NCBI RefSeq assembly: GCF_001693275.1
Contig: NZ_CP016477.1
Coordinates: forward strand, 1,178,001 to 1,242,000
Source of the DNA: Picosynechococcus sp. PCC 7117
GTDB lineage: Bacteria > Cyanobacteriota > Cyanobacteriia > Cyanobacteriales > MRBY01
Reading direction: 5' to 3'
DNA: 64,000 nt
The position numbers and the translations under genes were made by a program. This document shows, one piece after another, positions 1-64,000 of the stretch (its first letter is position 1; the number at the start of each line of letters is the position of its first letter). A model generated the notes under the pieces. That model did not search any database and was not told the DNA's origin. It saw only the letters and a list, made by a program, of their open reading frames with translations.

Positions 1-467
1 AACGCTTTACCACGCGCCGCTTCCAGGAATTTAAAAAAGCCTTTGACGCCGTTAACGAAAATTTCCAAAAAATCTTTGCCACCCTTTCCGACGGTGATGG
101 CTACTTACAACTTGATGACCCAACGGATCCCTTTGCGGGGGGATTGAATTTGGTGGCTCACCCCAAAGGCAAACCAGTACAACGGCTCAGTTCCATGTCC
201 GGGGGGGAAAAATCCCTCACGGCCCTATCGTTTATTTTTTCGCTTCAACGTTATCGTCCCTCTCCCTTCTATGCCTTCGATGAGGTGGATATGTTTTTGG
301 ATGGGGCGAATGTGGAGCGTCTTTCCAAGATGATTAAGCAGCAGGCGGCCCAGGCGCAATTTTTGGTGGTCAGTCTACGGCGGCCGATGATCGAAGCTTC
401 CCAGCGCACCATTGGTGTCACCCAGGCCCGGGGTGCCTATACCCAGGTTTTAGGGATTCAATTATGA
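1..467 (+). CDS. smc: Chromosome segregation ATPase SMC, C-terminal end (partial)
   Basis: The reading frame is open from the left edge (codons from base 3) to a TGA at 465-467, so only the last 154 or so residues are visible. They carry the ABC signature [10 protein letters not shown], the Walker B stretch [11 protein letters not shown] and the following [12 protein letters not shown] segment, as in the C-terminal half of the SMC head domain. SMC dimers hold and compact chromosomal DNA using ATP. The hinge, coiled coils and N-terminal Walker A lie outside the window. The final residues (VLGIQL) look like a natural end, so only the 5' side is cut. Confidence 0.93.
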
Positions 468-881
468 TGCTTTTTGGGAACTTTGTCAGGGCTATTTTTA
501 GTGCCCATTTAATAGACAATCACCCATCACTAGAAGGTAAAAATTAAGAAATCTGGATTGCGGAATAGGTATTTAAACTTAGTTGGTGAAATAAGTCTAT
601 CTTTAGCTAGTTGCGCTTTTTGGAATATTGATAAATGTTTTCTTTGATTTCGGTCTGTAACGATTTTCGCGGAAAACCAGAAGAAACGCTGTTATTTTAC
701 CCAAAACAGACAAAAAATCGATCCCCTGAGGAATCGACCCGAACGAAACAAGTTGAAAAAAATTTTAGTAGTTTATTATGTTGGGATCTATATATATCAG
801 GTGATCCCTTGTTATATTTTCTGTAAAAAATTATGCCTGATTATTGCCAATCTCAACAGATTCGTAACATTTTTTTTATAT
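468..881. other. 414-bp AT-rich intergenic stretch, no gene seen
   Basis: This lies between the smc stop and the stop of the convergent YqeG-type gene. Two short overlapping plus-strand frames (635-826 and 753-956) have low-complexity, cysteine- and aromatic-rich translations, no recognisable motif and no good ribosome site, so I do not call them. I see no tRNA and no clear hairpin followed by a T-tract. Base composition is clearly more AT-rich than in the flanking genes. Confidence 0.6.
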
Positions 882-1445
882 TTATCGAGGTTTACTTTTA
901 TGGCCTTTTGTAAAGGTTTGTTTCATGTCATCAAAGGAGGCCCCAAGGAATTTTGAAATCCAGACTTCGATATTCCGCACTGGGTTTTGGCGTGTCGCCA
1001 CGAGGGGATCAATCATCGGCTCCACCAAAATCGTAAATAAACCCAAGCGATTGCCAGCGAGGACATCTGTAAACAGGCGATCGCCAACCATCGCCACTTC
1101 TTGGGGGCGCAGATCCATGGCATCCATCGCTTTACGGAGCTTTTTCCGAGATGGTTTTTTTGCCCCGAACAAATAAGGTAACTCTAGGGACTCAGCAATT
1201 CGCCCAATCCGTTTTTGGCTGAGGTTATTGCTCACGAGCCAAATATCCGCCACCCGTCTGACTTGGGTCACCCACTCCAGCACATCATCTGAGGCATAGC
1301 TCTGGCGCATCGAGACCAACGTGTCATCCACATCGAGGATCAAACCCTTTAAACGGTGATGACGGATAATCTCTGGACTGAGATGCAAGATGGTTTTCCC
1401 TAAAATTAAGTTTGGCTCCAGTAAATTGGAATTAAATAGCGCCAT
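882..1445 (-). CDS. YqeG family HAD-IIIA phosphatase
   Basis: The 187-residue protein has HAD motif I as LILDVDDTLV, with the nucleophile and acid/base pair at Asp38 and Asp40. Motif II lies in WLVSNNLS, and motif III/IV in a conserved Lys followed by VAMVGDRLFTDVLAGNRLG. This arrangement is typical of the compact YqeG family (related to phosphatidylglycerophosphate phosphatases in plants and yeast). A PGP phosphatase role in phosphatidylglycerol synthesis is possible but inferred. The last 20 residues are basic and poorly conserved in type. The methyltransferase gene lies 31 bp upstream on the same strand, so the two may be co-transcribed. Confidence 0.85.
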   Translation of the reverse strand: MALFNSNLLEPNLILGKTILHLSPEIIRHHRLKGLILDVDDTLVSMRQSYASDDVLEWVTQVRRVADIWLVSNNLSQKRIGRIAESLELPYLFGAKKPSRKKLRKAMDAMDLRPQEVAMVGDRLFTDVLAGNRLGLFTILVEPMIDPLVATRQNPVRNIEVWISKFLGASFDDMKQTFTKGHKSKPR

Positions 1446-1476
1446 AACACCTCAGTTGCTGTTGATTTCCAAGCTT

Positions 1477-2121
1477 TTATTTTAGCGGCTCACTTCCCGG
1501 TTTTCGGCTCTGGATCATCTGCAAACTTCCGCCTGCATACTGTTCCTGTTTATGGATTTCAAAGCCTGTGGTGGTGAGTTTTTCGGCTAAATCAGTTTTG
1601 ATCAGCTGCCAGGCGGTCTCGGTCTCAAAGAGAAACATGAACGTATAGAGACTGGGAACGAAAAAAGGGTTGGTCGGCTGGTGCAAATCGATAAAGGTAA
1701 AGATACCGCCAGGCTTAAGGACACGGTACACTTCCTGGAAAATTTGGCTCAGTTGCGCCGGGGTCATTTCATGGAGGGCAGCACTGGTATGAACCAGGTC
1801 AAAGTGTTGATCCGGCAGGGGCATTTTTTCGGCGGGGGCAACGACATAATTCGCTTGGGGGACATTTTTTTTTGCCCGTTCAATGGCGAGGGGGGAAATA
1901 TCAAGCCCGGTGACGTCGTCGCTATATTGGGTGAGAAATTGGGTGGTTTGGCCAGCACCGCAACATAAATCGAGAATTTTTAGGGTTTTGTCTCCGGTTA
2001 AGCCCTGGAGAGCAAGGTTCCGAAAACGGGTCTCACCACCGACGGTTAGGGCCGCGAGGCGGGAAATGGTGTCGTAAAGCCATTGATAACGGTAGCTGAG
2101 GGTCCGGAGAAAGGTAGCCAT
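1477..2121 (-). CDS. Class I SAM-dependent methyltransferase (UbiE/COQ5-like)
   Basis: This 214-residue protein has the SAM-binding motif I ILDLCCGAGQTT at about residues 49-60, an acidic motif II (VTGLDIS), the post-motif LVHTSAALHEM and RVLKPGGIFTFIDLH. These are standard for the Methyltransf_11/25 fold. The substrate cannot be read from the sequence. The C-terminal FEIHKQEQYAGGSLQMIQSRK resembles plastid and cyanobacterial UbiE-like proteins. The ATG at 2121 is the only sensible start, since the MATFLRTLSYRYQWLYD opening is typical. Confidence 0.85.
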   Translation of the reverse strand: MATFLRTLSYRYQWLYDTISRLAALTVGGETRFRNLALQGLTGDKTLKILDLCCGAGQTTQFLTQYSDDVTGLDISPLAIERAKKNVPQANYVVAPAEKMPLPDQHFDLVHTSAALHEMTPAQLSQIFQEVYRVLKPGGIFTFIDLHQPTNPFFVPSLYTFMFLFETETAWQLIKTDLAEKLTTTGFEIHKQEQYAGGSLQMIQSRKPGSEPLK

Positions 2122-2203
2122 GGCGATCGCCTCGGAAAAATATCGTCAAAAAATGCATAGAGTCCAGAACATAAGCTAACAAAGAATCCCCACCGCTGCC
2201 GCG

Positions 2204-2641
2204 CTATTGCTGGATGCCTCCCTGATGATAGAGGGCTGTGATTTCTCGCAAAAAATTAAGGCTCTGGGGGCCGGTCATCGAAACGGGCGAAAAGGTCTCT
2301 GAATGGGAATATTTCAGGATAATCTGCCGCACTTCGTCCTGATTATTCAGTTGCAACACCTTCATCGACCAGATCCCAAAGTCGCGCTGGTCAATTTCTG
2401 AAAACTCGATTAATTCGGCGTTGGTATGGCGCGAATCTAGCAAAATGCGATTGTAAGTTTCACTAATGGCCCGCCGACTCCCTTCCAAAATTTGTAAAAA
2501 CATCAAATCGCCAAAGGCTAACATCCCCGTAATTCCAGCTCGACGATTGTTAAACTCCGATTTTTGCAAAATTTCGATGAGATCGCGGTACTCTAGCTCG
2601 GCGATCGCCTGGCTAACGTAAATAAGTCGATAAAGCGCCAT
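2204..2641 (-). CDS. pixD: BLUF-domain blue-light sensor, PixD type
   Basis: This 145-residue protein is a short BLUF protein. The flavin-contacting residues fall at the numbers known for PixD/Slr1694: Tyr8 (RLIYVSQ), Asn32 (FNNRRAGITGML), Gln50 (FLQILEG), Trp91 and Met93 (WSMKV). The Tyr-Gln-flavin hydrogen-bond network should therefore be intact and photoactive. In Synechocystis, PixD works with the response-regulator-like PixE in phototaxis; no pixE is visible nearby. The N-terminus MALYRLIY supports the start at 2641. The symbol is given by homology; the physiological role in this strain is unknown. Confidence 0.9.
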   Translation of the reverse strand: MALYRLIYVSQAIAELEYRDLIEILQKSEFNNRRAGITGMLAFGDLMFLQILEGSRRAISETYNRILLDSRHTNAELIEFSEIDQRDFGIWSMKVLQLNNQDEVRQIILKYSHSETFSPVSMTGPQSLNFLREITALYHQGGIQQ

Positions 2642-2841
2642 GGTTTTGTGTTTCCACCCCGAAATAACGTGTATAAGACTACCAAAAAAAATTCATCTCC
2701 GGCGGTGATCAAGAAGGCGATCGCCTGGTTACTCCCCAGCTCAAGGACGGCTCTTGGGGAAATTGCAACCCCTGGAATTGAATAAAGCAAGGTCAATGGG
2801 GCAAAATCAGTAATGGTTTAGTTGTGTAGTTGAGATTTACC

Positions 2842-3700
2842 GTGACTATTTGGGAACTTGATTTTTATTCGCGCCCGCTTTTGGATGACAACGACAAAAA
2901 ACTGTGGGAAATCCTCATCTGCGAAACCCCCACCCGCATCCAGCAGGATCCGACGACCCTTTTCCGTTACAGTGAATTTTGCAGCAACACCGATGTAAAT
3001 TCGATCACCCTCAAGACGGCCATCGAAAAGGCGATCGCCACCTCCGGCCAAAGCCCCACCAAGATCCGCTTCTTTCGCCGCCAGATGAATAACATGATCA
3101 CCAAAGGTTGCGAAGATGCAGGCATTCCCGCCGCCCCCTCCCGTCGCACCTATACCCTCATGACCTGGATCACCCAGCGGGAACAGGAAGTCTATCCCCA
3201 GGAAGCCAACTACGACGAGAAATCCGCCAAATCTAGCTCCGTCCAATATCCCGCCCTTAATGCGATCGCCCTCCCCGATGCCGTTCGGGGGGATAAAGGA
3301 GACAAATGGGCGATCGTTTCCCTCGAAGCTAGTGCCTTCAGTGATTTTGACGAATGGGACATTGCCTTTGGCGAACCCTTTCCCCTGACCCACCTCGACC
3401 CCACGACAAAGATCCCCGGTCTTTTGATTTTTTCTCCTAGGGCTGTCCCCCTCGCTGGTTGGATGTCTGGCCTCGAACTCGGATTTCTCCATCTCCAAAA
3501 AAAATCCCCGCAGTAGCCTCGTCCTCGAAACAGGGGTGAGCGACAGTTGGATCGTCGCCGACCTACCCAACGCCCAAACCCTCAAAGAAGCAGAATCATT
3601 TGAAGCCGCCAAAAAAGCCGCAGCAGGAATTCATTTCCTTGCTATCCAAAAAAACCCCGACGAAGAACAATTTGCCGGGTTTTGGATGCTCCAGGCATAA
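2842..3700 (+). CDS. Tab2/Atab2-like RNA-binding protein, frame broken at an A8 run
   Basis: The start is taken as the GTG at 2842, giving the family-typical opening MTIWELDFYSRPLLD; a TTG at 2830 is an alternative. The frame runs to WMSGLELGFLHL and then stops at 3516. Skipping one base in the eight-A run at 3497-3504 joins it to a second open frame (SSLVLETGVSDSWIVADL ... GFWMLQA) ending in TAA at 3698-3700. The joined product is about 285 residues, normal for this family. Tab2 in chloroplasts activates translation of photosystem I psaB mRNA; a similar role here is inferred. The break may be a real mutation, transcriptional slippage or a sequencing error. Confidence 0.8.
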
Positions 3701-3749
3701 TCCTTAAAATTCTTCCTTAGAAAAACAAACTTTCCCTAGAAAGCCTTCT

Positions 3750-4646
3750 CTAATGGGCATCAGCCTTTAATTCCTCAACCAAGCGACTCAGGTGATCCAC
3801 ATCCGCATGGTACACCTCGTTGCAGAAATTGCAGGTGGCCTCTGCCCCGCCATCTTTTTCGATCATATCCAGCAACTCATCCTGGCCCAACATCTTCAGG
3901 GCACCCATCATCCGCTCAAAGGTACAGCCGCAGTCAAAGCGCACCATTTGTGTCTCTGGGAAAATGTTGAGATCTTCATCGCCGAGGAGATCCTGGAAAA
4001 TATCATGGAGAGACTTGCCCTGCTGCAATAGCGGCGTAAAGCCCGATAATTGTCCCAGCCGACTTTCTAGTTTGGCCACTAAGCTCTCGTCACGGGCCGC
4101 TTTCGGTAAGATCTGTAGCAAAATTCCCCCAGCGGCGGTTACCCCCTCTGCACCGACAAAGACTCCCACTAACAACGCCGAAGGGGTTTGTTCCGAGGTT
4201 GCTAAATAATGGGTAACATCATCGCCAATCTCCCCAGAAACCAACTCTACCGTACTGGAGTAAGGGTAGCCCCGACCAAAATCTTTCACCGCATAAAGAA
4301 ATCCTTTGCCCACAGCGCCGCCCACGTCTAACTTTCCCTTCGCGTTCGGAGGCAACTCCACGCCTGGATTTTGTACATAGCCCCGCACGGTGCCATCTGG
4401 GCCAGCATCCACCAATAATCCCCCCAGGGGGCCATCGCCTTTGATGCGCAGATTGAGGCGGGCTTCCTGTTTTTTCATACTTGAAGAAATCAACAGGGCC
4501 GAAGCCATGGTGCGACCTAGGGCAGCCGTCGCCACATAGGATAATTTATGGCGTTGTCGGGCTTCCTCAGTGAGATTTGTGGAAATAACGCCCACTACCC
4601 GAATGCCATTGTCTGCTGCGGTACCGCGAATGAGTTGATCTGCCAT
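3750..4646 (-). CDS. hslO: Redox-regulated chaperone Hsp33
   Basis: The 298-residue product carries the C-terminal zinc/redox centre with Cys239 and Cys241 (FDCGCTF) and Cys272 and Cys275 (TCNFCNE). It opens with MADQLIRGTAADNGIRVVGV, typical of Hsp33. Oxidation of these cysteines releases zinc and turns the protein into a holdase for unfolding proteins in the cytosol. Length and motif spacing are normal. Its stop faces the Tab2-like gene stop 49 bp away; a weak five-pair hairpin followed by T-rich sequence on the minus strand lies in that gap. Confidence 0.95.
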   Translation of the reverse strand: MADQLIRGTAADNGIRVVGVISTNLTEEARQRHKLSYVATAALGRTMASALLISSSMKKQEARLNLRIKGDGPLGGLLVDAGPDGTVRGYVQNPGVELPPNAKGKLDVGGAVGKGFLYAVKDFGRGYPYSSTVELVSGEIGDDVTHYLATSEQTPSALLVGVFVGAEGVTAAGGILLQILPKAARDESLVAKLESRLGQLSGFTPLLQQGKSLHDIFQDLLGDEDLNIFPETQMVRFDCGCTFERMMGALKMLGQDELLDMIEKDGGAEATCNFCNEVYHADVDHLSRLVEELKADAH

Positions 4647-4747
4647 AGGTCTAGGAAAAGTGAATTTTTGTAAATTCTATTATGGCAACTTCTCCGTCAC
4701 AAAATCGTGGTGGGTACCGGAGATTCTCGTTTTAGATTTAGGCCAGA

Positions 4748-6064
4748 TTATTTCGCAATGCGGGTGGCAAAATTCTCTGCGCGGGTCGGAGAAAGGGCAC
4801 GGGCCTTGAGGATTGCCGCAGCAAGAAAAGCATAGGAGAAAACCCCCACCACCGCCAACAGGATACTACTGAAAGAGCCGACAGTATTCCAAAGGGCATG
4901 GAGTAACGAGGAGGTAAGGCAACCAATAATCAGGATCTGCACAGACTTTGAAGGTTTGAGGACACTGAGACCGATGAAATAACCAAAATAACCGCTGTAG
5001 GCCATGTGCCCAGCAACGGAACCGAGGATTCTGGGAATGAGCAGTTGTAAACCGAGTAATTCCCCTGTGCCGGGATCGACTTGAAGGGAAACTTCGTTAA
5101 TGATGTTGGGGACGTACTGACCGAGGGTTTCAATCAGGGTAAAACCGACGGCGGAGGCTGCTCCAAGCAAAATACCATCGAGGGGTTCGGTGACACCAAT
5201 TTTTTCGCGACGTTTCGGGCCAAACAGGTTGCCGATGCCCATGGCGACGAAAATAGGAATTGCCTTCAAAATTTCTTCCATCAGGCCAGCACCAAAAAAC
5301 ATGCCGACGAAGAGTCGACCCACGCCATCAGCGTCACTGATATTGCCCGGCAGAATGACTCGAAATACAAAAATGAATAAGTCAACAACCGGGGTAACTA
5401 ACATGAGGGCTGTAAGGAAGCCGGAACCAAGTATAACGATCCAAGCTTTACGCTTACCACAGAGTTGATAAATGTAGTAAAAAGCGGCCCCAGCAATATA
5501 GGTTCCCAGTAAAAAATTAAAGAGGCCAGGTGCGCCAATGGTGGCGAACATGAGGACGACAAAAATAACGGTGAGGATCCCCGGCACGAGATAGGCTTTG
5601 CTGGAGAGGTCTTTCCCGGTGGCGGCGATGGGAAAAAGTTGGGTCAGGGTGAGGTTGGAGTTGGGACTGACAATGGGGCCGGGGACAGGGATATGGGAAC
5701 CGGGATCGAGGGGAGCCTGGGGATTGTGGCCTTGGCTCTGGAACTCGAAACTAAAGCTGGGGCCATTGTCTCCGAGGGTGAGGCGATCGCCTGCTTGCAG
5801 GATTCGTGAACCTTGTAACCGTTGACCATTGATAAAGGTGCCATTCGCACTGCCGAGATCAACGGCTTCCCAACCTTGACCCTGGGGGCGAATCAGAACG
5901 TGGCGACGGGAGACAACGGTGTAAAGATTGGGGTTGAGGGCAATCTGGCAACTGGGTTCGCGGCCAATGAGAATTTCTTGACGATGATCAAGGGAAAAAT
6001 CGGGCAGCAGTGGGGCTTGAACACCGCCAGTAGAAATTTGGCGCAAAATACCAGAAGCTTGCAT
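4748..6064 (-). CDS. FHA domain fused to PrsW-family intramembrane protease
   Basis: I chose the ATG at 6064 (MQASGILRQI) over an upstream frame extension to 6220 that has no domain. Residues 1-110 are a forkhead-associated domain with IGREPSC, the SRRH (52-55) and NGTFING signatures used to bind phosphothreonine. Residues from about 150 on form a multi-helix membrane domain with PrsW features: GLMEEILKAIP (EExxK), FTLIETLGQ (FxxxE), GHMAYSGYFGYFIG and LLHALWN. In Bacillus, PrsW cuts an anti-sigma factor; the substrate here is unknown. The fusion suggests that phosphorylated partners are recruited to the protease. Length about 438 residues. Confidence 0.85.
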   Translation of the reverse strand: MQASGILRQISTGGVQAPLLPDFSLDHRQEILIGREPSCQIALNPNLYTVVSRRHVLIRPQGQGWEAVDLGSANGTFINGQRLQGSRILQAGDRLTLGDNGPSFSFEFQSQGHNPQAPLDPGSHIPVPGPIVSPNSNLTLTQLFPIAATGKDLSSKAYLVPGILTVIFVVLMFATIGAPGLFNFLLGTYIAGAAFYYIYQLCGKRKAWIVILGSGFLTALMLVTPVVDLFIFVFRVILPGNISDADGVGRLFVGMFFGAGLMEEILKAIPIFVAMGIGNLFGPKRREKIGVTEPLDGILLGAASAVGFTLIETLGQYVPNIINEVSLQVDPGTGELLGLQLLIPRILGSVAGHMAYSGYFGYFIGLSVLKPSKSVQILIIGCLTSSLLHALWNTVGSFSSILLAVVGVFSYAFLAAAILKARALSPTRAENFATRIAK

Positions 6065-6183
6065 CGTAATAATTTTTTCTAAAACGCAAAAGACGGAGGA
6101 GCGCCCCGCCTCAACTTTAGTTATAACGATAGATTGCCGGATCTTAAAGATATTTTTGTAAATTGATACGGGCTGTTGAATGC

Positions 6184-6405
6184 CTAGTCTTGGTTGGCAC
6201 GGGTATCTTGGACGGCCCACAAAAAAGAGGCAATGGTCAGGGGAATACTGAGGGCCAGGATAATGGTGGTATTGGTCGCACCGAGATCGGGTTCGCCGGA
6301 ACTGAGTTCAAACACGCAACCCACAGCGGCGATCGCAAAGACGCAGCATAGTAATAATAAAACACCACTTTTGGGGGTCATCGAAACCATGGTTTTATGC
6401 CTCAA
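6184..6405 (-). CDS. Small two-helix membrane protein, unknown function
   Basis: Up to 73 residues; starts at codon 1, 6 or 9 are all possible, with MTPKSGVLLLLC (6381) the most compact. Two hydrophobic stretches (GVLLLLCCVFAIAAVGCVFEL and TTIILALSIPLTIASFLWAV) flank a short polar loop, so it is probably an integral membrane hairpin. I recognise the pattern as one found in cyanobacterial small hypothetical proteins but know no function. It lies upstream of the FHA-PrsW gene and downstream of lpdA on the same strand. Confidence 0.65.
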   Translation of the reverse strand: MRHKTMVSMTPKSGVLLLLCCVFAIAAVGCVFELSSGEPDLGATNTTIILALSIPLTIASFLWAVQDTRANQD

Positions 6406-6447
6406 AGATTTGGTTTAGGGGATTATAAAAAAGAGTGAGATAAGGGT

Positions 6448-6494
6448 AAAACAGAGGTTTTCCTTGAATCTATTCAGCGAACAACCCCTGTTTT
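6448..6494 (-). terminator. Probable rho-independent terminator of lpdA
   Basis: A 12-bp inverted repeat (6448-6459 and 6483-6494, one G-T type mismatch) lies just beyond the lpdA stop. On the minus strand the stem ends in TTTT followed by ACCC, so the T-tract is part of the stem. The T-tract is short, hence moderate confidence. Confidence 0.5.
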
Positions 6495-6515
6495 GATGCC
6501 AAATTCTAACGTAAT

Positions 6516-7952
6516 TTACGCGGTGACTTTCGCTCGCTTGTAGGCTTCGTCGAGAACTTCCGAGAGGGTCGGGTGGGCGTGGACGTTAAACGCCAATTCT
6601 TGGACGGGTTTTTTCTCGGCGATCGCATTGGCGGCCTCTTGGATCAGATCCGAAGCATGGATCCCCATAATATGGACGCCCAATAATTCCCCGGTATCTT
6701 TACGGTAGATAATTTTGGCGATGCCGTCGGTTTCTTTTTCAGCGAGGGCTTTAGAATTGCCTTTGAAATAGGTTTTAGCCGTGGCAATTTCAAAACCACC
6801 CGCAGCGGCGGCTTCCTTCGCTTGGGGTTCGCTCATCCCCACATAGCTAATTTCTGGGTGGGTAAAGGCTGCTGCCGGAATCGCGGCATAGTCAACGGTC
6901 ATGGCATTGCCGATCATATTTTCGACGGCCACAACCCCCTGACCAGAGGCAGCATGGGCCAACATCATTTTTCCGGTGGCATCGCCCACAGCCCAGAGAT
7001 GGGGTACAGGTTGACCGTCTTTGATCACCTGCATTTTGTCATTTACCTCAATGAAGCCCCGGCGGTCTGTTTCCACGCCAACGGCATCTAAGCCGAGGTT
7101 TTTTGTGGCGGGGACGCGCCCGGTGGCGACCAGACAAGCATCTACTTCGAGATTTTCGACGACTTCTTTAGTTTTTGCGTCGGTGAGTTCGATCTTGACC
7201 GGAGAGCCAGGCATAACTTTCGTGGCAAAAACGCCAGTATAGGTTTCGATGTCACGGCTATCAATTAAGGCGCGCTTTGCTAGTTTCGCAATCTCTGGGT
7301 CAAAGCCAGGCATCAGATCATCGAGGGCTTCGATCATCGTAATTTCGCAACCGAGGGCGGTGTAAACATCAGAAAATTCGAGGCCGATGTAACCGCTCCC
7401 AATAATTGCGACCCACTGGGGCAGGGTTTCTAAACGGACTGCATCGTCGCTAGTGAAAACGGTTTTGCCATCGACTTGGATGCCGGGGGGGACAAAGGGT
7501 TTCGAGCCAGTGCAAATCATAATTTCTTTGGCGGTGATGTTTTTCACACCGTCTTCGCCAATGACACAGACTTTCTGGACGCCGTCAATTTTTCCCCAAC
7601 CGCGAATAATATCGACATTCAAACGCTTGAGGCTATTGGTGAGATCGCTTTGGATTTTGTTTACCAAATCGGTAGCATGGGCGGCGATCGCCTCACGACT
7701 AAAATCAACCGCACCAACATTAATACCCATCTCGCTGAGGTGCTTCTGGTCGCGCATTTCCCGGACTTTTCCGGAGGCAGCCAACAGCGCTTTAGACGGA
7801 ATGCAACCACGATTGACGCAAGTACCACCCATGTCTGCGGCTTCAACGATGGCCGTTTTTAGGCCACATTTCACGGCATGGAGCGCGGCACCGTGGCCAC
7901 CGACCCCCGCGCCGATAATCACCAAATCATAATCAAACTGTGTTTCACTCAT
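6516..7952 (-). CDS. lpdA: Dihydrolipoyl dehydrogenase (E3)
   Basis: The 478-residue flavoprotein shows the FAD-binding [10 protein letters not shown] at residues 14-23, the redox disulfide in [16 protein letters not shown] (Cys45, Cys50), the NAD-binding [10 protein letters not shown], and the C-terminal dimer motif HAHPTLSE with the catalytic His. It reoxidises dihydrolipoamide in pyruvate dehydrogenase and the glycine cleavage system, passing electrons to NAD+. It stands alone here, without E1 or E2 genes, as is usual in cyanobacteria. Length is standard and the ATG at 7952 fits the family start. Confidence 0.95.
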
Positions 7953-8456
7953 GAAGTTTTAATGCTCTTACTCAGCCAATTTCCTTTTGTTAGCTTATCG
8001 TGACGTTTTCCCGATGCTGAATCAAGATTACAGCACGGGCTTCTCGCCTCATGGGTGAACTCTTGCGCACCCTGGCTACTGAGAAGTTCCTGCTTCGTTG
8101 CCATCCCTACGGGTTCGGCTCCACAGGCTTAATCGATGCGTCCCACCGATTTGCTTGGAGGTATTCAATTGCTTAATACGTTTCACGTAGGTCGCACTGT
8201 TCACCAATCAAGCATTTTGTCTTGAGAGTACGTTTGTGTCGATACGCAAGGTCGCCACCAGTTTTGGCTCGATAACGGGATTTACCCCATTGCCACTATG
8301 ATCGTATCATTAACGATTCCACGTTGTTCCATCGTTGTGTGCCCCATCCCGACCTCACCTCAGCCATTTCCCCCTAAAGCCCTACAAGGTGATCGCCCCC
8401 CTCGAATTCCGGTAGTTGTACGATCACAGCTTTCTCATTTCCCATTCCTTGAAATA
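7953..8456. other. 504-bp gene-free region holding a decayed mobile-element relic
   Basis: This stretch lies between the divergent lpdA start and the secreted-protein gene start. I see no intact frame. Its left part (about 8010-8150) contains strongly structured sequence that resembles, on the minus strand, the 3' end of cyanobacterial IS200/IS605-type elements. The part from about 8300 could alternatively be an N-terminal extension of the downstream gene, but its proline-rich translation looks non-coding. Confidence 0.5.
8010..8290 (-). mobile_element. Possible relic of an IS200/IS605-type (tnpB) element, right end
   Basis: On the minus strand the sequence after about 8290 has scraps of open frame full of stops. 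It then has an AAGCCTGTGGAG-like segment, several short GC-rich self-complementary stretches and finally an imperfect hairpin (8010-8019 with 8031-8039, one bulge, 11-nt loop). I associate this arrangement with the tnpB 3' end, which in such elements specifies a guide-like structured RNA and the end hairpin recognised by TnpA. No TnpB catalytic or zinc-finger motif can be read, so any gene is decayed. Recognition is from memory of similar ends, not from alignment. Confidence 0.35.
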
Positions 8457-8921
8457 ATGTTGCTTTCTCCCTCGAAAAAATTTCTAATCCTTGTTCTGGC
8501 CTCGTTATTGATTCTCCCTATGCCAGCGGCGATCGCCACGCCCCTTGATCCCTGCCTGCTGCGGGAAGAAAGTTTTGGCTTCACCATCGATGACTATGCC
8601 ATTGAGCACCAAGATTGGGCAATTCTCAATATTGCTGTCGATTTTCGCTACGTTGACCAACCCACGGCCCAGCGGTCAAACTACATTAATTTTGTGCCCC
8701 TCGCCGCTGAAATCGAACGTTTTCTACGGGAATACCCCAACGAAACAGATTACTGGGAAATTATGAACCGGAATTTAGCCGAATCTATTTTTGCAGACCA
8801 TCCCCAGATGAGTGCCCTAAAAGTCAAGTTAGACATTGCCAAAAGTTCTGGGGAAGAACCCTATTCTCGCCATAGTGTTGTTTCCCTCACCCGTGACCAG
8901 GGCTGTCCTTTGACGCAATAA
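8457..8921 (+). CDS. Secreted or periplasmic protein of unknown function
   Basis: I use the ATG at 8457, which gives a clear signal peptide: a basic start (MLLSPSKK), a hydrophobic core FLILVLASLLILP and a cleavage-like PAAIA-TP. The mature part (about 130 residues) has two cysteines, is acidic and shows no motif I can name. The longer frame back to 8298 would bury the signal peptide behind 53 residues of proline-rich sequence and is less likely. The 3' end faces the GIY-YIG gene 123 bp away. Confidence 0.65.
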   Translation: MLLSPSKKFLILVLASLLILPMPAAIATPLDPCLLREESFGFTIDDYAIEHQDWAILNIAVDFRYVDQPTAQRSNYINFVPLAAEIERFLREYPNETDYWEIMNRNLAESIFADHPQMSALKVKLDIAKSSGEEPYSRHSVVSLTRDQGCPLTQ

Positions 8922-9044
8922 ATCCAAAAGTTATGTTTTTAACTTGTGGAACCCATTACCTCTAGTGTGATGTCAATATTGAATACTTAAACAGCACTAC
9001 CCACAATTCTTGATCGCTATATTCTTCCGCAGTTGTAGCCGCCA

Positions 9045-9572
9045 TTATTTCAGGTCTAGGAGCCCCTGTTCCTTGAGCTTGGGCTGAAAGCGGAGGTCAA
9101 TTTTGAGGCCCCGCCCGATTAGGTATTCTTTGATGGTTGCTTCCCGCTGGCGAGCATAGTTTTTCAGGTGTTTGACCATTTCTAATTCGGTGCTTTGTTG
9201 AAGGGCTTCCCGTTCTGCTGGGGGCAAATCTTCTTTAATGTCGATGGGTTGCGTCCAGAGGGATTCTGCCTCGCCGTTGCCAGTGGGCACGGTGCCATTT
9301 TCTGCCAGCCAAGCAGCCCGCATTTCTTCTAGGAGAGTCCGGCTGGGGCGATCGCACTGGAAAATTTTCACCCAATGGCATTGTTCCGGACAACGAATAA
9401 GGTGCTGCTGCAAGCTTTTGGACACATCACGGGAATAACCGACATAGCAGAGGGTCTGACTCCCATCGAAGATCCCATAGAGGCCAATCTTGCCCCCCAG
9501 GGTCGGGGCGATCGCCCCGTCAGCATCGATATAGGGCAAAAAGTCTAACTCAGTGAGTTTGGGCAAAGACAT
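9045..9572 (-). CDS. GIY-YIG nuclease-superfamily protein
   Basis: Starting at the ATG 9572 (MSLPKLTELDFLPYID) the product is 175 residues. It has a GIY-YIG core: KIGLYGIFDG for the GIY strand, LCYVGYSRDV for the YIG strand with the following Arg, and an acidic residue in AAWLAENGT. The C-terminal half is a charged helical region (ERE...KEYLIGRGLKID). A nuclease activity is plausible from the family but no partner or target is evident. A longer upstream frame to 9695 runs into the divergent DUF58 gene start and looks non-coding. Confidence 0.75.
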   Translation of the reverse strand: MSLPKLTELDFLPYIDADGAIAPTLGGKIGLYGIFDGSQTLCYVGYSRDVSKSLQQHLIRCPEQCHWVKIFQCDRPSRTLLEEMRAAWLAENGTVPTGNGEAESLWTQPIDIKEDLPPAEREALQQSTELEMVKHLKNYARQREATIKEYLIGRGLKIDLRFQPKLKEQGLLDLK

Positions 9573-9677
9573 AGACAATTGGGAACAATGGAAAGGGGCA
9601 TTACTATTGATCCTAGGTAAGGCCGTCCCCCGGCGAGGGGCGATCGTAAACATCCTTAATGGTTTTCTCTTCAACCT

Positions 9678-10844
9678 ATGGCACAACCGCAGCATAATTT
9701 TTACCTCAGCCTCGAACGACGTTGGGTCGCTCCCGCCTATGGGGGTGGCATTTTATTTGTCATTGCCCTCTGTTTTTTTGGGGCCGCCACAAATACGATG
9801 GCGGGCTGGCTATATGTCCTCAGCGGTACGATCCTCGCCATTTTATGTTTAGGGGCAATCCTGCCAGTGCGAGCCTTGAGGCAACTTGAAATTCGGCGAT
9901 CGCCCACGGCCCCGGTTAGCGTTGGGGAAGTTTTAAGCCTCCATCTAACCCTGACCAATGACAGTAAAAACGCCAAAACCCTCATTGCTGTCACAGATCA
10001 AATTTCGTCTGGCTTGGGGGCACCCCGGCGGACAGTCCTAGAAACCCTCGCACCCCAGGAAAGTTTAGATTGGGTCTACGAGCTTGACGCCCAAAAACGT
10101 GGTGTATTTCAGTGGGAGGGAGTCGAGTTGCGCACCGCAAACCCCTTGGGCTTGTTTTGGTGTCGGCGGCGGCGTTCAGTACCGGGCCGCGTTGTGGTTT
10201 ATCCGCAAATTTTCCCCCTGAGTAGTTGCCCGATCATTGACCACATCGGCAGCGAAGATAGCACCAAATTTCAGAGTGAAAATCTCTATCAAAACGCCAC
10301 CGAAGGGATGACGAAGGCAATTCGGAACTACCGGATGGGCGACCCAATGCGGTTGATCCACTGGCGCAGCAGTGCCCGTTTTGGGGAATTCAAGGTACGA
10401 GAACTAGAAATCACCACGGGCGGCGAAGAACTGATTATTTGTTTGGATCATCATTTTACTTGGGAGGCCGATAGCTTTGAACAGGCGGCCAGTGCAGCGG
10501 CGTCTCTCTATTTTTATGCCCGGCGATCGCAATTGAATGTGAAATTTTGGACAGCCCAGAGTGGTCTGCTCAACAGCCGCGCGACGATCCTCGAAGCCCT
10601 CGCCCGGATTAATCCTGAGCCATTGGGAGAAAATACGTCTCTATCCCGCCCGGAAGGTTCATTATTGTGGTTAACCCAAAACCCCCAAACGCTCCTGGAG
10701 TTAAACCCCGGCAACCGCTGGCTCTTTTTCCAAGGAGCGCCTGAACAGACGGTGAATGGGGGCCATTGTCCAGGTCTCATCATTAATCCCATCGATCCCC
10801 TACCCCAACAGTTGCAACGGCAAAGCGATCGCCTTTTGTCCTAG
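9678..10844 (+). CDS. DUF58 domain membrane protein
   Basis: The 388-residue protein begins with two adjacent transmembrane segments (GILFVIALCFFGAATN and GWLYVLSGTILAILCLGAIL). A long beta-rich region follows, then the DUF58 core with YRMGDPMRLIHWRSSARFGE and the von Willebrand A-like strand GEELIICLDHHF. DUF58 proteins are often encoded beside MoxR AAA ATPases and are thought to help assemble or mature membrane complexes. No moxR is visible here. It is transcribed divergently from the GIY-YIG gene, 105 bp apart, and is followed by argJ after about 110 bp. Confidence 0.85.
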   Translation: MAQPQHNFYLSLERRWVAPAYGGGILFVIALCFFGAATNTMAGWLYVLSGTILAILCLGAILPVRALRQLEIRRSPTAPVSVGEVLSLHLTLTNDSKNAKTLIAVTDQISSGLGAPRRTVLETLAPQESLDWVYELDAQKRGVFQWEGVELRTANPLGLFWCRRRRSVPGRVVVYPQIFPLSSCPIIDHIGSEDSTKFQSENLYQNATEGMTKAIRNYRMGDPMRLIHWRSSARFGEFKVRELEITTGGEELIICLDHHFTWEADSFEQAASAAASLYFYARRSQLNVKFWTAQSGLLNSRATILEALARINPEPLGENTSLSRPEGSLLWLTQNPQTLLELNPGNRWLFFQGAPEQTVNGGHCPGLIINPIDPLPQQLQRQSDRLLS

Positions 10845-10955
10845 GGTAATCCCAAGCAAACCAGGGCAGCGTGAGCAATTCTCCACAATTGCCGCGAAAA
10901 ATCCCGGAGGCCCCCTGTATAATGGCTTGCAACCCATCTAGCGTTGACGAAAACC

Positions 10956-12200
10956 ATGGCAAATTGGCACAAAATTTCTGGCAGTGTGACGGCTCCCAAG
11001 GGCTTCCGGGCCGCAGGGATCACCGCCGGACTCAAACCTTCGGGGGCACCAGACCTGGCGCTGATTGTTTCTGACACCGAAGCGATTACCGCCGGGGTGT
11101 TTACCCAGTCAGAAGTGCGCGCCGCCTGTGTCGATTATTGCCGTCAACGCCTCCAGGAAAAACCCAGCAGTCGGGCGATTTTGTGTAACTCCGGGCAAGC
11201 CAATGCCGCCACGGGTGAAGCCGGTTGGCAAGATGCGATCCAGTCGGCCCAGTGGTTAGGCAAAGCCCTCAATGTCCCCCCAGGAAGTATTTTGCTGGCC
11301 TCCACAGGGGTGATCGGTCAACGGATCAAGATGGCTGCCCTAGAAACGGGAATCCCCCAGGTGGTATTTGCCCTTTCCCCAGAGGGAGGCGATGCAGCAG
11401 CCCAGGCGATTATGACCACGGATCTTGTGCCAAAGGCGATCGCCCTAGAAACAGAAATTGAAGGGCGGCCTGTGCGGATCGGCGGCATTTGTAAAGGCTC
11501 CGGGATGATCCACCCCGACATGGCAACAATGCTGGGCTTTATCACCTGTGATGCGGCGGTTTCGACACCACTGTGGCAAGGGATGTTGAGCCGGGCCGTG
11601 GCCAAAAGTTTTAATCAAATCACCGTCGATGGCGACACCAGCACCAACGATTGCGTTATTGCCCTGGCCAATGGTCAGTCCCGCACCACGGCGATCACCG
11701 ATCCCCAGTCCAAAAGTGCCCAACAACTAGAAGCCATGCTCACGGAAGTATGCCAGTATCTCGCCAAGTGCATCGCCAGAGATGGGGAAGGGGCCACCTG
11801 TTTAATGGAAATTCAAGTGTCTGGCACCGTAGATGATCAAGCGGCCCGGAAAATTGCTCGCACCATTGCCGGATCATCCTTGGTGAAATCAGCGATTTTT
11901 GGGCGAGATCCCAACTGGGGCCGCATTGCCGCCGCCGCTGGTCGGGCCGGGGTGACCTTTAACCAGGAAGATCTGCAAATTTCCCTGGGGGATTTTCAGC
12001 TCATGGACCAGGGGCAACCTCTTTCTTTTGATCGGGCAGCAGCCAGTCAATACCTCGTGGATCGTGCTGCCGGGGCCTATCTCACAGACGATACGGTGTT
12101 GATTGCTGTTTGCGTGGGCAATGGTTCTGGTAAAGGTACGGCCTGGGGCTGTGACCTCAGCTATGACTATGTGCGCATTAACGCCGAATATACGACCTAA
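10956..12200 (+). CDS. argJ: Arginine biosynthesis bifunctional protein ArgJ
   Basis: ArgJ (ornithine acetyltransferase) moves the acetyl group from N-acetylornithine to glutamate and can also use acetyl-CoA, running the cyclic arginine pathway. From the ATG at 10956 the product has 414 residues; a TTG four codons earlier is the alternative. The autocleavage site is clear in IHPDMATMLGF, with Thr191 as the new N-terminal nucleophile of the beta chain. NWGRIAAAAGRAG and the ending RINAEYTT are typical. Its TAA stop at 12198-12200 overlaps the stop of the convergent sppA gene. Confidence 0.95.
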   Translation: MANWHKISGSVTAPKGFRAAGITAGLKPSGAPDLALIVSDTEAITAGVFTQSEVRAACVDYCRQRLQEKPSSRAILCNSGQANAATGEAGWQDAIQSAQWLGKALNVPPGSILLASTGVIGQRIKMAALETGIPQVVFALSPEGGDAAAQAIMTTDLVPKAIALETEIEGRPVRIGGICKGSGMIHPDMATMLGFITCDAAVSTPLWQGMLSRAVAKSFNQITVDGDTSTNDCVIALANGQSRTTAITDPQSKSAQQLEAMLTEVCQYLAKCIARDGEGATCLMEIQVSGTVDDQAARKIARTIAGSSLVKSAIFGRDPNWGRIAAAAGRAGVTFNQEDLQISLGDFQLMDQGQPLSFDRAAASQYLVDRAAGAYLTDDTVLIAVCVGNGSGKGTAWGCDLSYDYVRINAEYTT

Positions 12201-13981
12201 TCGATCTGGGGTTGCCAGGGCATGAGGGCATAGACCTGCTTGGGATCATTAAGCGATCGCCACAGTTTGATGCTGGCCTGGAGCCGGAGCCATTCTTGGG
12301 AAAGGGGATCGCTCGCTTCGATCTGAGCCCCAAATAGATTACTAAAAATTTCTTCTTCCCAGGTTTGGGGTCGGGGATATTCCTTAACGGTAAAATCTTC
12401 CCCTAATTCTGCGGTATCCACGGCATAGGCGATCGCCGCCGATAGCCCCCCCAATTCATCCACGAGCCGAATCACCTGGGCATCTTCCCCAGACCAGACC
12501 CGTCCCTGGGCAATTTGGCGCACCTCAGCTTCCGTAAGACCCCGCGCCGCACTGACCCGGTCTAAAAATTTGCCGTAAATATCATTGACAAAATTTTGAA
12601 AAATCGCCATTTCCGCTTCGGTTTTCGGGCGAGACGCCGTGCCTAAATTCGCCAGTTCCCCCGTTTGGACGCTATCCCAGGTGAGGCCATTATTATTACC
12701 AATGGTTTGGATATTGGGCAAAATGCCAAACACCCCAATCGAACCGGTAATGGTATTGGGCTGGGCAAAAATGCGATCGCTTTCGGTGGCAATCCAATAG
12801 CCCCCAGAAGCCGCCAGATCCCCCATGGAGACAATCACGGGCTTGTCCGCTTCACGGATCAGTTTTAGTTCCCGCAGGATAATTTCTGAGGCGATCGCAC
12901 TCCCCCCAGGACTATTAATCCGCAGCACAACGGCTTTGACCTCAGGATCCTGACGCAACTCCCGCAGTTGTCGCGAGAGGGAATCCCCGCCAATGGTGTC
13001 CGGCGTCCCTTCCCCACCGACGATATTACCCTCGGCATAGACCACCGCCACGGTATTTTCTGAGGTGACTCCGATCTGGGCTAAATCCTGTTCCAGGCTG
13101 TAATCAGCTAGATCTATCTGGGGTAAATCTTCATCCAGTTCTGTGCCCGTAAAGGTTTTGAGTTCCGCCAGAATTTCATCAAAATAAGCCAGACGCGTCA
13201 CCAATTGCTCCTGTTGGGCCACCTCTGGCAAAAGAATCCCCTGGGTGTCGGCCAGGCTCTGGGGCAGGGTTGTGGCAAAGGGGCGATCGCCAGCCACCGT
13301 ATCTTTAAAATCTGTCCAGAGATCACTGAGCAGGGCCTCGGTTTGTTGGCGATTTTCTGGACTGAATTCTTCTTGGGTAAAGGGTTCTACCGCACTTTTA
13401 TAATCACCAACCCGCACCACCTGCACCCCAATCCCATATTGATCCAAGGCTCCCTTAAAGAAAAGCTGCTCACTACCTAAACCGTTCATTTCCACAACCC
13501 CCAGAGGATTGAGCCAAATTTCATCAGCCAAGGAACTCAGGTAATATTCCCGCTCCGTCATTTCCACATCGTAGGCGTAGATTTTCTTCCCTGCGGCTTT
13601 AAAGTCCTGGAGAGCTTGGCGCACTTCCCGCAGTGTGGCATAACCATTCAAGCTATTTTGGCGACCATCGAGGAATAGACCCGTAATTTTGTCATCCTCG
13701 GCGGCGGCGCGGATACTTTCAGTGACATCCCGCAAACTAAGGGTTTCGGGAAAATCCCCGGCAATGACATTCCCAATGGAACTAGAGGGATCTCGGTCTT
13801 GGATGATCGTGCCCATATTGAAGATCAAAATACTGTTTTCCTTGGGCCTGCCGCCGCCTTCTTGGGCAGAGAAGAGGGCAATCAGGGCAATAAACGCCGA
13901 TAAAGAGAGGGTCGATAAAAGGCTGAGGGCAATCAGGGTACCGAGGCAACTGCTAAAAACCTGTTTAAAAAAATCTTTCAT
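12197..13981 (-). CDS. sppA: Signal peptide peptidase SppA, long (67K) type
   Basis: The ATG at 13981 gives 594 residues with one N-terminal membrane anchor (about residues 11-38). The frame continues upstream to 14215 but that part lies within fni. Two tandem S49 domains are present. The N-terminal domain carries the general-base Lys in VGDYKSAVEPF. The C-terminal domain carries the nucleophile Ser in MGDLAASGGYWIA and the oxyanion region RINSPGGSAIASE. SppA digests leftover signal peptides in the membrane; in cyanobacteria a homologue has been linked to light acclimation. It is 37 bp downstream of fni, probably one transcript. Confidence 0.93.
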   Translation of the reverse strand: MKDFFKQVFSSCLGTLIALSLLSTLSLSAFIALIALFSAQEGGGRPKENSILIFNMGTIIQDRDPSSSIGNVIAGDFPETLSLRDVTESIRAAAEDDKITGLFLDGRQNSLNGYATLREVRQALQDFKAAGKKIYAYDVEMTEREYYLSSLADEIWLNPLGVVEMNGLGSEQLFFKGALDQYGIGVQVVRVGDYKSAVEPFTQEEFSPENRQQTEALLSDLWTDFKDTVAGDRPFATTLPQSLADTQGILLPEVAQQEQLVTRLAYFDEILAELKTFTGTELDEDLPQIDLADYSLEQDLAQIGVTSENTVAVVYAEGNIVGGEGTPDTIGGDSLSRQLRELRQDPEVKAVVLRINSPGGSAIASEIILRELKLIREADKPVIVSMGDLAASGGYWIATESDRIFAQPNTITGSIGVFGILPNIQTIGNNNGLTWDSVQTGELANLGTASRPKTEAEMAIFQNFVNDIYGKFLDRVSAARGLTEAEVRQIAQGRVWSGEDAQVIRLVDELGGLSAAIAYAVDTAELGEDFTVKEYPRPQTWEEEIFSNLFGAQIEASDPLSQEWLRLQASIKLWRSLNDPKQVYALMPWQPQID

Positions 13982-14018
13982 GGTTGAGGCATTCGGGAGA
14001 GAGGTCTTAGTTTTTACC

Positions 14019-15047
14019 TTAGAACTTGTGCAGGCAATTCGCCCGTTGCAGTTGCTGAAAATTAGCATTGCCCGTACAAAACAATACTGTCCGCAATTCC
14101 AGTAGCAGCAGTTCGACCCACTCGGCCAAAGCCTCTGGGGATTCACTCGCCGCCTTGAGAAAGGGTTGGGCATAGCCCACGAGGTCAGCTCCCAGGGCGA
14201 TCGCCTTGGCCCCATCTAAACCGTTCCGCAGGCCCCCAGAAGCAATGAGGGGAATTTCAGGATCGTAATGGGCGATCGCCGCGAGACAGTCCGCCGTGGG
14301 AATCCCCCAATCACCAAAAGTTTGCCCTAGATTGCGCAAGAGTTGGTTTGGCGATCGCGCCGCTTCTACCTTGGCCCAGGAAGTGCCGCCCGCCCCAGCC
14401 ACATCAATCACCTGCACCCCCACGTCCCGGAGGCGTTGCACCATTTTGACGGAGATCCCATTGCCTACTTCTTTGGCGATCACAGGTACGGGCAGTTGGT
14501 GACAGACCTGTTCAATTTTGTCCAATAGCCCCTTAAAATTCGTGTCCCCCTGGGGTTGGATACATTCCTGGAGGGGGTTGAGATGGAGAATTAGCGCATC
14601 AGCTTCGAGCAAATCAACAATTCTGCGGCATTCCTCTACGCCATACCCATAATTGAGCTGCACTGCCCCGATATTTGCAAACAGGAGAGCATCTGGGGCT
14701 TTTTGACGAACTGCAAAAGTAGCCGCCACCTCTGGTTTTTCGAGGGCGACCCGTTGGGAACCGACTCCCATGGCGAGGCGATGGGTTTGGGCAACTTCTG
14801 CCAAGCGAAAGTTAATCTGTTGGGCCTGGGCTGTGCCGCCGGTCATCGAAGAAATCAGAATCGGTGCACCGAGGCTTTTCCCTAAAAAGGAGGTACTCAA
14901 GTCAATGTCGGCGCAGTCCAATTCAGGCAGACAGCAGTGCTCAAAACGGTACCGTTCAAAACCGGCGCGATTGTGGCGAAATTGGACATCTTCTTCGAGA
15001 CAGATGCGGATATGGTCGGCTTTGCGAACTTGGGTGCTGTCAGTCAT
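14019..15047 (-). CDS. fni: Isopentenyl-diphosphate delta-isomerase, type II (FMN)
   Basis: The 342-residue flavoenzyme interconverts IPP and DMAPP, balancing the two MEP-pathway products. Recognisable pieces are the opening [49 protein letters not shown] with the active-site Gln, [11 protein letters not shown] and the FMN-phosphate site [20 protein letters not shown]. Type II enzymes need FMN and NADPH and are usual in cyanobacteria. dxs and ispF are also in this window but far away. The ATG at 15047 matches the family start. Confidence 0.95.
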
Positions 15048-15234
15048 GGGTTAGGCAAGGTTTAAGCTCCCAAAATTGTACAGAATCCCCTCTGGGTTCT
15101 CGGCATTCGTCAATGGATTGCAATATTTCAAGCCTCCAGGGCGGTTGTGTCCGGCTCATTTATATCCAAAAACAAAGGTAAAATCAGCCTAAACTTTCGC
15201 GTATTTCTTCGCCAGAGACCAACGATTATTCCTG

Positions 15235-16134
15235 ATGAATGCCAATTTTCTGACTGCGGTGCTACTTCCCCTGGCTCTTTTCGTGATTATGCTGGGCATG
15301 GGTCTGGGCTTGACCCCTACGGATTTTAAACGGGTCTTGGTTGAACCTAGGGGGGTGATTGTCGGGGCGATCGCCCAATTGTTACTGCTGCCCTTGGTGG
15401 GCTTTGGCCTCGCAAATTTGTTTCCCCTCACCCCGGAATTGGCTGTGGGGGTAATGGTACTAGCGGCCTGTCCTGGGGGATCAACGTCTAATCTAATTAC
15501 CTATCTCGTGCGGGGGAATGTGGCCCTTTCGATTACCCTCACGGCGGTCAGCAGCTTGATCACAGTTTTTACCATTCCCCTGGTGATTAATGGGGCAATG
15601 CAATATTTTCTGGGGGCCAGCGCCACCCTCCAATTGCCATTCCTCAAAACGGTGATCCAAATTGCGGTGATTACCCTGATTCCCATTGGGATTGGCATGA
15701 CGCTCCATCGTTACGCCCCGAAATTTGCGGCCACGGTCGAGGGCTATGTGAAATGGTTATCGCTCTTTTTCTTGGGTTTGGTCATTGCGGGTTTGCTGTT
15801 GGCAGAGCGGGCCAATGTGGTGAGTTTCTTCCTCCAGGTGGGCTGGGTAATGTTGGCGCTCAATGTGATTATGATGTTTCTGGGTTATGCGATCGCCCTC
15901 GGCACGAAGCTGGATGGCCCCAGTGCGAAGTCCATTAGTGTAGAAGTGGGGATTCAAAACGGCACCTTGGCGATCGCCATTGCCAGTACACCGACCCTTT
16001 TAAATGCGCCAACAATGGCGATCCCGGCCGCGATTTATTCTTTGCTAATGTTTATTACCAGTGCGGCCTTTGGTTGGTTTATTCATTCCCAAACCCGGTC
16101 GCCAAGGCCAACGGAGAAGGATTCTCGTCCCTAA
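15235..16134 (+). CDS. Bile acid:sodium symporter (BASS) family transporter
   Basis: The 299-residue polytopic protein has about nine or ten hydrophobic segments. It carries the BASS signatures ACPGGSTSNLITYLVRG (the Na+-binding crossover region) and VEVGIQNGTLAIAIA in the second repeat. Plant and bacterial relatives carry pyruvate, 2-keto acids or other organic anions with Na+, so the substrate cannot be fixed. An alternative start upstream is unlikely, since MNANFLTAVLLPLALFV leads directly into helix 1. It is followed after 113 bp by an SSS-family Na+ symporter on the same strand. Confidence 0.88.
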   Translation: MNANFLTAVLLPLALFVIMLGMGLGLTPTDFKRVLVEPRGVIVGAIAQLLLLPLVGFGLANLFPLTPELAVGVMVLAACPGGSTSNLITYLVRGNVALSITLTAVSSLITVFTIPLVINGAMQYFLGASATLQLPFLKTVIQIAVITLIPIGIGMTLHRYAPKFAATVEGYVKWLSLFFLGLVIAGLLLAERANVVSFFLQVGWVMLALNVIMMFLGYAIALGTKLDGPSAKSISVEVGIQNGTLAIAIASTPTLLNAPTMAIPAAIYSLLMFITSAAFGWFIHSQTRSPRPTEKDSRP

Positions 16135-16247
16135 AAAATATTTTGTTACAAGAACATAGAGCCAAGGCAACCAATCAATACAATGGTTCAAGTCTGCTTG
16201 GCTCCTTCGTCATGGGGCTGACTAACGAATTGTGAGGTGTAACAACA

Positions 16248-17789
16248 ATGGGTGTAATTGACTGGGCGATTGTGGCGATCTATGGCTTGATTGTCATTGC
16301 CATCGGCGTCATCGCCAGCCGCAAACAAACCAACACGGACGAGTATTTTCGGGGCGCCCGGCAAATCCCCTGGTGGGCGATCGCCTTTTCGATCATCGCC
16401 ACCTCCTTTTCTGCTGCCTCACTCTTGGGGGGGCCAGGGGAAGGCTATACCAATGGCTTTCTATACCTCCAACTCCAACTGGGCGATCTCCTTGGTTATG
16501 GCCTCGTGATCGCCCTGCTCCTCCCCTTTTTTGTACGGCTGAACCTCACTACCGCCTACGAGTACCTCGAAAAACGCTTCGATGCCAAAACCCGTTCCCT
16601 CGGCTCCCTCTGCTTCTTGCTGTTTGTCATTGCCCGGCTAGGGGGATTGCTCTATGCTGCTTCCCTCGTGGTTGCCACGGTGACAGGGATGCCCACAGGC
16701 ATCGCCATTCTCTTGGTGGGACTCGTCTCAATTGCCTACACCGTCGCTGGGGGCATTACCGCCGTCGTTTGGACAGATGTGTTGCAGTTTGCAATGATTT
16801 TTGTCGGGATTGGTGCAGGGATCTGGACTGCCGTGAATGGGGTTCCTGGCGGCTTTGGGGAGCTATGGCAAGTGGCAGCGGCCAATGATAAGCTTGCAGT
16901 TTTTAATTTTTCCTGGGATCCAGGCTCCATCCGGTCTTTACCGACAGCTCTCTTTGCCTACGGGATTCTTGCCTTTGCCGTAGCTGGCACCAATCAGCAA
17001 TCTGTACAGCGTTATGTTTCCTGCGCCGACGAAACTTCAGCCCGCAAAGCGATTTTACTCGGTTGGTTTTCCGGTCTTGTGGGAGTAGCGGCGACGCTTT
17101 TACTAGGGGTGCTGCTATTTGGGTTTTACAGCATTAATGGGGGTTTACCCGCCGAAGTGCCCGCCGACGGTATTTTGTCCCACTTCATTATCAATCAAGT
17201 ACCCCCAGGGGCTTCTGGCTTTTTGGTAGCGGCCATTTTTGCAGCAGCGATGTCTTCCATTGACTCGGCCCTCCATTCCCTCGCGACTTGCATTACTGTC
17301 GATTTCTATGACCGCTACCGTCAACCTAAAGCCAGCGAAAAACAATCTCTACGCATTGCACAGATCCTGATCGTGATTTGGGGCCTAGTGGGCATTGGGG
17401 CGGCATTTTATGTGGCCTCAACGGGGAAAGATTTACTGGAATTTCTGGTGAGCTATACCACCATGTTCCTGGGGCCATTGCTCGGTATTTTCTTGATGGG
17501 GGTTTTGTGTCCTCGGGTCAACGGTACGGGCGCTTTTTATGGGACGGTGGCCGCAGTCATTTTGGTGATTATTGGCTCGAATGCGGGGTGGCTGACCTTC
17601 CCTGGTATTTGGCGATCGGCGATCACGGCTCCCCTGGGGATTTTGCTGGGCTATGGGATCTCCCTGCTGGGTCAAATTCCGCCCCGGCGATCGCTACAGG
17701 GGCTCACCCTCTGGAGCCAAACCCAAGGGACTAAACCCCTAGGAAGACCGGGCCTAGAGGAAGATGTTTCTCGCTATGAGGATTATTAG
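16248..17789 (+). CDS. Sodium:solute symporter (SSS) family transporter
   Basis: The 513-residue protein has about 13 membrane segments. It shows SSS-family features: helix-1 MGVIDWAIVAIYGLIVIAIG, RQIPWWAIAFSIIATSFSAAS (unwound helix region), YTVAGGITAVVWTDVLQF, AGTNQQSVQRYVS and AAIFAAAMSSIDSALHSLAT, the last holding the Na2-site serines. It should import a small solute with Na+; the substrate is not evident. The ATG at 16248 is preceded by TGTGAGGTGTAACAACA with a GAGG-type ribosome site. Confidence 0.9.
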   Translation: MGVIDWAIVAIYGLIVIAIGVIASRKQTNTDEYFRGARQIPWWAIAFSIIATSFSAASLLGGPGEGYTNGFLYLQLQLGDLLGYGLVIALLLPFFVRLNLTTAYEYLEKRFDAKTRSLGSLCFLLFVIARLGGLLYAASLVVATVTGMPTGIAILLVGLVSIAYTVAGGITAVVWTDVLQFAMIFVGIGAGIWTAVNGVPGGFGELWQVAAANDKLAVFNFSWDPGSIRSLPTALFAYGILAFAVAGTNQQSVQRYVSCADETSARKAILLGWFSGLVGVAATLLLGVLLFGFYSINGGLPAEVPADGILSHFIINQVPPGASGFLVAAIFAAAMSSIDSALHSLATCITVDFYDRYRQPKASEKQSLRIAQILIVIWGLVGIGAAFYVASTGKDLLEFLVSYTTMFLGPLLGIFLMGVLCPRVNGTGAFYGTVAAVILVIIGSNAGWLTFPGIWRSAITAPLGILLGYGISLLGQIPPRRSLQGLTLWSQTQGTKPLGRPGLEEDVSRYEDY

Positions 17790-17926
17790 GCATTTGTATC
17801 GATAGGCCGAGAGTAGGTTCAAATGGCACGTTGCAACACGGATCCGCCCAAAAGTTTAACGACAGGTGCCAGGGGAATCCGATATAATTTTTTGGCAAGT
17901 TCAATCCATCTCAAGATCGTAAAACC

Positions 17927-18400
17927 ATGGCACTTCTGACCACCGGCAAAAGCTTCATTCGCACCGTAGAAAAGTCTGGCGCAGTTGCAGTCTATGCTCC
18001 CCTTGAGGGTGGTTTTGAAGGCCGCTATGTGCGCCGTTTACGTTGCTCTGGTTATTCAGTGGTCAATTTGACGGCGCGGGGTTTGGGAGATGTGGCGGCC
18101 TATTTAACGCAATACCACGGGATTCGCCCCCCCCACCTGGGTAAAAAAGATATTGCTGGCAGTGGCGCGGCGGTGGGTCTCCGGTATTATGTGCCGGGAA
18201 TTGCGAGCTACCAATTGGAAAATCTCCCCCAAAAGAGCAAAGGGATTATTCTCTGGATCATTGAAGGGTTTGTGCTTTCTCGCCAGGAACAGGAATACCT
18301 TGTGAGCCTGGCTCAGGAAAATCCTCAGATTAAAGTGGTTGTGGAAATGGGTGGCGATCGCCAATTTTCCTTTAAGCCCCTGGCTGACCTCTTGGTTTAG
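17927..18400 (+). CDS. ndhN: NAD(P)H-quinone oxidoreductase subunit N
   Basis: The 157-residue protein is the cyanobacterial/chloroplast NDH-1 subunit NdhN, a peripheral subunit with no bacterial complex I counterpart, near the ferredoxin-accepting arm. Family-typical stretches are MALLTTGKSFIRTVEKSGA, GGFEGRYVRRLRCSGYSV, LTARGLGDVAAYLTQYHG and the ending FKPLADLLV. NDH-1 serves respiration and cyclic electron flow around photosystem I. It stands apart from other ndh genes, as is normal. Its TAG stop directly abuts the stop of the convergent MFS gene with no intervening base. Confidence 0.95.
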   Translation: MALLTTGKSFIRTVEKSGAVAVYAPLEGGFEGRYVRRLRCSGYSVVNLTARGLGDVAAYLTQYHGIRPPHLGKKDIAGSGAAVGLRYYVPGIASYQLENLPQKSKGIILWIIEGFVLSRQEQEYLVSLAQENPQIKVVVEMGGDRQFSFKPLADLLV

Positions 18401-19585
18401 TTATAAAGCTGGGCGTAATTTTAAGTAACCGTACAAAGCAGTTACGCCCACCACGATGCCGACGACCATTAAGCTGCCGTTAAGCCCCCACAGCCACGTT
18501 GCGCCATTGGCGATCGCCGCCAGCCCGATAAACAGCAACCGAAACGCAAAGCTATTCAGGGAAATCAGGGTCGCCCGTAGGTTCGAGGGAATTCGTTCAT
18601 TGAGATAGCTCAAGACCAACGGTGTGTTGCAGCCCCGCACAAGATAAATAACGACAATTAATAGAATCCCCCAGAGGTTTTCAATCAGGCCCATCGCAAT
18701 GTAGGCGATCGCCATACATCCCGGCAACAGCGCAAATAAGCGTCGATAGGAAAACCAACGGACGAGGGTGTGAATACGCCAAGAAATAAGGGCCATTGCC
18801 CCGTGAAACAATAGCCAAGCCCAGCCCAGTTGGGTCACATCCAGACCCCGTTCTACGAGATATTCTTGGGAAACCCACACCACCAAAAAAGAACCACAAC
18901 TCAAGGACGCCGAAAAGAGCAGGAGCCACCGGAGCGATGGCCTTTCCTGAAAAATTGCCCGAATCTGCGGCAACAAAGTACGCCAGCCCGGTGTTTTCTC
19001 AGAGTGCTGTTGGGGCGGTTCCCGGAGTGTCAATGCCAAGGCTAGATAAGCGCCAATGCAGAGGGTTTGTAAATAAAATGGATAGCGTAGATCCCACTGG
19101 GCGACCCAAGCACCACCGAGACCACAGATCGCTTCTGTGATGCCCATGATTGCTACCCCTTTTCCTTCCCAGGCGGCATATTTTTCGGTGCGACCGAGGG
19201 AAAGCAAACTATCGTAGGCGATCGCACTATCGGCCCCAGAGATTAAACTGCCACCAAGCCCTGCTAAAATTTCGGCCCAGGCAAACCAACTAAAACTGAC
19301 CTGGGTACAATAAATCAGCCAACCCACCAACCACAAACTCGCCCCCAGTACCAAACTATTTTTGCGGCCAAATTGATCGGCAAAATAACCCGAAGGAATT
19401 TCCCCCACAAAGATCGCCGCCGACAAAATAGCCTTGAGGGCGATCGCCTGGGCAATGGACAATCCCTGGGATTCGTAAAACAGCACAATTACCGGAATGG
19501 GAAACCAGGCAGATTCAAGGCCCTTAAGCAGCCAGAGGGTTGTTAAATTTTTAGCGGTTAGTTCTGCTGGTATTAAATACGCCAT
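18401..19585 (-). CDS. Major facilitator superfamily transporter
   Basis: The 394-residue protein has about 12 hydrophobic helices and the MFS loop 2-3 signature GYFADQFGRKNSLVLG. The opening LIPAELTAKNLTTLWLLKGL and the GADSAIAYDSLLSLGRTEKY segment resemble the group of MFS proteins annotated as putative drug or general solute carriers in cyanobacteria. The substrate is unknown. Its stop abuts the ndhN stop. The 300 bp upstream contain no gene. Confidence 0.85.
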   Translation of the reverse strand: MAYLIPAELTAKNLTTLWLLKGLESAWFPIPVIVLFYESQGLSIAQAIALKAILSAAIFVGEIPSGYFADQFGRKNSLVLGASLWLVGWLIYCTQVSFSWFAWAEILAGLGGSLISGADSAIAYDSLLSLGRTEKYAAWEGKGVAIMGITEAICGLGGAWVAQWDLRYPFYLQTLCIGAYLALALTLREPPQQHSEKTPGWRTLLPQIRAIFQERPSLRWLLLFSASLSCGSFLVVWVSQEYLVERGLDVTQLGWAWLLFHGAMALISWRIHTLVRWFSYRRLFALLPGCMAIAYIAMGLIENLWGILLIVVIYLVRGCNTPLVLSYLNERIPSNLRATLISLNSFAFRLLFIGLAAIANGATWLWGLNGSLMVVGIVVGVTALYGYLKLRPAL

Positions 19586-19886
19586 GTTTTGTCAAATACA
19601 CCACTGGTTTTACCGGGTGTTGCGAAACGCTGATTTTCATTGCTCGCCTGAATCGCCCAGCCCTTGTATCCACTGGCGATTAAGAAACAATAAGCAACGA
19701 CTGTCAAGCATAAATCGTCACTACAATGACAAATATTTCAAGGTGCTGCAAAAGACCTCAAAAAATTCAAATCTTACCCTAAGCAAACGTTTTTCGATCG
19801 GTTGAGACCGCCCCAAAAAAGGCAGTTTATTTGAGGTTGCTTTAAGATTCGCCCTTCTTTATTGTCGATTTTTTAACTGATTGATC
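19586..19886. other. Divergent promoter region, no gene seen
   Basis: This 301-bp stretch separates the divergent MFS and lipoprotein starts. It is AT-rich in its right half (about 19720-19880) and should hold both promoters. The short frames seen in it are extensions of shadows or end after a dozen codons. No strong hairpin with a T-tract was found. Confidence 0.55.
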
Positions 19887-20456
19887 ATGGTTCGTTTCAC
19901 AAATTCTTTTTTACAACCGATGCTACGGGCCGTTGCTCCCCTCACGGTGCTGACCCTCGCTGGCTGTTCTTTTTCCGTCGAAGGCTTATCCTTTGGTTTC
20001 GGGAACAGAACCCTCGATGCTGAAAAACTCGAAACAGAAATCTCCCAGGGACTTACCACCCAAACGGGATTGGCGACGACAGCAGTGACTTGCCCTGAAG
20101 ATCAAGCCATCGAAGCGGGAAATGTGTTTAGCTGTGAGGCCGCTTTGGAAGGAGGCCAAACCCTCGCCATTCAAGTCACCCAAAATGATGACGAGGGCAA
20201 TGTTAACTGGAGTGCCGATGAGGGCCTCGCAAATCTTCGGGGATTAATCTCCAGTGAAACTTTAGAAACACAAATCGCCCAGGGCATTGCTGAACAGTTA
20301 AACATCGAGGCAACCATCGATTGTGGTGCTCCCTATCGGATCTTGCTCACCGGTGAAAGTTTTAACTGCACGGCCACAGATAATTCTGGTAATTCGGCTT
20401 CTGTGGCAGTAACCGCTGAGGATGATGCGGGCAATGTGGTGTGGCGACTGCAATAA
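19887..20456 (+). CDS. Lipoprotein with two DUF4333-like repeats
   Basis: From the ATG at 19887 the protein has 189 residues. The N-terminal signal ends in a lipobox LTLAGC with Cys27 as the lipidation site. Two homologous modules follow: one from about residue 39 (LDAEKLETEISQGL ... NVNW) and one from about residue 116 (ISSETLETQIAQGI ... NVVW). Each has two cysteines in T(C/D)C...F(S/N)C positions, probably a disulfide pair, as in DUF4333 modules. Function unknown; probably membrane-anchored and extracytoplasmic. aroB follows after 102 bp. Confidence 0.75.
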   Translation: MVRFTNSFLQPMLRAVAPLTVLTLAGCSFSVEGLSFGFGNRTLDAEKLETEISQGLTTQTGLATTAVTCPEDQAIEAGNVFSCEAALEGGQTLAIQVTQNDDEGNVNWSADEGLANLRGLISSETLETQIAQGIAEQLNIEATIDCGAPYRILLTGESFNCTATDNSGNSASVAVTAEDDAGNVVWRLQ

Positions 20457-20558
20457 ATTAGGCTTCGGGATTCCCAGAGTGCCCCAAAAGGCGATCGCCA
20501 CCTTGTAAAATATCCACTTAACCATTGAGTTTTTTAACAGCAAGCACCTCAAAGCATT

Positions 20559-21656
20559 ATGGACGCAACAACGCGGGTAGAACTGGGAGAAAATAGCTAC
20601 GATATTGCGATCGCCAAAGGAAGCCTCCAACAAATCGGGACTTTTCTCCGTCCCCTCGACTTGGGTCAGAAGGTCTTAATCATCTCCAACCCGGAAATTT
20701 ACGGTCACTATGGCGAAACGGTGGTGAATTCTCTCCAGGCCGCTGGCTTTAGCGTTGATACCCACCTAATCCCTGCTGGAGAACAGTCTAAAAATCTGGC
20801 CTCCATCGAAAAAATTTACGACACAGCCTTTAAAAATCGCCTTGAACGCTCCTCGACGCTGCTCGCCCTTGGGGGTGGTGTGATTGGTGATATGACTGGG
20901 TTTGCGGCGGCCACCTGGCTCCGGGGCATTAACTTTGTGCAGGTGCCCACGACTCTGCTTGCAATGGTCGATGCGTCCGTCGGCGGTAAAACAGGGGTGA
21001 ATCATCCCCAAGGCAAGAATTTAATCGGGGCATTCTACCAGCCGAAATTTGTCCTCATCGACCCGATGGTACTTAAGACTTTGCCGGTGCGAGAATTCCG
21101 GGCGGGCATGGCGGAAGTGATTAAATACGGTGTGATTTGGGACGCCGATCTCTTTACGAAACTCGAAGCCGCTGAGCAGATTGATAGCTACGAAACCATT
21201 GACCCCGATTTGCTGGATCTGATTCTGGAGCGTTCTTGCCGGGCGAAGGCGGAAGTCGTCAGCCAAGATGAGCGGGAATCGGGCTTGCGGGCGATCTTGA
21301 ACTACGGCCACACCCTCGGTCATGCCGTCGAAAGTTTGACCCACTACGAAACCTTTGTCCACGGGGAAGGGGTTGCCATTGGGATGGCTCTGGCAGGGGC
21401 GATCGCCACCCGGATGAACCTCTGGACGACGGCTGAGACCCAACGCCAAGATGCCTTGATTAAAAAAGCAGGTCTTCCCACCGAATGCCCCAATCATTTA
21501 GCAATTGAAGCGATTCTGGAGACCCTCCAGAGCGATAAAAAGGTGAAGTCGGGGAAAGTCCGGTTTGTCCTCCCGACCAAAATTGGGGAGGTCTTAATCA
21601 CCGATCAAGTCAGCGCCGACCTGATCACCGACGTTTTAGCACCCGCCCTCTGCTAG
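20559..21656 (+). CDS. aroB: 3-dehydroquinate synthase
   Basis: The 365-residue enzyme converts DAHP to 3-dehydroquinate, the second step of the shikimate pathway, using NAD+ and a metal. Clear marks are [22 protein letters not shown] (NAD site), the [20 protein letters not shown] stretch (split across two lines in the DNA), [11 protein letters not shown], and the metal ligands in [12 protein letters not shown] and HGEGVAIGM. Length and ends are normal. The TAG stop is 4 bp from the convergent gshB stop. Confidence 0.96.
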
Positions 21657-21660
21657 AAAT

Positions 21661-22629
21661 TTAGGGGGATGTCTGCTCTGCCACCCATTCGATCACCTGT
21701 TTACCGATGGAGACCCCATCGAGGCGATCGGCTTCCCGGACACCTGTGGGACTGGTGACATTCACCTCCGTCACATAGCCACCAATAATATCGAGGCCGA
21801 CAAAATATAACCCATCGGCCCTGAGTTGGGGGGCTAAGGTTGCGGCAATTTCTCGGTCGCGCTCCGTAATATCCACCTGGGCGATGCGACCACCAACGGC
21901 CATATTCCCCCGGAAATCGTCCCCCGTCGGAATCCGGTTTACGGCCCCAATCGGGTCTCCATCTAGGACGATCAGACGCTTATCGCCTGCCTGGGCAGCG
22001 GGCAAAAATTCCTGCACCATCACCGGCTCTTTACCCTGTTTGGTGCTGATTTCCACGAGGGAATTGAAATTGCGATCGCCTTTTTCGATTAACAAAATCC
22101 CTTCCCCTGCTTTCCCACCGAGGGGCTTTAAAACAGCTTTTCCTTTGGCTTCGATAAATTGTCGTGCCACTGCCTTTTCTGTAGTGATAATGCTGGCGGG
22201 AATTACCGTGGGAAACCGGAGGGCATAGAGTTTTTCGTTGGCGGCGCGGATCCCCTGGGGATTATTCAACACCAGGGTTTTGGTGGGGATGAGCAAATCC
22301 AAAATGTAGGTGGCATAGAGATAGGCCGAAGTCACAGGCGGATCGGTGCGCATAAAGACCGCATTCATCTCCGTGAGGGGCAACAATTTCCGTTCTCCGA
22401 GGCGAAACCAATGTTCCTCAGCAACCCAGAGACCATTTTCCAAACGCACTGGCTCTAATTGCACTGCCTGCAGCGTTGCCCAGGCCTGGTGGTCAACCAC
22501 ACTCAACTGCTCCATGGTCGTAATCCAAACCTCATGGCCGAGGAGTTGGGCTGCTTCCATAAAAGCCACCGTCGTATCATGGCAGGGGTCAAGGTTGGCA
22601 ATGGGATCGAGGATAAAAGCCAGTTTCAC
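21661..22629 (-). CDS. gshB: Glutathione synthetase
   Basis: I take the GTG at 22629, which gives the family opening MKLAFILDPIANLDPCHDTT and has AGGAAG about 11 bases upstream. A GTG at 22662 would add 11 residues. The product, 322 residues, is the prokaryotic ATP-grasp glutathione synthetase joining gamma-glutamylcysteine and glycine. Evidence: VFMRTDPPV, AVLKPLGGKAGEGI (ATP-binding loop), VQEFLPAAQAGDKRLIVLDG and EVNVTSPTGVREAD. No gshA is nearby. Confidence 0.95.
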   Translation of the reverse strand: MKLAFILDPIANLDPCHDTTVAFMEAAQLLGHEVWITTMEQLSVVDHQAWATLQAVQLEPVRLENGLWVAEEHWFRLGERKLLPLTEMNAVFMRTDPPVTSAYLYATYILDLLIPTKTLVLNNPQGIRAANEKLYALRFPTVIPASIITTEKAVARQFIEAKGKAVLKPLGGKAGEGILLIEKGDRNFNSLVEISTKQGKEPVMVQEFLPAAQAGDKRLIVLDGDPIGAVNRIPTGDDFRGNMAVGGRIAQVDITERDREIAATLAPQLRADGLYFVGLDIIGGYVTEVNVTSPTGVREADRLDGVSIGKQVIEWVAEQTSP

Positions 22630-22704
22630 AGGGGGTTGCTTCCTAAACACAATGGAACCCACTGATCATAATCAATCGCCAATTGAAAAGGCAAAAGATT
22701 AGTT

Positions 22705-23727
22705 TTACCCAAGGGAGGCGATCGCCGTGGCAATATCCAAAACTAAAAACCGATCCAGGGCTTGGTACATCCAGTGGATAGAGCCTAAATCCCCTTGTTG
22801 AGTCGGCTGAAAACCCAGGGTTGTGGCTAATTGAGCATAGCTCGGATGGATGATTAGAGTATGCAGATCACACAGATTGGGAAAATCCCCTTGCATTTTC
22901 CGTAAGGTTTGCTGGGCATCCACCAGAAAGGTCAGTCGATAAGCCGTTAAATATGTTGGATCAATCACCCAACTGCGAATGAATACCGATACACAGGTTT
23001 CGTCACCCACAGTGGCCAGGGTAAATGGATCGACGGCGGCCATCGTACTGAGGTGCAATGCCTTTTTTGCAGGCCGAAAAAAATTCACATCGGAGCGGGG
23101 GGCGGTCGGATAGAGCAGATAAAAGCCCACCGGATTTTGATTATCCACACGCCTTAACACCCGCATTCCCCTGGGATATTGTTGTCCCCACTGGCGCAAC
23201 AGTCTGGCAATCCGGTGGGGCACGGCATCGTTATTTTTGTTCATCCAGTTGTAATTTACCGCGAGCAAATTCGCTACGGGAATCGCATCACAACGGGGAT
23301 TAAACTCCCCCAAGGTTAGGGAAACAACCTCGTCGGTTTCAGCACTCAAAACCTGTTGCGGTAACGGCAAAATTTCAATGCAGGTGGTGTTGCCGTCGAA
23401 ATATTTGCGAATCAACCCCAAGGCCGCCAGCTTATCTAGCATCATACCTGCGGCGCGATCGCCGCCTTTTTCCTGATCGCCATAAAACAATTCTGCTGCC
23501 TCCCGGTGGGTACAAATAATCGCCCCAAATTGGGTTTGCAGTTCCGTTAAGGGGGGCTGTAGCTGAGGCTCGTGCGTTAGTTTCGCCTTCACCAGGAGAT
23601 AGATCCAAAGACGCAAAAAATATTCAGCCCGCACCCGCGTGAGGCCCACCACCTGCTTTAGCTGGGTCAGCAAGGCCTGTTTTTGGGTAGTAGGGAACCA
23701 GTGCTCAAGCTCCTGGAGGGTAATCAT
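22705..23727 (-). CDS. Unknown cytosolic protein, 340 residues
   Basis: I do not recognise this gene with certainty. It has no signal peptide and no transmembrane helix. The N-terminal half is helical and charged, with segments such as FGAIICTHREAAELFYG and AAGMMLDKLAALGLIRKYFDG that look like a winged-helix DNA- or protein-binding fold. The C-terminal half (FYLLYPTAPRSDVNFF ... VSVFIRSWVIDPTYLTAYRLTFLVDA) looks like a mixed alpha/beta domain. Coding bias and HIP1 sites fit the neighbours, so it is a resident gene. It is upstream of gshB by 75 bp on the same strand. Confidence 0.7.
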   Translation of the reverse strand: MITLQELEHWFPTTQKQALLTQLKQVVGLTRVRAEYFLRLWIYLLVKAKLTHEPQLQPPLTELQTQFGAIICTHREAAELFYGDQEKGGDRAAGMMLDKLAALGLIRKYFDGNTTCIEILPLPQQVLSAETDEVVSLTLGEFNPRCDAIPVANLLAVNYNWMNKNNDAVPHRIARLLRQWGQQYPRGMRVLRRVDNQNPVGFYLLYPTAPRSDVNFFRPAKKALHLSTMAAVDPFTLATVGDETCVSVFIRSWVIDPTYLTAYRLTFLVDAQQTLRKMQGDFPNLCDLHTLIIHPSYAQLATTLGFQPTQQGDLGSIHWMYQALDRFLVLDIATAIASLG

Positions 23728-23864
23728 GGCTTTCTCTGGAAGTCTAATTACTTCATCCTACTTCACCTTACTTCTACGGGCTTGGGTTTGCTCATTGCGG
23801 CTACAGAAAATCTTTCCCGACAATAAAAGTAACCAAATACAAATCACCATTGAGGTTCCAGATC

Positions 23865-24155
23865 ATGGCCACTCCTAAATTTGATGCCCCAGCCACCCAC
23901 ACCAACGCTTGGATTTTTCAAACCTGGTTAGCGTTTATTCTGTCCCTCAGTGCCATGGGGATCGGCATTTATCTGTTGCCCCTCAACGGTTGGATGAAAA
24001 GCTACCTGGGCATGGGGTTTGTGTTTTCGATTAGCTCTACCATTAGCCTGGCGAAGACGACTAGGGACTTAGAAGAATCAAAACGAATCTTCAATCGGGT
24101 TGACGAGGCTAAACTCGAAAAACTATTGGCAGAATATGATCCGTTTAATAAATAG
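23865..24155 (+). CDS. YiaA/YiaB-type two-helix membrane protein
   Basis: The ATG at 23865 gives 96 residues: a polar start (MATPKFDAPATHTNAW), two hydrophobic helices (IFQTWLAFILSLSAMGIGIYLLP and SYLGMGFVFSISSTISLAK) and a charged tail. The conserved TRDLEES after helix 2 fits the YiaAB helix family. Function unknown. Its stop lies 17 bp before the left end of the first IS element, so the insertion narrowly missed the gene but probably removed it from its native downstream sequence. Confidence 0.75.
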   Translation: MATPKFDAPATHTNAWIFQTWLAFILSLSAMGIGIYLLPLNGWMKSYLGMGFVFSISSTISLAKTTRDLEESKRIFNRVDEAKLEKLLAEYDPFNK

Positions 24156-24164
24156 GTCTTGGTT

Positions 24165-24172
24165 CCCAAAAA
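24165..24172. repeat. Target-site duplication, left of IS copy 1
   Basis: The 8 bases CCCAAAAA precede the IS end and are repeated exactly at 24953-24960. An 8-bp duplication is usual for IS1-family transposition. Confidence 0.9.
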
Positions 24173-24952
24173 GGTAGTACTAAAGGGGTAATGAGGAATT
24201 GTAGTGATGGATGAAATTCCACAATAGTCCAATGTGATTAAATACACACTTGGAGAAGGCTAGACTGCGTCTCACAAACCGTGACATCCTTTGCCTCACA
24301 GTACAATTAAAGCGCTCAATATAACTGGTTTTACCACTCTGTTTGCTAACCACCCGATGACGCTTTGAAGGGAATACGCCACGGTAGGCTTCCCACTCAT
24401 CCGTGTAGAAGACTCCACATTGCCGATATACCCCAGGCAATGACGCCCACAGTGCTTTTGCACTCTCTCGACCACGGCAACCAACGTGCAGACCAATAAT
24501 TTCCCGGGTTTGAACGTCAAGGGCCAGCCAGACCCACTGTTTATTGCCTTTGTGGTCAACAAAAGACCAGAGTTCGTCACACTGCACCTTTAAAGACCCC
24601 TTTTTTTGGGGACAACCTTGGCCCTTCTTGGTACTTGTGCTGCTTTCATATTGACGTAATTTTGCAGCCATTGTTCAGAAACTTGAACAGCTCTGGCGAT
24701 GCCGGCCATCGAAATACGTTCGAAAAGCAGACGGTCAATCAGAGCGCGGGTTTCAGCATCAATGAGTTTATTGGTGGGATGTTCCACGAATTGACGACCG
24801 CATTGCTTGCAGAGAAAGCGCTGTTTACCGTTGTGGATGTGCCCATTTTTGACTGTATGTTGGGATTGACAGCTGGGACATTGAGGCATGGGTCGGAGTC
24901 AATGACTTCCGTTCTACCTTAACAAAACCGTCATTACCCTTTTAGTACCACC
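24173..24952 (-). mobile_element. IS1-family insertion sequence, copy 1 (780 bp)
   Basis: The element begins GGTAGTACTAAAGGGGTAAT at its left end. At the other end, read inward on the minus strand, it begins GGTGGTACTAAAAGGGTAAT: inverted terminal repeats of about 22 bp with two mismatches. It is flanked by the perfect 8-bp repeat CCCAAAAA. It encodes overlapping InsA- and InsB-like frames on the minus strand. Both frames are identical in protein sequence to copy 2 at 38973-39752, and the parts of the DNA I compared are identical too, so transposition was recent. It lies between the YiaA-like gene and the glmS terminator. Confidence 0.92.
24180..24889 (-). CDS. IS1-family transposase InsA/InsB' (frameshift product), copy 1
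   Basis: Two frames overlap: an InsA-like frame (24590-24889, 99 residues) and an InsB-like frame (24180-24671). InsA has a zinc-ribbon (CPSCQSQHTVKNG ... FLCKQCGRQF) and a helix-turn-helix (GIARAVQVSEQWLQNYV). InsB holds the catalytic part (VQCDELWSFVDHKGNKQWVW, FYTDEWEAYRG, SYIERFNCTVRQRMSRFVR). A seven-A run on the coding strand (24601-24607 as T7) allows a -1 shift from PKK|RGL to PKK|KGSLKVQ, giving a fused transposase of about 235 residues as in IS1. All visible acidic catalytic residues remain. Confidence 0.88.
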
Positions 24953-24960
24953 CCCAAAAA
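24953..24960. repeat. Target-site duplication, right of IS copy 1
   Basis: This is the exact copy of CCCAAAAA at 24165-24172. Here it forms part of the A-run that is the T-tract of the glmS terminator. Confidence 0.9.
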
Positions 24961-24987
24961 ATTGGGGAGAGCAATAATGTTCTCCCC
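24956..24987 (-). terminator. Rho-independent terminator of glmS
   Basis: On the minus strand a 7-bp perfect stem (GGGGAGA with TCTCCCC, arms 24981-24987 and 24964-24970) with a 10-base loop is followed by AATTTTTT. It lies 39 bp beyond the glmS stop. The IS target duplication uses the distal part of the T-tract, so the six T residues are still present next to the stem. Confidence 0.8.
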
Positions 24988-25025
24988 GGACTGGAGATAT
25001 GGGGCGATCGCCTTTATTTTTTCCT

Positions 25026-26897
25026 TTATTCCACCGTGACAGATTTGGCGAGGTTACGCGGTTGATCCACATCTAAGCCCCGTCGTGCGGCGATGTGATA
25101 GGAAAGGAGCTGGAGAGGAATCACCGCCAATAGGGGTGACAAAATTTCGTCCACCGCCGCTACTGGTAACACTTCATCAAAGGTTTGGGTCGCTTCCGTA
25201 TCATCCAGGGCTGTCACGCCGATCAAAAGGGCATCCCGTGCCTTTGCTTCCTGGGCATTGGAAATCACCTTTTCGTAAATGTCCCCTGGCATGGCGATCG
25301 CCACCACGGGCACCTTCGCATCCAGGAGGGCAATGGGGCCATGTTTCATTTCCCCGGCAGGATAACCCTCGGCGTGGATGTAGCTGATTTCCTTGAGTTT
25401 GAGGGCACCTTCTAGGGCAATGGGAAAGTTAATCCCCCGACCAATAAAGATGAAGTCCTGGGTATCAGTGAAATTGTGGGCCAATTCTTCGATGCTCTTT
25501 TCTTGATCCGCCAGGATTGACTCAATTTGGGTCGGAATCTGCTGTAATCCGGTGACAATGTGCTGGAGTTTTTCAGGGGCGAGGGTTTGACGCCGGGCCG
25601 CCAACTCCAGGGCCAGGCAATAAAAGCTCATCAGTTGCGCCGTAAAGGTTTTGGTGGCCGCAACACCGATTTCAATGCCGGCATGGGTATAGAGCACTTG
25701 GTCAACGATGTGGGTGATCGTGCTTTCCGAACGATTGGTAATGCCTAAAAGTCGAGCCTTGAGGTGATCGTTGTGGTGGAGGCGACGCTCTTTTTCCATT
25801 TCTAGGGCGGCGATCGTATCGGCGGTTTCACCGGACTGGGTCACGCCAATGGTCAGGGTATTGGGCATGATCGGTGAAGGAGAATAGCGAAACTCCGAGG
25901 CATAGTGCACAAAGGTGGGAATGCCGGCGAGTTGTTCGAGTAAATATTTCCCCACGAGGCTGGCGTGCCAACTGGTACCGCAGGCCACGATTTGGATATG
26001 GTCGATGTTGTCGAGAAATGTGGGGTCATTAATACCGAGGTTGATCGGCTGGGCTGCTTCTGGATTGAGATAGACTTCGAGGTTGGTGCGCACCACCGCC
26101 GGCTGCTCATAGATTTCCTTGAGCATATAGTGCCGGAAGCCTTGTTTTTCCACTTGACCGGGGTTCCAGTCGAGGGTGCGGGGGGCTTTTTTGAGGCGAT
26201 CGCCCGCAAAATTATAAATTTCCATGCCCAGGGGCGTCATCCGGGCCATTTCACCGTTTTCGAGGGTTAGAACTGCCCGGGTGTGGGGAATTAATGCCGT
26301 AATATCCGAGGCACAGAAAAATTCTCCCTGGCCAAACCCCAGGGTCAAGGGCGCTTGCTGCCGGGCAACGATCAATTCATCGGGATAGTCCACACAAATA
26401 ACGGCGATCGCAAAGGCTCCTTCCAACCGTTGCACAGCCTTTTGTACCGCAGCGAGGAGGGGTTCCGGTTCAGATTTCGTCGTTTGGAGCACATCCGCAA
26501 TCAGATGGGGGATGACTTCCGTATCTGTTTCCGACAGGAAAGTATAGCCTTTGCCCTGGAGTTCTTCCCGCAACTCCCGGTAATTTTCCACGATGCCATT
26601 TTGAACCACGGCCACCCGTTGCGCCATGTCCAAATGGGGATGGGCATTGTGTTCCTCTGGTTTCCCATGGGTTGCCCAGCGGGTGTGACCAATGCCAATG
26701 GTGGCGGGAGTACTGGTCCCTTCTAATTTTTCCCGGAGACGATATAGTTTGCCCTTGGCCCGTACCGAGTGGAGTTTTTCTTGCCAGATCGTCGCAATGC
26801 CCGCCGAATCATAGCCCCGGTACTCTAGCCGTTCTAAGCCTGAGACCAGAATATCTGTTGCCGCTTGCGTGCCTAAATATCCCACAATGCCACACAT
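25026..26897 (-). CDS. glmS: Glutamine--fructose-6-phosphate aminotransferase
   Basis: The 623-residue enzyme makes glucosamine-6-phosphate, the entry to peptidoglycan and lipopolysaccharide precursors. The N-terminal glutaminase starts MCGIVGYLG with nucleophile Cys2 and carries GHTRWATHGKP and NGIVENYRELRE. Two SIS domains follow (VACGTSWHASLVGKY, VTQSGETADTIAAL, FIGRGINFPIALEGALKLKE), ending DQPRNLAKSVTVE as the family does. GGGAGA precedes the start by about 8 bases. A glmS ribozyme was not seen in the 77 bp upstream, which is too short for one anyway. Confidence 0.96.
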   Translation of the reverse strand: MCGIVGYLGTQAATDILVSGLERLEYRGYDSAGIATIWQEKLHSVRAKGKLYRLREKLEGTSTPATIGIGHTRWATHGKPEEHNAHPHLDMAQRVAVVQNGIVENYRELREELQGKGYTFLSETDTEVIPHLIADVLQTTKSEPEPLLAAVQKAVQRLEGAFAIAVICVDYPDELIVARQQAPLTLGFGQGEFFCASDITALIPHTRAVLTLENGEMARMTPLGMEIYNFAGDRLKKAPRTLDWNPGQVEKQGFRHYMLKEIYEQPAVVRTNLEVYLNPEAAQPINLGINDPTFLDNIDHIQIVACGTSWHASLVGKYLLEQLAGIPTFVHYASEFRYSPSPIMPNTLTIGVTQSGETADTIAALEMEKERRLHHNDHLKARLLGITNRSESTITHIVDQVLYTHAGIEIGVAATKTFTAQLMSFYCLALELAARRQTLAPEKLQHIVTGLQQIPTQIESILADQEKSIEELAHNFTDTQDFIFIGRGINFPIALEGALKLKEISYIHAEGYPAGEMKHGPIALLDAKVPVVAIAMPGDIYEKVISNAQEAKARDALLIGVTALDDTEATQTFDEVLPVAAVDEILSPLLAVIPLQLLSYHIAARRGLDVDQPRNLAKSVTVE

Positions 26898-26974
26898 AAA
26901 ATCAGGTCTCCCTACACGAAAAATGAGCCGTTACTATCCTATAGTCTTTAACCTTGAATTTTTGTTTTTGTTCC

Positions 26975-27532
26975 CTAGAAACGATCGGATTCTGGGACTG
27001 AGGTCGTTCCGGGTTGATTAAGGAAAAGATTCCCTGCCGCATCATTTTGATAGATACAGTTAATACTCGGTGATCCTTGCAGACTACCGGTATAGCCAAA
27101 GGTATTCATGCGCCGTTTGCAATCATTGACCTGTTCTGATGTGACCAGGTTCTGCCGTTCCAGAATGGCCCAGTTATTTTGCCGAATCACACAGCCTGGT
27201 TCCATCTGCGGCTGAGTGACAAAGACATTGAAGGGGTTGAGGGTCACAAAGATTTTCATGTCCGTCACAATGGCACTCGCACCAAATTGTTGGCAAAGTT
27301 CAGCATCCGGAGCTTGACGGTCAATTTCCAGGCGAGAATCAATGCTTGTCGGGTTAAGATTGGTACTGGAGCTAAAGCCGATGCCCACCGTCACCCCTAG
27401 GACAAAAATTCCCCCAAACAGTGCCAGAGTTGCATAGTTGAAGTTAAAGAGGGACTTTTTTGGTTCCCGTTCGGGATACCTCGGACGGTCGTAGGGAGGG
27501 CGATCGTAACGTGAACGAGTTTGACGTTTCAT
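26975..27532 (-). CDS. DUF3172 membrane-anchored protein
   Basis: The 185-residue protein has a basic, Tyr/Pro/Arg-rich N-terminus (MKRQTRSRYDRPPYDRPRYP), one transmembrane helix (ATLALFGGIFVLGVTVGIGF) and a soluble domain. The domain has APDAELCQQFGASAIVTDMK, FVTLNPFNVFVTQPQMEPGCV and VNDCKRRMNTFGYTGSL. This is the DUF3172 family, found in cyanobacteria and plastid-bearing organisms, with no established function known to me. The soluble part holds four cysteines that could pair outside the cytosol. glmS lies 77 bp downstream. Confidence 0.85.
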   Translation of the reverse strand: MKRQTRSRYDRPPYDRPRYPEREPKKSLFNFNYATLALFGGIFVLGVTVGIGFSSSTNLNPTSIDSRLEIDRQAPDAELCQQFGASAIVTDMKIFVTLNPFNVFVTQPQMEPGCVIRQNNWAILERQNLVTSEQVNDCKRRMNTFGYTGSLQGSPSINCIYQNDAAGNLFLNQPGTTSVPESDRF

Positions 27533-27650
27533 CAGCGGATATCTATGGGGAACAGCGGCTCCATCAAGTCGATACGATACTTTGTTAAGTGATCATTCTA
27601 TCCACTATAGCGATTTACTACTCCACCCGGAGCTTATCTCGAGGTTTTCC

Positions 27651-27998
27651 ATGGCGGATCGGCACACATTAGTTTTATTGGATATTCTCATTTCGGCGCG
27701 GCTCGCGATTAATTATTTAGCGGATCTGAGTTGGACGGAGTTCCTCGGCAATATTGTGGTTCAGGATGCGGTGATTCGGCGGATCGAAATTATGGGTCTG
27801 GCGGCGCGAAATATTCCCAAGGTGATGCACCCAGAACTCCCCCAAGTGCCTTGGTTTGAACTAGAGGCGATCGCCAAAACCATGAGTGAAGATTACGAGG
27901 CGGTCAATATTGCCTTTGTCTGGGATCTGGTGCGTAATGATCTCCCGGTTTGGGCAGAGGCTTTAGAAGTAATCTTGCCGGAAAATCTCCACGTCTAG
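27651..27998 (+). CDS. HepT/DUF86-like protein with degenerate active site
   Basis: The ATG at 27651 follows GAGG at a good distance and gives a 115-residue protein that aligns along its length with the DUF86/HepT family: DRHTLVLLDILISARLAINYL, FLGNIVVQDAVIRRIEIMGLAAR, then VPWFELEA and IAFVWDLVRNDLP. HepT ribonuclease toxins carry R-X4-6-H in an (M)RNILVHEY-like segment. Here that segment reads AIAKTMSEDY, so neither the Arg nor the His is in place. No MntA nucleotidyltransferase partner is adjacent. It may be a non-catalytic family member. An upstream frame to 27582 is less likely coding. Confidence 0.72.
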   Translation: MADRHTLVLLDILISARLAINYLADLSWTEFLGNIVVQDAVIRRIEIMGLAARNIPKVMHPELPQVPWFELEAIAKTMSEDYEAVNIAFVWDLVRNDLPVWAEALEVILPENLHV

Positions 27999-28000
27999 GG

Positions 28001-28666
28001 ATGCTGTTTAAGCCTGTTTCCCATAGCGCCTGGGGCCGAAAGTTGTGGTTTGTGCGCCACGGAAATCGCTTAGATTTCGTGCAACCGGCTTGGTTTACCA
28101 CGGCCCTCTATCCCTACGATCCGCCCCTTTGTCCCGCTGGCCACCACCAAGCCCAGGAGTTAGGCGATCGCCTCGCCCCAGAAACGATCCACCATATTTT
28201 CACTTCTCCTTTCCTGCGCACGATCCAAACAGGTCACTATTGCGCCCAACGTTTAAACCTCCCTCTGAGGCTAGAACCGGGCCTGGGGGAATGGCAAAAT
28301 CCCCATTGGATGACTCGCCCGCCGCTGACCCACCCCAAAGCTTTTTTACGCCAAAACTTTATCCATATCGACTGGCGCTACCAGGAAAAGTATTTACCCG
28401 ACTACCCCGAAAATGCCGCCCAGGTGCAGCGACGGACGATTCAGACCCTCAAGCAGTTACTAAAATCTTATTCCGGCAACTTGCTTTTGATTGGCCACAA
28501 AATTCCCCTGGGCATTTGTCTGAATTATCTACTGGGAACAGACCAAACCATTAGCCCCGATGTGTGTGCCCTCAATCAACTGGTTAACCTTGGCGATCGC
28601 TGGCTCTGGCAACGGCAAAATGAGACCCATTTCCTGACAGATCCAGGCGTCAAGGTGGCCCCCTAA
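28001..28666 (+). CDS. Histidine phosphatase family protein
   Basis: The ATG at 28001 follows CTAGGG and starts only 2 bp after the HepT-like stop, so the two are probably co-transcribed. The 221-residue protein has the phosphohistidine motif FVRHGNR, the usual LCPAGHHQAQELGDRL and FTSPFLRTIQTG (second Arg), and the second catalytic His in LLIGHKIPLG. The family includes phosphoglycerate mutases and small-molecule phosphatases; the substrate is not clear. A 17-residue upstream extension would overlap the previous gene. Confidence 0.82.
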   Translation: MLFKPVSHSAWGRKLWFVRHGNRLDFVQPAWFTTALYPYDPPLCPAGHHQAQELGDRLAPETIHHIFTSPFLRTIQTGHYCAQRLNLPLRLEPGLGEWQNPHWMTRPPLTHPKAFLRQNFIHIDWRYQEKYLPDYPENAAQVQRRTIQTLKQLLKSYSGNLLLIGHKIPLGICLNYLLGTDQTISPDVCALNQLVNLGDRWLWQRQNETHFLTDPGVKVAP

Positions 28667-28746
28667 ACTATCAATCCGCCCAGTCGCCATCGAGGAAATT
28701 CCCGGAAATATTGTAAGATTGCTCCCATTACCGGGCAAAAATCACC

Positions 28747-29466
28747 ATGAAAAACGAAGCGAACGGCCAACCTTCCCCTTGCTTTCCTGTCAGCCTCAGC
28801 GAACAGACCATGAGCTATGACATTGTGCAAGAAGCCGTGTTATCCCTCTGGCAAGTGGTCAATGGCCTGAGTAGTATTCAGCCGCCCCGCCGCGATCGCT
28901 ATCGCGTGACAATTTTTGGTTCGGCCCGGATTACCCGTGACTCGCCCCTCTACCAAGACGTGCGCCGCTTAGCCAGTGAGTTGACGACCCTCGGCTGTGA
29001 CATTGTGACGGGGGGTGGCCCTGGTTTGATGGAAGCAGCGAACGAAGGCAGTGTTTTAGCAGATCCCCATGACCGGACAAAATCCATTGGTATTCGCGTG
29101 GATTTGGGGTTTGAACAGGAGGTTAATCCCTTTGTCGAGGAGGTATTTCAGCACCAGACTTTTTTCTCACGCCTGCACCATTTCGTTTTGGTCTCCGATG
29201 CGTTTGTGGTGATGCCGGGGGGGATCGGGACAACCCTCGAAGCGTTGATGATTTGGCAATTGCTCCAGGTGCGCTCGATCCATAATATGCCGTTTATTTT
29301 GGTGGGCGACATGTGGACAGAATTAGTCCAGTGGGCCGAACAAACCATGGTGCCCCAGATGGCCGATGCGGTGGATTTTGAAATTCCTGTGTGTGTTGGG
29401 TCGGTGGATGAGGCGATCGCCCGTTTGAAACTCTCCCATCAGGCCTGGGCGCAATGCTCCCCCTAG
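28747..29466 (+). CDS. LOG family protein
   Basis: The 239-residue protein has the Rossmann-type LOG core: VTIFGSARI, GCDIVTGGGPGLMEAANEG, and the PGGxGTxxE motif as MPGGIGTTLEALMIW. LOG enzymes release cytokinin bases from riboside monophosphates in plants and act as nucleotide 5'-monophosphate nucleosidases in many bacteria; older databases call them lysine decarboxylase-like. An extra N-terminal helix (about 40 residues) precedes the core. Its TAG stop overlaps the stop of the convergent DUF4359 gene in a CTAG. Confidence 0.87.
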   Translation: MKNEANGQPSPCFPVSLSEQTMSYDIVQEAVLSLWQVVNGLSSIQPPRRDRYRVTIFGSARITRDSPLYQDVRRLASELTTLGCDIVTGGGPGLMEAANEGSVLADPHDRTKSIGIRVDLGFEQEVNPFVEEVFQHQTFFSRLHHFVLVSDAFVVMPGGIGTTLEALMIWQLLQVRSIHNMPFILVGDMWTELVQWAEQTMVPQMADAVDFEIPVCVGSVDEAIARLKLSHQAWAQCSP

Positions 29467-29867
29467 CTTTTTTCTGCTCGGTAGGTGTAGAACTGCCGAA
29501 AAATCCCCACCGTCTCAAAGGAGTACCGTGGAAAGGGCTCCGGCAAAACAATATCCGTTTGGTAGATGCTAAAGAAAAAATAATTATTGACGCTGGTTTG
29601 CCGACTGACGATTTCGCCCAATTGGGCCTGGCTCGCGTCCACCAGGGTTTTGCAGTAGTTGCGCAGCAAATCGCTTTGGAGATTGCCTAAACCGAGGGGC
29701 AGATCCTCGCCCGAATTTTGGCAGACATTATCCTTAAGATAGATGGCAATCTGTTCGCCCGCATAATTGCGATATTGGCTCAGGGGAGGATTGGTTAAGT
29801 AGGCGATCGCCCCAAGGACAACAACGCCGAAGCCGCTGACCACACCGCTAATTTGAGAAAATTTCAT
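29463..29867 (-). CDS. DUF4359 domain protein
   Basis: From the ATG at 29867 (MKFSQISGVVSGFG) the protein has 134 residues: one N-terminal transmembrane or signal helix, then a soluble domain. The domain shows LTNPPLSQYRNYAGEQIAIY, LKDNVCQN, DLLRNYCKTLVDAS and the conserved ending FFSIYQTDIVLP ... YSFETVGIFRQFYTYRAE. This matches the DUF4359 pattern common in cyanobacteria. Function is not known; it is probably periplasmic or membrane-anchored. Two cysteines may pair. Confidence 0.82.
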   Translation of the reverse strand: MKFSQISGVVSGFGVVVLGAIAYLTNPPLSQYRNYAGEQIAIYLKDNVCQNSGEDLPLGLGNLQSDLLRNYCKTLVDASQAQLGEIVSRQTSVNNYFFFSIYQTDIVLPEPFPRYSFETVGIFRQFYTYRAEKS

Positions 29868-29920
29868 AAAAAACCTGGACAAAATAAAATCAATTCGATA
29901 ACATTATTAATCGTGATTAT

Positions 29921-29994
29921 GGCGAGCGTAGCCAAGTGGTTAAGGCAGCGGATTGTGGTTCCGCCATTCGGGGGTTCGAGTCCCCTCGTTCGCC
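29921..29994 (+). tRNA. trnH-GUG: tRNA-His (GTG)
   Basis: The sequence folds as a cloverleaf: acceptor arms GGCGAGCG and CGTTCGCC pair over eight positions when the encoded G-1 and C73 typical of tRNA-His are included. A D-arm region GCCAAGTGGTTAAGGC follows. The anticodon stem-loop GGATTGTGGTTCC has anticodon GTG, and the T-arm has the TTCGAGT loop with a G/C stem. CCA is not encoded. A short GC-rich inverted repeat followed by ATTTTTT at about 30029-30066 may terminate it. Confidence 0.95.
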
Positions 29995-30231
29995 CTCTCA
30001 AATCTAACCAATTTTATAACCGAAGTCAGGGTTCCCTCACAGCCTGTCCCAGGGGATATTTTTTCAGTCAGTACCGGATTTTTATCCTCTCGTAGACCAA
30101 GCACAGGGTAACTCAGATAGTGGCTTAAGCTTGCAAAAAGTAGACCTTCGTTGAGAGCCTTGGCGTAAAAAACCTTAGCAACAGCTTGCACCTGCATTAA
30201 ATCCAGGGAAAACGACCAGAAAATTGATTCC

Positions 30232-30456
30232 CTAGAGTCGATATTGTCTTACTGCGGACGATTCCCCACCCGACTGTACCGGACGTTGCTGGAGTTGTTG
30301 GTTGAACCAAAGGGCGATCGCCAAACTCGAAAAGAACAGCAGAATCGGTAACCAACGGGGCGCTTGGGTTGAACGCTGGGTTTGGCGTTGGGGCGCTTGG
30401 CCACGAACCCGTCTAATTTTTTCGGGCCATTCGGCAAATTCCCGCTCGGTGGTCAT
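30232..30456 (-). CDS. Small single-helix membrane protein, unknown
   Basis: The ATG at 30456 gives 74 residues: a charged N-terminus rich in Arg and Gln (EFAEWPEKIRRVRGQAPQRQ), one hydrophobic helix (LPILLFFSSLAIALWF) and a polar tail. It is probably a single-pass protein with the basic side in the cytosol. I do not recognise the family. Coding is supported by the clean N-terminal start and the sharp change in composition at the helix. The upstream frame extension to 30525 looks non-coding. Confidence 0.55.
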   Translation of the reverse strand: MTTEREFAEWPEKIRRVRGQAPQRQTQRSTQAPRWLPILLFFSSLAIALWFNQQLQQRPVQSGGESSAVRQYRL

Positions 30457-30603
30457 GGTGAAATTCTCTAAAACTTGAATGCAGCAATAATTTGTACTTG
30501 TGTTTTTTATTATACAAAGTGGCAATCCGGCCTTGGGGTTTGGGTCGTTGCTGGGATAGGGGAACTCTTCTATGCTTTAGGGGCAACCATTTTGACCGAA
30601 ACA

Positions 30604-31422
30604 ATGCAGGACATTCGCCTACTGGTGTTGGATATTGACGGCACGATTTCCGGGAAAATAAACCAAGTGAGTCCCCAGGTTTTAGAGGCGATCCAAGCGG
30701 CCCAACGGAAAGGGATCAAAGTGGCGATCGCCACCGGGCGTATGTTTTGTTCGGCCAAGCGATTTTACGAAGCCATTGCCTCCGATGTTCCTTTAATTGC
30801 CTATAACGGCGCTTGGATTCAAGACCCGCTACAAACTCTCCCCCATCAGCAGCTTTCAGTGCCAGCCGATATTGCCCTTGATATTCTCGATTTTCTTAGC
30901 ACTAAGAATTGGCGATCGCAGCTCCATTTGCATGTCTATCACAACGACGAATTATATGTCGATGACTTCAATGAGCGGACTGCGGCCTACCAAGAGAGAA
31001 CGGGTTGCAAGGCAAATTTGCTCACCGATTTGCGGGATATTGTGGCCCAGGCTCCCACAAAAATTCTTGCGGTTTGCCACACAGAAACGGTACCGAAAAC
31101 CCTCTTGCCCCTCGTGCAAAAACGCTACACCCAGCAGCAAATTTACTGTACCCAGTCCACGGCTGTGTATGTAGAATTCACCTCACCGACGGCGACGAAA
31201 GGCCAAGCGGTAAAATTTCTCACTGAAGAAATTCTGGGGTTGCAGGCTGCTAACGTGATGGCCATTGGCGACAATTTTAACGACCGAGAAATGCTCGAAT
31301 ATGCAGGGCTTGGCGTAGCCATGGGGGATGCTCCTACTGCCCTCAAAGCCGTTGCGGATGCGGTGACAACCTCCGTCGAAGAGGATGGAGTCGCCGAGGC
31401 GATCGCCAAATTTTTGCTTTAA
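30604..31422 (+). CDS. Cof-type HAD-IIB family phosphatase
   Basis: The ATG at 30604 gives 272 residues. Motif I is LLVLDIDGTISG (Asp10, Asp12), motif II IATGRMF, a type-IIB cap lies between, and motifs III/IV are TATKGQAVKFLTEEI and VMAIGDNFNDREMLEYAG. These proteins dephosphorylate small phosphorylated metabolites, often sugar phosphates or flavin nucleotides; the substrate is unknown. The stop is one base away from the convergent decarboxylase stop. Confidence 0.88.
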   Translation: MQDIRLLVLDIDGTISGKINQVSPQVLEAIQAAQRKGIKVAIATGRMFCSAKRFYEAIASDVPLIAYNGAWIQDPLQTLPHQQLSVPADIALDILDFLSTKNWRSQLHLHVYHNDELYVDDFNERTAAYQERTGCKANLLTDLRDIVAQAPTKILAVCHTETVPKTLLPLVQKRYTQQQIYCTQSTAVYVEFTSPTATKGQAVKFLTEEILGLQAANVMAIGDNFNDREMLEYAGLGVAMGDAPTALKAVADAVTTSVEEDGVAEAIAKFLL

Positions 31423-31423
31423 G

Positions 31424-32869
31424 TTAATCAATCACACGAATCGTTTTTAAGCTGGGATCACTAGCCCCGGTGATCACCCCTCCCAGTTGTAATGTCTGGC
31501 GCAAGCTGGCGAGGGTGGCTGCCGTAATTTTTTCGCCGGGCATGATCGCCGGAATCCCAGGGGGATAAGGACAAATCAACTCCGCGCAAATTTGATTGAG
31601 ACTGGCTTCAAGGGAAACGGCTCTACTGGTAGCAAAAAAAGCTTGGCGCGGCGAGAGTTGTGGCAGCCCATAGCAGGTTTCAGGCTGATCGGTTGAAATG
31701 TTTGGCTTGTTTAAAGGCTGTTGTGCTTGATTGTTTTCGCTGAGGGTTTGAAACGCATCGATTAGCCGCTGAATATCCTGGTTTGTATTGCCAAAGGTAA
31801 GGATAAAAGTGAGCGATCGCCCCAGGGGGAGTTCTGCAATCACCCCCAGAGTTTCCGTTAAGATTTCATCCGCGGCATAACCCGTCAACCCTAAACCCGA
31901 AACATCAACGGTGAGGCGGGTGGGATCAAAATATTCGATGCCCGCCTGGGGCTGGGGATCAAAAATTTTTAAGCCTGGAATCGGGGTCAAAGCTTGCCGT
32001 GCTCGTTGCGCCAAAGCGAGTGTTTCTGACCAAAGGGTTTCGCCCTGTGTTGCCATTTGAGCGCGGGCCGCATCCAGGGAAGCCAGAAGTAAATAGCTGG
32101 GACTGGTGGATTCGACGAGTTGTAAAGCACGGTTGATTTTCTGGGGATCAACCCTGGCTCCTTGTCGATGGAGCATCGAGGCTTGAGTCATCGCTCCCAG
32201 GGTTTTGTGGGTCGATTGGATTACCAGATCAGCACCGAGTTCGAGGGCCGGGGGCGGGAAATTAGGATGAAATTTAAAGTGGCTACCGTGGGCTTCATCA
32301 ACGATGAGCAGAATATTGTGGCGCTGGGTGATAGCGGCGATCTCCTTTAAATCTGGACAAACCCCTTGATAGCTGGGAGAAAGAACAAAAACCGCTTTAA
32401 TATCAGGATGAATTTGCAAGGCTTGCTCAACAGATTCTGGCGTTAAACCATAACTCAAATCCCATTGGGGATCGTAGGGCGGATTCACAAAAACTGGCAT
32501 CGCCCCAGACAAAATCAAGCCGAAAATGGCCGATTGATGGACATTGCGGGGTAAGAGAATTTTTTCCCCTTCCCCCACCGTCGCTAAAATGGCAGCGATA
32601 ATCCCACAGGTGGAACCATTGATCAAAAACCAGGTTTGATCGGCCCCAAAGGTTTCGGCGGCGAGGGTTTGGGCTTCTAAAATCACCCCTTCTGGCGCAA
32701 ATAGATTATCGAGACCGGGGAGCTCCGGTAAATCTGCCCGAAAAATTTCCTTACCCCAGGCTTGTGCCAACCCAGAAAAAATCCCCTGACCACCTTTGTG
32801 ACCGGGGGCATAGAAGGCTGCATGGTTATCGTGGGCGAGGGCAAGCAGGCGCGAAAACAAGGGCGTCAT
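31424..32869 (-). CDS. Orn/Lys/Arg decarboxylase-type PLP enzyme
   Basis: The 481-residue protein is a fold-type I PLP enzyme of the bacterial basic-amino-acid decarboxylase group in its short form. Marks are YAPGHKGGQG near the start, His111 in PRNVHQSAIFG (stacks on PLP), Asp191 and His194 in IVDEAHGSHF, and the Schiff-base Lys222 in QSTHKTLGAMTQAS. The C-terminal domain has ICPYPPGIPAIMPGE. Whether it acts on arginine, lysine or ornithine cannot be decided here; products would feed polyamine synthesis. It is 5 bp downstream of ctaB. Confidence 0.87.
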   Translation of the reverse strand: MTPLFSRLLALAHDNHAAFYAPGHKGGQGIFSGLAQAWGKEIFRADLPELPGLDNLFAPEGVILEAQTLAAETFGADQTWFLINGSTCGIIAAILATVGEGEKILLPRNVHQSAIFGLILSGAMPVFVNPPYDPQWDLSYGLTPESVEQALQIHPDIKAVFVLSPSYQGVCPDLKEIAAITQRHNILLIVDEAHGSHFKFHPNFPPPALELGADLVIQSTHKTLGAMTQASMLHRQGARVDPQKINRALQLVESTSPSYLLLASLDAARAQMATQGETLWSETLALAQRARQALTPIPGLKIFDPQPQAGIEYFDPTRLTVDVSGLGLTGYAADEILTETLGVIAELPLGRSLTFILTFGNTNQDIQRLIDAFQTLSENNQAQQPLNKPNISTDQPETCYGLPQLSPRQAFFATSRAVSLEASLNQICAELICPYPPGIPAIMPGEKITAATLASLRQTLQLGGVITGASDPSLKTIRVID

Positions 32870-32873
32870 TAAT

Positions 32874-33827
32874 TTAAGTCAGGGAAGCTAAGGTTGTGGT
32901 CACCAGGGCAGTAACATCATGCACCGCAGGTAAACTATCCACCACCATCGCCGTACAAAGCAACATCATATAAAGAATCGAATATTTAAACATTGACTTC
33001 GCTAGGGGCTGATCAAAGGGATTTTGCTTCAATTCCCAGGCTTTTTGGATAAAAATGGCTCCCAGCACTAAGGCGGCGATCGCATAAAACAGCCCAGATG
33101 CGTGGAACGGAAAAACCAGCAACAGACTAAAGGGCACAACGATTAATGTATAAATCCAAATTTGATCGACGGTTATTTTTTCGCCCTTGACCACGGGCAG
33201 CATCGGCACCTCAACTTCTGCATAATCTTCTTTGATCATCAAGGCCAAGGCCCAGAAATGGGGCGGCGTCCAGAGGAAAATCAGCGCAAACAAAATCCAG
33301 GCCGACCAATCCAACTGACCCGTAACCGCTGCCCAACCCACCAGGGGCGGAATCGAACCTGCGGCCCCACCGATCACAATATTTTGTACGTGGTGCCGTT
33401 TCAGCCAGTGGGTATAAACCAGCATATAAAATACAATGCCCGATAACGCTAAACAGGCGCTAAGCAAGTTCACAAATACCGTTAACAGGGAAAAGGACAA
33501 ACTCCCCAAAATCAGCGCAAAAATTAAGGCATGGCGTGGCTGGACGCGACCAGAAGGAATGGGCCGCTTACGGGTGCGCTGCATCGAAAAATCGATGTCC
33601 TGGTCATAGATGCAGTTGAGGGTTTGGGCAGAGGCTGCAGCGAGGGTCCCCCCCAATAACGTAATCAGCAACTTTACCGGGTCAATGTGACCATGGGAGG
33701 CAATCCACATCGAAGCAGCGGTGGTAATCAGCAGCAGAGGAATAATGCGGGGTTTGGTGAGTTGGTAATAGCTTTTGATAACCGCCCAAAAGTTTTCATG
33801 GTGCGGAGAAAGGCTGGTGCCGAGCAT
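32874..33827 (-). CDS. ctaB: Heme O synthase (protoheme IX farnesyltransferase)
   Basis: The 317-residue membrane prenyltransferase adds farnesyl to heme B to make heme O. It shows the UbiA-type [19 protein letters not shown] start, the [19 protein letters not shown] site with Asn71, Asp75 and Asp79 binding Mg-diphosphate, and [17 protein letters not shown] as the second Asp/Glu-rich loop. About eight or nine helices are visible. It lies 53 bp downstream of ctaA on the same strand, so heme A synthesis genes form one unit. Confidence 0.95.
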
Positions 33828-33880
33828 AAAAATACCTGAATTTAATAAAGACGCAGAGGAATGGAGAGATAGGGTTTGAT

Positions 33881-34795
33881 TTAACTGGTGTGGGGTTGGC
33901 GATCGCGGAACGCAAAGACAGAAAACATCGCCAAAGTCCCAAGGAGGCTCGCCCCAACGGCCTGGTGGGTCACGGTGAGGGGTTCCACTTGCAGATGTAA
34001 TTTAAAGGTGGCCACCCCAATCAAAATTTGTAAGCACACCAGTAACATGGCGACATTGGCGAGGCTGCGGAGAGCAGGGTGGAGCGCTGGCGTCCGCCAA
34101 GCCATGACCACAGTGACAACCGTTGCAAGGGTAGCAGGGACAACACCGACGATGTGACTGTCCATCACCACACACATATCCCCTTGGAAAAAGCACTGGT
34201 GCAAGGCCCACTGGGAGGCGACTAAACCTCCGGACAGGCTTTGGAGATAAATAAAAATGGCTGCCGTCAAACCAAACCAAGGTAATTTTCCGGCGGTGCC
34301 GTTGCCGCGATAGTCACTCAAACAACTGCCAATGGTGAGCAGAGTAACAAAGAAAAAGAGAGCCGTCCCCAGGTGGGCTGTGACGATATCAAAGCGTAGC
34401 AGTTCGGTGACGGTTAATCCTCCTAGGATCCCTTGGAACACAATCAAAAACAGGGCAAAGCTCGCAGCCCATGGCAGCCAACGGGGTAGTGCCGTCCGGA
34501 ACCAGAGGGTGAGTCCCACCAAGGCGATCGCCGAGAGACCGATCAACATCGCGTCTAAACGGTGGAACCACTCCAAGAAAACCTGTAAATTCATCTGTTG
34601 GGTCGGCACCAGTTGCCCGTAGCACAGGGGCCAATCCGGACAAGCCAGTCCCGCATTCATCACCCGTGTTGCACTGCCAATCGCCATTAACAACAAGGTG
34701 GCGATCGCCATTTTCCAAACCAAACGGCGAACCCATGTTTTCACCTGATCACTCGCTGGTGAAAAAGAATTTGGAGATGAAATGGAATGAGCCAT
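33881..34795 (-). CDS. ctaA: Heme A synthase
   Basis: The 304-residue protein has about eight transmembrane helices. It carries the CtaA/Cox15 signatures [20 protein letters not shown] (first loop), [10 protein letters not shown] (heme ligand His), [32 protein letters not shown] and [14 protein letters not shown]. It oxidises the C8 methyl of heme O to a formyl group, giving heme A for the oxidase encoded next door. A strong AGGAGG precedes the ATG at 34795. It is transcribed away from ctaC across a 296-bp shared region. Confidence 0.95.
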
Positions 34796-35091
34796 GAAGC
34801 CTCCTCACAAAACGCTTAACAATCTACGGAGTCAGAACTGCCACAGATGTAAATAGCTACACAAATTAGATTTTAGGCTAGGAAAAATAGCTAAATCTCG
34901 TTAATTAACACTGTAGTGAACCCATTTAGACGCTGCTGTTCAGCGACCTATCCTGTACAAATTCTTTACATTTAAGCAACGAATAACCGAGGAAATCTAA
35001 ATATAATCTTAAGTTTTTGGCCAGATAGATTACATAATTGAGTTTTAAATAACCTTGATACAAAATCATCAAGATTTGTCATCAGTCAACC
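34796..35091. promoter_or_regulatory. Shared divergent promoter region of ctaAB and ctaCDE
   Basis: The 296 bp between the two divergent starts are AT-rich and contain no gene. A strong Shine-Dalgarno sequence for ctaA (CCTCCT on the plus strand) is next to 34795. Palindromic TTAATTAA-like sequence lies near 34900. I could not identify a specific regulator site. Joint control of heme A synthesis and oxidase subunits is likely from the layout. Confidence 0.6.
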
Positions 35092-36177
35092 ATGAAGATT
35101 GTGACAAACCAAAGGCATTTCCAAACAGTTTGTTTTAACGTGGTAACCAGCAGTTATTCCAAAAAAGCTCCAACATTTCCCGTGAATATTCCCAATAGCA
35201 TCACGACCTTGATCGCTGGAATTGCCATTACCCTCATCAGTCTCTGGTACGGTCAAAACCATGGTTTACTACCCGTTGCCGCCTCCGCCGACGCCAATGA
35301 TGTCGATGAATTGTTTAATCTGATGATGACCATTGCCACTGGTCTTTTTATCTTGATTGAAGGGGTTTTGGTGATTTGTCTAATTCGATTTCGCCGCAAA
35401 CAGGGGGATTTGACCGACGGCCCGGCGATCGAAGGCAATGTTCCCTTAGAGATTGTCTGGACAGCGATCCCCACCGTCATCGTCTTTATCTTGGCGATCT
35501 ATAGCTTTGAAATCTATAACAAAATGGGCGGCCTCGACCCGATGGTTTCTGGGGGCGGTATGACCATGGCCCACCATCATCAACATAACCCCAATACCAT
35601 GGACAACATGGTGGCAATGGAACCAGATTCTAAAATTGCCATTGGCATTGGTAAATCCATGTCGGCCAATGATGAAGATCCTTTAGTGGTTGACGTGAAT
35701 GGCCTGCAATATGCCTGGATTTTCACCTACCCCGATACGGGGATTGTCTCCGGGGATCTCCATGTGCCTGTGGATCGTCCAATTCAACTCAACATGAAAG
35801 CAGCAGACGTGATCCATGCTTTCTGGCTCCCAGAATTTCGCATTAAACAAGATGTGATGCCCGGCCAGGTTTCACAACTGAGCTTTGTGGCCAACCGAGA
35901 AGGCACCTACCCGGTGATTTGTGCAGAATTGTGCGGCTCTTACCACGGCGGCATGAAAACCACGATGACCGTTGAAACGGCAGAGGGTTATGACCAATGG
36001 GTGCAATCGCGCACAGTGGCGCTGAAAGACGGCGAGGGTCAACCGCTACCCGTCGATTCTACGGCCTTAACCGATGCAGCATTTCTCCAGGCCTACGCCG
36101 AGGAGATGGGGATTATTGAAAATACCCTAGAGCAGATTCCCCATAATCCTTTGGGAATGATGTCGATGGCCCAGTAA
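35092..36177 (+). CDS. ctaC: Cytochrome c oxidase subunit II with Met/His-rich insert
   Basis: The 361-residue form starts at ATG 35092; a GTG at 35182 (opening with NIPNSITTLIAG) is a possible shorter start. Three hydrophobic stretches precede the cupredoxin domain. CuA ligands are visible: His242 (DVIHAFWLPEF), then Cys277, Glu279, Cys281, His285 and Met288 in CAELCGSYHGGMK. It accepts electrons from cytochrome c or plastocyanin. Between the last helix and the cupredoxin domain sits a loop (about 150-178) rich in Met and His (MTMAHHHQHN, TMDNM), which could bind copper. First gene of ctaCDE. Confidence 0.94.
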   Translation: MKIVTNQRHFQTVCFNVVTSSYSKKAPTFPVNIPNSITTLIAGIAITLISLWYGQNHGLLPVAASADANDVDELFNLMMTIATGLFILIEGVLVICLIRFRRKQGDLTDGPAIEGNVPLEIVWTAIPTVIVFILAIYSFEIYNKMGGLDPMVSGGGMTMAHHHQHNPNTMDNMVAMEPDSKIAIGIGKSMSANDEDPLVVDVNGLQYAWIFTYPDTGIVSGDLHVPVDRPIQLNMKAADVIHAFWLPEFRIKQDVMPGQVSQLSFVANREGTYPVICAELCGSYHGGMKTTMTVETAEGYDQWVQSRTVALKDGEGQPLPVDSTALTDAAFLQAYAEEMGIIENTLEQIPHNPLGMMSMAQ

Positions 36178-36261
36178 GGTCAGGCTTTTTCAAACAATTA
36201 AACCAACTAAACCTGTAACTAATTTTTTAGTAAACGCACGATAACTAATCAACGATCAACC

Positions 36262-37908
36262 ATGAGTGACGCGACAATACACCATGCGGGCGATCGCAAA
36301 TGGACGGACTACTTCACCTTTTGTACTGACCACAAAGTAATCGGGATTCAATATCTTGTTACGGCCTTCTTGTTTTACTTCATTGGTGGTGCATTAGCAG
36401 AGATTGTCCGCACAGAACTTGCGACCCCAGACCCAGACTTTGTTTCCCCCGAAGTCTATAACCAAATGTTTACGATGCACGGCACGATCATGATCTTCTT
36501 GTGGATTGTGCCCGCCGGAGCCGCCTTTGCCAATTACTTAATCCCACTGATGATCGGTGCGGATGATATGGCTTTCCCCCGGTTAAATGCCGTGGCCTTT
36601 TGGATGCAGCCCGTCGGCGGTATTCTTCTGATTCTGAGTTTCTTTGTAGGCGCACCCCAGGCGGGTTGGACGTCCTATCCGCCCTTGAGTTTGATCTCTG
36701 GGAAGTGGGGCGAAGAACTCTGGATTTTATGTCTGCTGATTTTGGGGACGGCTTCGATTTTGGGGGCGATTAATTTTGTCACCACGATTTTTAAGATGCG
36801 CGCCCCGGATATGGACATCCACAGTATGCCGCTGTTTTGTTGGGCGATGTTGGCGACTTCGGCGTTAATTTTGCTCTCGACTCCGGTCTTGGCCGCAGCT
36901 TTGATCTTGCTGTCCTTTGACCTAATGGCAGGCACAGCTTTTTTTAACCCCACAGGCGGTGGCGATCCGATTGTGTACCAGCACCTCTTTTGGTTCTATT
37001 CCCACCCGGCGGTGTACATTATGGTGCTCCCCTTCTTTGGGGTGATTTCAGAAATTCTCCCCGTCCACTCCCGCAAACCAATCTTTGGCTATCGGGCGAT
37101 CGCCTACTCCGGTTTAGCAATTAGCTTTCTCGGTTTAATCGTCTGGGCGCACCACATGTTTACCAGTGGCACCCCTGGTTGGTTGCGGATGTTCTTTATG
37201 GCAACCACCATGCTCGTAGCCGTACCGACGGGGATCAAGATCTTTAGCTGGTGTGCGACCCTCTGGGGTGGCAAATTACAACTCAACTCCGCGTTACTCT
37301 TCGCCATTGGCTTTCTTTCGTCCTTCCTCATTGGCGGTTTAACAGGGGTGATGTTGGCAGCAGCTCCCTTTGATATCCATGTCCATGACACCTATTTCGT
37401 GGTGGGTCACTTCCACTATGTCCTCTTCGGTGGCTCTGTCTTTGCCCTCTTTGGGGCGGTATACCATTGGTTCCCGAAAATGACGGGCAAAATGTACAAC
37501 GAAACCTGGGGCAAAATTCACTTTGCGATGACCTTTATCGGCTTCAATATGACTTTTTTGCCGATGCACTATCTGGGTCTCCAGGGGATGAACCGCCGCA
37601 TTGCCCTTTATGATCCCCAGTTCCAGCCCCTAAACCAAGTTTGTACCCTAGGGTCTTACATTTTGGCCTTATCAACGTTGCCGTTTTTGGTCTCAATCGT
37701 CTTGGGGTTAGTCAATGGGAAAGCAGCCGGACGGAATCCGTGGCGTGCTCTCACCCTGGAATGGCAAACCACCTCTCCGCCGAGTATCGAAAACTTTGAT
37801 GAGCCACCCGTCCTTTGGGCTGGCCCCTATGAGTATGGCATTGATGGAGAACCCAGAGATGAGGATTCCATTGAAGAGATGCTCGCTGAAGTGGCAGAAA
37901 TGAGTTAG
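36262..37908 (+). CDS. ctaD: Cytochrome c oxidase subunit I
   Basis: The 548-residue protein has 12 helices and holds heme a, heme a3 and CuB. Visible ligands: His73 (FTMHGTIMIFLW), His248 with the cross-linked Tyr252 in SHPAVYIMVLPFFG, the CuB pair in VWAHHMF, and the heme ligands in VVGHFHYVLFGG. The Ala in HPAVY, where many A-type oxidases have Glu, is as I recall it in cyanobacterial oxidases. It reduces oxygen to water and pumps protons, in thylakoid and plasma membrane. It is 84 bp after ctaC and 13 bp before ctaE. Confidence 0.96.
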   Translation: MSDATIHHAGDRKWTDYFTFCTDHKVIGIQYLVTAFLFYFIGGALAEIVRTELATPDPDFVSPEVYNQMFTMHGTIMIFLWIVPAGAAFANYLIPLMIGADDMAFPRLNAVAFWMQPVGGILLILSFFVGAPQAGWTSYPPLSLISGKWGEELWILCLLILGTASILGAINFVTTIFKMRAPDMDIHSMPLFCWAMLATSALILLSTPVLAAALILLSFDLMAGTAFFNPTGGGDPIVYQHLFWFYSHPAVYIMVLPFFGVISEILPVHSRKPIFGYRAIAYSGLAISFLGLIVWAHHMFTSGTPGWLRMFFMATTMLVAVPTGIKIFSWCATLWGGKLQLNSALLFAIGFLSSFLIGGLTGVMLAAAPFDIHVHDTYFVVGHFHYVLFGGSVFALFGAVYHWFPKMTGKMYNETWGKIHFAMTFIGFNMTFLPMHYLGLQGMNRRIALYDPQFQPLNQVCTLGSYILALSTLPFLVSIVLGLVNGKAAGRNPWRALTLEWQTTSPPSIENFDEPPVLWAGPYEYGIDGEPRDEDSIEEMLAEVAEMS

Positions 37909-37921
37909 AGGAGTCGCAAAA

Positions 37922-38521
37922 ATGCAAAGTTCAACCACCAATACGGCGATCGCCAGCGATTATCAAGCGCCCCCGATGGAACACCATGGTCATCCTGACT
38001 ACCGGATGTTTGGCCTCGTGATGTTTCTAGTTGCAGAAAGTATGATTTTCCTGGGGCTGTTCGCCGCTTTTTTGATTTATAAGGCGACGATGCCTGGTTT
38101 CACAAAGGAATTAGAATTGCTCGTGCCCACGGTGAATACGATCATCCTGGTTAGCAGTAGTTTTGTGATGCACAAGGGCCAAAGCGCGATCAAAAACGAC
38201 GACGTCAAAGGTCTCCAGCTATGGTTCGGGATTACGGCACTAATGGGGGCGGTCTTCCTCGGCGGCCAGGTCTATGAATATGCCCACATGGAGTTTGGCC
38301 TCACGGAGCATCTGTTTGGCAGTTGTTTCTATGTGCTGACGGGGTTCCACGGTCTCCACGTGACGGCAGGGCTGTTATTTACTTTGGCAGTGTTGTGGCG
38401 ATCGCGCGAAGCCGGTCATTACAGTGGCCAAGCCCATTTTGGTGTCGAAGCAGCGGAACTCTACTGGCACTTTGTGGATGTAGTCTGGATTATCCTGTTC
38501 GGCCTTGTCTATCTGCTGTAA
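37922..38521 (+). CDS. ctaE: Cytochrome c oxidase subunit III
   Basis: The 199-residue protein has five helices, the short bacterial form. It shows RMFGLVMFLVAESMIFLGLF, the FYVLTGFHGLHVTAGLLF core and the ending ELYWHFVDVVWIILFGLVYLL. An AGAGGAG ribosome site lies about 9 bases before the ATG. It stabilises subunit I during turnover. It is the last gene of the operon and is followed by a clear terminator. Confidence 0.95.
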   Translation: MQSSTTNTAIASDYQAPPMEHHGHPDYRMFGLVMFLVAESMIFLGLFAAFLIYKATMPGFTKELELLVPTVNTIILVSSSFVMHKGQSAIKNDDVKGLQLWFGITALMGAVFLGGQVYEYAHMEFGLTEHLFGSCFYVLTGFHGLHVTAGLLFTLAVLWRSREAGHYSGQAHFGVEAAELYWHFVDVVWIILFGLVYLL

Positions 38522-38549
38522 TAGCTTTATTTCTTAAATCAATCCTTAA

Positions 38550-38579
38550 AGGGGAGGCCAATAATGTCTCCTCTTTTTT
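38550..38579 (+). terminator. Rho-independent terminator of ctaCDE
   Basis: A 7-bp stem (AGGGGAG with CTCCTCT, one G-T pair) and an 11-base loop run into six T residues, starting 29 bp after the ctaE stop. Confidence 0.8.
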
Positions 38580-38596
38580 GTTGCTGCATTTATTTT

Positions 38597-38812
38597 TCAC
38601 GCTGCAATTTCAACATAGGCAGAAGAAACAGAAGGCTGTGGAATTTCTAAGCCTTCTAATTGCAATCCTTCAAGGTGAAAGGCGATCGCCTCTTGCATAT
38701 TTTTTTTAACCTCAGCTTTTGTTGTTCCTGTTGCGATACAACCAGATAAATCTGGAGCATAAGCGGAGTAACCCGTATTGGTTTTTTCGATGACGATTAG
38801 ATAGCGCATCAT
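38597..38812 (-). CDS. hicB: HicB-type antitoxin, left without an intact toxin
   Basis: The 71-residue protein opens MMRYLIVIEKTNTGYSAYAPDLSGCIATG and continues TTKAEVKKNMQEAIAFHLEGL, the partial RNase-H-like HicB domain. The tail (EIPQPSVSSAYVEIAA) is short, with no added DNA-binding domain. HicB binds and blocks the HicA mRNA interferase. Its start lies 10 bp after the stop of the broken hicA gene on the same strand, the usual hicAB order. With the IS in hicA its own promoter supply is uncertain. Confidence 0.9.
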   Translation of the reverse strand: MMRYLIVIEKTNTGYSAYAPDLSGCIATGTTKAEVKKNMQEAIAFHLEGLQLEGLEIPQPSVSSAYVEIAA

Positions 38813-38964
38813 TTCTACTTTGTTACTTTAAGCCAGCTTGTTTGAGAATACTATTTTGGGTTCCAGGAGCTAGTTCATCGCTGAATTTTCCTGCAACTGT
38901 TACTAATCCTAGTTTAGTTGGATGCTTGTACTGACGGTGACTTCCGCGAGTTCTAGTGAGGCTC

Positions 38965-38972
38965 CAACCATC
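38965..38972. repeat. Target-site duplication, left of IS copy 2
   Basis: CAACCATC precedes the IS end and recurs exactly at 39753-39760. It is internal to hicA (codons for Asp-Gly-Trp on the minus strand). Confidence 0.93.
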
Positions 38973-39752
38973 GGTGGTACTAAAAGGGTAATGACGGTTT
39001 TGTTAAGGTAGAACGGAAGTCATTGACTCCGACCCATGCCTCAATGTCCCAGCTGTCAATCCCAACATACAGTCAAAAATGGGCACATCCACAACGGTAA
39101 ACAGCGCTTTCTCTGCAAGCAATGCGGTCGTCAATTCGTGGAACATCCCACCAATAAACTCATTGATGCTGAAACCCGCGCTCTGATTGACCGTCTGCTT
39201 TTCGAACGTATTTCGATGGCCGGCATCGCCAGAGCTGTTCAAGTTTCTGAACAATGGCTGCAAAATTACGTCAATATGAAAGCAGCACAAGTACCAAGAA
39301 GGGCCAAGGTTGTCCCCAAAAAAAGGGGTCTTTAAAGGTGCAGTGTGACGAACTCTGGTCTTTTGTTGACCACAAAGGCAATAAACAGTGGGTCTGGCTG
39401 GCCCTTGACGTTCAAACCCGGGAAATTATTGGTCTGCACGTTGGTTGCCGTGGTCGAGAGAGTGCAAAAGCACTGTGGGCGTCATTGCCTGGGGTATATC
39501 GGCAATGTGGAGTCTTCTACACGGATGAGTGGGAAGCCTACCGTGGCGTATTCCCTTCAAAGCGTCATCGGGTGGTTAGCAAACAGAGTGGTAAAACCAG
39601 TTATATTGAGCGCTTTAATTGTACTGTGAGGCAAAGGATGTCACGGTTTGTGAGACGCAGTCTAGCCTTCTCCAAGTGTGTATTTAATCACATTGGACTA
39701 TTGTGGAATTTCATCCATCACTACAATTCCTCATTACCCCTTTAGTACTACC
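38973..39752 (+). mobile_element. IS1-family insertion sequence, copy 2 (780 bp)
   Basis: It is the same element as 24173-24952 in the opposite orientation: same length, same terminal repeats (starts GGTGGTACTAAAAGGGTAAT, ends with the complement of GGTAGTACTAAAGGGG) and identical predicted proteins. It is flanked by the perfect 8-bp repeat CAACCATC. It sits inside hicA, with its transposase reading against hicA. Confidence 0.93.
39036..39745 (+). CDS. IS1-family transposase InsA/InsB' (frameshift product), copy 2
   Basis: The InsA-like frame is 39036-39335 and the InsB-like frame 39254-39745. The slippery seven-A run is at 39318-39324, where a -1 shift fuses the zinc-ribbon/HTH part to the catalytic part. 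Both frames are the same in protein sequence as in copy 1 and have no internal stops, so this copy is probably still able to move. Confidence 0.88.
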
Positions 39753-39760
39753 CAACCATC
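39753..39760. repeat. Target-site duplication, right of IS copy 2
   Basis: Exact copy of CAACCATC at 38965-38972. Confidence 0.93.
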
Positions 39761-39806
39761 TTGTTCTATAAGTTTGATAATTTCTTTAACTTTCATTATC
39801 CATGAC

Positions 39807-40286
39807 TCATACTTGCACTAACAGGGCGACAGCATGGACACAAATTCCCTTTTCCTCACCCATGGCATCTAGTTTTTCATTGGTTGTGGCCTTAACACCC
39901 ACCTGATCCGGATCAACTCCCAGGGCTTCAGCAAGACATTGAGTCATGGCTTGGATGTGCGGTTTCAGTTTCGGGCGTTCAGCGACAATCACCGAGTCAA
40001 TATTGCCAATTTGCCAGCCCCGTTCTTGGATGAGTTGATGTACCTGCTTGAGCAATTCAATGCTGTCAGCCCCTTTCCACTGGGGATCCGTAGGCGGAAA
40101 ATAATGGCCAATATCCCCCAAACTGAGGGCACCCAACATCGCATCCATAATCGCATGGGTCAAAACATCTGCGTCGCTATGGCCATCTAAGCCGAGGTGG
40201 TGTTCTAGCTGAATGCCTCCCAAAATGAGGGGACGACCAGGCACGAGACGGTGGACATCGTAACCGTTACCAATGCGGATTTTCAT
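39807..40286 (-). CDS. ispF: 2-C-methyl-D-erythritol 2,4-cyclodiphosphate synthase
   Basis: The ATG at 40286 gives 159 residues, the normal size. The start [17 protein letters not shown] holds the zinc ligands Asp and His, followed by [19 protein letters not shown] (third ligand), [12 protein letters not shown] and [15 protein letters not shown]. It forms the cyclic diphosphate in the MEP pathway. Its stop is only about 10 bp from the start of the broken hicA on the same strand, so the hicAB module may once have been read from the ispF transcript. Confidence 0.95.
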
Positions 40287-40459
40287 AGGAGTTAGGGGCG
40301 GGCATAAAGTCACTGGTTAGGGTAGCATATCTCTTTTTATTTTCTGGGTGTGACGGCGATGAATTTCTGGGGGAAAGCTGCCTTAGAATCACCTTAAGTA
40401 AGTTCACACATTCTGAGCACAATTTTTTTTGTTCAAGAATCCTATCGCAGGAAAAGAGT

Positions 40460-42046
40460 ATGGCAATGAGGCAAGGCTGGCACAGTTTAATCCTGGGGAG
40501 TTTACTGCTGGGCACAGGCGGATCGGCACTGCTCTCACCTGTCCTAATACCTCCAACCTTTGCCCAAGAAGCCACCTCCACTACCCAAGGGCGTTCATTC
40601 CTTGCGGAGTTGTGGTTATTGAACCAGGGTTTTGTTGGTCTCCGGCCTGACCTAGAAGAATTCCCTGAAAATTTGGCAGCGCTCAACACGGGGACAGCGG
40701 CCTTCGATGCAGAAATTTTTCGGAATGATCGGGCTGGCCTGCAACAACTCCAGGAACAGATCCGGTTGCTGGAAGGGCAACTGGCAACGATTCAAGACCC
40801 AGCCCAACGGGAAGCTTTAGCAACGGTGATCGCCAACCTTGATCAGCAGCTCAATAATCTCACCAACCTGATTGAACCCTTTACGGATGGCTTTAATCCA
40901 GAAACGATCCGGCGGCTCCAGGAATTTTTAGACTTTTTTGAACGGCGCAACCTCAGTGAAGCAGACTATGGTTTCTACGGTAGCGTCACCCAAACAGAGC
41001 TCGAAGAATATCTTGCACAACAGTTAAGTGACCTCAGCGAAACCCTCAAAACCCTGAATGAAACCGCAGCCCAAGGGGCGATCGCCCCGGATCTAGCCAC
41101 CTCGATTGATTATCTCTACACGAGCCTAAGTCTGGAAAATACCGTTGTGGATGATGGCACGACTTTTTCGGCAATGATCCAAACCCTCCAGCGGGATAAT
41201 CAGCGCCTGCGACAACGCCTGCGTACCACCAATTTTCTCCTGGGGCTGCTCCTTCTGTTAGGCACCGCGACCCTTGCCCTGTTTTATCTACGGAAACCGA
41301 CCCCAGCAGCTTCGCCTGTAAATCGCTATTTCCCGGATGCGGAACCGGATTCCTTTGATCTCGATCGGCTAGAAGCAAAGCTTATCAAGCGACTCCAAAA
41401 CACCTACGATCTTTCGCCCAAGGAAAATTTTGCGGCGATCGCCCCGTCGCCAGTAACAACCCAACCCACCACTATTCCCTTCAGCGAAACACCGCATTCA
41501 CAACCGCTGGCCACGAATATCCCAGGCGACCTAGAGGCATTCAATCCAGCTTCACAAACGCTCGATTACCTAGAGCCGAATCCTGTGGAAACAGAAATCG
41601 ATACAGACACAGACGCTGATTTTCCGGTGCAATTTCTCAATGTCTACGATGCCCTAGTGGAAACCTATAACGCCGATGCCATGGGCCTGGCCCCAGAGGC
41701 GATCGCCTTGGCTGTCCAACCGCCTGTGACCCAAGACCCCGAAACTGACGGAGAAACTGAAAATTTCCTGAGCGGGTTATTATTCCAAACCGATGACCAA
41801 GGGGACTATTGGGCTATCGAAGTGCAAAATCAGTATTACCTTGTGCCTCGCGCCCAGCTTAAAATCACCCCCGATAATTATGCTTTTTTTCAGCAAACTT
41901 TTATCTGCTACGGTAACCAAAAGCCAGATTTACAGACAATTAAATTACTCAAACCTGCTCGCATTGCCACCACAGATCAAGATAATCTTTGGGAATTAGT
42001 TCAACCGGGCATTGTTGTTTTAGAAAACGTTGAATCTTTAGCCTAA
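40460..42046 (+). CDS. Exported/membrane protein with cyanobacterial C-terminal domain, unknown
   Basis: The 528-residue protein has a signal-like N-terminus (LILGSLLLGTGGSALLSPVL ... FAQE). A helical, Gln/Leu-rich region (about 90-260, coiled-coil-like, e.g. LQQLQEQIRLLEGQLATIQ) comes next. One transmembrane helix (LLGLLLLLGTATLALFYL, about 264-282) is followed by an acidic, Pro-rich linker and a compact C-terminal domain: DYWAIEVQNQYYLVPRAQLK, YAFFQQTFICYG and LLKPARIATTDQDNLWELVQPG. I associate that last domain with several cyanobacterial hypothetical proteins; no function is known to me. Confidence 0.75.
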   Translation: MAMRQGWHSLILGSLLLGTGGSALLSPVLIPPTFAQEATSTTQGRSFLAELWLLNQGFVGLRPDLEEFPENLAALNTGTAAFDAEIFRNDRAGLQQLQEQIRLLEGQLATIQDPAQREALATVIANLDQQLNNLTNLIEPFTDGFNPETIRRLQEFLDFFERRNLSEADYGFYGSVTQTELEEYLAQQLSDLSETLKTLNETAAQGAIAPDLATSIDYLYTSLSLENTVVDDGTTFSAMIQTLQRDNQRLRQRLRTTNFLLGLLLLLGTATLALFYLRKPTPAASPVNRYFPDAEPDSFDLDRLEAKLIKRLQNTYDLSPKENFAAIAPSPVTTQPTTIPFSETPHSQPLATNIPGDLEAFNPASQTLDYLEPNPVETEIDTDTDADFPVQFLNVYDALVETYNADAMGLAPEAIALAVQPPVTQDPETDGETENFLSGLLFQTDDQGDYWAIEVQNQYYLVPRAQLKITPDNYAFFQQTFICYGNQKPDLQTIKLLKPARIATTDQDNLWELVQPGIVVLENVESLA

Positions 42047-42209
42047 GTTTTGGACGAAATCATTTGGACAAATAATATTTACTCAACCTAGTAATGGCCC
42101 CTAATAAGTCCTTTGCGCCCCCGAAACTCTGTGGTAGAAAGCTAAAATTTACCTTAAAATAGCAGCAATTCTGGACAATTTCCGTCCCCTGGTTTTGAGG
42201 AGTATAAAC

Positions 42210-42743
42210 ATGAGCTTTGCTTGCATCGGCCGACAGCATTTAAGTCACCTGGCGATCGCCACGACTTTACTAACAGGACTCACTGGCGCGATTTACCAAT
42301 CCACAGCTCAGGCCCAGGCCGCCTATGGTAGCTATGTGGGTGCTGGGGCGAGCGTTGGCGTTTCCTCCGACTGGAACGGCGAAGGTCAACAACTCAGTGC
42401 TGTTTTGGCGGCCCGCTATAAGTTTCTGAAATTACCTATTTCCCTGCGGACCCAAGCCTTTATCGGTTCTGGTAGTACCGCCATTGTGCCGACCATTTCC
42501 TATGATGTGCCCCTAACCTGGCAACTCGATGCCTATGTGGGTGCTGGTTATTCCTTCGCAACCGGAAACAACCCTTCCCCCGTCGGCGATCGAAACACCT
42601 TGGTGATTCAACCGGGGCTTGATTATGCACTGCCCAACGGCAATACGGTGCTCTTTACCAATGCGGTATTTGCCTTTGATGCCTATGAAGGTAAAAATGA
42701 AAAGGCCGTTGCGCTCCAAGGAGGGTTAGGTCTCCGCTTCTAA
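42210..42743 (+). CDS. Small outer-membrane beta-barrel-like protein
   Basis: A GAGGAG ribosome site precedes the ATG at 42210. The 177-residue product has a signal peptide (LAIATTLLTGLTGAIYQSTAQA) and then alternating polar/hydrophobic strands with many glycines and aromatics (YVGAGASVGVSSDW, AYVGAGYSFATGNN). It ends in LQGGLGLRF with a terminal Phe, the usual outer-membrane assembly signal. It is probably an eight-stranded barrel of the outer membrane; function unknown. Confidence 0.75.
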   Translation: MSFACIGRQHLSHLAIATTLLTGLTGAIYQSTAQAQAAYGSYVGAGASVGVSSDWNGEGQQLSAVLAARYKFLKLPISLRTQAFIGSGSTAIVPTISYDVPLTWQLDAYVGAGYSFATGNNPSPVGDRNTLVIQPGLDYALPNGNTVLFTNAVFAFDAYEGKNEKAVALQGGLGLRF

Positions 42744-42808
42744 ACGGCAACCCGTGGCTTTAAAAGTACAATTGAACCGTATGTTAGGCGATCGCCAACC
42801 GAGACGAA

Positions 42809-43273
42809 ATGAATAGTTGTGTATTAATGGCGCGCATCCTAGGGGAACCAGAACTGCGCTATACCCCCGACAATACCCCCCTGGCTCAGATCACCATCGA
42901 ATTTCCGGCGCTCCGGGAGGGAGACCCCGCTTGCCGACTCAAGGCTGTAGGTTGGGGCGATAACCTCAGCCAAGACATCCAGCAAAATTACCACGACGGT
43001 GATCAAGTGATCTTGACGGGACGACTGACGATGAACACCATCGAACGACCCGAAGGCTTTAAGGAAAAGAAGGCAGAGTTAGTGATTTCGCAAATCCAAG
43101 CTATTGGTGCTGGTCTAGGCCCCACCTCCCCTGGAACGACCATGGCCCCTTCTGCTTCGACCTCACCCGTTACCCCCAGTAATGTGGTGCCTATTAACCC
43201 CATGGCTCCTGCTCCTAGTCCTGCCCCGGCTCCCAGTGAACCGGAACCGAACCTTGATGACATCCCGTTTTAG
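42809..43273 (+). CDS. ssb: Single-stranded DNA-binding protein
   Basis: The 154-residue protein has an N-terminal OB fold (VLMARILGEPELRYTPDNTP, LKAVGWGDNLSQDI, VILTGRLTMNTIER). A Pro/Ala/Ser-rich linker follows, then the acidic tip LDDIPF that recruits repair and replication partners. The OB domain is less like the E. coli form than usual, as is common in cyanobacteria. mnmE starts 3 bp after its stop, so they form an operon. Confidence 0.9.
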   Translation: MNSCVLMARILGEPELRYTPDNTPLAQITIEFPALREGDPACRLKAVGWGDNLSQDIQQNYHDGDQVILTGRLTMNTIERPEGFKEKKAELVISQIQAIGAGLGPTSPGTTMAPSASTSPVTPSNVVPINPMAPAPSPAPAPSEPEPNLDDIPF

Positions 43274-43276
43274 ACT

Positions 43277-44659
43277 GTGAACCTAGGCGATACCATTGTG
43301 GCGATCGCCAGTGCCGTCGTCCCAAACCAAGGCAGCATTGGCATTGTCCGTCTATCTGGCGCAGCGGCTCTCCCCATTGCCCGTCAACTCTTTCAAGCCC
43401 CTGGTCAGCAGACCTGGGAGAGTCACCGCATTCTGTACGGCTATATCCGTCATCCCCAAACCCAAACGATTGTCGATGAAGTGCTGCTCCTGCTGATGCT
43501 GGCCCCCCGTTCCTTCACCGCTGAAGATGTGGTGGAGTTCCACTGCCATGGGGGCATTATTCCCGTGCAGCAGGTGCTACAGCTTTGTTTGGGGGCTGGG
43601 GCGCGGTTGGCGACGCCAGGAGAATTTACCCTGCGCGCCTTTTTGAATGGTCGCATTGATCTCACCCAGGCCGAAAGTGTGGCGGAACTGGTGGGGGCAA
43701 AATCACCCCAATCGGCCCAGGTGGCCCTAGCAGGCATCCAAGGGAAACTGGCCCAACCGATCCAACAACTCCGGGGTCAATGTTTAGATATTTTGGCGGA
43801 AGTGGAAGCCCGCATTGATTTTGAAGACGATTTACCTCCCCTGGATGAGCCGCAAATTCAGCGGGATCTGACCCAGGTGCTCGCAACAGTTGAACAAATT
43901 CTCCAGACCTCTGACCGGGGCGAACTATTGCGCACGGGGTTAAAAGTAGCGATTGTGGGCCGTCCCAATGTGGGGAAATCGAGCCTGTTAAATGCCTGGA
44001 GTCGCAGCGATCGCGCCATCGTCACGGATTTACCAGGGACAACGCGGGATGTGGTAGAGTCCCAGCTTGTGGTGCAGGGTATCCCGGTACAGGTATTGGA
44101 TACGGCGGGCATCCGGGATACAGAGGATGCCGTGGAAAAAATTGGTGTTGCCCGTTCTCTCGCCGCTTCCCAACAGGCGGATTTGATTTTGTTTACCATC
44201 GATGCGGCGGTGGGATGGACAGCGGCAGATCAAGAAATTTTTCAGCGAATTGTGGCCACAAAAGCCAATCAACCCTTAATTCTGATCCTTAATAAAATTG
44301 ACATCGGCCAACCGGAGGCCATTGAAATTCCGCCCCAAGTGCAAGGGGTCGTCAAAACAGCGGCAGCCCAGCACCAGGGTGTGGATGAATTGGAAACGGC
44401 GATCGCCAATTTGGTGCAAGCGGGAAAAGTGGGAGCCACCGATCTCGATTTTGCGATTAATCAACGGCAAGCCGCGGCTTTGACCCAGGCCCAACAAGCT
44501 CTCCTTCAAGTGCAAAGCACCATTGCCGAAGGGTTGCCCCTGGACTTTTGGACAATCGATCTGCGTAGTGCGATCCAGGCCCTAGGGGAAATTACCGGCG
44601 AAGGGGTGACTGAATCGGTTTTGGATCGGATCTTTAGCCGTTTTTGTATCGGGAAATAG
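43277..44659 (+). CDS. mnmE: tRNA modification GTPase MnmE
   Basis: The GTG at 43277 gives 460 residues. The N-terminal folate-binding domain starts [20 protein letters not shown], and the central helical domain has [14 protein letters not shown]. The G domain carries [14 protein letters not shown] (G1), [12 protein letters not shown] (G2), [10 protein letters not shown] (G3) and LNKIDIG (G4), and the protein ends in FCIGK with the family's C-terminal Cys. With MnmG it modifies wobble uridine in tRNAs. Its stop is 2 bp from the convergent binding-protein gene. Confidence 0.95.
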
Positions 44660-44661
44660 GG

Positions 44662-45993
44662 TCAGGTGCGGATTTTAAACTGGTTAAGATAACTGGCCAC
44701 TTGGTTCGGTAAAAAAGCCCGTTGGTCAATGAAGTGAATCTCTGACTTAAAAGACTCAGGCGGTAAACGCAACCCAAATCCCTGGGCGATCGCCCCGTAG
44801 GGTTCTGTAGGATAGGCTACTGCTACCAGTTCACGGGCATTTTGGGGATATTGCCGCAGCTCAAAATGTCGCCAGCGGACCATCTGGGTGAGGAGCCACA
44901 GGCCATGGGATTGCCAGCAATAATTAGCCTGGTCGGGGGCCGTAATCCGTCGCCCTTGGTCGAACCAAATGGGACTATCCCGCCGGGCAATGGGGCGATC
45001 GCCGTCTCCCCCGTAGAAATATTGGCCACTGAAGAGGGCGGTGAGGGCGGCGGGATCAAGGTCGAGGTTACTGGCTAGGAGAGGGCCAATGGTAGCCGCG
45101 TTGGTGGGATCTTGGCAATATTGGCAACCCTGGAGGGTGGCGGCAATGAGAGCCTTAGCTGTATTTGGGTTTTCTTCTCGCCAGCCTGCACTGGTGGTAA
45201 TCACCGGCCCCGGGTGGCCCTGCCAAATATCCCCTGAAAGGTATTGGATAAAACCAGAATCGTTGGCGATCGCCTCTTGTCCCCAAGGTTCTTGGCTGCA
45301 GTAACCTTGGATCAACCCTGCCTGCAATTTATGACGCAACTCCGTGGGCGCAAAGGTGACTAATTCTAAATCTCGATCTGGATGGAAACCCAGGGCCGCC
45401 CACCAATAGCGATAAAGATAAGCCGTTGTGCTGTAGTCGTGGTCTACCCCAAAGGTTTTTTCCGGTAAAGCCCGCACATAGTCCCGGTAGGCCGCCGCAA
45501 ATTCTGCAAAATTCGCATAGTCGATGCCAGAACGAATATTATCGGCCCAGGTCTGTTGGCGGCCACAAAAAACACCGCCGTGGCGATGGATCTGCATCAA
45601 CGCGACCAGATCAACCCTAGGACTTTTGAGCTGATAAATCAGTGGTGTCGAAAAAGAGGTAATCGCCGCATCAAAACGCGATTCTAGTAGCCCCTGTTCC
45701 ACGGCCTGTTGATCCACCTGGGGATACAGCTCAACTTCCAGGCCATACTGCTCAAAAAAGCCTTGGGTGAGGGCCATCAGCCAGGGGGCGATCGCCAAGT
45801 CCGGCACATAACCCAGGGTGAGGGCTTGCTTTTCCGGGGCACTCAGATCTAATACCGGCGGAGTTGATTCTAAGTTGGCTTGCTTCGCAGATCTTCCTGG
45901 CAGACGAACGGTATCAGGGAGTCGATTGCAAGCAGTGAGACCATAACCCCAGGCAGCAAAGGTTCCGTATTTGAGCAGGTGGCGGCGTTTCAT
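44662..45993 (-). CDS. NrtA/CmpA-like ABC substrate-binding protein
   Basis: From ATG 45993 (MKRRHLLKYGTFAAWGYG) the protein has 443 residues, with a twin-Arg-poor but basic signal and a lipobox-like LTAC. The body matches the nitrate/bicarbonate/sulfonate-binding group: LTLGYVPDLAIAPWLMALTQ, FFEQYGLEVELYPQVDQQA, FDAAITSFSTPLIY and GYCSQEPWGQEAIA. NrtA and CmpA bind nitrate and bicarbonate; the ligand here is not clear. No permease or ATPase gene is adjacent, so it is an orphan binding protein or a sensor component. Confidence 0.82.
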   Translation of the reverse strand: MKRRHLLKYGTFAAWGYGLTACNRLPDTVRLPGRSAKQANLESTPPVLDLSAPEKQALTLGYVPDLAIAPWLMALTQGFFEQYGLEVELYPQVDQQAVEQGLLESRFDAAITSFSTPLIYQLKSPRVDLVALMQIHRHGGVFCGRQQTWADNIRSGIDYANFAEFAAAYRDYVRALPEKTFGVDHDYSTTAYLYRYWWAALGFHPDRDLELVTFAPTELRHKLQAGLIQGYCSQEPWGQEAIANDSGFIQYLSGDIWQGHPGPVITTSAGWREENPNTAKALIAATLQGCQYCQDPTNAATIGPLLASNLDLDPAALTALFSGQYFYGGDGDRPIARRDSPIWFDQGRRITAPDQANYCWQSHGLWLLTQMVRWRHFELRQYPQNARELVAVAYPTEPYGAIAQGFGLRLPPESFKSEIHFIDQRAFLPNQVASYLNQFKIRT

Positions 45994-46071
45994 AGGCAAA
46001 AATACAGGGAGGCTCCCAAATTTTACGGGTTCGGTTTGGCGATCGCAATTTTCTGTGACGGTTCCACCATC

Positions 46072-46106
46072 AAAAAATCCCCAGGGCAGCGAGGAGCACT
46101 GGGGAT
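46072..46106 (-). terminator. Rho-independent terminator of dxs
   Basis: On the minus strand an 8-bp perfect stem (ATCCCCAG with CTGGGGAT; arms 46077-46084 and 46099-46106) with a 14-base loop is followed by a run of T (46072-46076). It lies 26 bp beyond the dxs stop and before the binding-protein start. Confidence 0.85.
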
Positions 46107-46132
46107 CAAAATCCAAGCACAGTCAATTTTGC

Positions 46133-48049
46133 TTAAACGGTGGTGGTTGTCTTGGCGGCGTCTTTCTGGAAAAATGCCGCCCGAATGGATTCGGCCATCT
46201 GGGCTGGGGTCAACCCGTGGGCCGCTTTTGATTCCGCTGGAGTTGCATGATCCACAAGCACATCTCCAATGCCAAAGCGTTTTACGGGAACAAGCACATC
46301 ATGATCCTGGAGCGTTTCACAGACCGCAGACCCAAAACCACCCATTAAGCAACCCTCTTCAAAGGTGGCCACTTTACCAATTTGCTTGGCGAGGGGCGCA
46401 ATGAGTTCAGAGTCCAGGGGTTTCACAAAACGGGCGTTGATCACCGTGGCGCTAATGCCGTGTTCACTGAGAATTTCGGCCACCTGGAGGGTCGAGTGCA
46501 CCATGGCACCATAGCCGATCAGGAGAATGTCGTCACCATTGCGCAGGATTTCTCCTTTACCGATGGGCAGGGGTTCCCAGCCGTCTTCCATTAACGGTGC
46601 ACCAATGCCACTCCCCCTGGGATAACGCATGGCGATCGCCCCGTCCGTGTATTCAATCCCCGTGACGAGCATCCGTTGCAGTTCAGCTTCATCCTTGGGA
46701 GCCATCACCACAATATTGGGAATCAGGCGGAGATAGGCAATGTCATACATCCCCTGGTGGGTCGGCCCGTCAGCACCGACGATGCCCGCCCGGTCAAGGC
46801 AGAAAAAGACTGGTAATTTTTGAATACAAACATCATGGATGATTTGGTCGTAGGCCCGCTGCAGGAAAGTCGAATAAATCGCCACCACTGGCCGCATTCC
46901 TTCACAGGCGAGGCCCGCTGCTAGGGTAACGGCATGTTGTTCGGCGATACCAACGTCGATGTACTGTTTTGGTAATTTCTGTTGGAGCTTATCTAACCCG
47001 GTGCCAGTGGCCATTGCCGCTGTAATCCCGACAATTTTGGGGTTGTTTTCCGCGAGGGTGGTCAGGGCATGGGCAAAGACCTTGGAATAGCTCGGTGGGG
47101 TTGGTTTCTTCGAGGGGAATGCTTTGCCTGTGGCCAAGTCAAAGGGTTTCTGGGCATGGTAGCCCACTTGATCTTTTTCGGCGATCGCATAACCTTTGCC
47201 TTTAACTGTGGCGACATGGACGAGGGTCGGGCCTTTAGCCTTGTGGGCCTGTTTAAAGGTGCGGATCAACTCTTCGAGGTTGTGGCCATCCACGGGGCCA
47301 AAATATTTAAAGCCTAATTCTTCGATGACGGCGCCAACTTTTGAGACAGCCAAGCGTTTCATGCTGTCCTTGAGCCGTTCCATCTCTGGGGTGAGGGAGT
47401 CCCCAAGGAACGGGAGATGCTTAACCTGTTCTTCGAGGTTATCGGTCAAAAACTGAACGGGATCACTGAGGCGAACTTTATTGAGGTATCGTGAGATGGC
47501 TCCCACATTCGGGGAAATAGACATTTCATTGTCATTGAGAACCACCATTAAATTCGTATCGGGTAAATGACCCGCATGGTTGATGGCTTCGAGGGCCATG
47601 CCGCCGGTCAAGGCACCATCACCAATGACTGCCACACATTTAAAATCTTCTTCCTTGGCATCCCGTGCCAATGCCATCCCTAGCGCTGCGGAAATACTGG
47701 TCGAGGCATGGCCAGCACCAAAATGATCAAACACATTTTCACTGCGCTTAAGGTAGCCAGCTACCCCATCCTTTTGCCGGAGGGTGTGGAATTCGTTGTA
47801 GCGTCCGGTGATCAACTTATGGGGATAAGCCTGATGACCGACATCCCACACCACCTTGTCGCGATCGAGATCAAGGTTTTGGTAGAGGGCGAGGGTTAGT
47901 TCAACCACCCCTAAACCAGGGCCGAGGTGGCCACCACTTGCGGCAATCGTCTGGAGGTGTTTTTCGCGAATTTGCCGGGCAATCTCTTCCAACTGACGGA
48001 CGGTCAAGCCGTGGAGTTGGTTCGGATGGGTAATTTCACTCAGGTGCAT
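46133..48049 (-). CDS. dxs: 1-deoxy-D-xylulose-5-phosphate synthase
   Basis: The 638-residue thiamine enzyme makes DXP from pyruvate and glyceraldehyde 3-phosphate, the entry and main control step of the MEP pathway. Marks: [32 protein letters not shown], the ThDP motif [19 protein letters not shown] ... LNDN, the [15 protein letters not shown] site with the catalytic Glu, and [15 protein letters not shown]. Length is standard. It lies 187 bp downstream of the olefin synthase gene on the same strand. Confidence 0.96.
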
Positions 48050-48236
48050 GGGTGTTTCTAGAGAGCGATCTTATAAAGGGGTCTAGTTCTCAGGATATCA
48101 GGTCTAACAATTTTAATCAGAAGATCCCGGTTAGTCCGGATGATCCCGTGGGGTTGTGTGGGAATCTTGGTCAAGGTTCCACAGATGTTTAGGATCTAAT
48201 ATTTACGGGTTTTCGGACTGCACTTTGCAATATTTT

Positions 48237-51200
48237 TTATTGTGTTTTGGGTACAGGAGTCTGGAGTTGTTGATAAACAATTTGGGCGATCGCCTGGGGA
48301 TTTTCAAAGTGGAGATTATGGCCGCCGGCAACCGTCAAACGTTGGGCTTGGGGGAGAGCCGCTTGGATCGCCTGGAGATCAGCGGGACGGTTAAATTCAC
48401 TCTGGTCGCCATAGATGAGGGTGATCGGCGCTTGGATATCTTTGAGTAGGGCGAGATAACGTCGCCGGCTAATGCCATTGAATTCAATGCCTGCCCGGGT
48501 ACGGAGGAAAGCATCCCAACGCCACTGCACACCTTTTTCGACGGGTTTGGTGCTGCGCTGGGTGAGGAACGCCGAGAGGTCTTTGGGCAGTTGGGGCGTG
48601 GCTTGGCGGAGGCGGCGGGCGGCCACTTCTAAGCTGGGGAAGGTCGGGTGCTGGGGGGGCGCGGCGAGGTAATCGAGATGGGTCGTCAGGTGATTACCTG
48701 TTTCAGCGTCGTCGATGTCGTTGGGAACAATGGTTTCGACAAGGATCAACTTTTCTACCTGGGTTTGGCGAATGCCTGCATACATGGCACCGATGATGGA
48801 ACCCATGGAGTGGCCCACCAAGGTAAAGGGGCGATCGCCTAATTGTTTAGCAAGGGCATCTACGTCAGCCAAAAAATCAAGCATGCTGTAGGACTGGGCA
48901 TGGGCGGATTTGCCGTGACCACGCAGGTCTGGGGCCACAACCCAATAGCCCTGGGCCGCCAACTGGGGCGCGATGAGTTGCCAGGATGCCCCCTGTTCGA
49001 GGATGCCGTGGAGAAGTAGCACCAATGGTTGGTGGCGATCGCCCCACTCACAGAGACAGGTTTCTAAACCGCGCACTGTCACGAACCGCTCCACCATGGG
49101 GGGCAAGGATTGGGTCTGGGGTGTTAGCTGGGGTTCCTGGGGGAGATCGTAAGCAAACGTTTCGGCCAACTGGATCGTATCCGGCTGGAGAGCAGCGGGT
49201 AGGGTAATCGAGCGCCATTTGTCGGCAAGGGCCGGATCAATGGTTTTGTGCTGGAGGAAATTGGGATCCCCGACGCCCATGGATTGTTGGTGGAGGCCAT
49301 CGGTGAGGCGATCGCCGCTGTAGGGATTAAGGAGGGCTTCGTCAAAGTCCACCCCCAGGAAATCACAAATATCTGTCAAAACTTTGCGGGGGTCACGAAC
49401 GAGATCCTCGTAAATCACCTGGAGATATCGATCCGCAGCGACCATGTGACCTAGGTCTAGAATATTGCGGTTGCTGGTGCGCCAAATGGACTCCGCGAGG
49501 GCGTAGGGATTTTGCTGCTCGGCCCCCAGCAGTTTATCCATCCGCAATCGGGTAAAGGATTCAATCACCGCGTAGGGATGGCGTACCAGATGGATATATT
49601 TGGCCTGGTCAAAGAGGATTTCGCTGTGGTCTAGGATGTGGCGATCGCTGCCGTAGCTGGGAGATTTGTCAATGAGTAAACGTTGTCCCGCTCGCCGTTG
49701 GAGATAGGCATAGATTTCGGCAATGGGTGTATTCGCTTCGACCCACTGGTTGACCTTCGCCTGGCTTGCCTCTGGGGTGAGATTTTCTAGATCCATTAAG
49801 GCCCGTTGTAACCCTTCGCCGAGGTGGGATAGACCCAATTCCTGGTGGCGATCGCCCATGGTTTCAAAGGGGAGCAAATGCAGCTCTGGGGGCGAATATA
49901 GCCCCGGATGTCCAGCTAACATCACCCGCAGCAACGTCGAACCCGACCGGGGGCTAGAGAGGATAAAGGCAATGGGATTCGGGTTTTTGTGGTCAGGTTT
50001 TTGCCACGGTTTTTTCGTTTTGACCGAAAGGCTTTGGGAGGGAATCGCTGCTGTCGCCGTTGCTGCTTCGGAATCATGGGCCTTGGTGAATTCCGCCGCT
50101 AGATAGGCCGTCAACACATCCAGTCTGGGCCGCTCGTAGATTTCCCTGGGGTACAACATCAATTGTAAATCCTGCTTGAGGCTGGCGATCGCCTCCATGA
50201 TCATCAGCGAATCCATGCCCAGATCCAACAAACTATCGTGGCTGTGAATTTGCTCAATTTCTAACTTGAGGATTTGCGCCACAGACCGCCGCAGATAATC
50301 CAGCAGATAGTCAGCCCGTTGGGAAGCTTCTAGGTTAATTAATTTGTCAAAAATCGAAGCCGTTGGGGGCACAGCCTCAGCAGAGGGAATAACAGCGGCA
50401 AAGTAATGGGTTTTGGCAAATTCGGGGAACTGTTTGGCCAGGTTTTGCCAGTCCGGTTTAAAGACCCCCATTTCCCCCTGGGCGCCTAAGACCTTTTCGA
50501 GAATTGTTAGTCCCTGGGGCGGCGGCAGCCACGCTAAATTTTGGTTGCTGAGGGAGTTGGCCATTCCCCCTTCGGCCCAAGGCCCCCAATGGATCGCCAG
50601 GGCGGGTAAACCTTGGGCTTGTCGATATTGGGCGATCGCCGTCATGCCCCGGTTTGCGGCGGCATAATTCCCTTGTCCCGGTGAGCCGAGCACCCCTGCC
50701 ACGGAGGAAAACAACACAAAAAAATCCAGATCGAGCTTTTGACTATGGCGGTGCAGATGCCATGTCCCTTTCATTTTGGCGGCGGCGACGGTCTGGAACT
50801 TTTGCCAAGTTTGTTGTTGCAGCAAACCATCGGCTAAGGTGCCCGCCGCATGGAAAATTCCTTTGACGTGGGGGTAAGTTTGAAACAGCTTTGCCACCTG
50901 GGCTGCGTCGGCTAAATCGCAGGGATAAACCACCGCATTGGTCGGTAACGTGTGCTGATCCGCCGCCGGAGCGCGCCGGCTGACGAGAATTATTTTTTCT
51001 GCTCCTGCTGCGGCTAACCATTGGGTAATTTTGCGGCCAATGGCCCCCAGTCCCCCTGTCACTAGATAGGTCTGTTGGGGTTGAATCTGGAGATTTTTCT
51101 GGGGCAGTGGCGGTTGCTTTTTAAGTTGTGCCCCGTAGAGTTTTTGCTGCCGCACGGCCAACTGCTGCACCTGTCTTTGTTGGCAAATCTGGGCAAAATT

Positions 51201-54200
51201 TGGCAGGCTGTCATCGACATCAATAATTCCCCCCCATAATTCTGGATGTTCGAGGGCGATCGCCTGGGCGAGGCCCCATAATCCCCCTTGGGCAAATCCG
51301 GCGACCGCATCGGTTTCAAGCACCCGTTGGCTCTGGTGGGTCACGAACCAGCAGGGAACCGCGATCTTTTGTTGATACAGGGTTTGGATCAGTTGGAGGG
51401 CGAAGCCACTGGTTTGCTTTTGAATTTCATCTAGGTCTTCTGGGTCTTCCTCTGGGGGACACAGGTAAAGGATACCCGCTAGATTTTGGGAGCCGACGTG
51501 AGTAAATAAATTATCCAACGCATCGGCAGATACTTCCCAGGGGGCAGCCGTCGGAAAATGATTGCTTTGGCCGAGATACACCCGCTGGGCGTTTTTAAAT
51601 TGGGCTTCAATGGGCTGGTGAGAATGATGGTGATCGCCCAAGATTAACCACAACTTAGCCGACGGTTCAGGGGCCGATACCAAAGTGTCCAGGGGCATCC
51701 ATGCCACCTGATACAACCAATCATTGAGATCGTCAGGGGCTGGGTTCACAGGTTCGGTCTCAACTGTTTGCCAAGAGCCTTGATTAAACCAATATCGCTG
51801 CCGTTGGAAGGGATAGGTGGGCAGGATCAGTTTCCGGCGGCGATCGCCAGCTTCCACGGTCTGCCAGTCAATGTTTAGCCCTTGCTCATACAGTTTGCCG
51901 AGACTGGTTAAGATTTCCGGCCAAGGCTCACTATGGGGGCGTAAACTGGGCAACCAAACCGCTTCTTGTTCAGCTAAGCAATGGCGTCCCATACTCAGGA
52001 GCACTGGTTTTACGCCGATTTCGAGATAAACATTTGCCCCTGACTGGGCCAGGGTTTGGATGCTCTGGACAAATTTGACAGGTTGCGAAACGTGCTTAAC
52101 CCAATAGTCGGCCTGGGCAATTTCCGCTTCAATCTGGCCGCCCGTGACATTGGAAATGAGCGGGATACGCGGCGGGTGGAAGGTAATTTGTTCAGCAATT
52201 TCCCGAAACTCTGCCAGCATGGGGGCCATCAAAGGGGAGTGGAAAGCATGGGACACCTTAAGGGGTTTGGTTTTGATTCCTTGGCTTTGGAGTTTGTGAA
52301 TACTGGCTTCGAGGCAGGGGGTCTTTCCTGATAGCACCAAATGGGAACCGTTTTCGGCTCCGACGGTTAAATGCTCCGATAGGTAGGGTTTAATGACGGT
52401 TTTATCGGCAAAGACCGCCGCCATACTGCCATTGCTGGGGAGGGCGTGCATCAGTTTGCCCCGGGCCGTAATTAATTTCATGCCGTCTGCCAGGGAAAAT
52501 ACCCCCGCCAGACAGGCCGCGACATATTCGCCGACGCTATGGCCCATGCAAAAGTCTGGCGTCACGCCCCAGCTTAACCATAGTTGGGCGATCGCATATT
52601 CAACGGCAAAGAGTAGGGGCTGGGTATAGACGGTTTCGTGGACGAGGTCAGGGTTATGGTCGCCGTATAACAGGTCGGTGAGGGCAGGGGCTTCGGGGGA
52701 ATAGGTCTGCCAGAGGCGATCGCACTCATCCAGCACCTGCCGAAACAGTGAGCTGGTTTGGTACAGTTGTTGCCCCATGCCGTAGTATTGGGAACCTTGG
52801 CCCGTGAACAAAAAGGCAATTTTTGCGGGGGAACTGAGGCGGGGTTGGGCCAGAAAATCTTGATTGAGAGTTTGTTGTAAATCGGCGACTTGTTTAAAGA
52901 CAAAAAAACGACGTTCCTTGAAAGGCGATCGCCCGGTATTGGCAGACAAACAGAGATCGCGTGGGTCAACGCTGGGATGTTGGGCCAGATAGTCTCCATA
53001 GCTTTTTTGCAGGGCATTTAAGGCCTGGGAATTTTTTGCAGACAGGGTCAGCAGATGCCAAGGGCGGTCTTGGGTAGCCGGAGGAGCAAGGGGAGATTTT
53101 TGTTGAGGATAGTCCCCCACAATCACGTGGGCATTGGTGCCACCAAACCCAAAGGAACTTACCCCAGCAAACCGTTTTTGTGACCCGCCTGACCAAGGCT
53201 GATCTTTGCTTGCAATGGTCACTAAACCGTCTAGATCAATGCGGGGATTAAGCTGCTTAAAATGCAAATGTTGGGGAATCATCCCATGCTCTAGGGACAA
53301 AATCACCTTGATTAAGCCCGCGATGCCCGCCGCTGCCTCGAGGTGACCAATGTTTGTTTTCACGGAACCCACCACACAGGGCTGTTCCCGCTGCGCCGTT
53401 TGTAAAACTGCTTTCAGGGAATTAATTTCAATGGGATCACCCAGGGGCGTGCCGGTGCCGTGGGCCTCTAGGTAAGCTAAATCGGCGGCGGTAATACCGG
53501 CTTGGGCCAGGGCTTGGCGAATAACGGCCTGTTGCGATCGCCCGTTGGGAGCCGTCAAACCGTTACTGCGTCCATCTTGATTCACCGCCGAACCGTGGAT
53601 CACCGCGAGAATATTATCCCCGTCCCGTTCTGCCTGGGCCAGGGGTTTGAGGAGGACGACCCCACAACCTTCGCCCCGCACATAACCATCAGCCCCGGCA
53701 TCAAAGGTCTGGCAGCGGCCCGTCTTACTCATCATGCCCGCCTGGGTAAAGGTCTGGGTCACATCGGGAGTCAAAATCAAATTTACCCCAGCGGCGATCG
53801 CCAACTCCGATTCGCCGTTGATTAAACTTTGACAGGCCAAATGAACCGCCACCAGAGAAGAGGAACAGGCTGTATCGATGCTCAGAGAAACGCCCCGGAG
53901 ATCGAGGAAATAAGACAGACGATTCGCAGCAATACTGTGGGCGTTGCCCGTCCCCATGTAGGGATTGATCGGATTGTTTTCCCGCACCTGCAACTGGGCA
54001 TAATCACTATTACTAATACCGACAAAAACCCCCGTTTGGGAATGGCGTAAACTTTCTGCCGGAATATTTGCCCGTTCCAAGGCTTCCCAGGTTACTTCTA
54101 ACAGTAAGCGTTGCTGGGGATCCATTTGTTCCGCTTCCCGGGGGGAAATGCCAAAAAATTGCGGCTCAAACTGGTCAATATTTTCTAAAAAACCACCCCA

Positions 54201-56402
54201 TTCTCCCGTGGCCCAGCGAGTTTTAAGGGGGCGAACTCCATCTTTACCTTGACGTAATAATTCCCAAAAAGCTTCGGGGTTGTCGGCTTGGGGAAAACGA
54301 CAACTGAGACCCACCACGGCAATTTCTTTGCCCTGAATTTTCGGCACCTGTGGTATTTTCTCTAGCGCTTGATTACCCTGAACCAAAAACTGAGCCAGGG
54401 TGCGAATGGTCGGATAATCATAGGCCAGGGTGGGGTCTAATTTTCGACCTAGCCAATCCTCTAAGTCGGCTGTGACCTGTACTGCTTGTACCGAATCCAG
54501 CCCATAACTGGCAAAGGGTTCCGTTTCGTCTAATTGTTGGGGCGTAATGCCGAGGCGATGGGCAATATTATCCTTAAGCCAGGCTTCAATTTGCTGTTGG
54601 TGCTGGTCAGGCTGGGGAAAATTCGTTGATGTTGTCGTAGAAGGGGTAACGGCTTGTGTCCCAATTCCTTTTCCTTCTTTTTGGTGGCTGGGTTGCCACT
54701 CCCCAACCACAGCCAAGCTTCCGTCTAGAAAACCAGCTTTGCAGGCATGGCGACGAATCTTCCCGCTGGATGTTTTGGGAATGCTACCGGGTTTAATAAA
54801 ACAAATGGCCTGGGGTTGCAGTTGATGTTCGGCGGCGATCGCCCCACGAATAGCTTGGGCTACTGCCGCGACATTTAATTTGCGGGCATATTTGCGCTCC
54901 ACTTCCTGGACAATGACTAGCTGTTCTTCCCCGTCAACGTCTATTGATACAGCGGCTCCGGCTCCCTGTCGTAAAGCGGGATGGGCCACTTCGACGGTTA
55001 ATTCAATGTCCTGGGGATAGTGGTTGCGCCCCCGGATAATCAGTAGATCCTTTAAACGGCCCGTAATATACAGTTCGCCACCTTGCAAAAAACCCAGATC
55101 GCCCGTGCGTAAAAAGCCCATTTCTGCACCAACGTTTCCCTGGAATTGTTGCTGGGTGAGGTCTGGTTTTTGCCAATAGCCCTGGGCAACACTTTCGCCC
55201 TTGACCCATACTTCGCCAATTTCACCGACGGCACATTCTGTTAAGGCCTGGGGGTCAACAATTTTGACAATTTGGTCACCAATCACCTCACCACTGCCGA
55301 CCAAAGTTACCGTTGTTTCTGTCCCCTGGGCAGGGCGGACTTGGTTGGCTTCGATACCTTGTTTGCTGACAGTAATTTCCTGGGGAAGCTGGGCATGGCC
55401 ATTACCACCGGAGACAATCAGGGTGGTTTCAGCCATACCATAGCAGGGATAAAATGCTGATTTTTGAAAGCCTGCTGTAGCGAAGGTTTTCGCAAAATTT
55501 TCGAGAGTCACAGCGCGGATCGGTTCGGCCCCGGAAAAAGCTAGTCGCCAACAACTCAAATCGAGTTCTCTGATTTGTTCCGGGGTAATTTGGCTGGCAC
55601 AGAGATCATAGGCAAAATTCGGCGCACCGCTGGTGGAAACCCGATAATCATTGATCGCCTTTAGCCACCGAAAAGGTCGCTGCAAAAAGGCCACGGGAGG
55701 CATTAAAATTTGCGTTGCTCCCACATAGATGGGCTGTAAAATCCCACCGATCAAGCCCATATCATGGTAGGGCGGCAACCAGGAAACGCCCATGCTGGCC
55801 TCTGTATCCTGGAATCCTTGGTTAATCAAGCCGGAGTTGTGGATCAAATTGTGGTGGGAAACCATCACTCCTTTAGGATCGCCCGTGGAGCCACTGGTGT
55901 ATTGCAAAAAAGCGAGATCTGTGCCGGAAATGTTCGGTTTTTGCCAGTTTTTTCCTGAACTTAATTCAATTTGATCTGTAGCCAAACAATGAAAGTCTGT
56001 GCCTTCTAAAGCTTCGAGGCGATCGGCAATTTTATCTTTAAGTTCTGTTGTGGTAAGGGCAAATTTTGCCTGGGCATCTTGGATAATGCTATGGAGGCGG
56101 TCAAAGGATTTATTCGGCCGTGGTGGGTAAGCTGGCACCGCAACAACACCAGCATACAAACATCCCAAAAAGGCACCGATAAACTCTAGACCCGGTGGAT
56201 AAAGTAATAATGCCCGTTGCCCTTGGGCCTGGTTAGCTTGCAAAAAAGCGGCGATCGCCTGGGCTTTTTGGTCTAATGCTTCGTAGGTCAGGGCCGCAGA
56301 TTCCGTTTCGCCATCAGCCAGAAAACTAAACACGGTTTTCCGCGCCTGAAGTTTAGCTCTGTACTGGAGCAGATCGACGAAATTTGCAAATTGACCAACC
56401 AT
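48237..56402 (-). CDS. ols: Olefin synthase, modular type I polyketide synthase
   Basis: One 2721-residue polypeptide. Domains in order: fatty acyl-AMP ligase (1 to about 585; YTSGSTGDPKGVMVSH), ACP1 (Ser637 in YGLDSVQ), ketosynthase (about 695-1120; Cys846 in DTACSSS), acyltransferase (about 1180-1500; Ser1289 in GHSVGEY), ketoreductase (about 1775-1960; GGLGAIG near 1783), ACP2 (Ser2065 in LGMDSLM), sulfotransferase (from about 2146; SSPRSGSTLL) and thioesterase (Ser2532 in GHSMGS). The known Ols reaction activates a fatty acid, extends it once, reduces, sulfates the beta-hydroxyl, then hydrolyses and decarboxylates to a terminal alkene. No dehydratase or enoylreductase is present. Confidence 0.95.
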   Translation of the reverse strand: MVGQFANFVDLLQYRAKLQARKTVFSFLADGETESAALTYEALDQKAQAIAAFLQANQAQGQRALLLYPPGLEFIGAFLGCLYAGVVAVPAYPPRPNKSFDRLHSIIQDAQAKFALTTTELKDKIADRLEALEGTDFHCLATDQIELSSGKNWQKPNISGTDLAFLQYTSGSTGDPKGVMVSHHNLIHNSGLINQGFQDTEASMGVSWLPPYHDMGLIGGILQPIYVGATQILMPPVAFLQRPFRWLKAINDYRVSTSGAPNFAYDLCASQITPEQIRELDLSCWRLAFSGAEPIRAVTLENFAKTFATAGFQKSAFYPCYGMAETTLIVSGGNGHAQLPQEITVSKQGIEANQVRPAQGTETTVTLVGSGEVIGDQIVKIVDPQALTECAVGEIGEVWVKGESVAQGYWQKPDLTQQQFQGNVGAEMGFLRTGDLGFLQGGELYITGRLKDLLIIRGRNHYPQDIELTVEVAHPALRQGAGAAVSIDVDGEEQLVIVQEVERKYARKLNVAAVAQAIRGAIAAEHQLQPQAICFIKPGSIPKTSSGKIRRHACKAGFLDGSLAVVGEWQPSHQKEGKGIGTQAVTPSTTTSTNFPQPDQHQQQIEAWLKDNIAHRLGITPQQLDETEPFASYGLDSVQAVQVTADLEDWLGRKLDPTLAYDYPTIRTLAQFLVQGNQALEKIPQVPKIQGKEIAVVGLSCRFPQADNPEAFWELLRQGKDGVRPLKTRWATGEWGGFLENIDQFEPQFFGISPREAEQMDPQQRLLLEVTWEALERANIPAESLRHSQTGVFVGISNSDYAQLQVRENNPINPYMGTGNAHSIAANRLSYFLDLRGVSLSIDTACSSSLVAVHLACQSLINGESELAIAAGVNLILTPDVTQTFTQAGMMSKTGRCQTFDAGADGYVRGEGCGVVLLKPLAQAERDGDNILAVIHGSAVNQDGRSNGLTAPNGRSQQAVIRQALAQAGITAADLAYLEAHGTGTPLGDPIEINSLKAVLQTAQREQPCVVGSVKTNIGHLEAAAGIAGLIKVILSLEHGMIPQHLHFKQLNPRIDLDGLVTIASKDQPWSGGSQKRFAGVSSFGFGGTNAHVIVGDYPQQKSPLAPPATQDRPWHLLTLSAKNSQALNALQKSYGDYLAQHPSVDPRDLCLSANTGRSPFKERRFFVFKQVADLQQTLNQDFLAQPRLSSPAKIAFLFTGQGSQYYGMGQQLYQTSSLFRQVLDECDRLWQTYSPEAPALTDLLYGDHNPDLVHETVYTQPLLFAVEYAIAQLWLSWGVTPDFCMGHSVGEYVAACLAGVFSLADGMKLITARGKLMHALPSNGSMAAVFADKTVIKPYLSEHLTVGAENGSHLVLSGKTPCLEASIHKLQSQGIKTKPLKVSHAFHSPLMAPMLAEFREIAEQITFHPPRIPLISNVTGGQIEAEIAQADYWVKHVSQPVKFVQSIQTLAQSGANVYLEIGVKPVLLSMGRHCLAEQEAVWLPSLRPHSEPWPEILTSLGKLYEQGLNIDWQTVEAGDRRRKLILPTYPFQRQRYWFNQGSWQTVETEPVNPAPDDLNDWLYQVAWMPLDTLVSAPEPSAKLWLILGDHHHSHQPIEAQFKNAQRVYLGQSNHFPTAAPWEVSADALDNLFTHVGSQNLAGILYLCPPEEDPEDLDEIQKQTSGFALQLIQTLYQQKIAVPCWFVTHQSQRVLETDAVAGFAQGGLWGLAQAIALEHPELWGGIIDVDDSLPNFAQICQQRQVQQLAVRQQKLYGAQLKKQPPLPQKNLQIQPQQTYLVTGGLGAIGRKITQWLAAAGAEKIILVSRRAPAADQHTLPTNAVVYPCDLADAAQVAKLFQTYPHVKGIFHAAGTLADGLLQQQTWQKFQTVAAAKMKGTWHLHRHSQKLDLDFFVLFSSVAGVLGSPGQGNYAAANRGMTAIAQYRQAQGLPALAIHWGPWAEGGMANSLSNQNLAWLPPPQGLTILEKVLGAQGEMGVFKPDWQNLAKQFPEFAKTHYFAAVIPSAEAVPPTASIFDKLINLEASQRADYLLDYLRRSVAQILKLEIEQIHSHDSLLDLGMDSLMIMEAIASLKQDLQLMLYPREIYERPRLDVLTAYLAAEFTKAHDSEAATATAAIPSQSLSVKTKKPWQKPDHKNPNPIAFILSSPRSGSTLLRVMLAGHPGLYSPPELHLLPFETMGDRHQELGLSHLGEGLQRALMDLENLTPEASQAKVNQWVEANTPIAEIYAYLQRRAGQRLLIDKSPSYGSDRHILDHSEILFDQAKYIHLVRHPYAVIESFTRLRMDKLLGAEQQNPYALAESIWRTSNRNILDLGHMVAADRYLQVIYEDLVRDPRKVLTDICDFLGVDFDEALLNPYSGDRLTDGLHQQSMGVGDPNFLQHKTIDPALADKWRSITLPAALQPDTIQLAETFAYDLPQEPQLTPQTQSLPPMVERFVTVRGLETCLCEWGDRHQPLVLLLHGILEQGASWQLIAPQLAAQGYWVVAPDLRGHGKSAHAQSYSMLDFLADVDALAKQLGDRPFTLVGHSMGSIIGAMYAGIRQTQVEKLILVETIVPNDIDDAETGNHLTTHLDYLAAPPQHPTFPSLEVAARRLRQATPQLPKDLSAFLTQRSTKPVEKGVQWRWDAFLRTRAGIEFNGISRRRYLALLKDIQAPITLIYGDQSEFNRPADLQAIQAALPQAQRLTVAGGHNLHFENPQAIAQIVYQQLQTPVPKTQ

Positions 56403-56598
56403 GTATGCCTTAGCAACTCCTGTGAATGGAAATTCTGGACTCCGTATCCTAGCAATTTTTACGAATACCCACGGGCCATAGCCTAGTTAACCATATTAAA
56501 CCGTGAGTTCCCTCCCCACGGTAAATCCTCCCAAAATCCGCCGTTCCTTCGATTATGGCGGGCCTGGTTTCAACTGATTTGAGTGTAAAAGCCCTAGG

Positions 56599-57498
56599 CT
56601 ACGCTGACTGTTGTCGCCCTAACCAATCGAGTAAATAGCCGTTGACTAATGCCGGAGCTTCATCCTGGGGACAATGGCCGACATTATCGAGGGGAATAAA
56701 CTCAATCTGAGGATATTGGGCGACAAGGGCACGGCCCAGATCAACTGGTTCCCACGGATCCGCTGTTCCCCACAAAACTGCCGTGGGGCAATGCAACTGG
56801 GGCAGCAGGTCGTCCGGGAGTGGCCCCTGGGAATAGCTCGTAAAGGCCAGGAAAACCGCTGCCGCCCCTGGGTCCTGGGCGGGGGTCAGGATCAGCTCCA
56901 CCAACTCATCGGTAATCGCTGTTTTGTCTCGGTAGGCCTGGGCTAAAATTTTGCGGATTGTTTTCGGCTGGGCCAATTGCTTAAAGAACAAGGAACCGAG
57001 GGGGGTTTGGGTCAAGAGTTTTTGGAAGAGGGGAACGCCCCAGCGTTGATAAAAAGGTGCTTTTAAAAGATTGCGCTCATGGAACAGCCGCAGGGAAAAA
57101 TTGAGTGCCACAACCCCCCGCACCCAGTGGGGATAGGACACAGCCGCCTGCATGACAACGACACAACCAATGGAATTACCAACTAGAAAAGCCGGTTCAC
57201 CAATGATTTCAGCACAGAACGCCTTAATCTGGGTGGCCCAAGTTTCAAAAGTGTAGTCCGCTTCAACCTCCGGTTGGGGTTTTGCCGATTTCCCAAAGCC
57301 CAGTAAGTCGATGGCATAGCAGCGGTAATGTTCCCCTAAAACCGGAAGATTTTTGCGCCAATGACCGGCCGAGGCCCCAAAGCCATGGACGAAAAGAACG
57401 GGCAGCCCCTGGGTGCCCCACTGACGATAGTTAATATTGAAGCCGTGCCATTGCCAGCTGTAATCGGTATGGGGATGAGCGGGGGAAGTAATGGTCAT
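56599..57498 (-). CDS. Alpha/beta hydrolase fold protein
   Basis: The 299-residue protein has the oxyanion loop VLFVHGFGASAGHWRKN, the nucleophile elbow VGNSIGCVV (Ser109), a likely acid in WGTADPWEPVD and His in NVGHCPQDEAP. It is typical of soluble bacterial and plastid alpha/beta hydrolases; the substrate is unknown. It lies 196 bp upstream of the olefin synthase and 39 bp after yidD on the same strand. A short inverted repeat (ACCGTG with CACGGT near 56500-56522) with TTTAAT after it on the minus strand might weakly separate it from ols. Confidence 0.85.
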   Translation of the reverse strand: MTITSPAHPHTDYSWQWHGFNINYRQWGTQGLPVLFVHGFGASAGHWRKNLPVLGEHYRCYAIDLLGFGKSAKPQPEVEADYTFETWATQIKAFCAEIIGEPAFLVGNSIGCVVVMQAAVSYPHWVRGVVALNFSLRLFHERNLLKAPFYQRWGVPLFQKLLTQTPLGSLFFKQLAQPKTIRKILAQAYRDKTAITDELVELILTPAQDPGAAAVFLAFTSYSQGPLPDDLLPQLHCPTAVLWGTADPWEPVDLGRALVAQYPQIEFIPLDNVGHCPQDEAPALVNGYLLDWLGRQQSA

Positions 57499-57537
57499 GG
57501 TGAGCGATGGATAAAACCGAAATGAGGAACAAATGTC

Positions 57538-57780
57538 CTAGGGTGCGTTGTCTAAATCGTGATGGCAAAGATGGGGTACCGGATCATAACCCCCAGGGTG
57601 AAACGGGTGACAGCGGCCAAGGCGCTTTAGGGCGAGCCAACTGCCCCGGAGTACACCAAAGCGTTCCACGGCTTCGAGGGCATATTGGGAACAGGTGGGC
57701 TGAAAGCGACAACTGGGGGGGAATAGAGGGGAAATCCAGCGACGGTAGCCTTTGATGCTCCAGAGGATTAAGCTTTTCAT
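57538..57780 (-). CDS. yidD: Membrane protein insertion efficiency factor YidD
   Basis: The 80-residue protein shows the YidD pattern [33 protein letters not shown] and [12 protein letters not shown], with the three conserved cysteines. It aids YidC-dependent membrane protein insertion. It usually sits next to rnpA and yidC; here it follows ftsH by 5 bp instead, so it is likely translated from the ftsH transcript. Confidence 0.92.
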
Positions 57781-57785
57781 GGCAT

Positions 57786-59699
57786 TTAGGCAACGGAAGC
57801 GGTTTTTTGGAGGTCGATGGTTTGACCAAGGGCTTCGTTAACGAGACGACTAAAGTCTTCGCCTTCGATGGTTTCTTCTTCGATGAGACGATCCACCAGG
57901 CGATCGACAAGTTGACGATTGTCCCGAATAATTTGCTTGGCAGTTTCGTAGCACTCGTTGATAATTTCGCGCACCTTGAGGTCAATGCGCTGGGCGATCG
58001 CCTCGGAATATTCAGGCCGCTCCCCAAACCAATCATTTCTGAGGAAAACTTCACCCCGATTAGTTTCTAGGGCAAAGTGACCCAGTTCTGACATCCCAAA
58101 CTTTGTCACCATTTGACGGGCAATGTTCGTGAGCATTTGGATATCCTGGGAGGCTCCAGAGGTGATTTCATCGTAGCCAAAGACAATATCCTCGGCGGCG
58201 CGTCCCCCCAGGGCCACGGCGATTTGGGCGCGGAATTGGGCTTTGGTGGTCAGACCCTGTTCTTCGTTGGGGGTAAACCAGGTTAAACCTTGGGCGCGGC
58301 CCCGGGGAATAATGGTGACTTTCTGGAGGGGATCGTGGTCTTTGAGGATGGTGCCAACAATGGCATGGCCCACTTCGTGGTAGGCAATGAGACGTTTACT
58401 TTTGCCATCGGTGAGGGCTGTTCCCTCCATCCCTGCTACGACCCGATCAATGGCGTCATTGATTTCGCTAGTGGTAATTGCTTCTTTGCGGCGGCGGGCG
58501 GTGAAAATGGCGGCTTCGTTGAGTAAGTTTGCTAGATCTGCCCCCGAAAAACCAGGGGTACGCCGGGCGATCGCCTCTAGATCAACATCCTCAGCGACTT
58601 TTTTATCTTGGGCATGGACTTCGAGGATTGCTAAACGCCCCAAACGGTCTGGATAATCCACAGTCACCTGGCGATCAAAGCGGCCGGGGCGCAGGAGAGC
58701 TTGATCTAAGACATCAGGGCGGTTAGTTGCGGCGATGACAATAATTCCGGAATTTCCTTCAAAACCATCCATTTCTGTGAGCAATTGGTTTAGGGTCTGC
58801 TCCCGCTCATCGTTTCCTCCACCAATGCCTGCACCCCGTTGGCGACCGACCGCATCAATTTCATCGATAAACACAAGACAGGGAGCATTTTCCTGGGCCT
58901 TGCGGAAGAGATCCCGTACCCGTGACGCGCCGACCCCCACAAACATTTCCACAAATTCCGAGCCGGAAATACTAAAAAAAGGTACACCCGCTTCTCCGGC
59001 GATCGCCTTTGCTAGGAGCGTTTTACCCGTCCCCGGTGGGCCAATGAGGAGCATTCCTCTGGGGATCTTCGCACCAATCGCCGTAAATTTATTCGGTTCT
59101 TTTAAGAAAGTGACTACTTCAGCGAGTTCTTCCTTAGCTTCCTCGACCCCAGCCACATCCTTAAACATGATCCCCGTTTCCGCTTCCATCTGAAAGCGCG
59201 CTTTAGAACGACCAAAGTTCATGGCGTTATTCTGCATACTGGCCGAGCGGCGGATAATCAGCACTAGCCCCCCGATCAGAATCCCAAAAAGCAGGAGATT
59301 GGTAAAAATGGCGATCGCCACCGAATGATCCTGGGAAGGCACCACCTCAAAGTCAACGTTATTTTCCCGGAGAGCGGCGAGGAGTTCTTGGTTATTGTTG
59401 AGGAGCTGGATAGTCTGGGCTTCTTCCTCAGTTTGCCCCCGGAGTGTGACCTGGGCCGTATTGGTTTCTGGGTCAAGGACGAAGCGATCCACATGGTTTT
59501 GCCGGATATCCTGGAGCAGCTCTCCGTAGTTCAAGGTCTCCGTCGATTCCGTTGATTCTGTCTGGGCGATCGCCGCCGCTCCCCCCCCCCACAGTAAGGC
59601 TTGGCTCAAAAGAAAATTAGCCATCCCAGCCCGCCACTTAAAACGAGGTTTGGCCTGATGCTTCTGCTTGCTCGGAAGGAGGTGACGATAGTGCTTCAT
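57786..59699 (-). CDS. ftsH: ATP-dependent zinc metalloprotease FtsH
   Basis: The ATG at 59699 gives 637 residues; the frame extends to 59852 but the added part has no family features. The protein has an N-terminal hydrophobic segment with a signal-like AAAIAQ, a lumenal or periplasmic domain and a second helix ([20 protein letters not shown]). The AAA domain has [11 protein letters not shown] (Lys226), [10 protein letters not shown] and [19 protein letters not shown], and the zinc site is HEVGH (441-445). FtsH degrades damaged membrane proteins, including photosystem II D1 in cyanobacteria. It leads a same-strand run ftsH-yidD-hydrolase-ols. Confidence 0.94.
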
Positions 59700-60180
59700 A
59701 TTTCGGAGGGACAACGACAGAGAAACTGTTCTTATTCTAGAGTTTTCCTTTCCTAATCGGGGTGCTTCCCTTGGTTTTACGCCAAAATCTCCCTCTGTTT
59801 CCCGCAAATTTCCTCGCCCAAAAGCCGTTACCAATAGCCGCTTAATCACCATGGCAAGGAATAAATTGAATCTTGATCACAGAAAAAACTCCGACTCTAT
59901 CCACAGTGATTTTTTGGCTGAACTTTCACCACCCCAAAAAAGTTTAGATCGTGACTCGCATTGTAATCCCAGACGATGGTTTAGCTTGATCTTTGGAGCG
60001 TTAAGGAAAAAAACGATGGTTGCTGTCCGTTGATAAATACAGTAGGTTAATTTTTTTTGTAATTTATTTTTGGGCTGCGGTATGGGATGGTGTTTTTGCT
60101 AAGTTGAAGCCGAGATTGTTAAAAAAAAGAACTAACCGCAATCTCGAATTTCAGTCAAAAACGGCGCAAAGACAGAAAAC
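59700..60180. promoter_or_regulatory. Divergent intergenic region between ftsH and the MscS gene
   Basis: The 481-bp stretch should hold the ftsH promoter on one side and the channel gene promoter on the other. It is AT-rich from about 60030 with T- and A-runs. A 60-codon plus-strand frame (59851-60033) has an ATG but a low-information, basic translation and no ribosome site, so I leave it uncalled. No RNA gene was recognised. Confidence 0.5.
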
Positions 60181-61818
60181 ATGAATGGGATATTCCTCGA
60201 TCTTGGTGTGGTGATCGCCGAGATTATTCTCTTTTTAATCGCGATCACAGTGGGGCAATTTTTAATTATTTTGACCCTGAAACGTCTAGCCCAATGGGTG
60301 CCAGAAAAACAAGGACAAAATCCCCTAAATTTAACCCAAAAAATCCTTAATAAATCCCTCTTCGTTATTAAGATCACCGGGGCCATAATCATTGCTGCCT
60401 TAAATAGTTATTTATTCTTTCAACAAAAATCCCCTTACCTTTATCTCCTTGATTTAATTAACGGCATCTCTCCAGAACAGTGGCAAAGGCTCGCCCTCGG
60501 TTTATTAAAAAGTGTTTTACTTCTGTTGCTCGTGAGTTTAATGATCGCTTCTCTGCGCCCACGCCTGAAACGGGCTGGCGATCGCCTCAAGGCTTGGAAA
60601 AATATCGAAGGCAATAACCACAGCTTAGATACCCTCTTTAAGGCCATTGATTTGGCGATCGCCAATGGTCTTTGGATTTTGGCCCTGGTGGTGTGCCTCA
60701 ATTTTTTGTTTGTCCCTCCGAGCATTACCCAATATTTTTATCTCGCGATCAAAGTTTATTTTTTGCTTTGTTTTGGGATCATTGCTGTGCGGGCATCGTT
60801 TTCTTTGCTGGATACTTTAGATGGTTTATCAACGGAATTTATTGCCAAACATCCCCGGTCTCCCCTGCGTTTTTATCCTCGGTTTCGTTATTTATTGGGC
60901 CTCACAAAACGCTGTTTAGAAACGGGTATTTATCTGGCGATCGCCGGGGTGATTTGTGCCCAATTACCCCTCCTCGATCACATTGCCCCCTATGCGATCC
61001 CGGCGAATCAAATTATCCTGATTATTTTTATTGCGGCCCTGGTGATCGAACTAAGCAATATCATTGTCGAAAAATTATTGTTGCGATCGCCAAACCTCAG
61101 TCCTGTCCAACAACGCCGTCGTTTAACCTTTATTCCCCTGGTGCAAAACACCGTACGCTACTGCATTTACTTTGTGAGTGGCGTTTCAATTCTCTATGTC
61201 TTTGACATTGACCCGACGCCGATTCTCGCCGGGGCTGGGATCTTGGGTTTAGCAGTGGGGCTTGGGGCGCAAAATTTAATCAATGACCTCGTCAATGGCT
61301 TTTCCATTTTGTTGCAAAATTACTACCTTGTCGGTGATTTTGTCGAAACGGATAATGCCACAGGCCTTGTCGAAGAAATGGATCTGCGGGTCACACGCAT
61401 CCGCGATACAGGGGGACGGCTACATATCATCCGCAATGGCGACATCAAGACCATTGTGAATTACTCCAAAGATTATGTGTATGCGGTAGTTTATGTTGGG
61501 GTCGCTTACGATTCAGATTTAGACCATGTGTATCAGGTTCTAGGGGATGTAGGCCACCAAATTCAAGGCTTACACCCTGATGTACTCGAACCGACCCGCA
61601 TTGATGGCCTCGATAACTTTGCCGAATCTGAACTCACCATCCGCACGGTTACCAAGGTGAAACCAGGAAAACATCTACCGGTGCAGCGCCTCCTGCGGAA
61701 GTTAATTAAAGAAGCCTTCGACCGCGAACAGATCGAAATTCCCTTTGCCCGCCGTGTACTCATCTTCAAAAATGAAGCCCCTGACCTCGATTCACTTCGA
61801 GATTTGGAAAATATGTAA
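60181..61818 (+). CDS. MscS-family mechanosensitive channel
   Basis: The 545-residue membrane protein has several N-terminal helices and a C-terminal MscS core. The pore-lining helix has the Gly/Ala pattern AGAGILGLAVGLGAQNLIND. After it come FSILLQNYYLVGDFVETDNATG (beta domain start), IRNGDIKTIVNYSKDYVYA and a cytosolic alpha/beta part. Such channels release solutes on hypo-osmotic shock. The extra N-terminal helices (about 300 residues before the core) put it in the larger MscS subgroup. The ATG at 60181 is preceded by AT-rich sequence without a strong ribosome site. Confidence 0.88.
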   Translation: MNGIFLDLGVVIAEIILFLIAITVGQFLIILTLKRLAQWVPEKQGQNPLNLTQKILNKSLFVIKITGAIIIAALNSYLFFQQKSPYLYLLDLINGISPEQWQRLALGLLKSVLLLLLVSLMIASLRPRLKRAGDRLKAWKNIEGNNHSLDTLFKAIDLAIANGLWILALVVCLNFLFVPPSITQYFYLAIKVYFLLCFGIIAVRASFSLLDTLDGLSTEFIAKHPRSPLRFYPRFRYLLGLTKRCLETGIYLAIAGVICAQLPLLDHIAPYAIPANQIILIIFIAALVIELSNIIVEKLLLRSPNLSPVQQRRRLTFIPLVQNTVRYCIYFVSGVSILYVFDIDPTPILAGAGILGLAVGLGAQNLINDLVNGFSILLQNYYLVGDFVETDNATGLVEEMDLRVTRIRDTGGRLHIIRNGDIKTIVNYSKDYVYAVVYVGVAYDSDLDHVYQVLGDVGHQIQGLHPDVLEPTRIDGLDNFAESELTIRTVTKVKPGKHLPVQRLLRKLIKEAFDREQIEIPFARRVLIFKNEAPDLDSLRDLENM

Positions 61819-61901
61819 GACTTTTGTAATAGCTGGGCTCAAAATAGGCGAAATTCAGTCTAATGGGAGCAGTAGTTGTCTAAAATCCAAGATTATTTGT
61901 C

Positions 61902-63200
61902 ATGTCTAAAGCTGCCTTATCCGGAAAAATGTTGGCGATCGCCCTTGCAACCCTTAGTAGTGTTGTACCCTTGGGACGCGCCCAAGCCCAAACTGTTTTT
62001 GGAGAAGCAGAGATCAACCCCGAATCCATGGCGGCGATCGCCGTCCCCCTCAGTAACGGTGGCTATAACCTCCTCGTGGTCGAACAGCTCGAACGGGAAG
62101 ACCGCAAAGAATGTTGGGCTGAAAGTGGCGCAAATCCGACCAGCATTGATCCCCTGCTGCTGAACTTTGACTTTACTGGCTATTGTCGCCGCAGCACCGA
62201 TAGTAATGGCTACTCCATGCGGATCAATGGGCAAGATTTTGGCCAGAGCCACCTATTGCGCATCACTCGCTTCGAAAATGAAATTTTGTTGGTCGCCACT
62301 CCCAAAGATAACGATCAAGAAGAAATTGTCATTGGCCGCAGTAATGGTCTCACCGAAGGCTTCCTTAAGTTCAACCTCCTCCCCGGTTGGGAATTTACCC
62401 GCCGTACCTTTGAAGAGCGACCCCTGGGCCACTTTTACTTTTCTAACGAGGGCCGCCAGTTCGCCATCCTTAAAAAACCCACCATTGATGACTTAGTTGC
62501 GGGCATCACGCAGAGTTCAATTGTGACGGTCGATAGTCTCCCCGGTCTGGCAATCTCCCCACCAGAAATTACAAATCCCTCTGAAACGCCTGATCCCGGC
62601 AGTACGGTGGCCCAATTTACTGATATTAGTGGTGATATTTACCGTAACGAAATTGCCCAAGCGGTGAATGTCGGTTTTATCGCTGGTTTTAACGACAATA
62701 CCTTCCGCCCCACCGATGTCCTGACCCGCGAACAGTTGGTTTCCATGGCCATTGAAGGTCTCCAAGCTCTTCCTAATGCTTCCCTAGCTGTGCCCACCCA
62801 AGTTGCGAATGCCCCCTATCCTGATGTGGCTGCCGACCGTTGGAGTGCGGCGAAAATTACCTGGGCCCAGGCGAACAATATTGTCAGTGGCTATCCCGAT
62901 GGGACTTTCCAGCCTACTCAACCTGTCACCCGGGCCGAACTATTAGCTGTTCTCCGTCGCACCGCAGAATATGCCAAGGCCGCCCAAGGTCAACCGATGA
63001 CCCTCGTGGCCACCAATGGCCCCATTGCTTTTAGTGATACGGCGGGTCACTGGGCCAATGATTTGGCTGCCCAGATGTCTACTTACTGTCGCGTCGCTTC
63101 TCCTTTGAATGAAAGTGGCGATCGCTTTTTCCCTGATACTGCCTCCCAACGGAACTACGCCGCCGCTGCCACCCTCCGGACACTCCAATGTAGCGTGTGA
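61902..63200 (+). CDS. DUF3747/SLH-domain surface protein
   Basis: The 432-residue protein has a signal peptide (LAIALATLSSVVPLGRAQAQ). An N-terminal DUF3747-type domain follows (CWAESGANPTSIDPLLLNFD, YCRRSTDSNGYSMRING), then three S-layer homology repeats at about 230-290, 305-360 and 370-430. The repeats have FTDISGDIYRNEIAQAVNVG, YPDVAADRWSAAKITWAQAN and FSDTAGHWANDLAAQM. SLH repeats anchor proteins to cell-wall polymers. In cyanobacteria such proteins are exported and attached near the peptidoglycan or outer membrane. Ligand or role beyond anchoring is unknown. Confidence 0.87.
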   Translation: MSKAALSGKMLAIALATLSSVVPLGRAQAQTVFGEAEINPESMAAIAVPLSNGGYNLLVVEQLEREDRKECWAESGANPTSIDPLLLNFDFTGYCRRSTDSNGYSMRINGQDFGQSHLLRITRFENEILLVATPKDNDQEEIVIGRSNGLTEGFLKFNLLPGWEFTRRTFEERPLGHFYFSNEGRQFAILKKPTIDDLVAGITQSSIVTVDSLPGLAISPPEITNPSETPDPGSTVAQFTDISGDIYRNEIAQAVNVGFIAGFNDNTFRPTDVLTREQLVSMAIEGLQALPNASLAVPTQVANAPYPDVAADRWSAAKITWAQANNIVSGYPDGTFQPTQPVTRAELLAVLRRTAEYAKAAQGQPMTLVATNGPIAFSDTAGHWANDLAAQMSTYCRVASPLNESGDRFFPDTASQRNYAAAATLRTLQCSV

Positions 63201-63235
63201 TAAATTTTCCCTTTAAATCTTGGCCATAAAAAGGC

Positions 63236-63275
63236 CATAAAAAAATAGCCCTGGTGTTTATCCATCGGGGCTATT
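63236..63275 (-). terminator. Rho-independent terminator of the lipoprotein gene
   Basis: On the minus strand an 8-bp stem (AATAGCCC with GGGCTATT; arms 63268-63275 and 63244-63251) with a loop of about 16 bases runs into TTTTTTTAT. It lies about 32 bp beyond the stop of the minus-strand gene and may also help stop the convergent SLH gene. Confidence 0.7.
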
Positions 63276-63306
63276 GCTATATCAGGCTTTTTACCAACCG
63301 AAAAGT

Positions 63307-63945
63307 TTAGATAGGCGTAATATTGACAGAATCAAAAAATGCGTTGGCTTCTGGACTGTCCACGCGATCGCCTTCCGTCACCATCAAAATCTGGTGGAGG
63401 GTGGGGCCGTTGGGATCGATGTAAATTTCAGCGCGGGTGGTATAAACTTCGCCATTATCCTGGGCGGCGTTCATCACCAGTTTTTTCCCCGGAATCCCAA
63501 ACTTATCACTTGGCTCATCGGAAACAATCGTTGAACCTGAGTTGCTGGCCGCCCCTTCCTTGGCCGCTTCAAGTCCCTGGGCCGCATCATATTGATCAGG
63601 AGAAACCGGATACGTAACACTACTCACCATAAAAAATTGTGTGTTGGCGTCGTCCGCATAGGAAGTCATTGTGAACTGTAGTTCACCCAGATCAGAGGGG
63701 GTCGTTTGACTTTCCGTTTGAGGCGTGCCTGGAAATTTAACTGCGAGTTTGCCATTTTCCGTTTGAAAATCAACCCAATCCGCCGTGACGTTGGTGGACT
63801 CATTCGTCGCGGTTGATTCACTGGTTGTTTCTTCTGTACCTGAAGTATTTTGCTCACCGGACGTATTATTGCCAACGAGTCCGCAGCCGAATAGAGCAGC
63901 CTGAAGCGTTGCGACACTCAAAAAAAGTAAAAATTTAGATTTCAT
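63307..63945 (-). CDS. Lipoprotein of unknown function
   Basis: The 212-residue protein has a signal with lipobox ALFGC (Cys21). A low-complexity Thr/Ser/Glu linker (about 28-53, TSGEQNTSGTEETTSES) follows, then a soluble domain: DWVDFQTENGKLAVKFPGTP, FTMTSYADDANTQFFMVSSV and KFGIPGKKLVMNAAQD. The FPG(T/K)P motif near the domain start is seen in bacterial lipoproteins of unknown role. It should be membrane-anchored outside the cytosol. Confidence 0.75.
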   Translation of the reverse strand: MKSKFLLFLSVATLQAALFGCGLVGNNTSGEQNTSGTEETTSESTATNESTNVTADWVDFQTENGKLAVKFPGTPQTESQTTPSDLGELQFTMTSYADDANTQFFMVSSVTYPVSPDQYDAAQGLEAAKEGAASNSGSTIVSDEPSDKFGIPGKKLVMNAAQDNGEVYTTRAEIYIDPNGPTLHQILMVTEGDRVDSPEANAFFDSVNITPI

Positions 63946-64000
63946 AAAATTTTAGACCAACATTTTAAATTGAGCCCGTGACCTCCTCCATGCCAAAAAT

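Follow-up and report, generated by a model that had tools for sequence, protein, structure and literature searches.

The window, by which we mean the whole stretch of 64,000 nucleotides that was analysed, contains a 2721-residue open reading frame (ORF), encoded on the minus strand, that fills positions 48237–56402 with no internal stop codon, and the plus-strand frame across the same interval is interrupted by many stops. The initial annotation had proposed a complete single-gene olefin synthase (Ols) of this length without naming a strand; the ORF was confirmed, and all six residues singled out there (Ser637, Ser2065, Cys846, Ser1289, Ser2532 and Glu2556) occupy exactly these positions in the translation, with Glu2556 24 residues past Ser2532. 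The gene and its features are as follows:

48237..56402, minus strand: ols, predicted olefin synthase, single gene (2721 aa; stop codon included)
54693..56402, minus strand: FAAL (fatty acyl-AMP ligase), aa 1–570 (PF00501; 7r7e, E=0)
54384..54608, minus strand: ACP1, aa 599–673, phosphopantetheine Ser637 (PF00550)
53058..54335, minus strand: KS, aa 690–1115, Cys846, EAHGTGT from 979, NIGHLEAAAG from 1017 (PF00109, PF02801)
51918..52823, minus strand: AT, aa 1194–1495, Ser1289, HAFH at 1385 (PF00698)
51081..51734, minus strand: predicted structural (non-catalytic) KR subdomain, about aa 1557–1774 (boundaries from an AlphaFold model)
50448..51074, minus strand: catalytic KR, aa 1777–1985, GGLGAIG 1783, LFSSVAG 1897, Tyr1913 (PF08659)
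50103..50315, minus strand: ACP2, aa 2030–2100, phosphopantetheine Ser2065 (PF00550)
49110..50039, minus strand: ST (PAPS-type sulfotransferase), aa 2122–2431, PRSGST at 2151 (PF13469)
48240..49109, minus strand: TE (decarboxylating thioesterase type), aa 2432–2721 (3qit, E=1.6e-83)
48807..48809, minus strand: codon of the TE nucleophile, Ser2532 (Ser in 86/86 aligned rows)
48735..48737, minus strand: codon of the TE acid, Glu2556 (Glu in 80/85 readable rows, Asp in 5/85)
48495..48497, minus strand: codon of TE Arg2636 (Arg in 81/84 readable rows)
48318..48320, minus strand: codon of TE His2695 (His in 84/84 readable rows)

Pfam searches and structure models gave the domain order FAAL–ACP–KS–AT–(structural half-KR)–KR–ACP–ST–TE, with Pfam E values between 1.3e-29 and 7.5e-90, far beyond chance. 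The matches span residues 14–410 (AMP-binding), 608–673 (PP-binding), 692–924 and 932–1048 (ketoacyl-synthase), 1197–1492 (Acyl_transf_1), 1778–1944 (KR), 2143–2355 (Sulfotransfer_3) and 2459–2702 (Abhydrolase_1). There are two PP-binding stretches, the best of which was located by Pfam, and the second carrier site was placed from Ser2065. The HAFH motif of the AT is, we assume, of the malonyl type. Set and order of the Pfam domains are those of Ols, as had been claimed for this single protein, and the profiles agree with the ST–TE identity, Sulfotransfer_3 being followed by Abhydrolase_1. Among the best 25 of 188 NCBIfam rows, none exceeded its own cut-off, the best being a generic type I polyketide synthase (PKS) model that scored 1431.8 against a cut-off of 1740.

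Immediately upstream of ols, and in the same orientation, lies an alpha/beta hydrolase gene at 56599–57498. A conserved operon of the two was considered and rejected: a close relative of the hydrolase (at least 69% identity) adjoins Ols in just three of 100 loci (L042, L043 and L052), some loci being cut short, and we therefore treat it, from these sequence comparisons, as a probable lineage-specific neighbour of ols. A scan for promoters and terminators returned fewer hits than did shuffled sequence. Direct repeats inside the gene are short, several of them centred on GGCGATCGCC, and nothing structural was seen among them. Palindromes of the GGCGATCGCC type recur at several sites within 48237–56402, a pattern familiar from the highly iterated palindromes of cyanobacteria.

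The whole protein was searched against the PDB, and its matches include 7r7e at residues 2–570 (top rows), the CurL structure 4mz0 at 671–1540 and 4gox at 2122–2431. We take 7r7e and 4gox to be the FAAL and the ST, respectively, of the Ols from PCC 7002. By hand count, the FAAL shares 558 of 569 aligned residues with 7r7e (11 differences, ~98%), and the ST shares 300 of 310 with 4gox (10 differences, ~97%; E=5e-202). The FAAL alignment begins at residue 2 here and at residue 4 of the 7r7e chain, which is compatible with the same start. The comparison with PCC 7002 Ols that had been suggested as a check was thus carried out on these two pieces, and both are near-identical. The published PCC 7002 enzyme has the same domain order as the present protein; a few percent of the residues differ, from which no functional difference is predictable. 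Orthology with PCC 7002 Ols was, like the domains, the key residues and the folds, directly observed, and an ST–TE match was present in all six genomes of the genus that were searched. Among the records available for comparison, plasmids of PCC 73109, 7002 and 8807 match a 15 kb plasmid stretch of the window's genome (G000) at ~95% identity over 77% of its length.

Other proteins carry relatives of the front and of the ST. The same genome encodes a second fused enzyme of 1099 aa (L032:8021-11320, minus strand, C1 ~2086-2089 kb), which combines a FAAL (53% to the Ols FAAL), a carrier protein and a class I/II aminotransferase fold, and a second FAAL of 606 aa (L032:5390-7210) adjoins it. In L033–L037, an Ols/CurM-like ST (37–39% identity) is embedded in other large proteins with no match to the Ols TE; Pfam found condensation and adenylation domains of nonribosomal peptide synthetases (NRPS) around the ST in all three examined (L033, L036 and L037), with an FkbM methyltransferase added in L033 and an ordinary thioesterase in L037. 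Stand-alone frames of ~465 aa in L038, L039, L040 and L041 have a C-terminal Ols-like ST preceded by ~160 N-terminal residues, and Pfam detected sulfotransferase families only in the two analysed (L038 and L039).

The long region between AT and KR had been suspected to include a structural half-KR, and the guess was right. An AlphaFold model of aa 1545–1985 (pLDDT 87.7, 30 sequences) was re-aligned with VIA-align 2 on the 1000 best chains from Foldseek and landed on two-subdomain PKS ketoreductases, among them erythromycin KR1 (2fr1), with which 403 residues align over model range 13–441 at an rmsd of 2.0 and a Z of 43.3; rows 1–8 differ from one another by no more than 0.8. Because the model aligns to such enzymes, the AT–KR stretch is predicted to be the usual structural KR subdomain. 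Ketoreductases that carry an LxD motif and lack the Trp characteristic of the A type are generally of the B type and give the 3R alcohol. The catalytic KR contains the LxD motif (GTLADG, 1854) and lacks the Trp, which suggests, from these motifs, a B-type enzyme yielding the 3R alcohol.

Searched separately, the ST–TE part (600 residues) matched the CurM ST (4gbm, E=1.9e-99) and the CurM TE (3qit, E=1.6e-83); with 4gox, this places the ST in the CurM/OLS type. The AlphaFold model of the TE (pLDDT 88.7, 31 sequences) retrieved the four chains of 3qit as PDB ranks 1–4 in Foldseek (TM 0.89–0.92, 48% identity), and Ser2532, Glu2556, Arg2636 and His2695 align with Ser, Glu, Arg and His of that structure, presumably Ser100, Glu124, Arg205 and His266 in CurM TE numbering. 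We understand Ser, Glu and His to form the catalytic triad of the CurM TE, and the Arg to have been given a catalytic role as well. The likeness to the CurM TE noted earlier is therefore borne out in both residues and fold. The next nearest PDB folds are PA1622-type alpha/beta hydrolases (7al5, 7al6; TM 0.82–0.86, 28–30% identity), in which an Asp aligns with Glu2556 and which, unlike the TE here, are stand-alone hydrolases without PKS or ST.

Conservation of these residues was assessed in an alignment of 91 rows, comprising the window and 90 hits from loci L032–L131, of which 86 were retained after removal of five same-contig repeats. Besides the residue counts listed above, the Ser-to-acid spacing is 24 in 84 of 85 rows and 32 in one, and the position of Ser2668 is Ser in 82 of 84 rows, with one Asp and one Gly. 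As a control for the position 24 residues past the nucleophile (Ser+24), the genome's own Abhydrolase_1 matches were taken (21 loci), which provided 17 GxSxG rows from 14 loci; the motifs were picked mechanically, so that seven loci contributed nothing and the Ser of some rows is probably not the true nucleophile. Among the 16 non-TE control rows, Ser+24 is Glu in none and Asp in four, two of the four being the same gene. The accompanying statement, which made Asp the usual residue here among alpha/beta hydrolases, did not hold in this genome. The later GxxD position of alpha/beta hydrolases lies, by topology, after beta-7; several of the controls show this motif, and the TE has GDQS there (Ser2668). 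Since no control row has it, a Glu at Ser+24 is distinctive relative to the genome's other alpha/beta hydrolases; because five of the 85 readable family rows have Asp, it is nearly, not strictly, diagnostic of this TE type.

Asp replaces the Glu in L069, L075, L079, L081 and L129, which are Ols or Ols-like TEs, and the counterpart of Arg2636 is lost in three rows, namely L126 (Thr), L128 (Leu) and the cyanobacterial L070 (Ser), the first two on contigs labelled Acidobacteria. PKS ends of the order KR–ACP–ST–TE occur on contigs with this label in L125, L126 and L128. At most, the present enzyme might have a chain-length or desaturation profile other than that of PCC 7002; more boldly, some related ST–TE ends could have diverged from the CurM scheme and might release their chains in another way. 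We regard such departures as improbable.

The KS–AT–KR–ACP–ST–TE terminus is shared with CurM-type modules, and ST and TE are both related to those of CurM, so that the gene might instead encode the final module of a larger secondary-metabolite line and place a terminal alkene on a polyketide, not a fatty acid. In other genomes such modules do come after other PKS genes, as in L047, L050, L085 and L092. CurM itself, from curacin A biosynthesis, has the ST–TE pair in common with the present Ols but lacks, in the available part of the published description, the FAAL–ACP1 front (PMC3903477), and the same source states that the OLS ST of PCC 7002 has been compared structurally with the CurM ST. 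A similar ST–TE pair in HlaB is the proposed maker of the terminal alkene of haliamide from Haliangium ochraceum, a secondary metabolite of a hybrid PKS–NRPS for which the accessible text describes no FAAL loading (PMC6274090). A terminal module of the CurM type has no FAAL or ACP1 and is preceded by PKS modules, whereas here FAAL and ACP1 are fused into the same protein, which in practice refutes such a role. By eye, no other PKS gene was recognised among the ORFs at 42000–62000, and elsewhere in the genome the KS matches, among those listed, lie in frames of 400–438 aa. Membership of a larger cluster was accordingly rejected as very improbable.

Across a sample of 386 genomes of the phylum, 25 gave an ST–TE match at E≤1e-20, and in 11 of these it spans both ST and TE at an identity of at least 50%. 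The FAAL-to-TE order is contained in one ORF in 37 of the 100 loci L032–L131, including one with its FAAL cut by the contig end, or in 35 once two repeated contigs are removed. The remaining loci are split after ACP1 (for example L094, L099 and L112), represent the termini of longer PKS lines, are truncated where the contig stops or contain no Ols. Occurrence as one or two ORFs is described for Ols in the portion of the literature consulted (PMC3903477).

The competing FAAR/ADO alkane pathway was searched for in the window's genome, and neither ADO (PF11266) nor AAR (TIGR04058) was matched there; both searches were positive in the control Synechococcus elongatus, among others. The ADO search was extended to 22 of the 25 ST/TE-matching genomes, which were picked for an ST or TE match and are not a random sample; three in which only the TE part had matched were left out (G010, G032 and G038). 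ADO is absent from all nine genomes with a FAAL-bearing Ols (G000, G081, G209, G129, G068, G185, G143, G056 and G358) and present in all 13 tested genomes in which no FAAL-bearing Ols was found. The latter include G298 and G261, where the ST–TE ends a PKS line with no FAAL seen within the 19 kb taken. This split agrees with the published mutual exclusivity of the two pathways.

That the intact-looking Ols is inactive or repurposed, its TE hydrolysing a beta-hydroxy or beta-sulfated acid without decarboxylation, has next to no likelihood: a literature search found no activity data for the strain and a sequence cannot show turnover, but 11 aligned ST–TE sequences, the present one among them, all keep the Ser, Glu, Arg and His of the TE, and nothing in the genome matched the other alkane route.

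We assign a probability of about 97% to the reading that the gene encodes the Ols of a very near relative of PCC 7002 within Picosynechococcus, converting a fatty acid to a terminal alkene. Because it is orthologous to the PCC 7002 enzyme, its most likely action, predicted by analogy, would be loading, malonyl extension, ketoreduction and O-sulfation, followed by hydrolysis, decarboxylation and sulfate loss. Each chemical step and the product in this strain are carried over from published work on PCC 7002 and CurM. The FAAL would adenylate a C18-type fatty acid and load it onto ACP1, after which one malonyl extension would take place. The KR would reduce the beta-keto group, the half-KR serving a structural role, and the ST would sulfate the beta-hydroxyl with PAPS. 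The TE would then form an acyl-Ser2532 enzyme, whose hydrolysis would be aided by His2695 and Glu2556, and the freed beta-sulfated acid would lose CO2 and sulfate to give terminal alkenes of the 1-nonadecene type. The genome has one strong match to APS kinase, for PAPS supply, and one PPTase-family match. In PCC 7002, the Ols products are 1-nonadecene and 1,14-nonadecadiene according to the part of the report available (PMC6361979).

The assignment is thus the correct reading of a known system and the expected pathway for the strain; since the pathway of PCC 7002 has already been characterised, as the accessible portions of two reports describe (PMC3903477, PMC6361979), the Ols reading itself contains nothing new. 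What the analysis adds concerns the family. For TEs of the decarboxylating type, the 86-row table shows Glu as the norm at Ser+24, with Asp in a few rows, and Ser at the later position that is Asp in many alpha/beta hydrolases. The 22-genome ADO test provides a small added check of the published non-co-occurrence of Ols and ADO.
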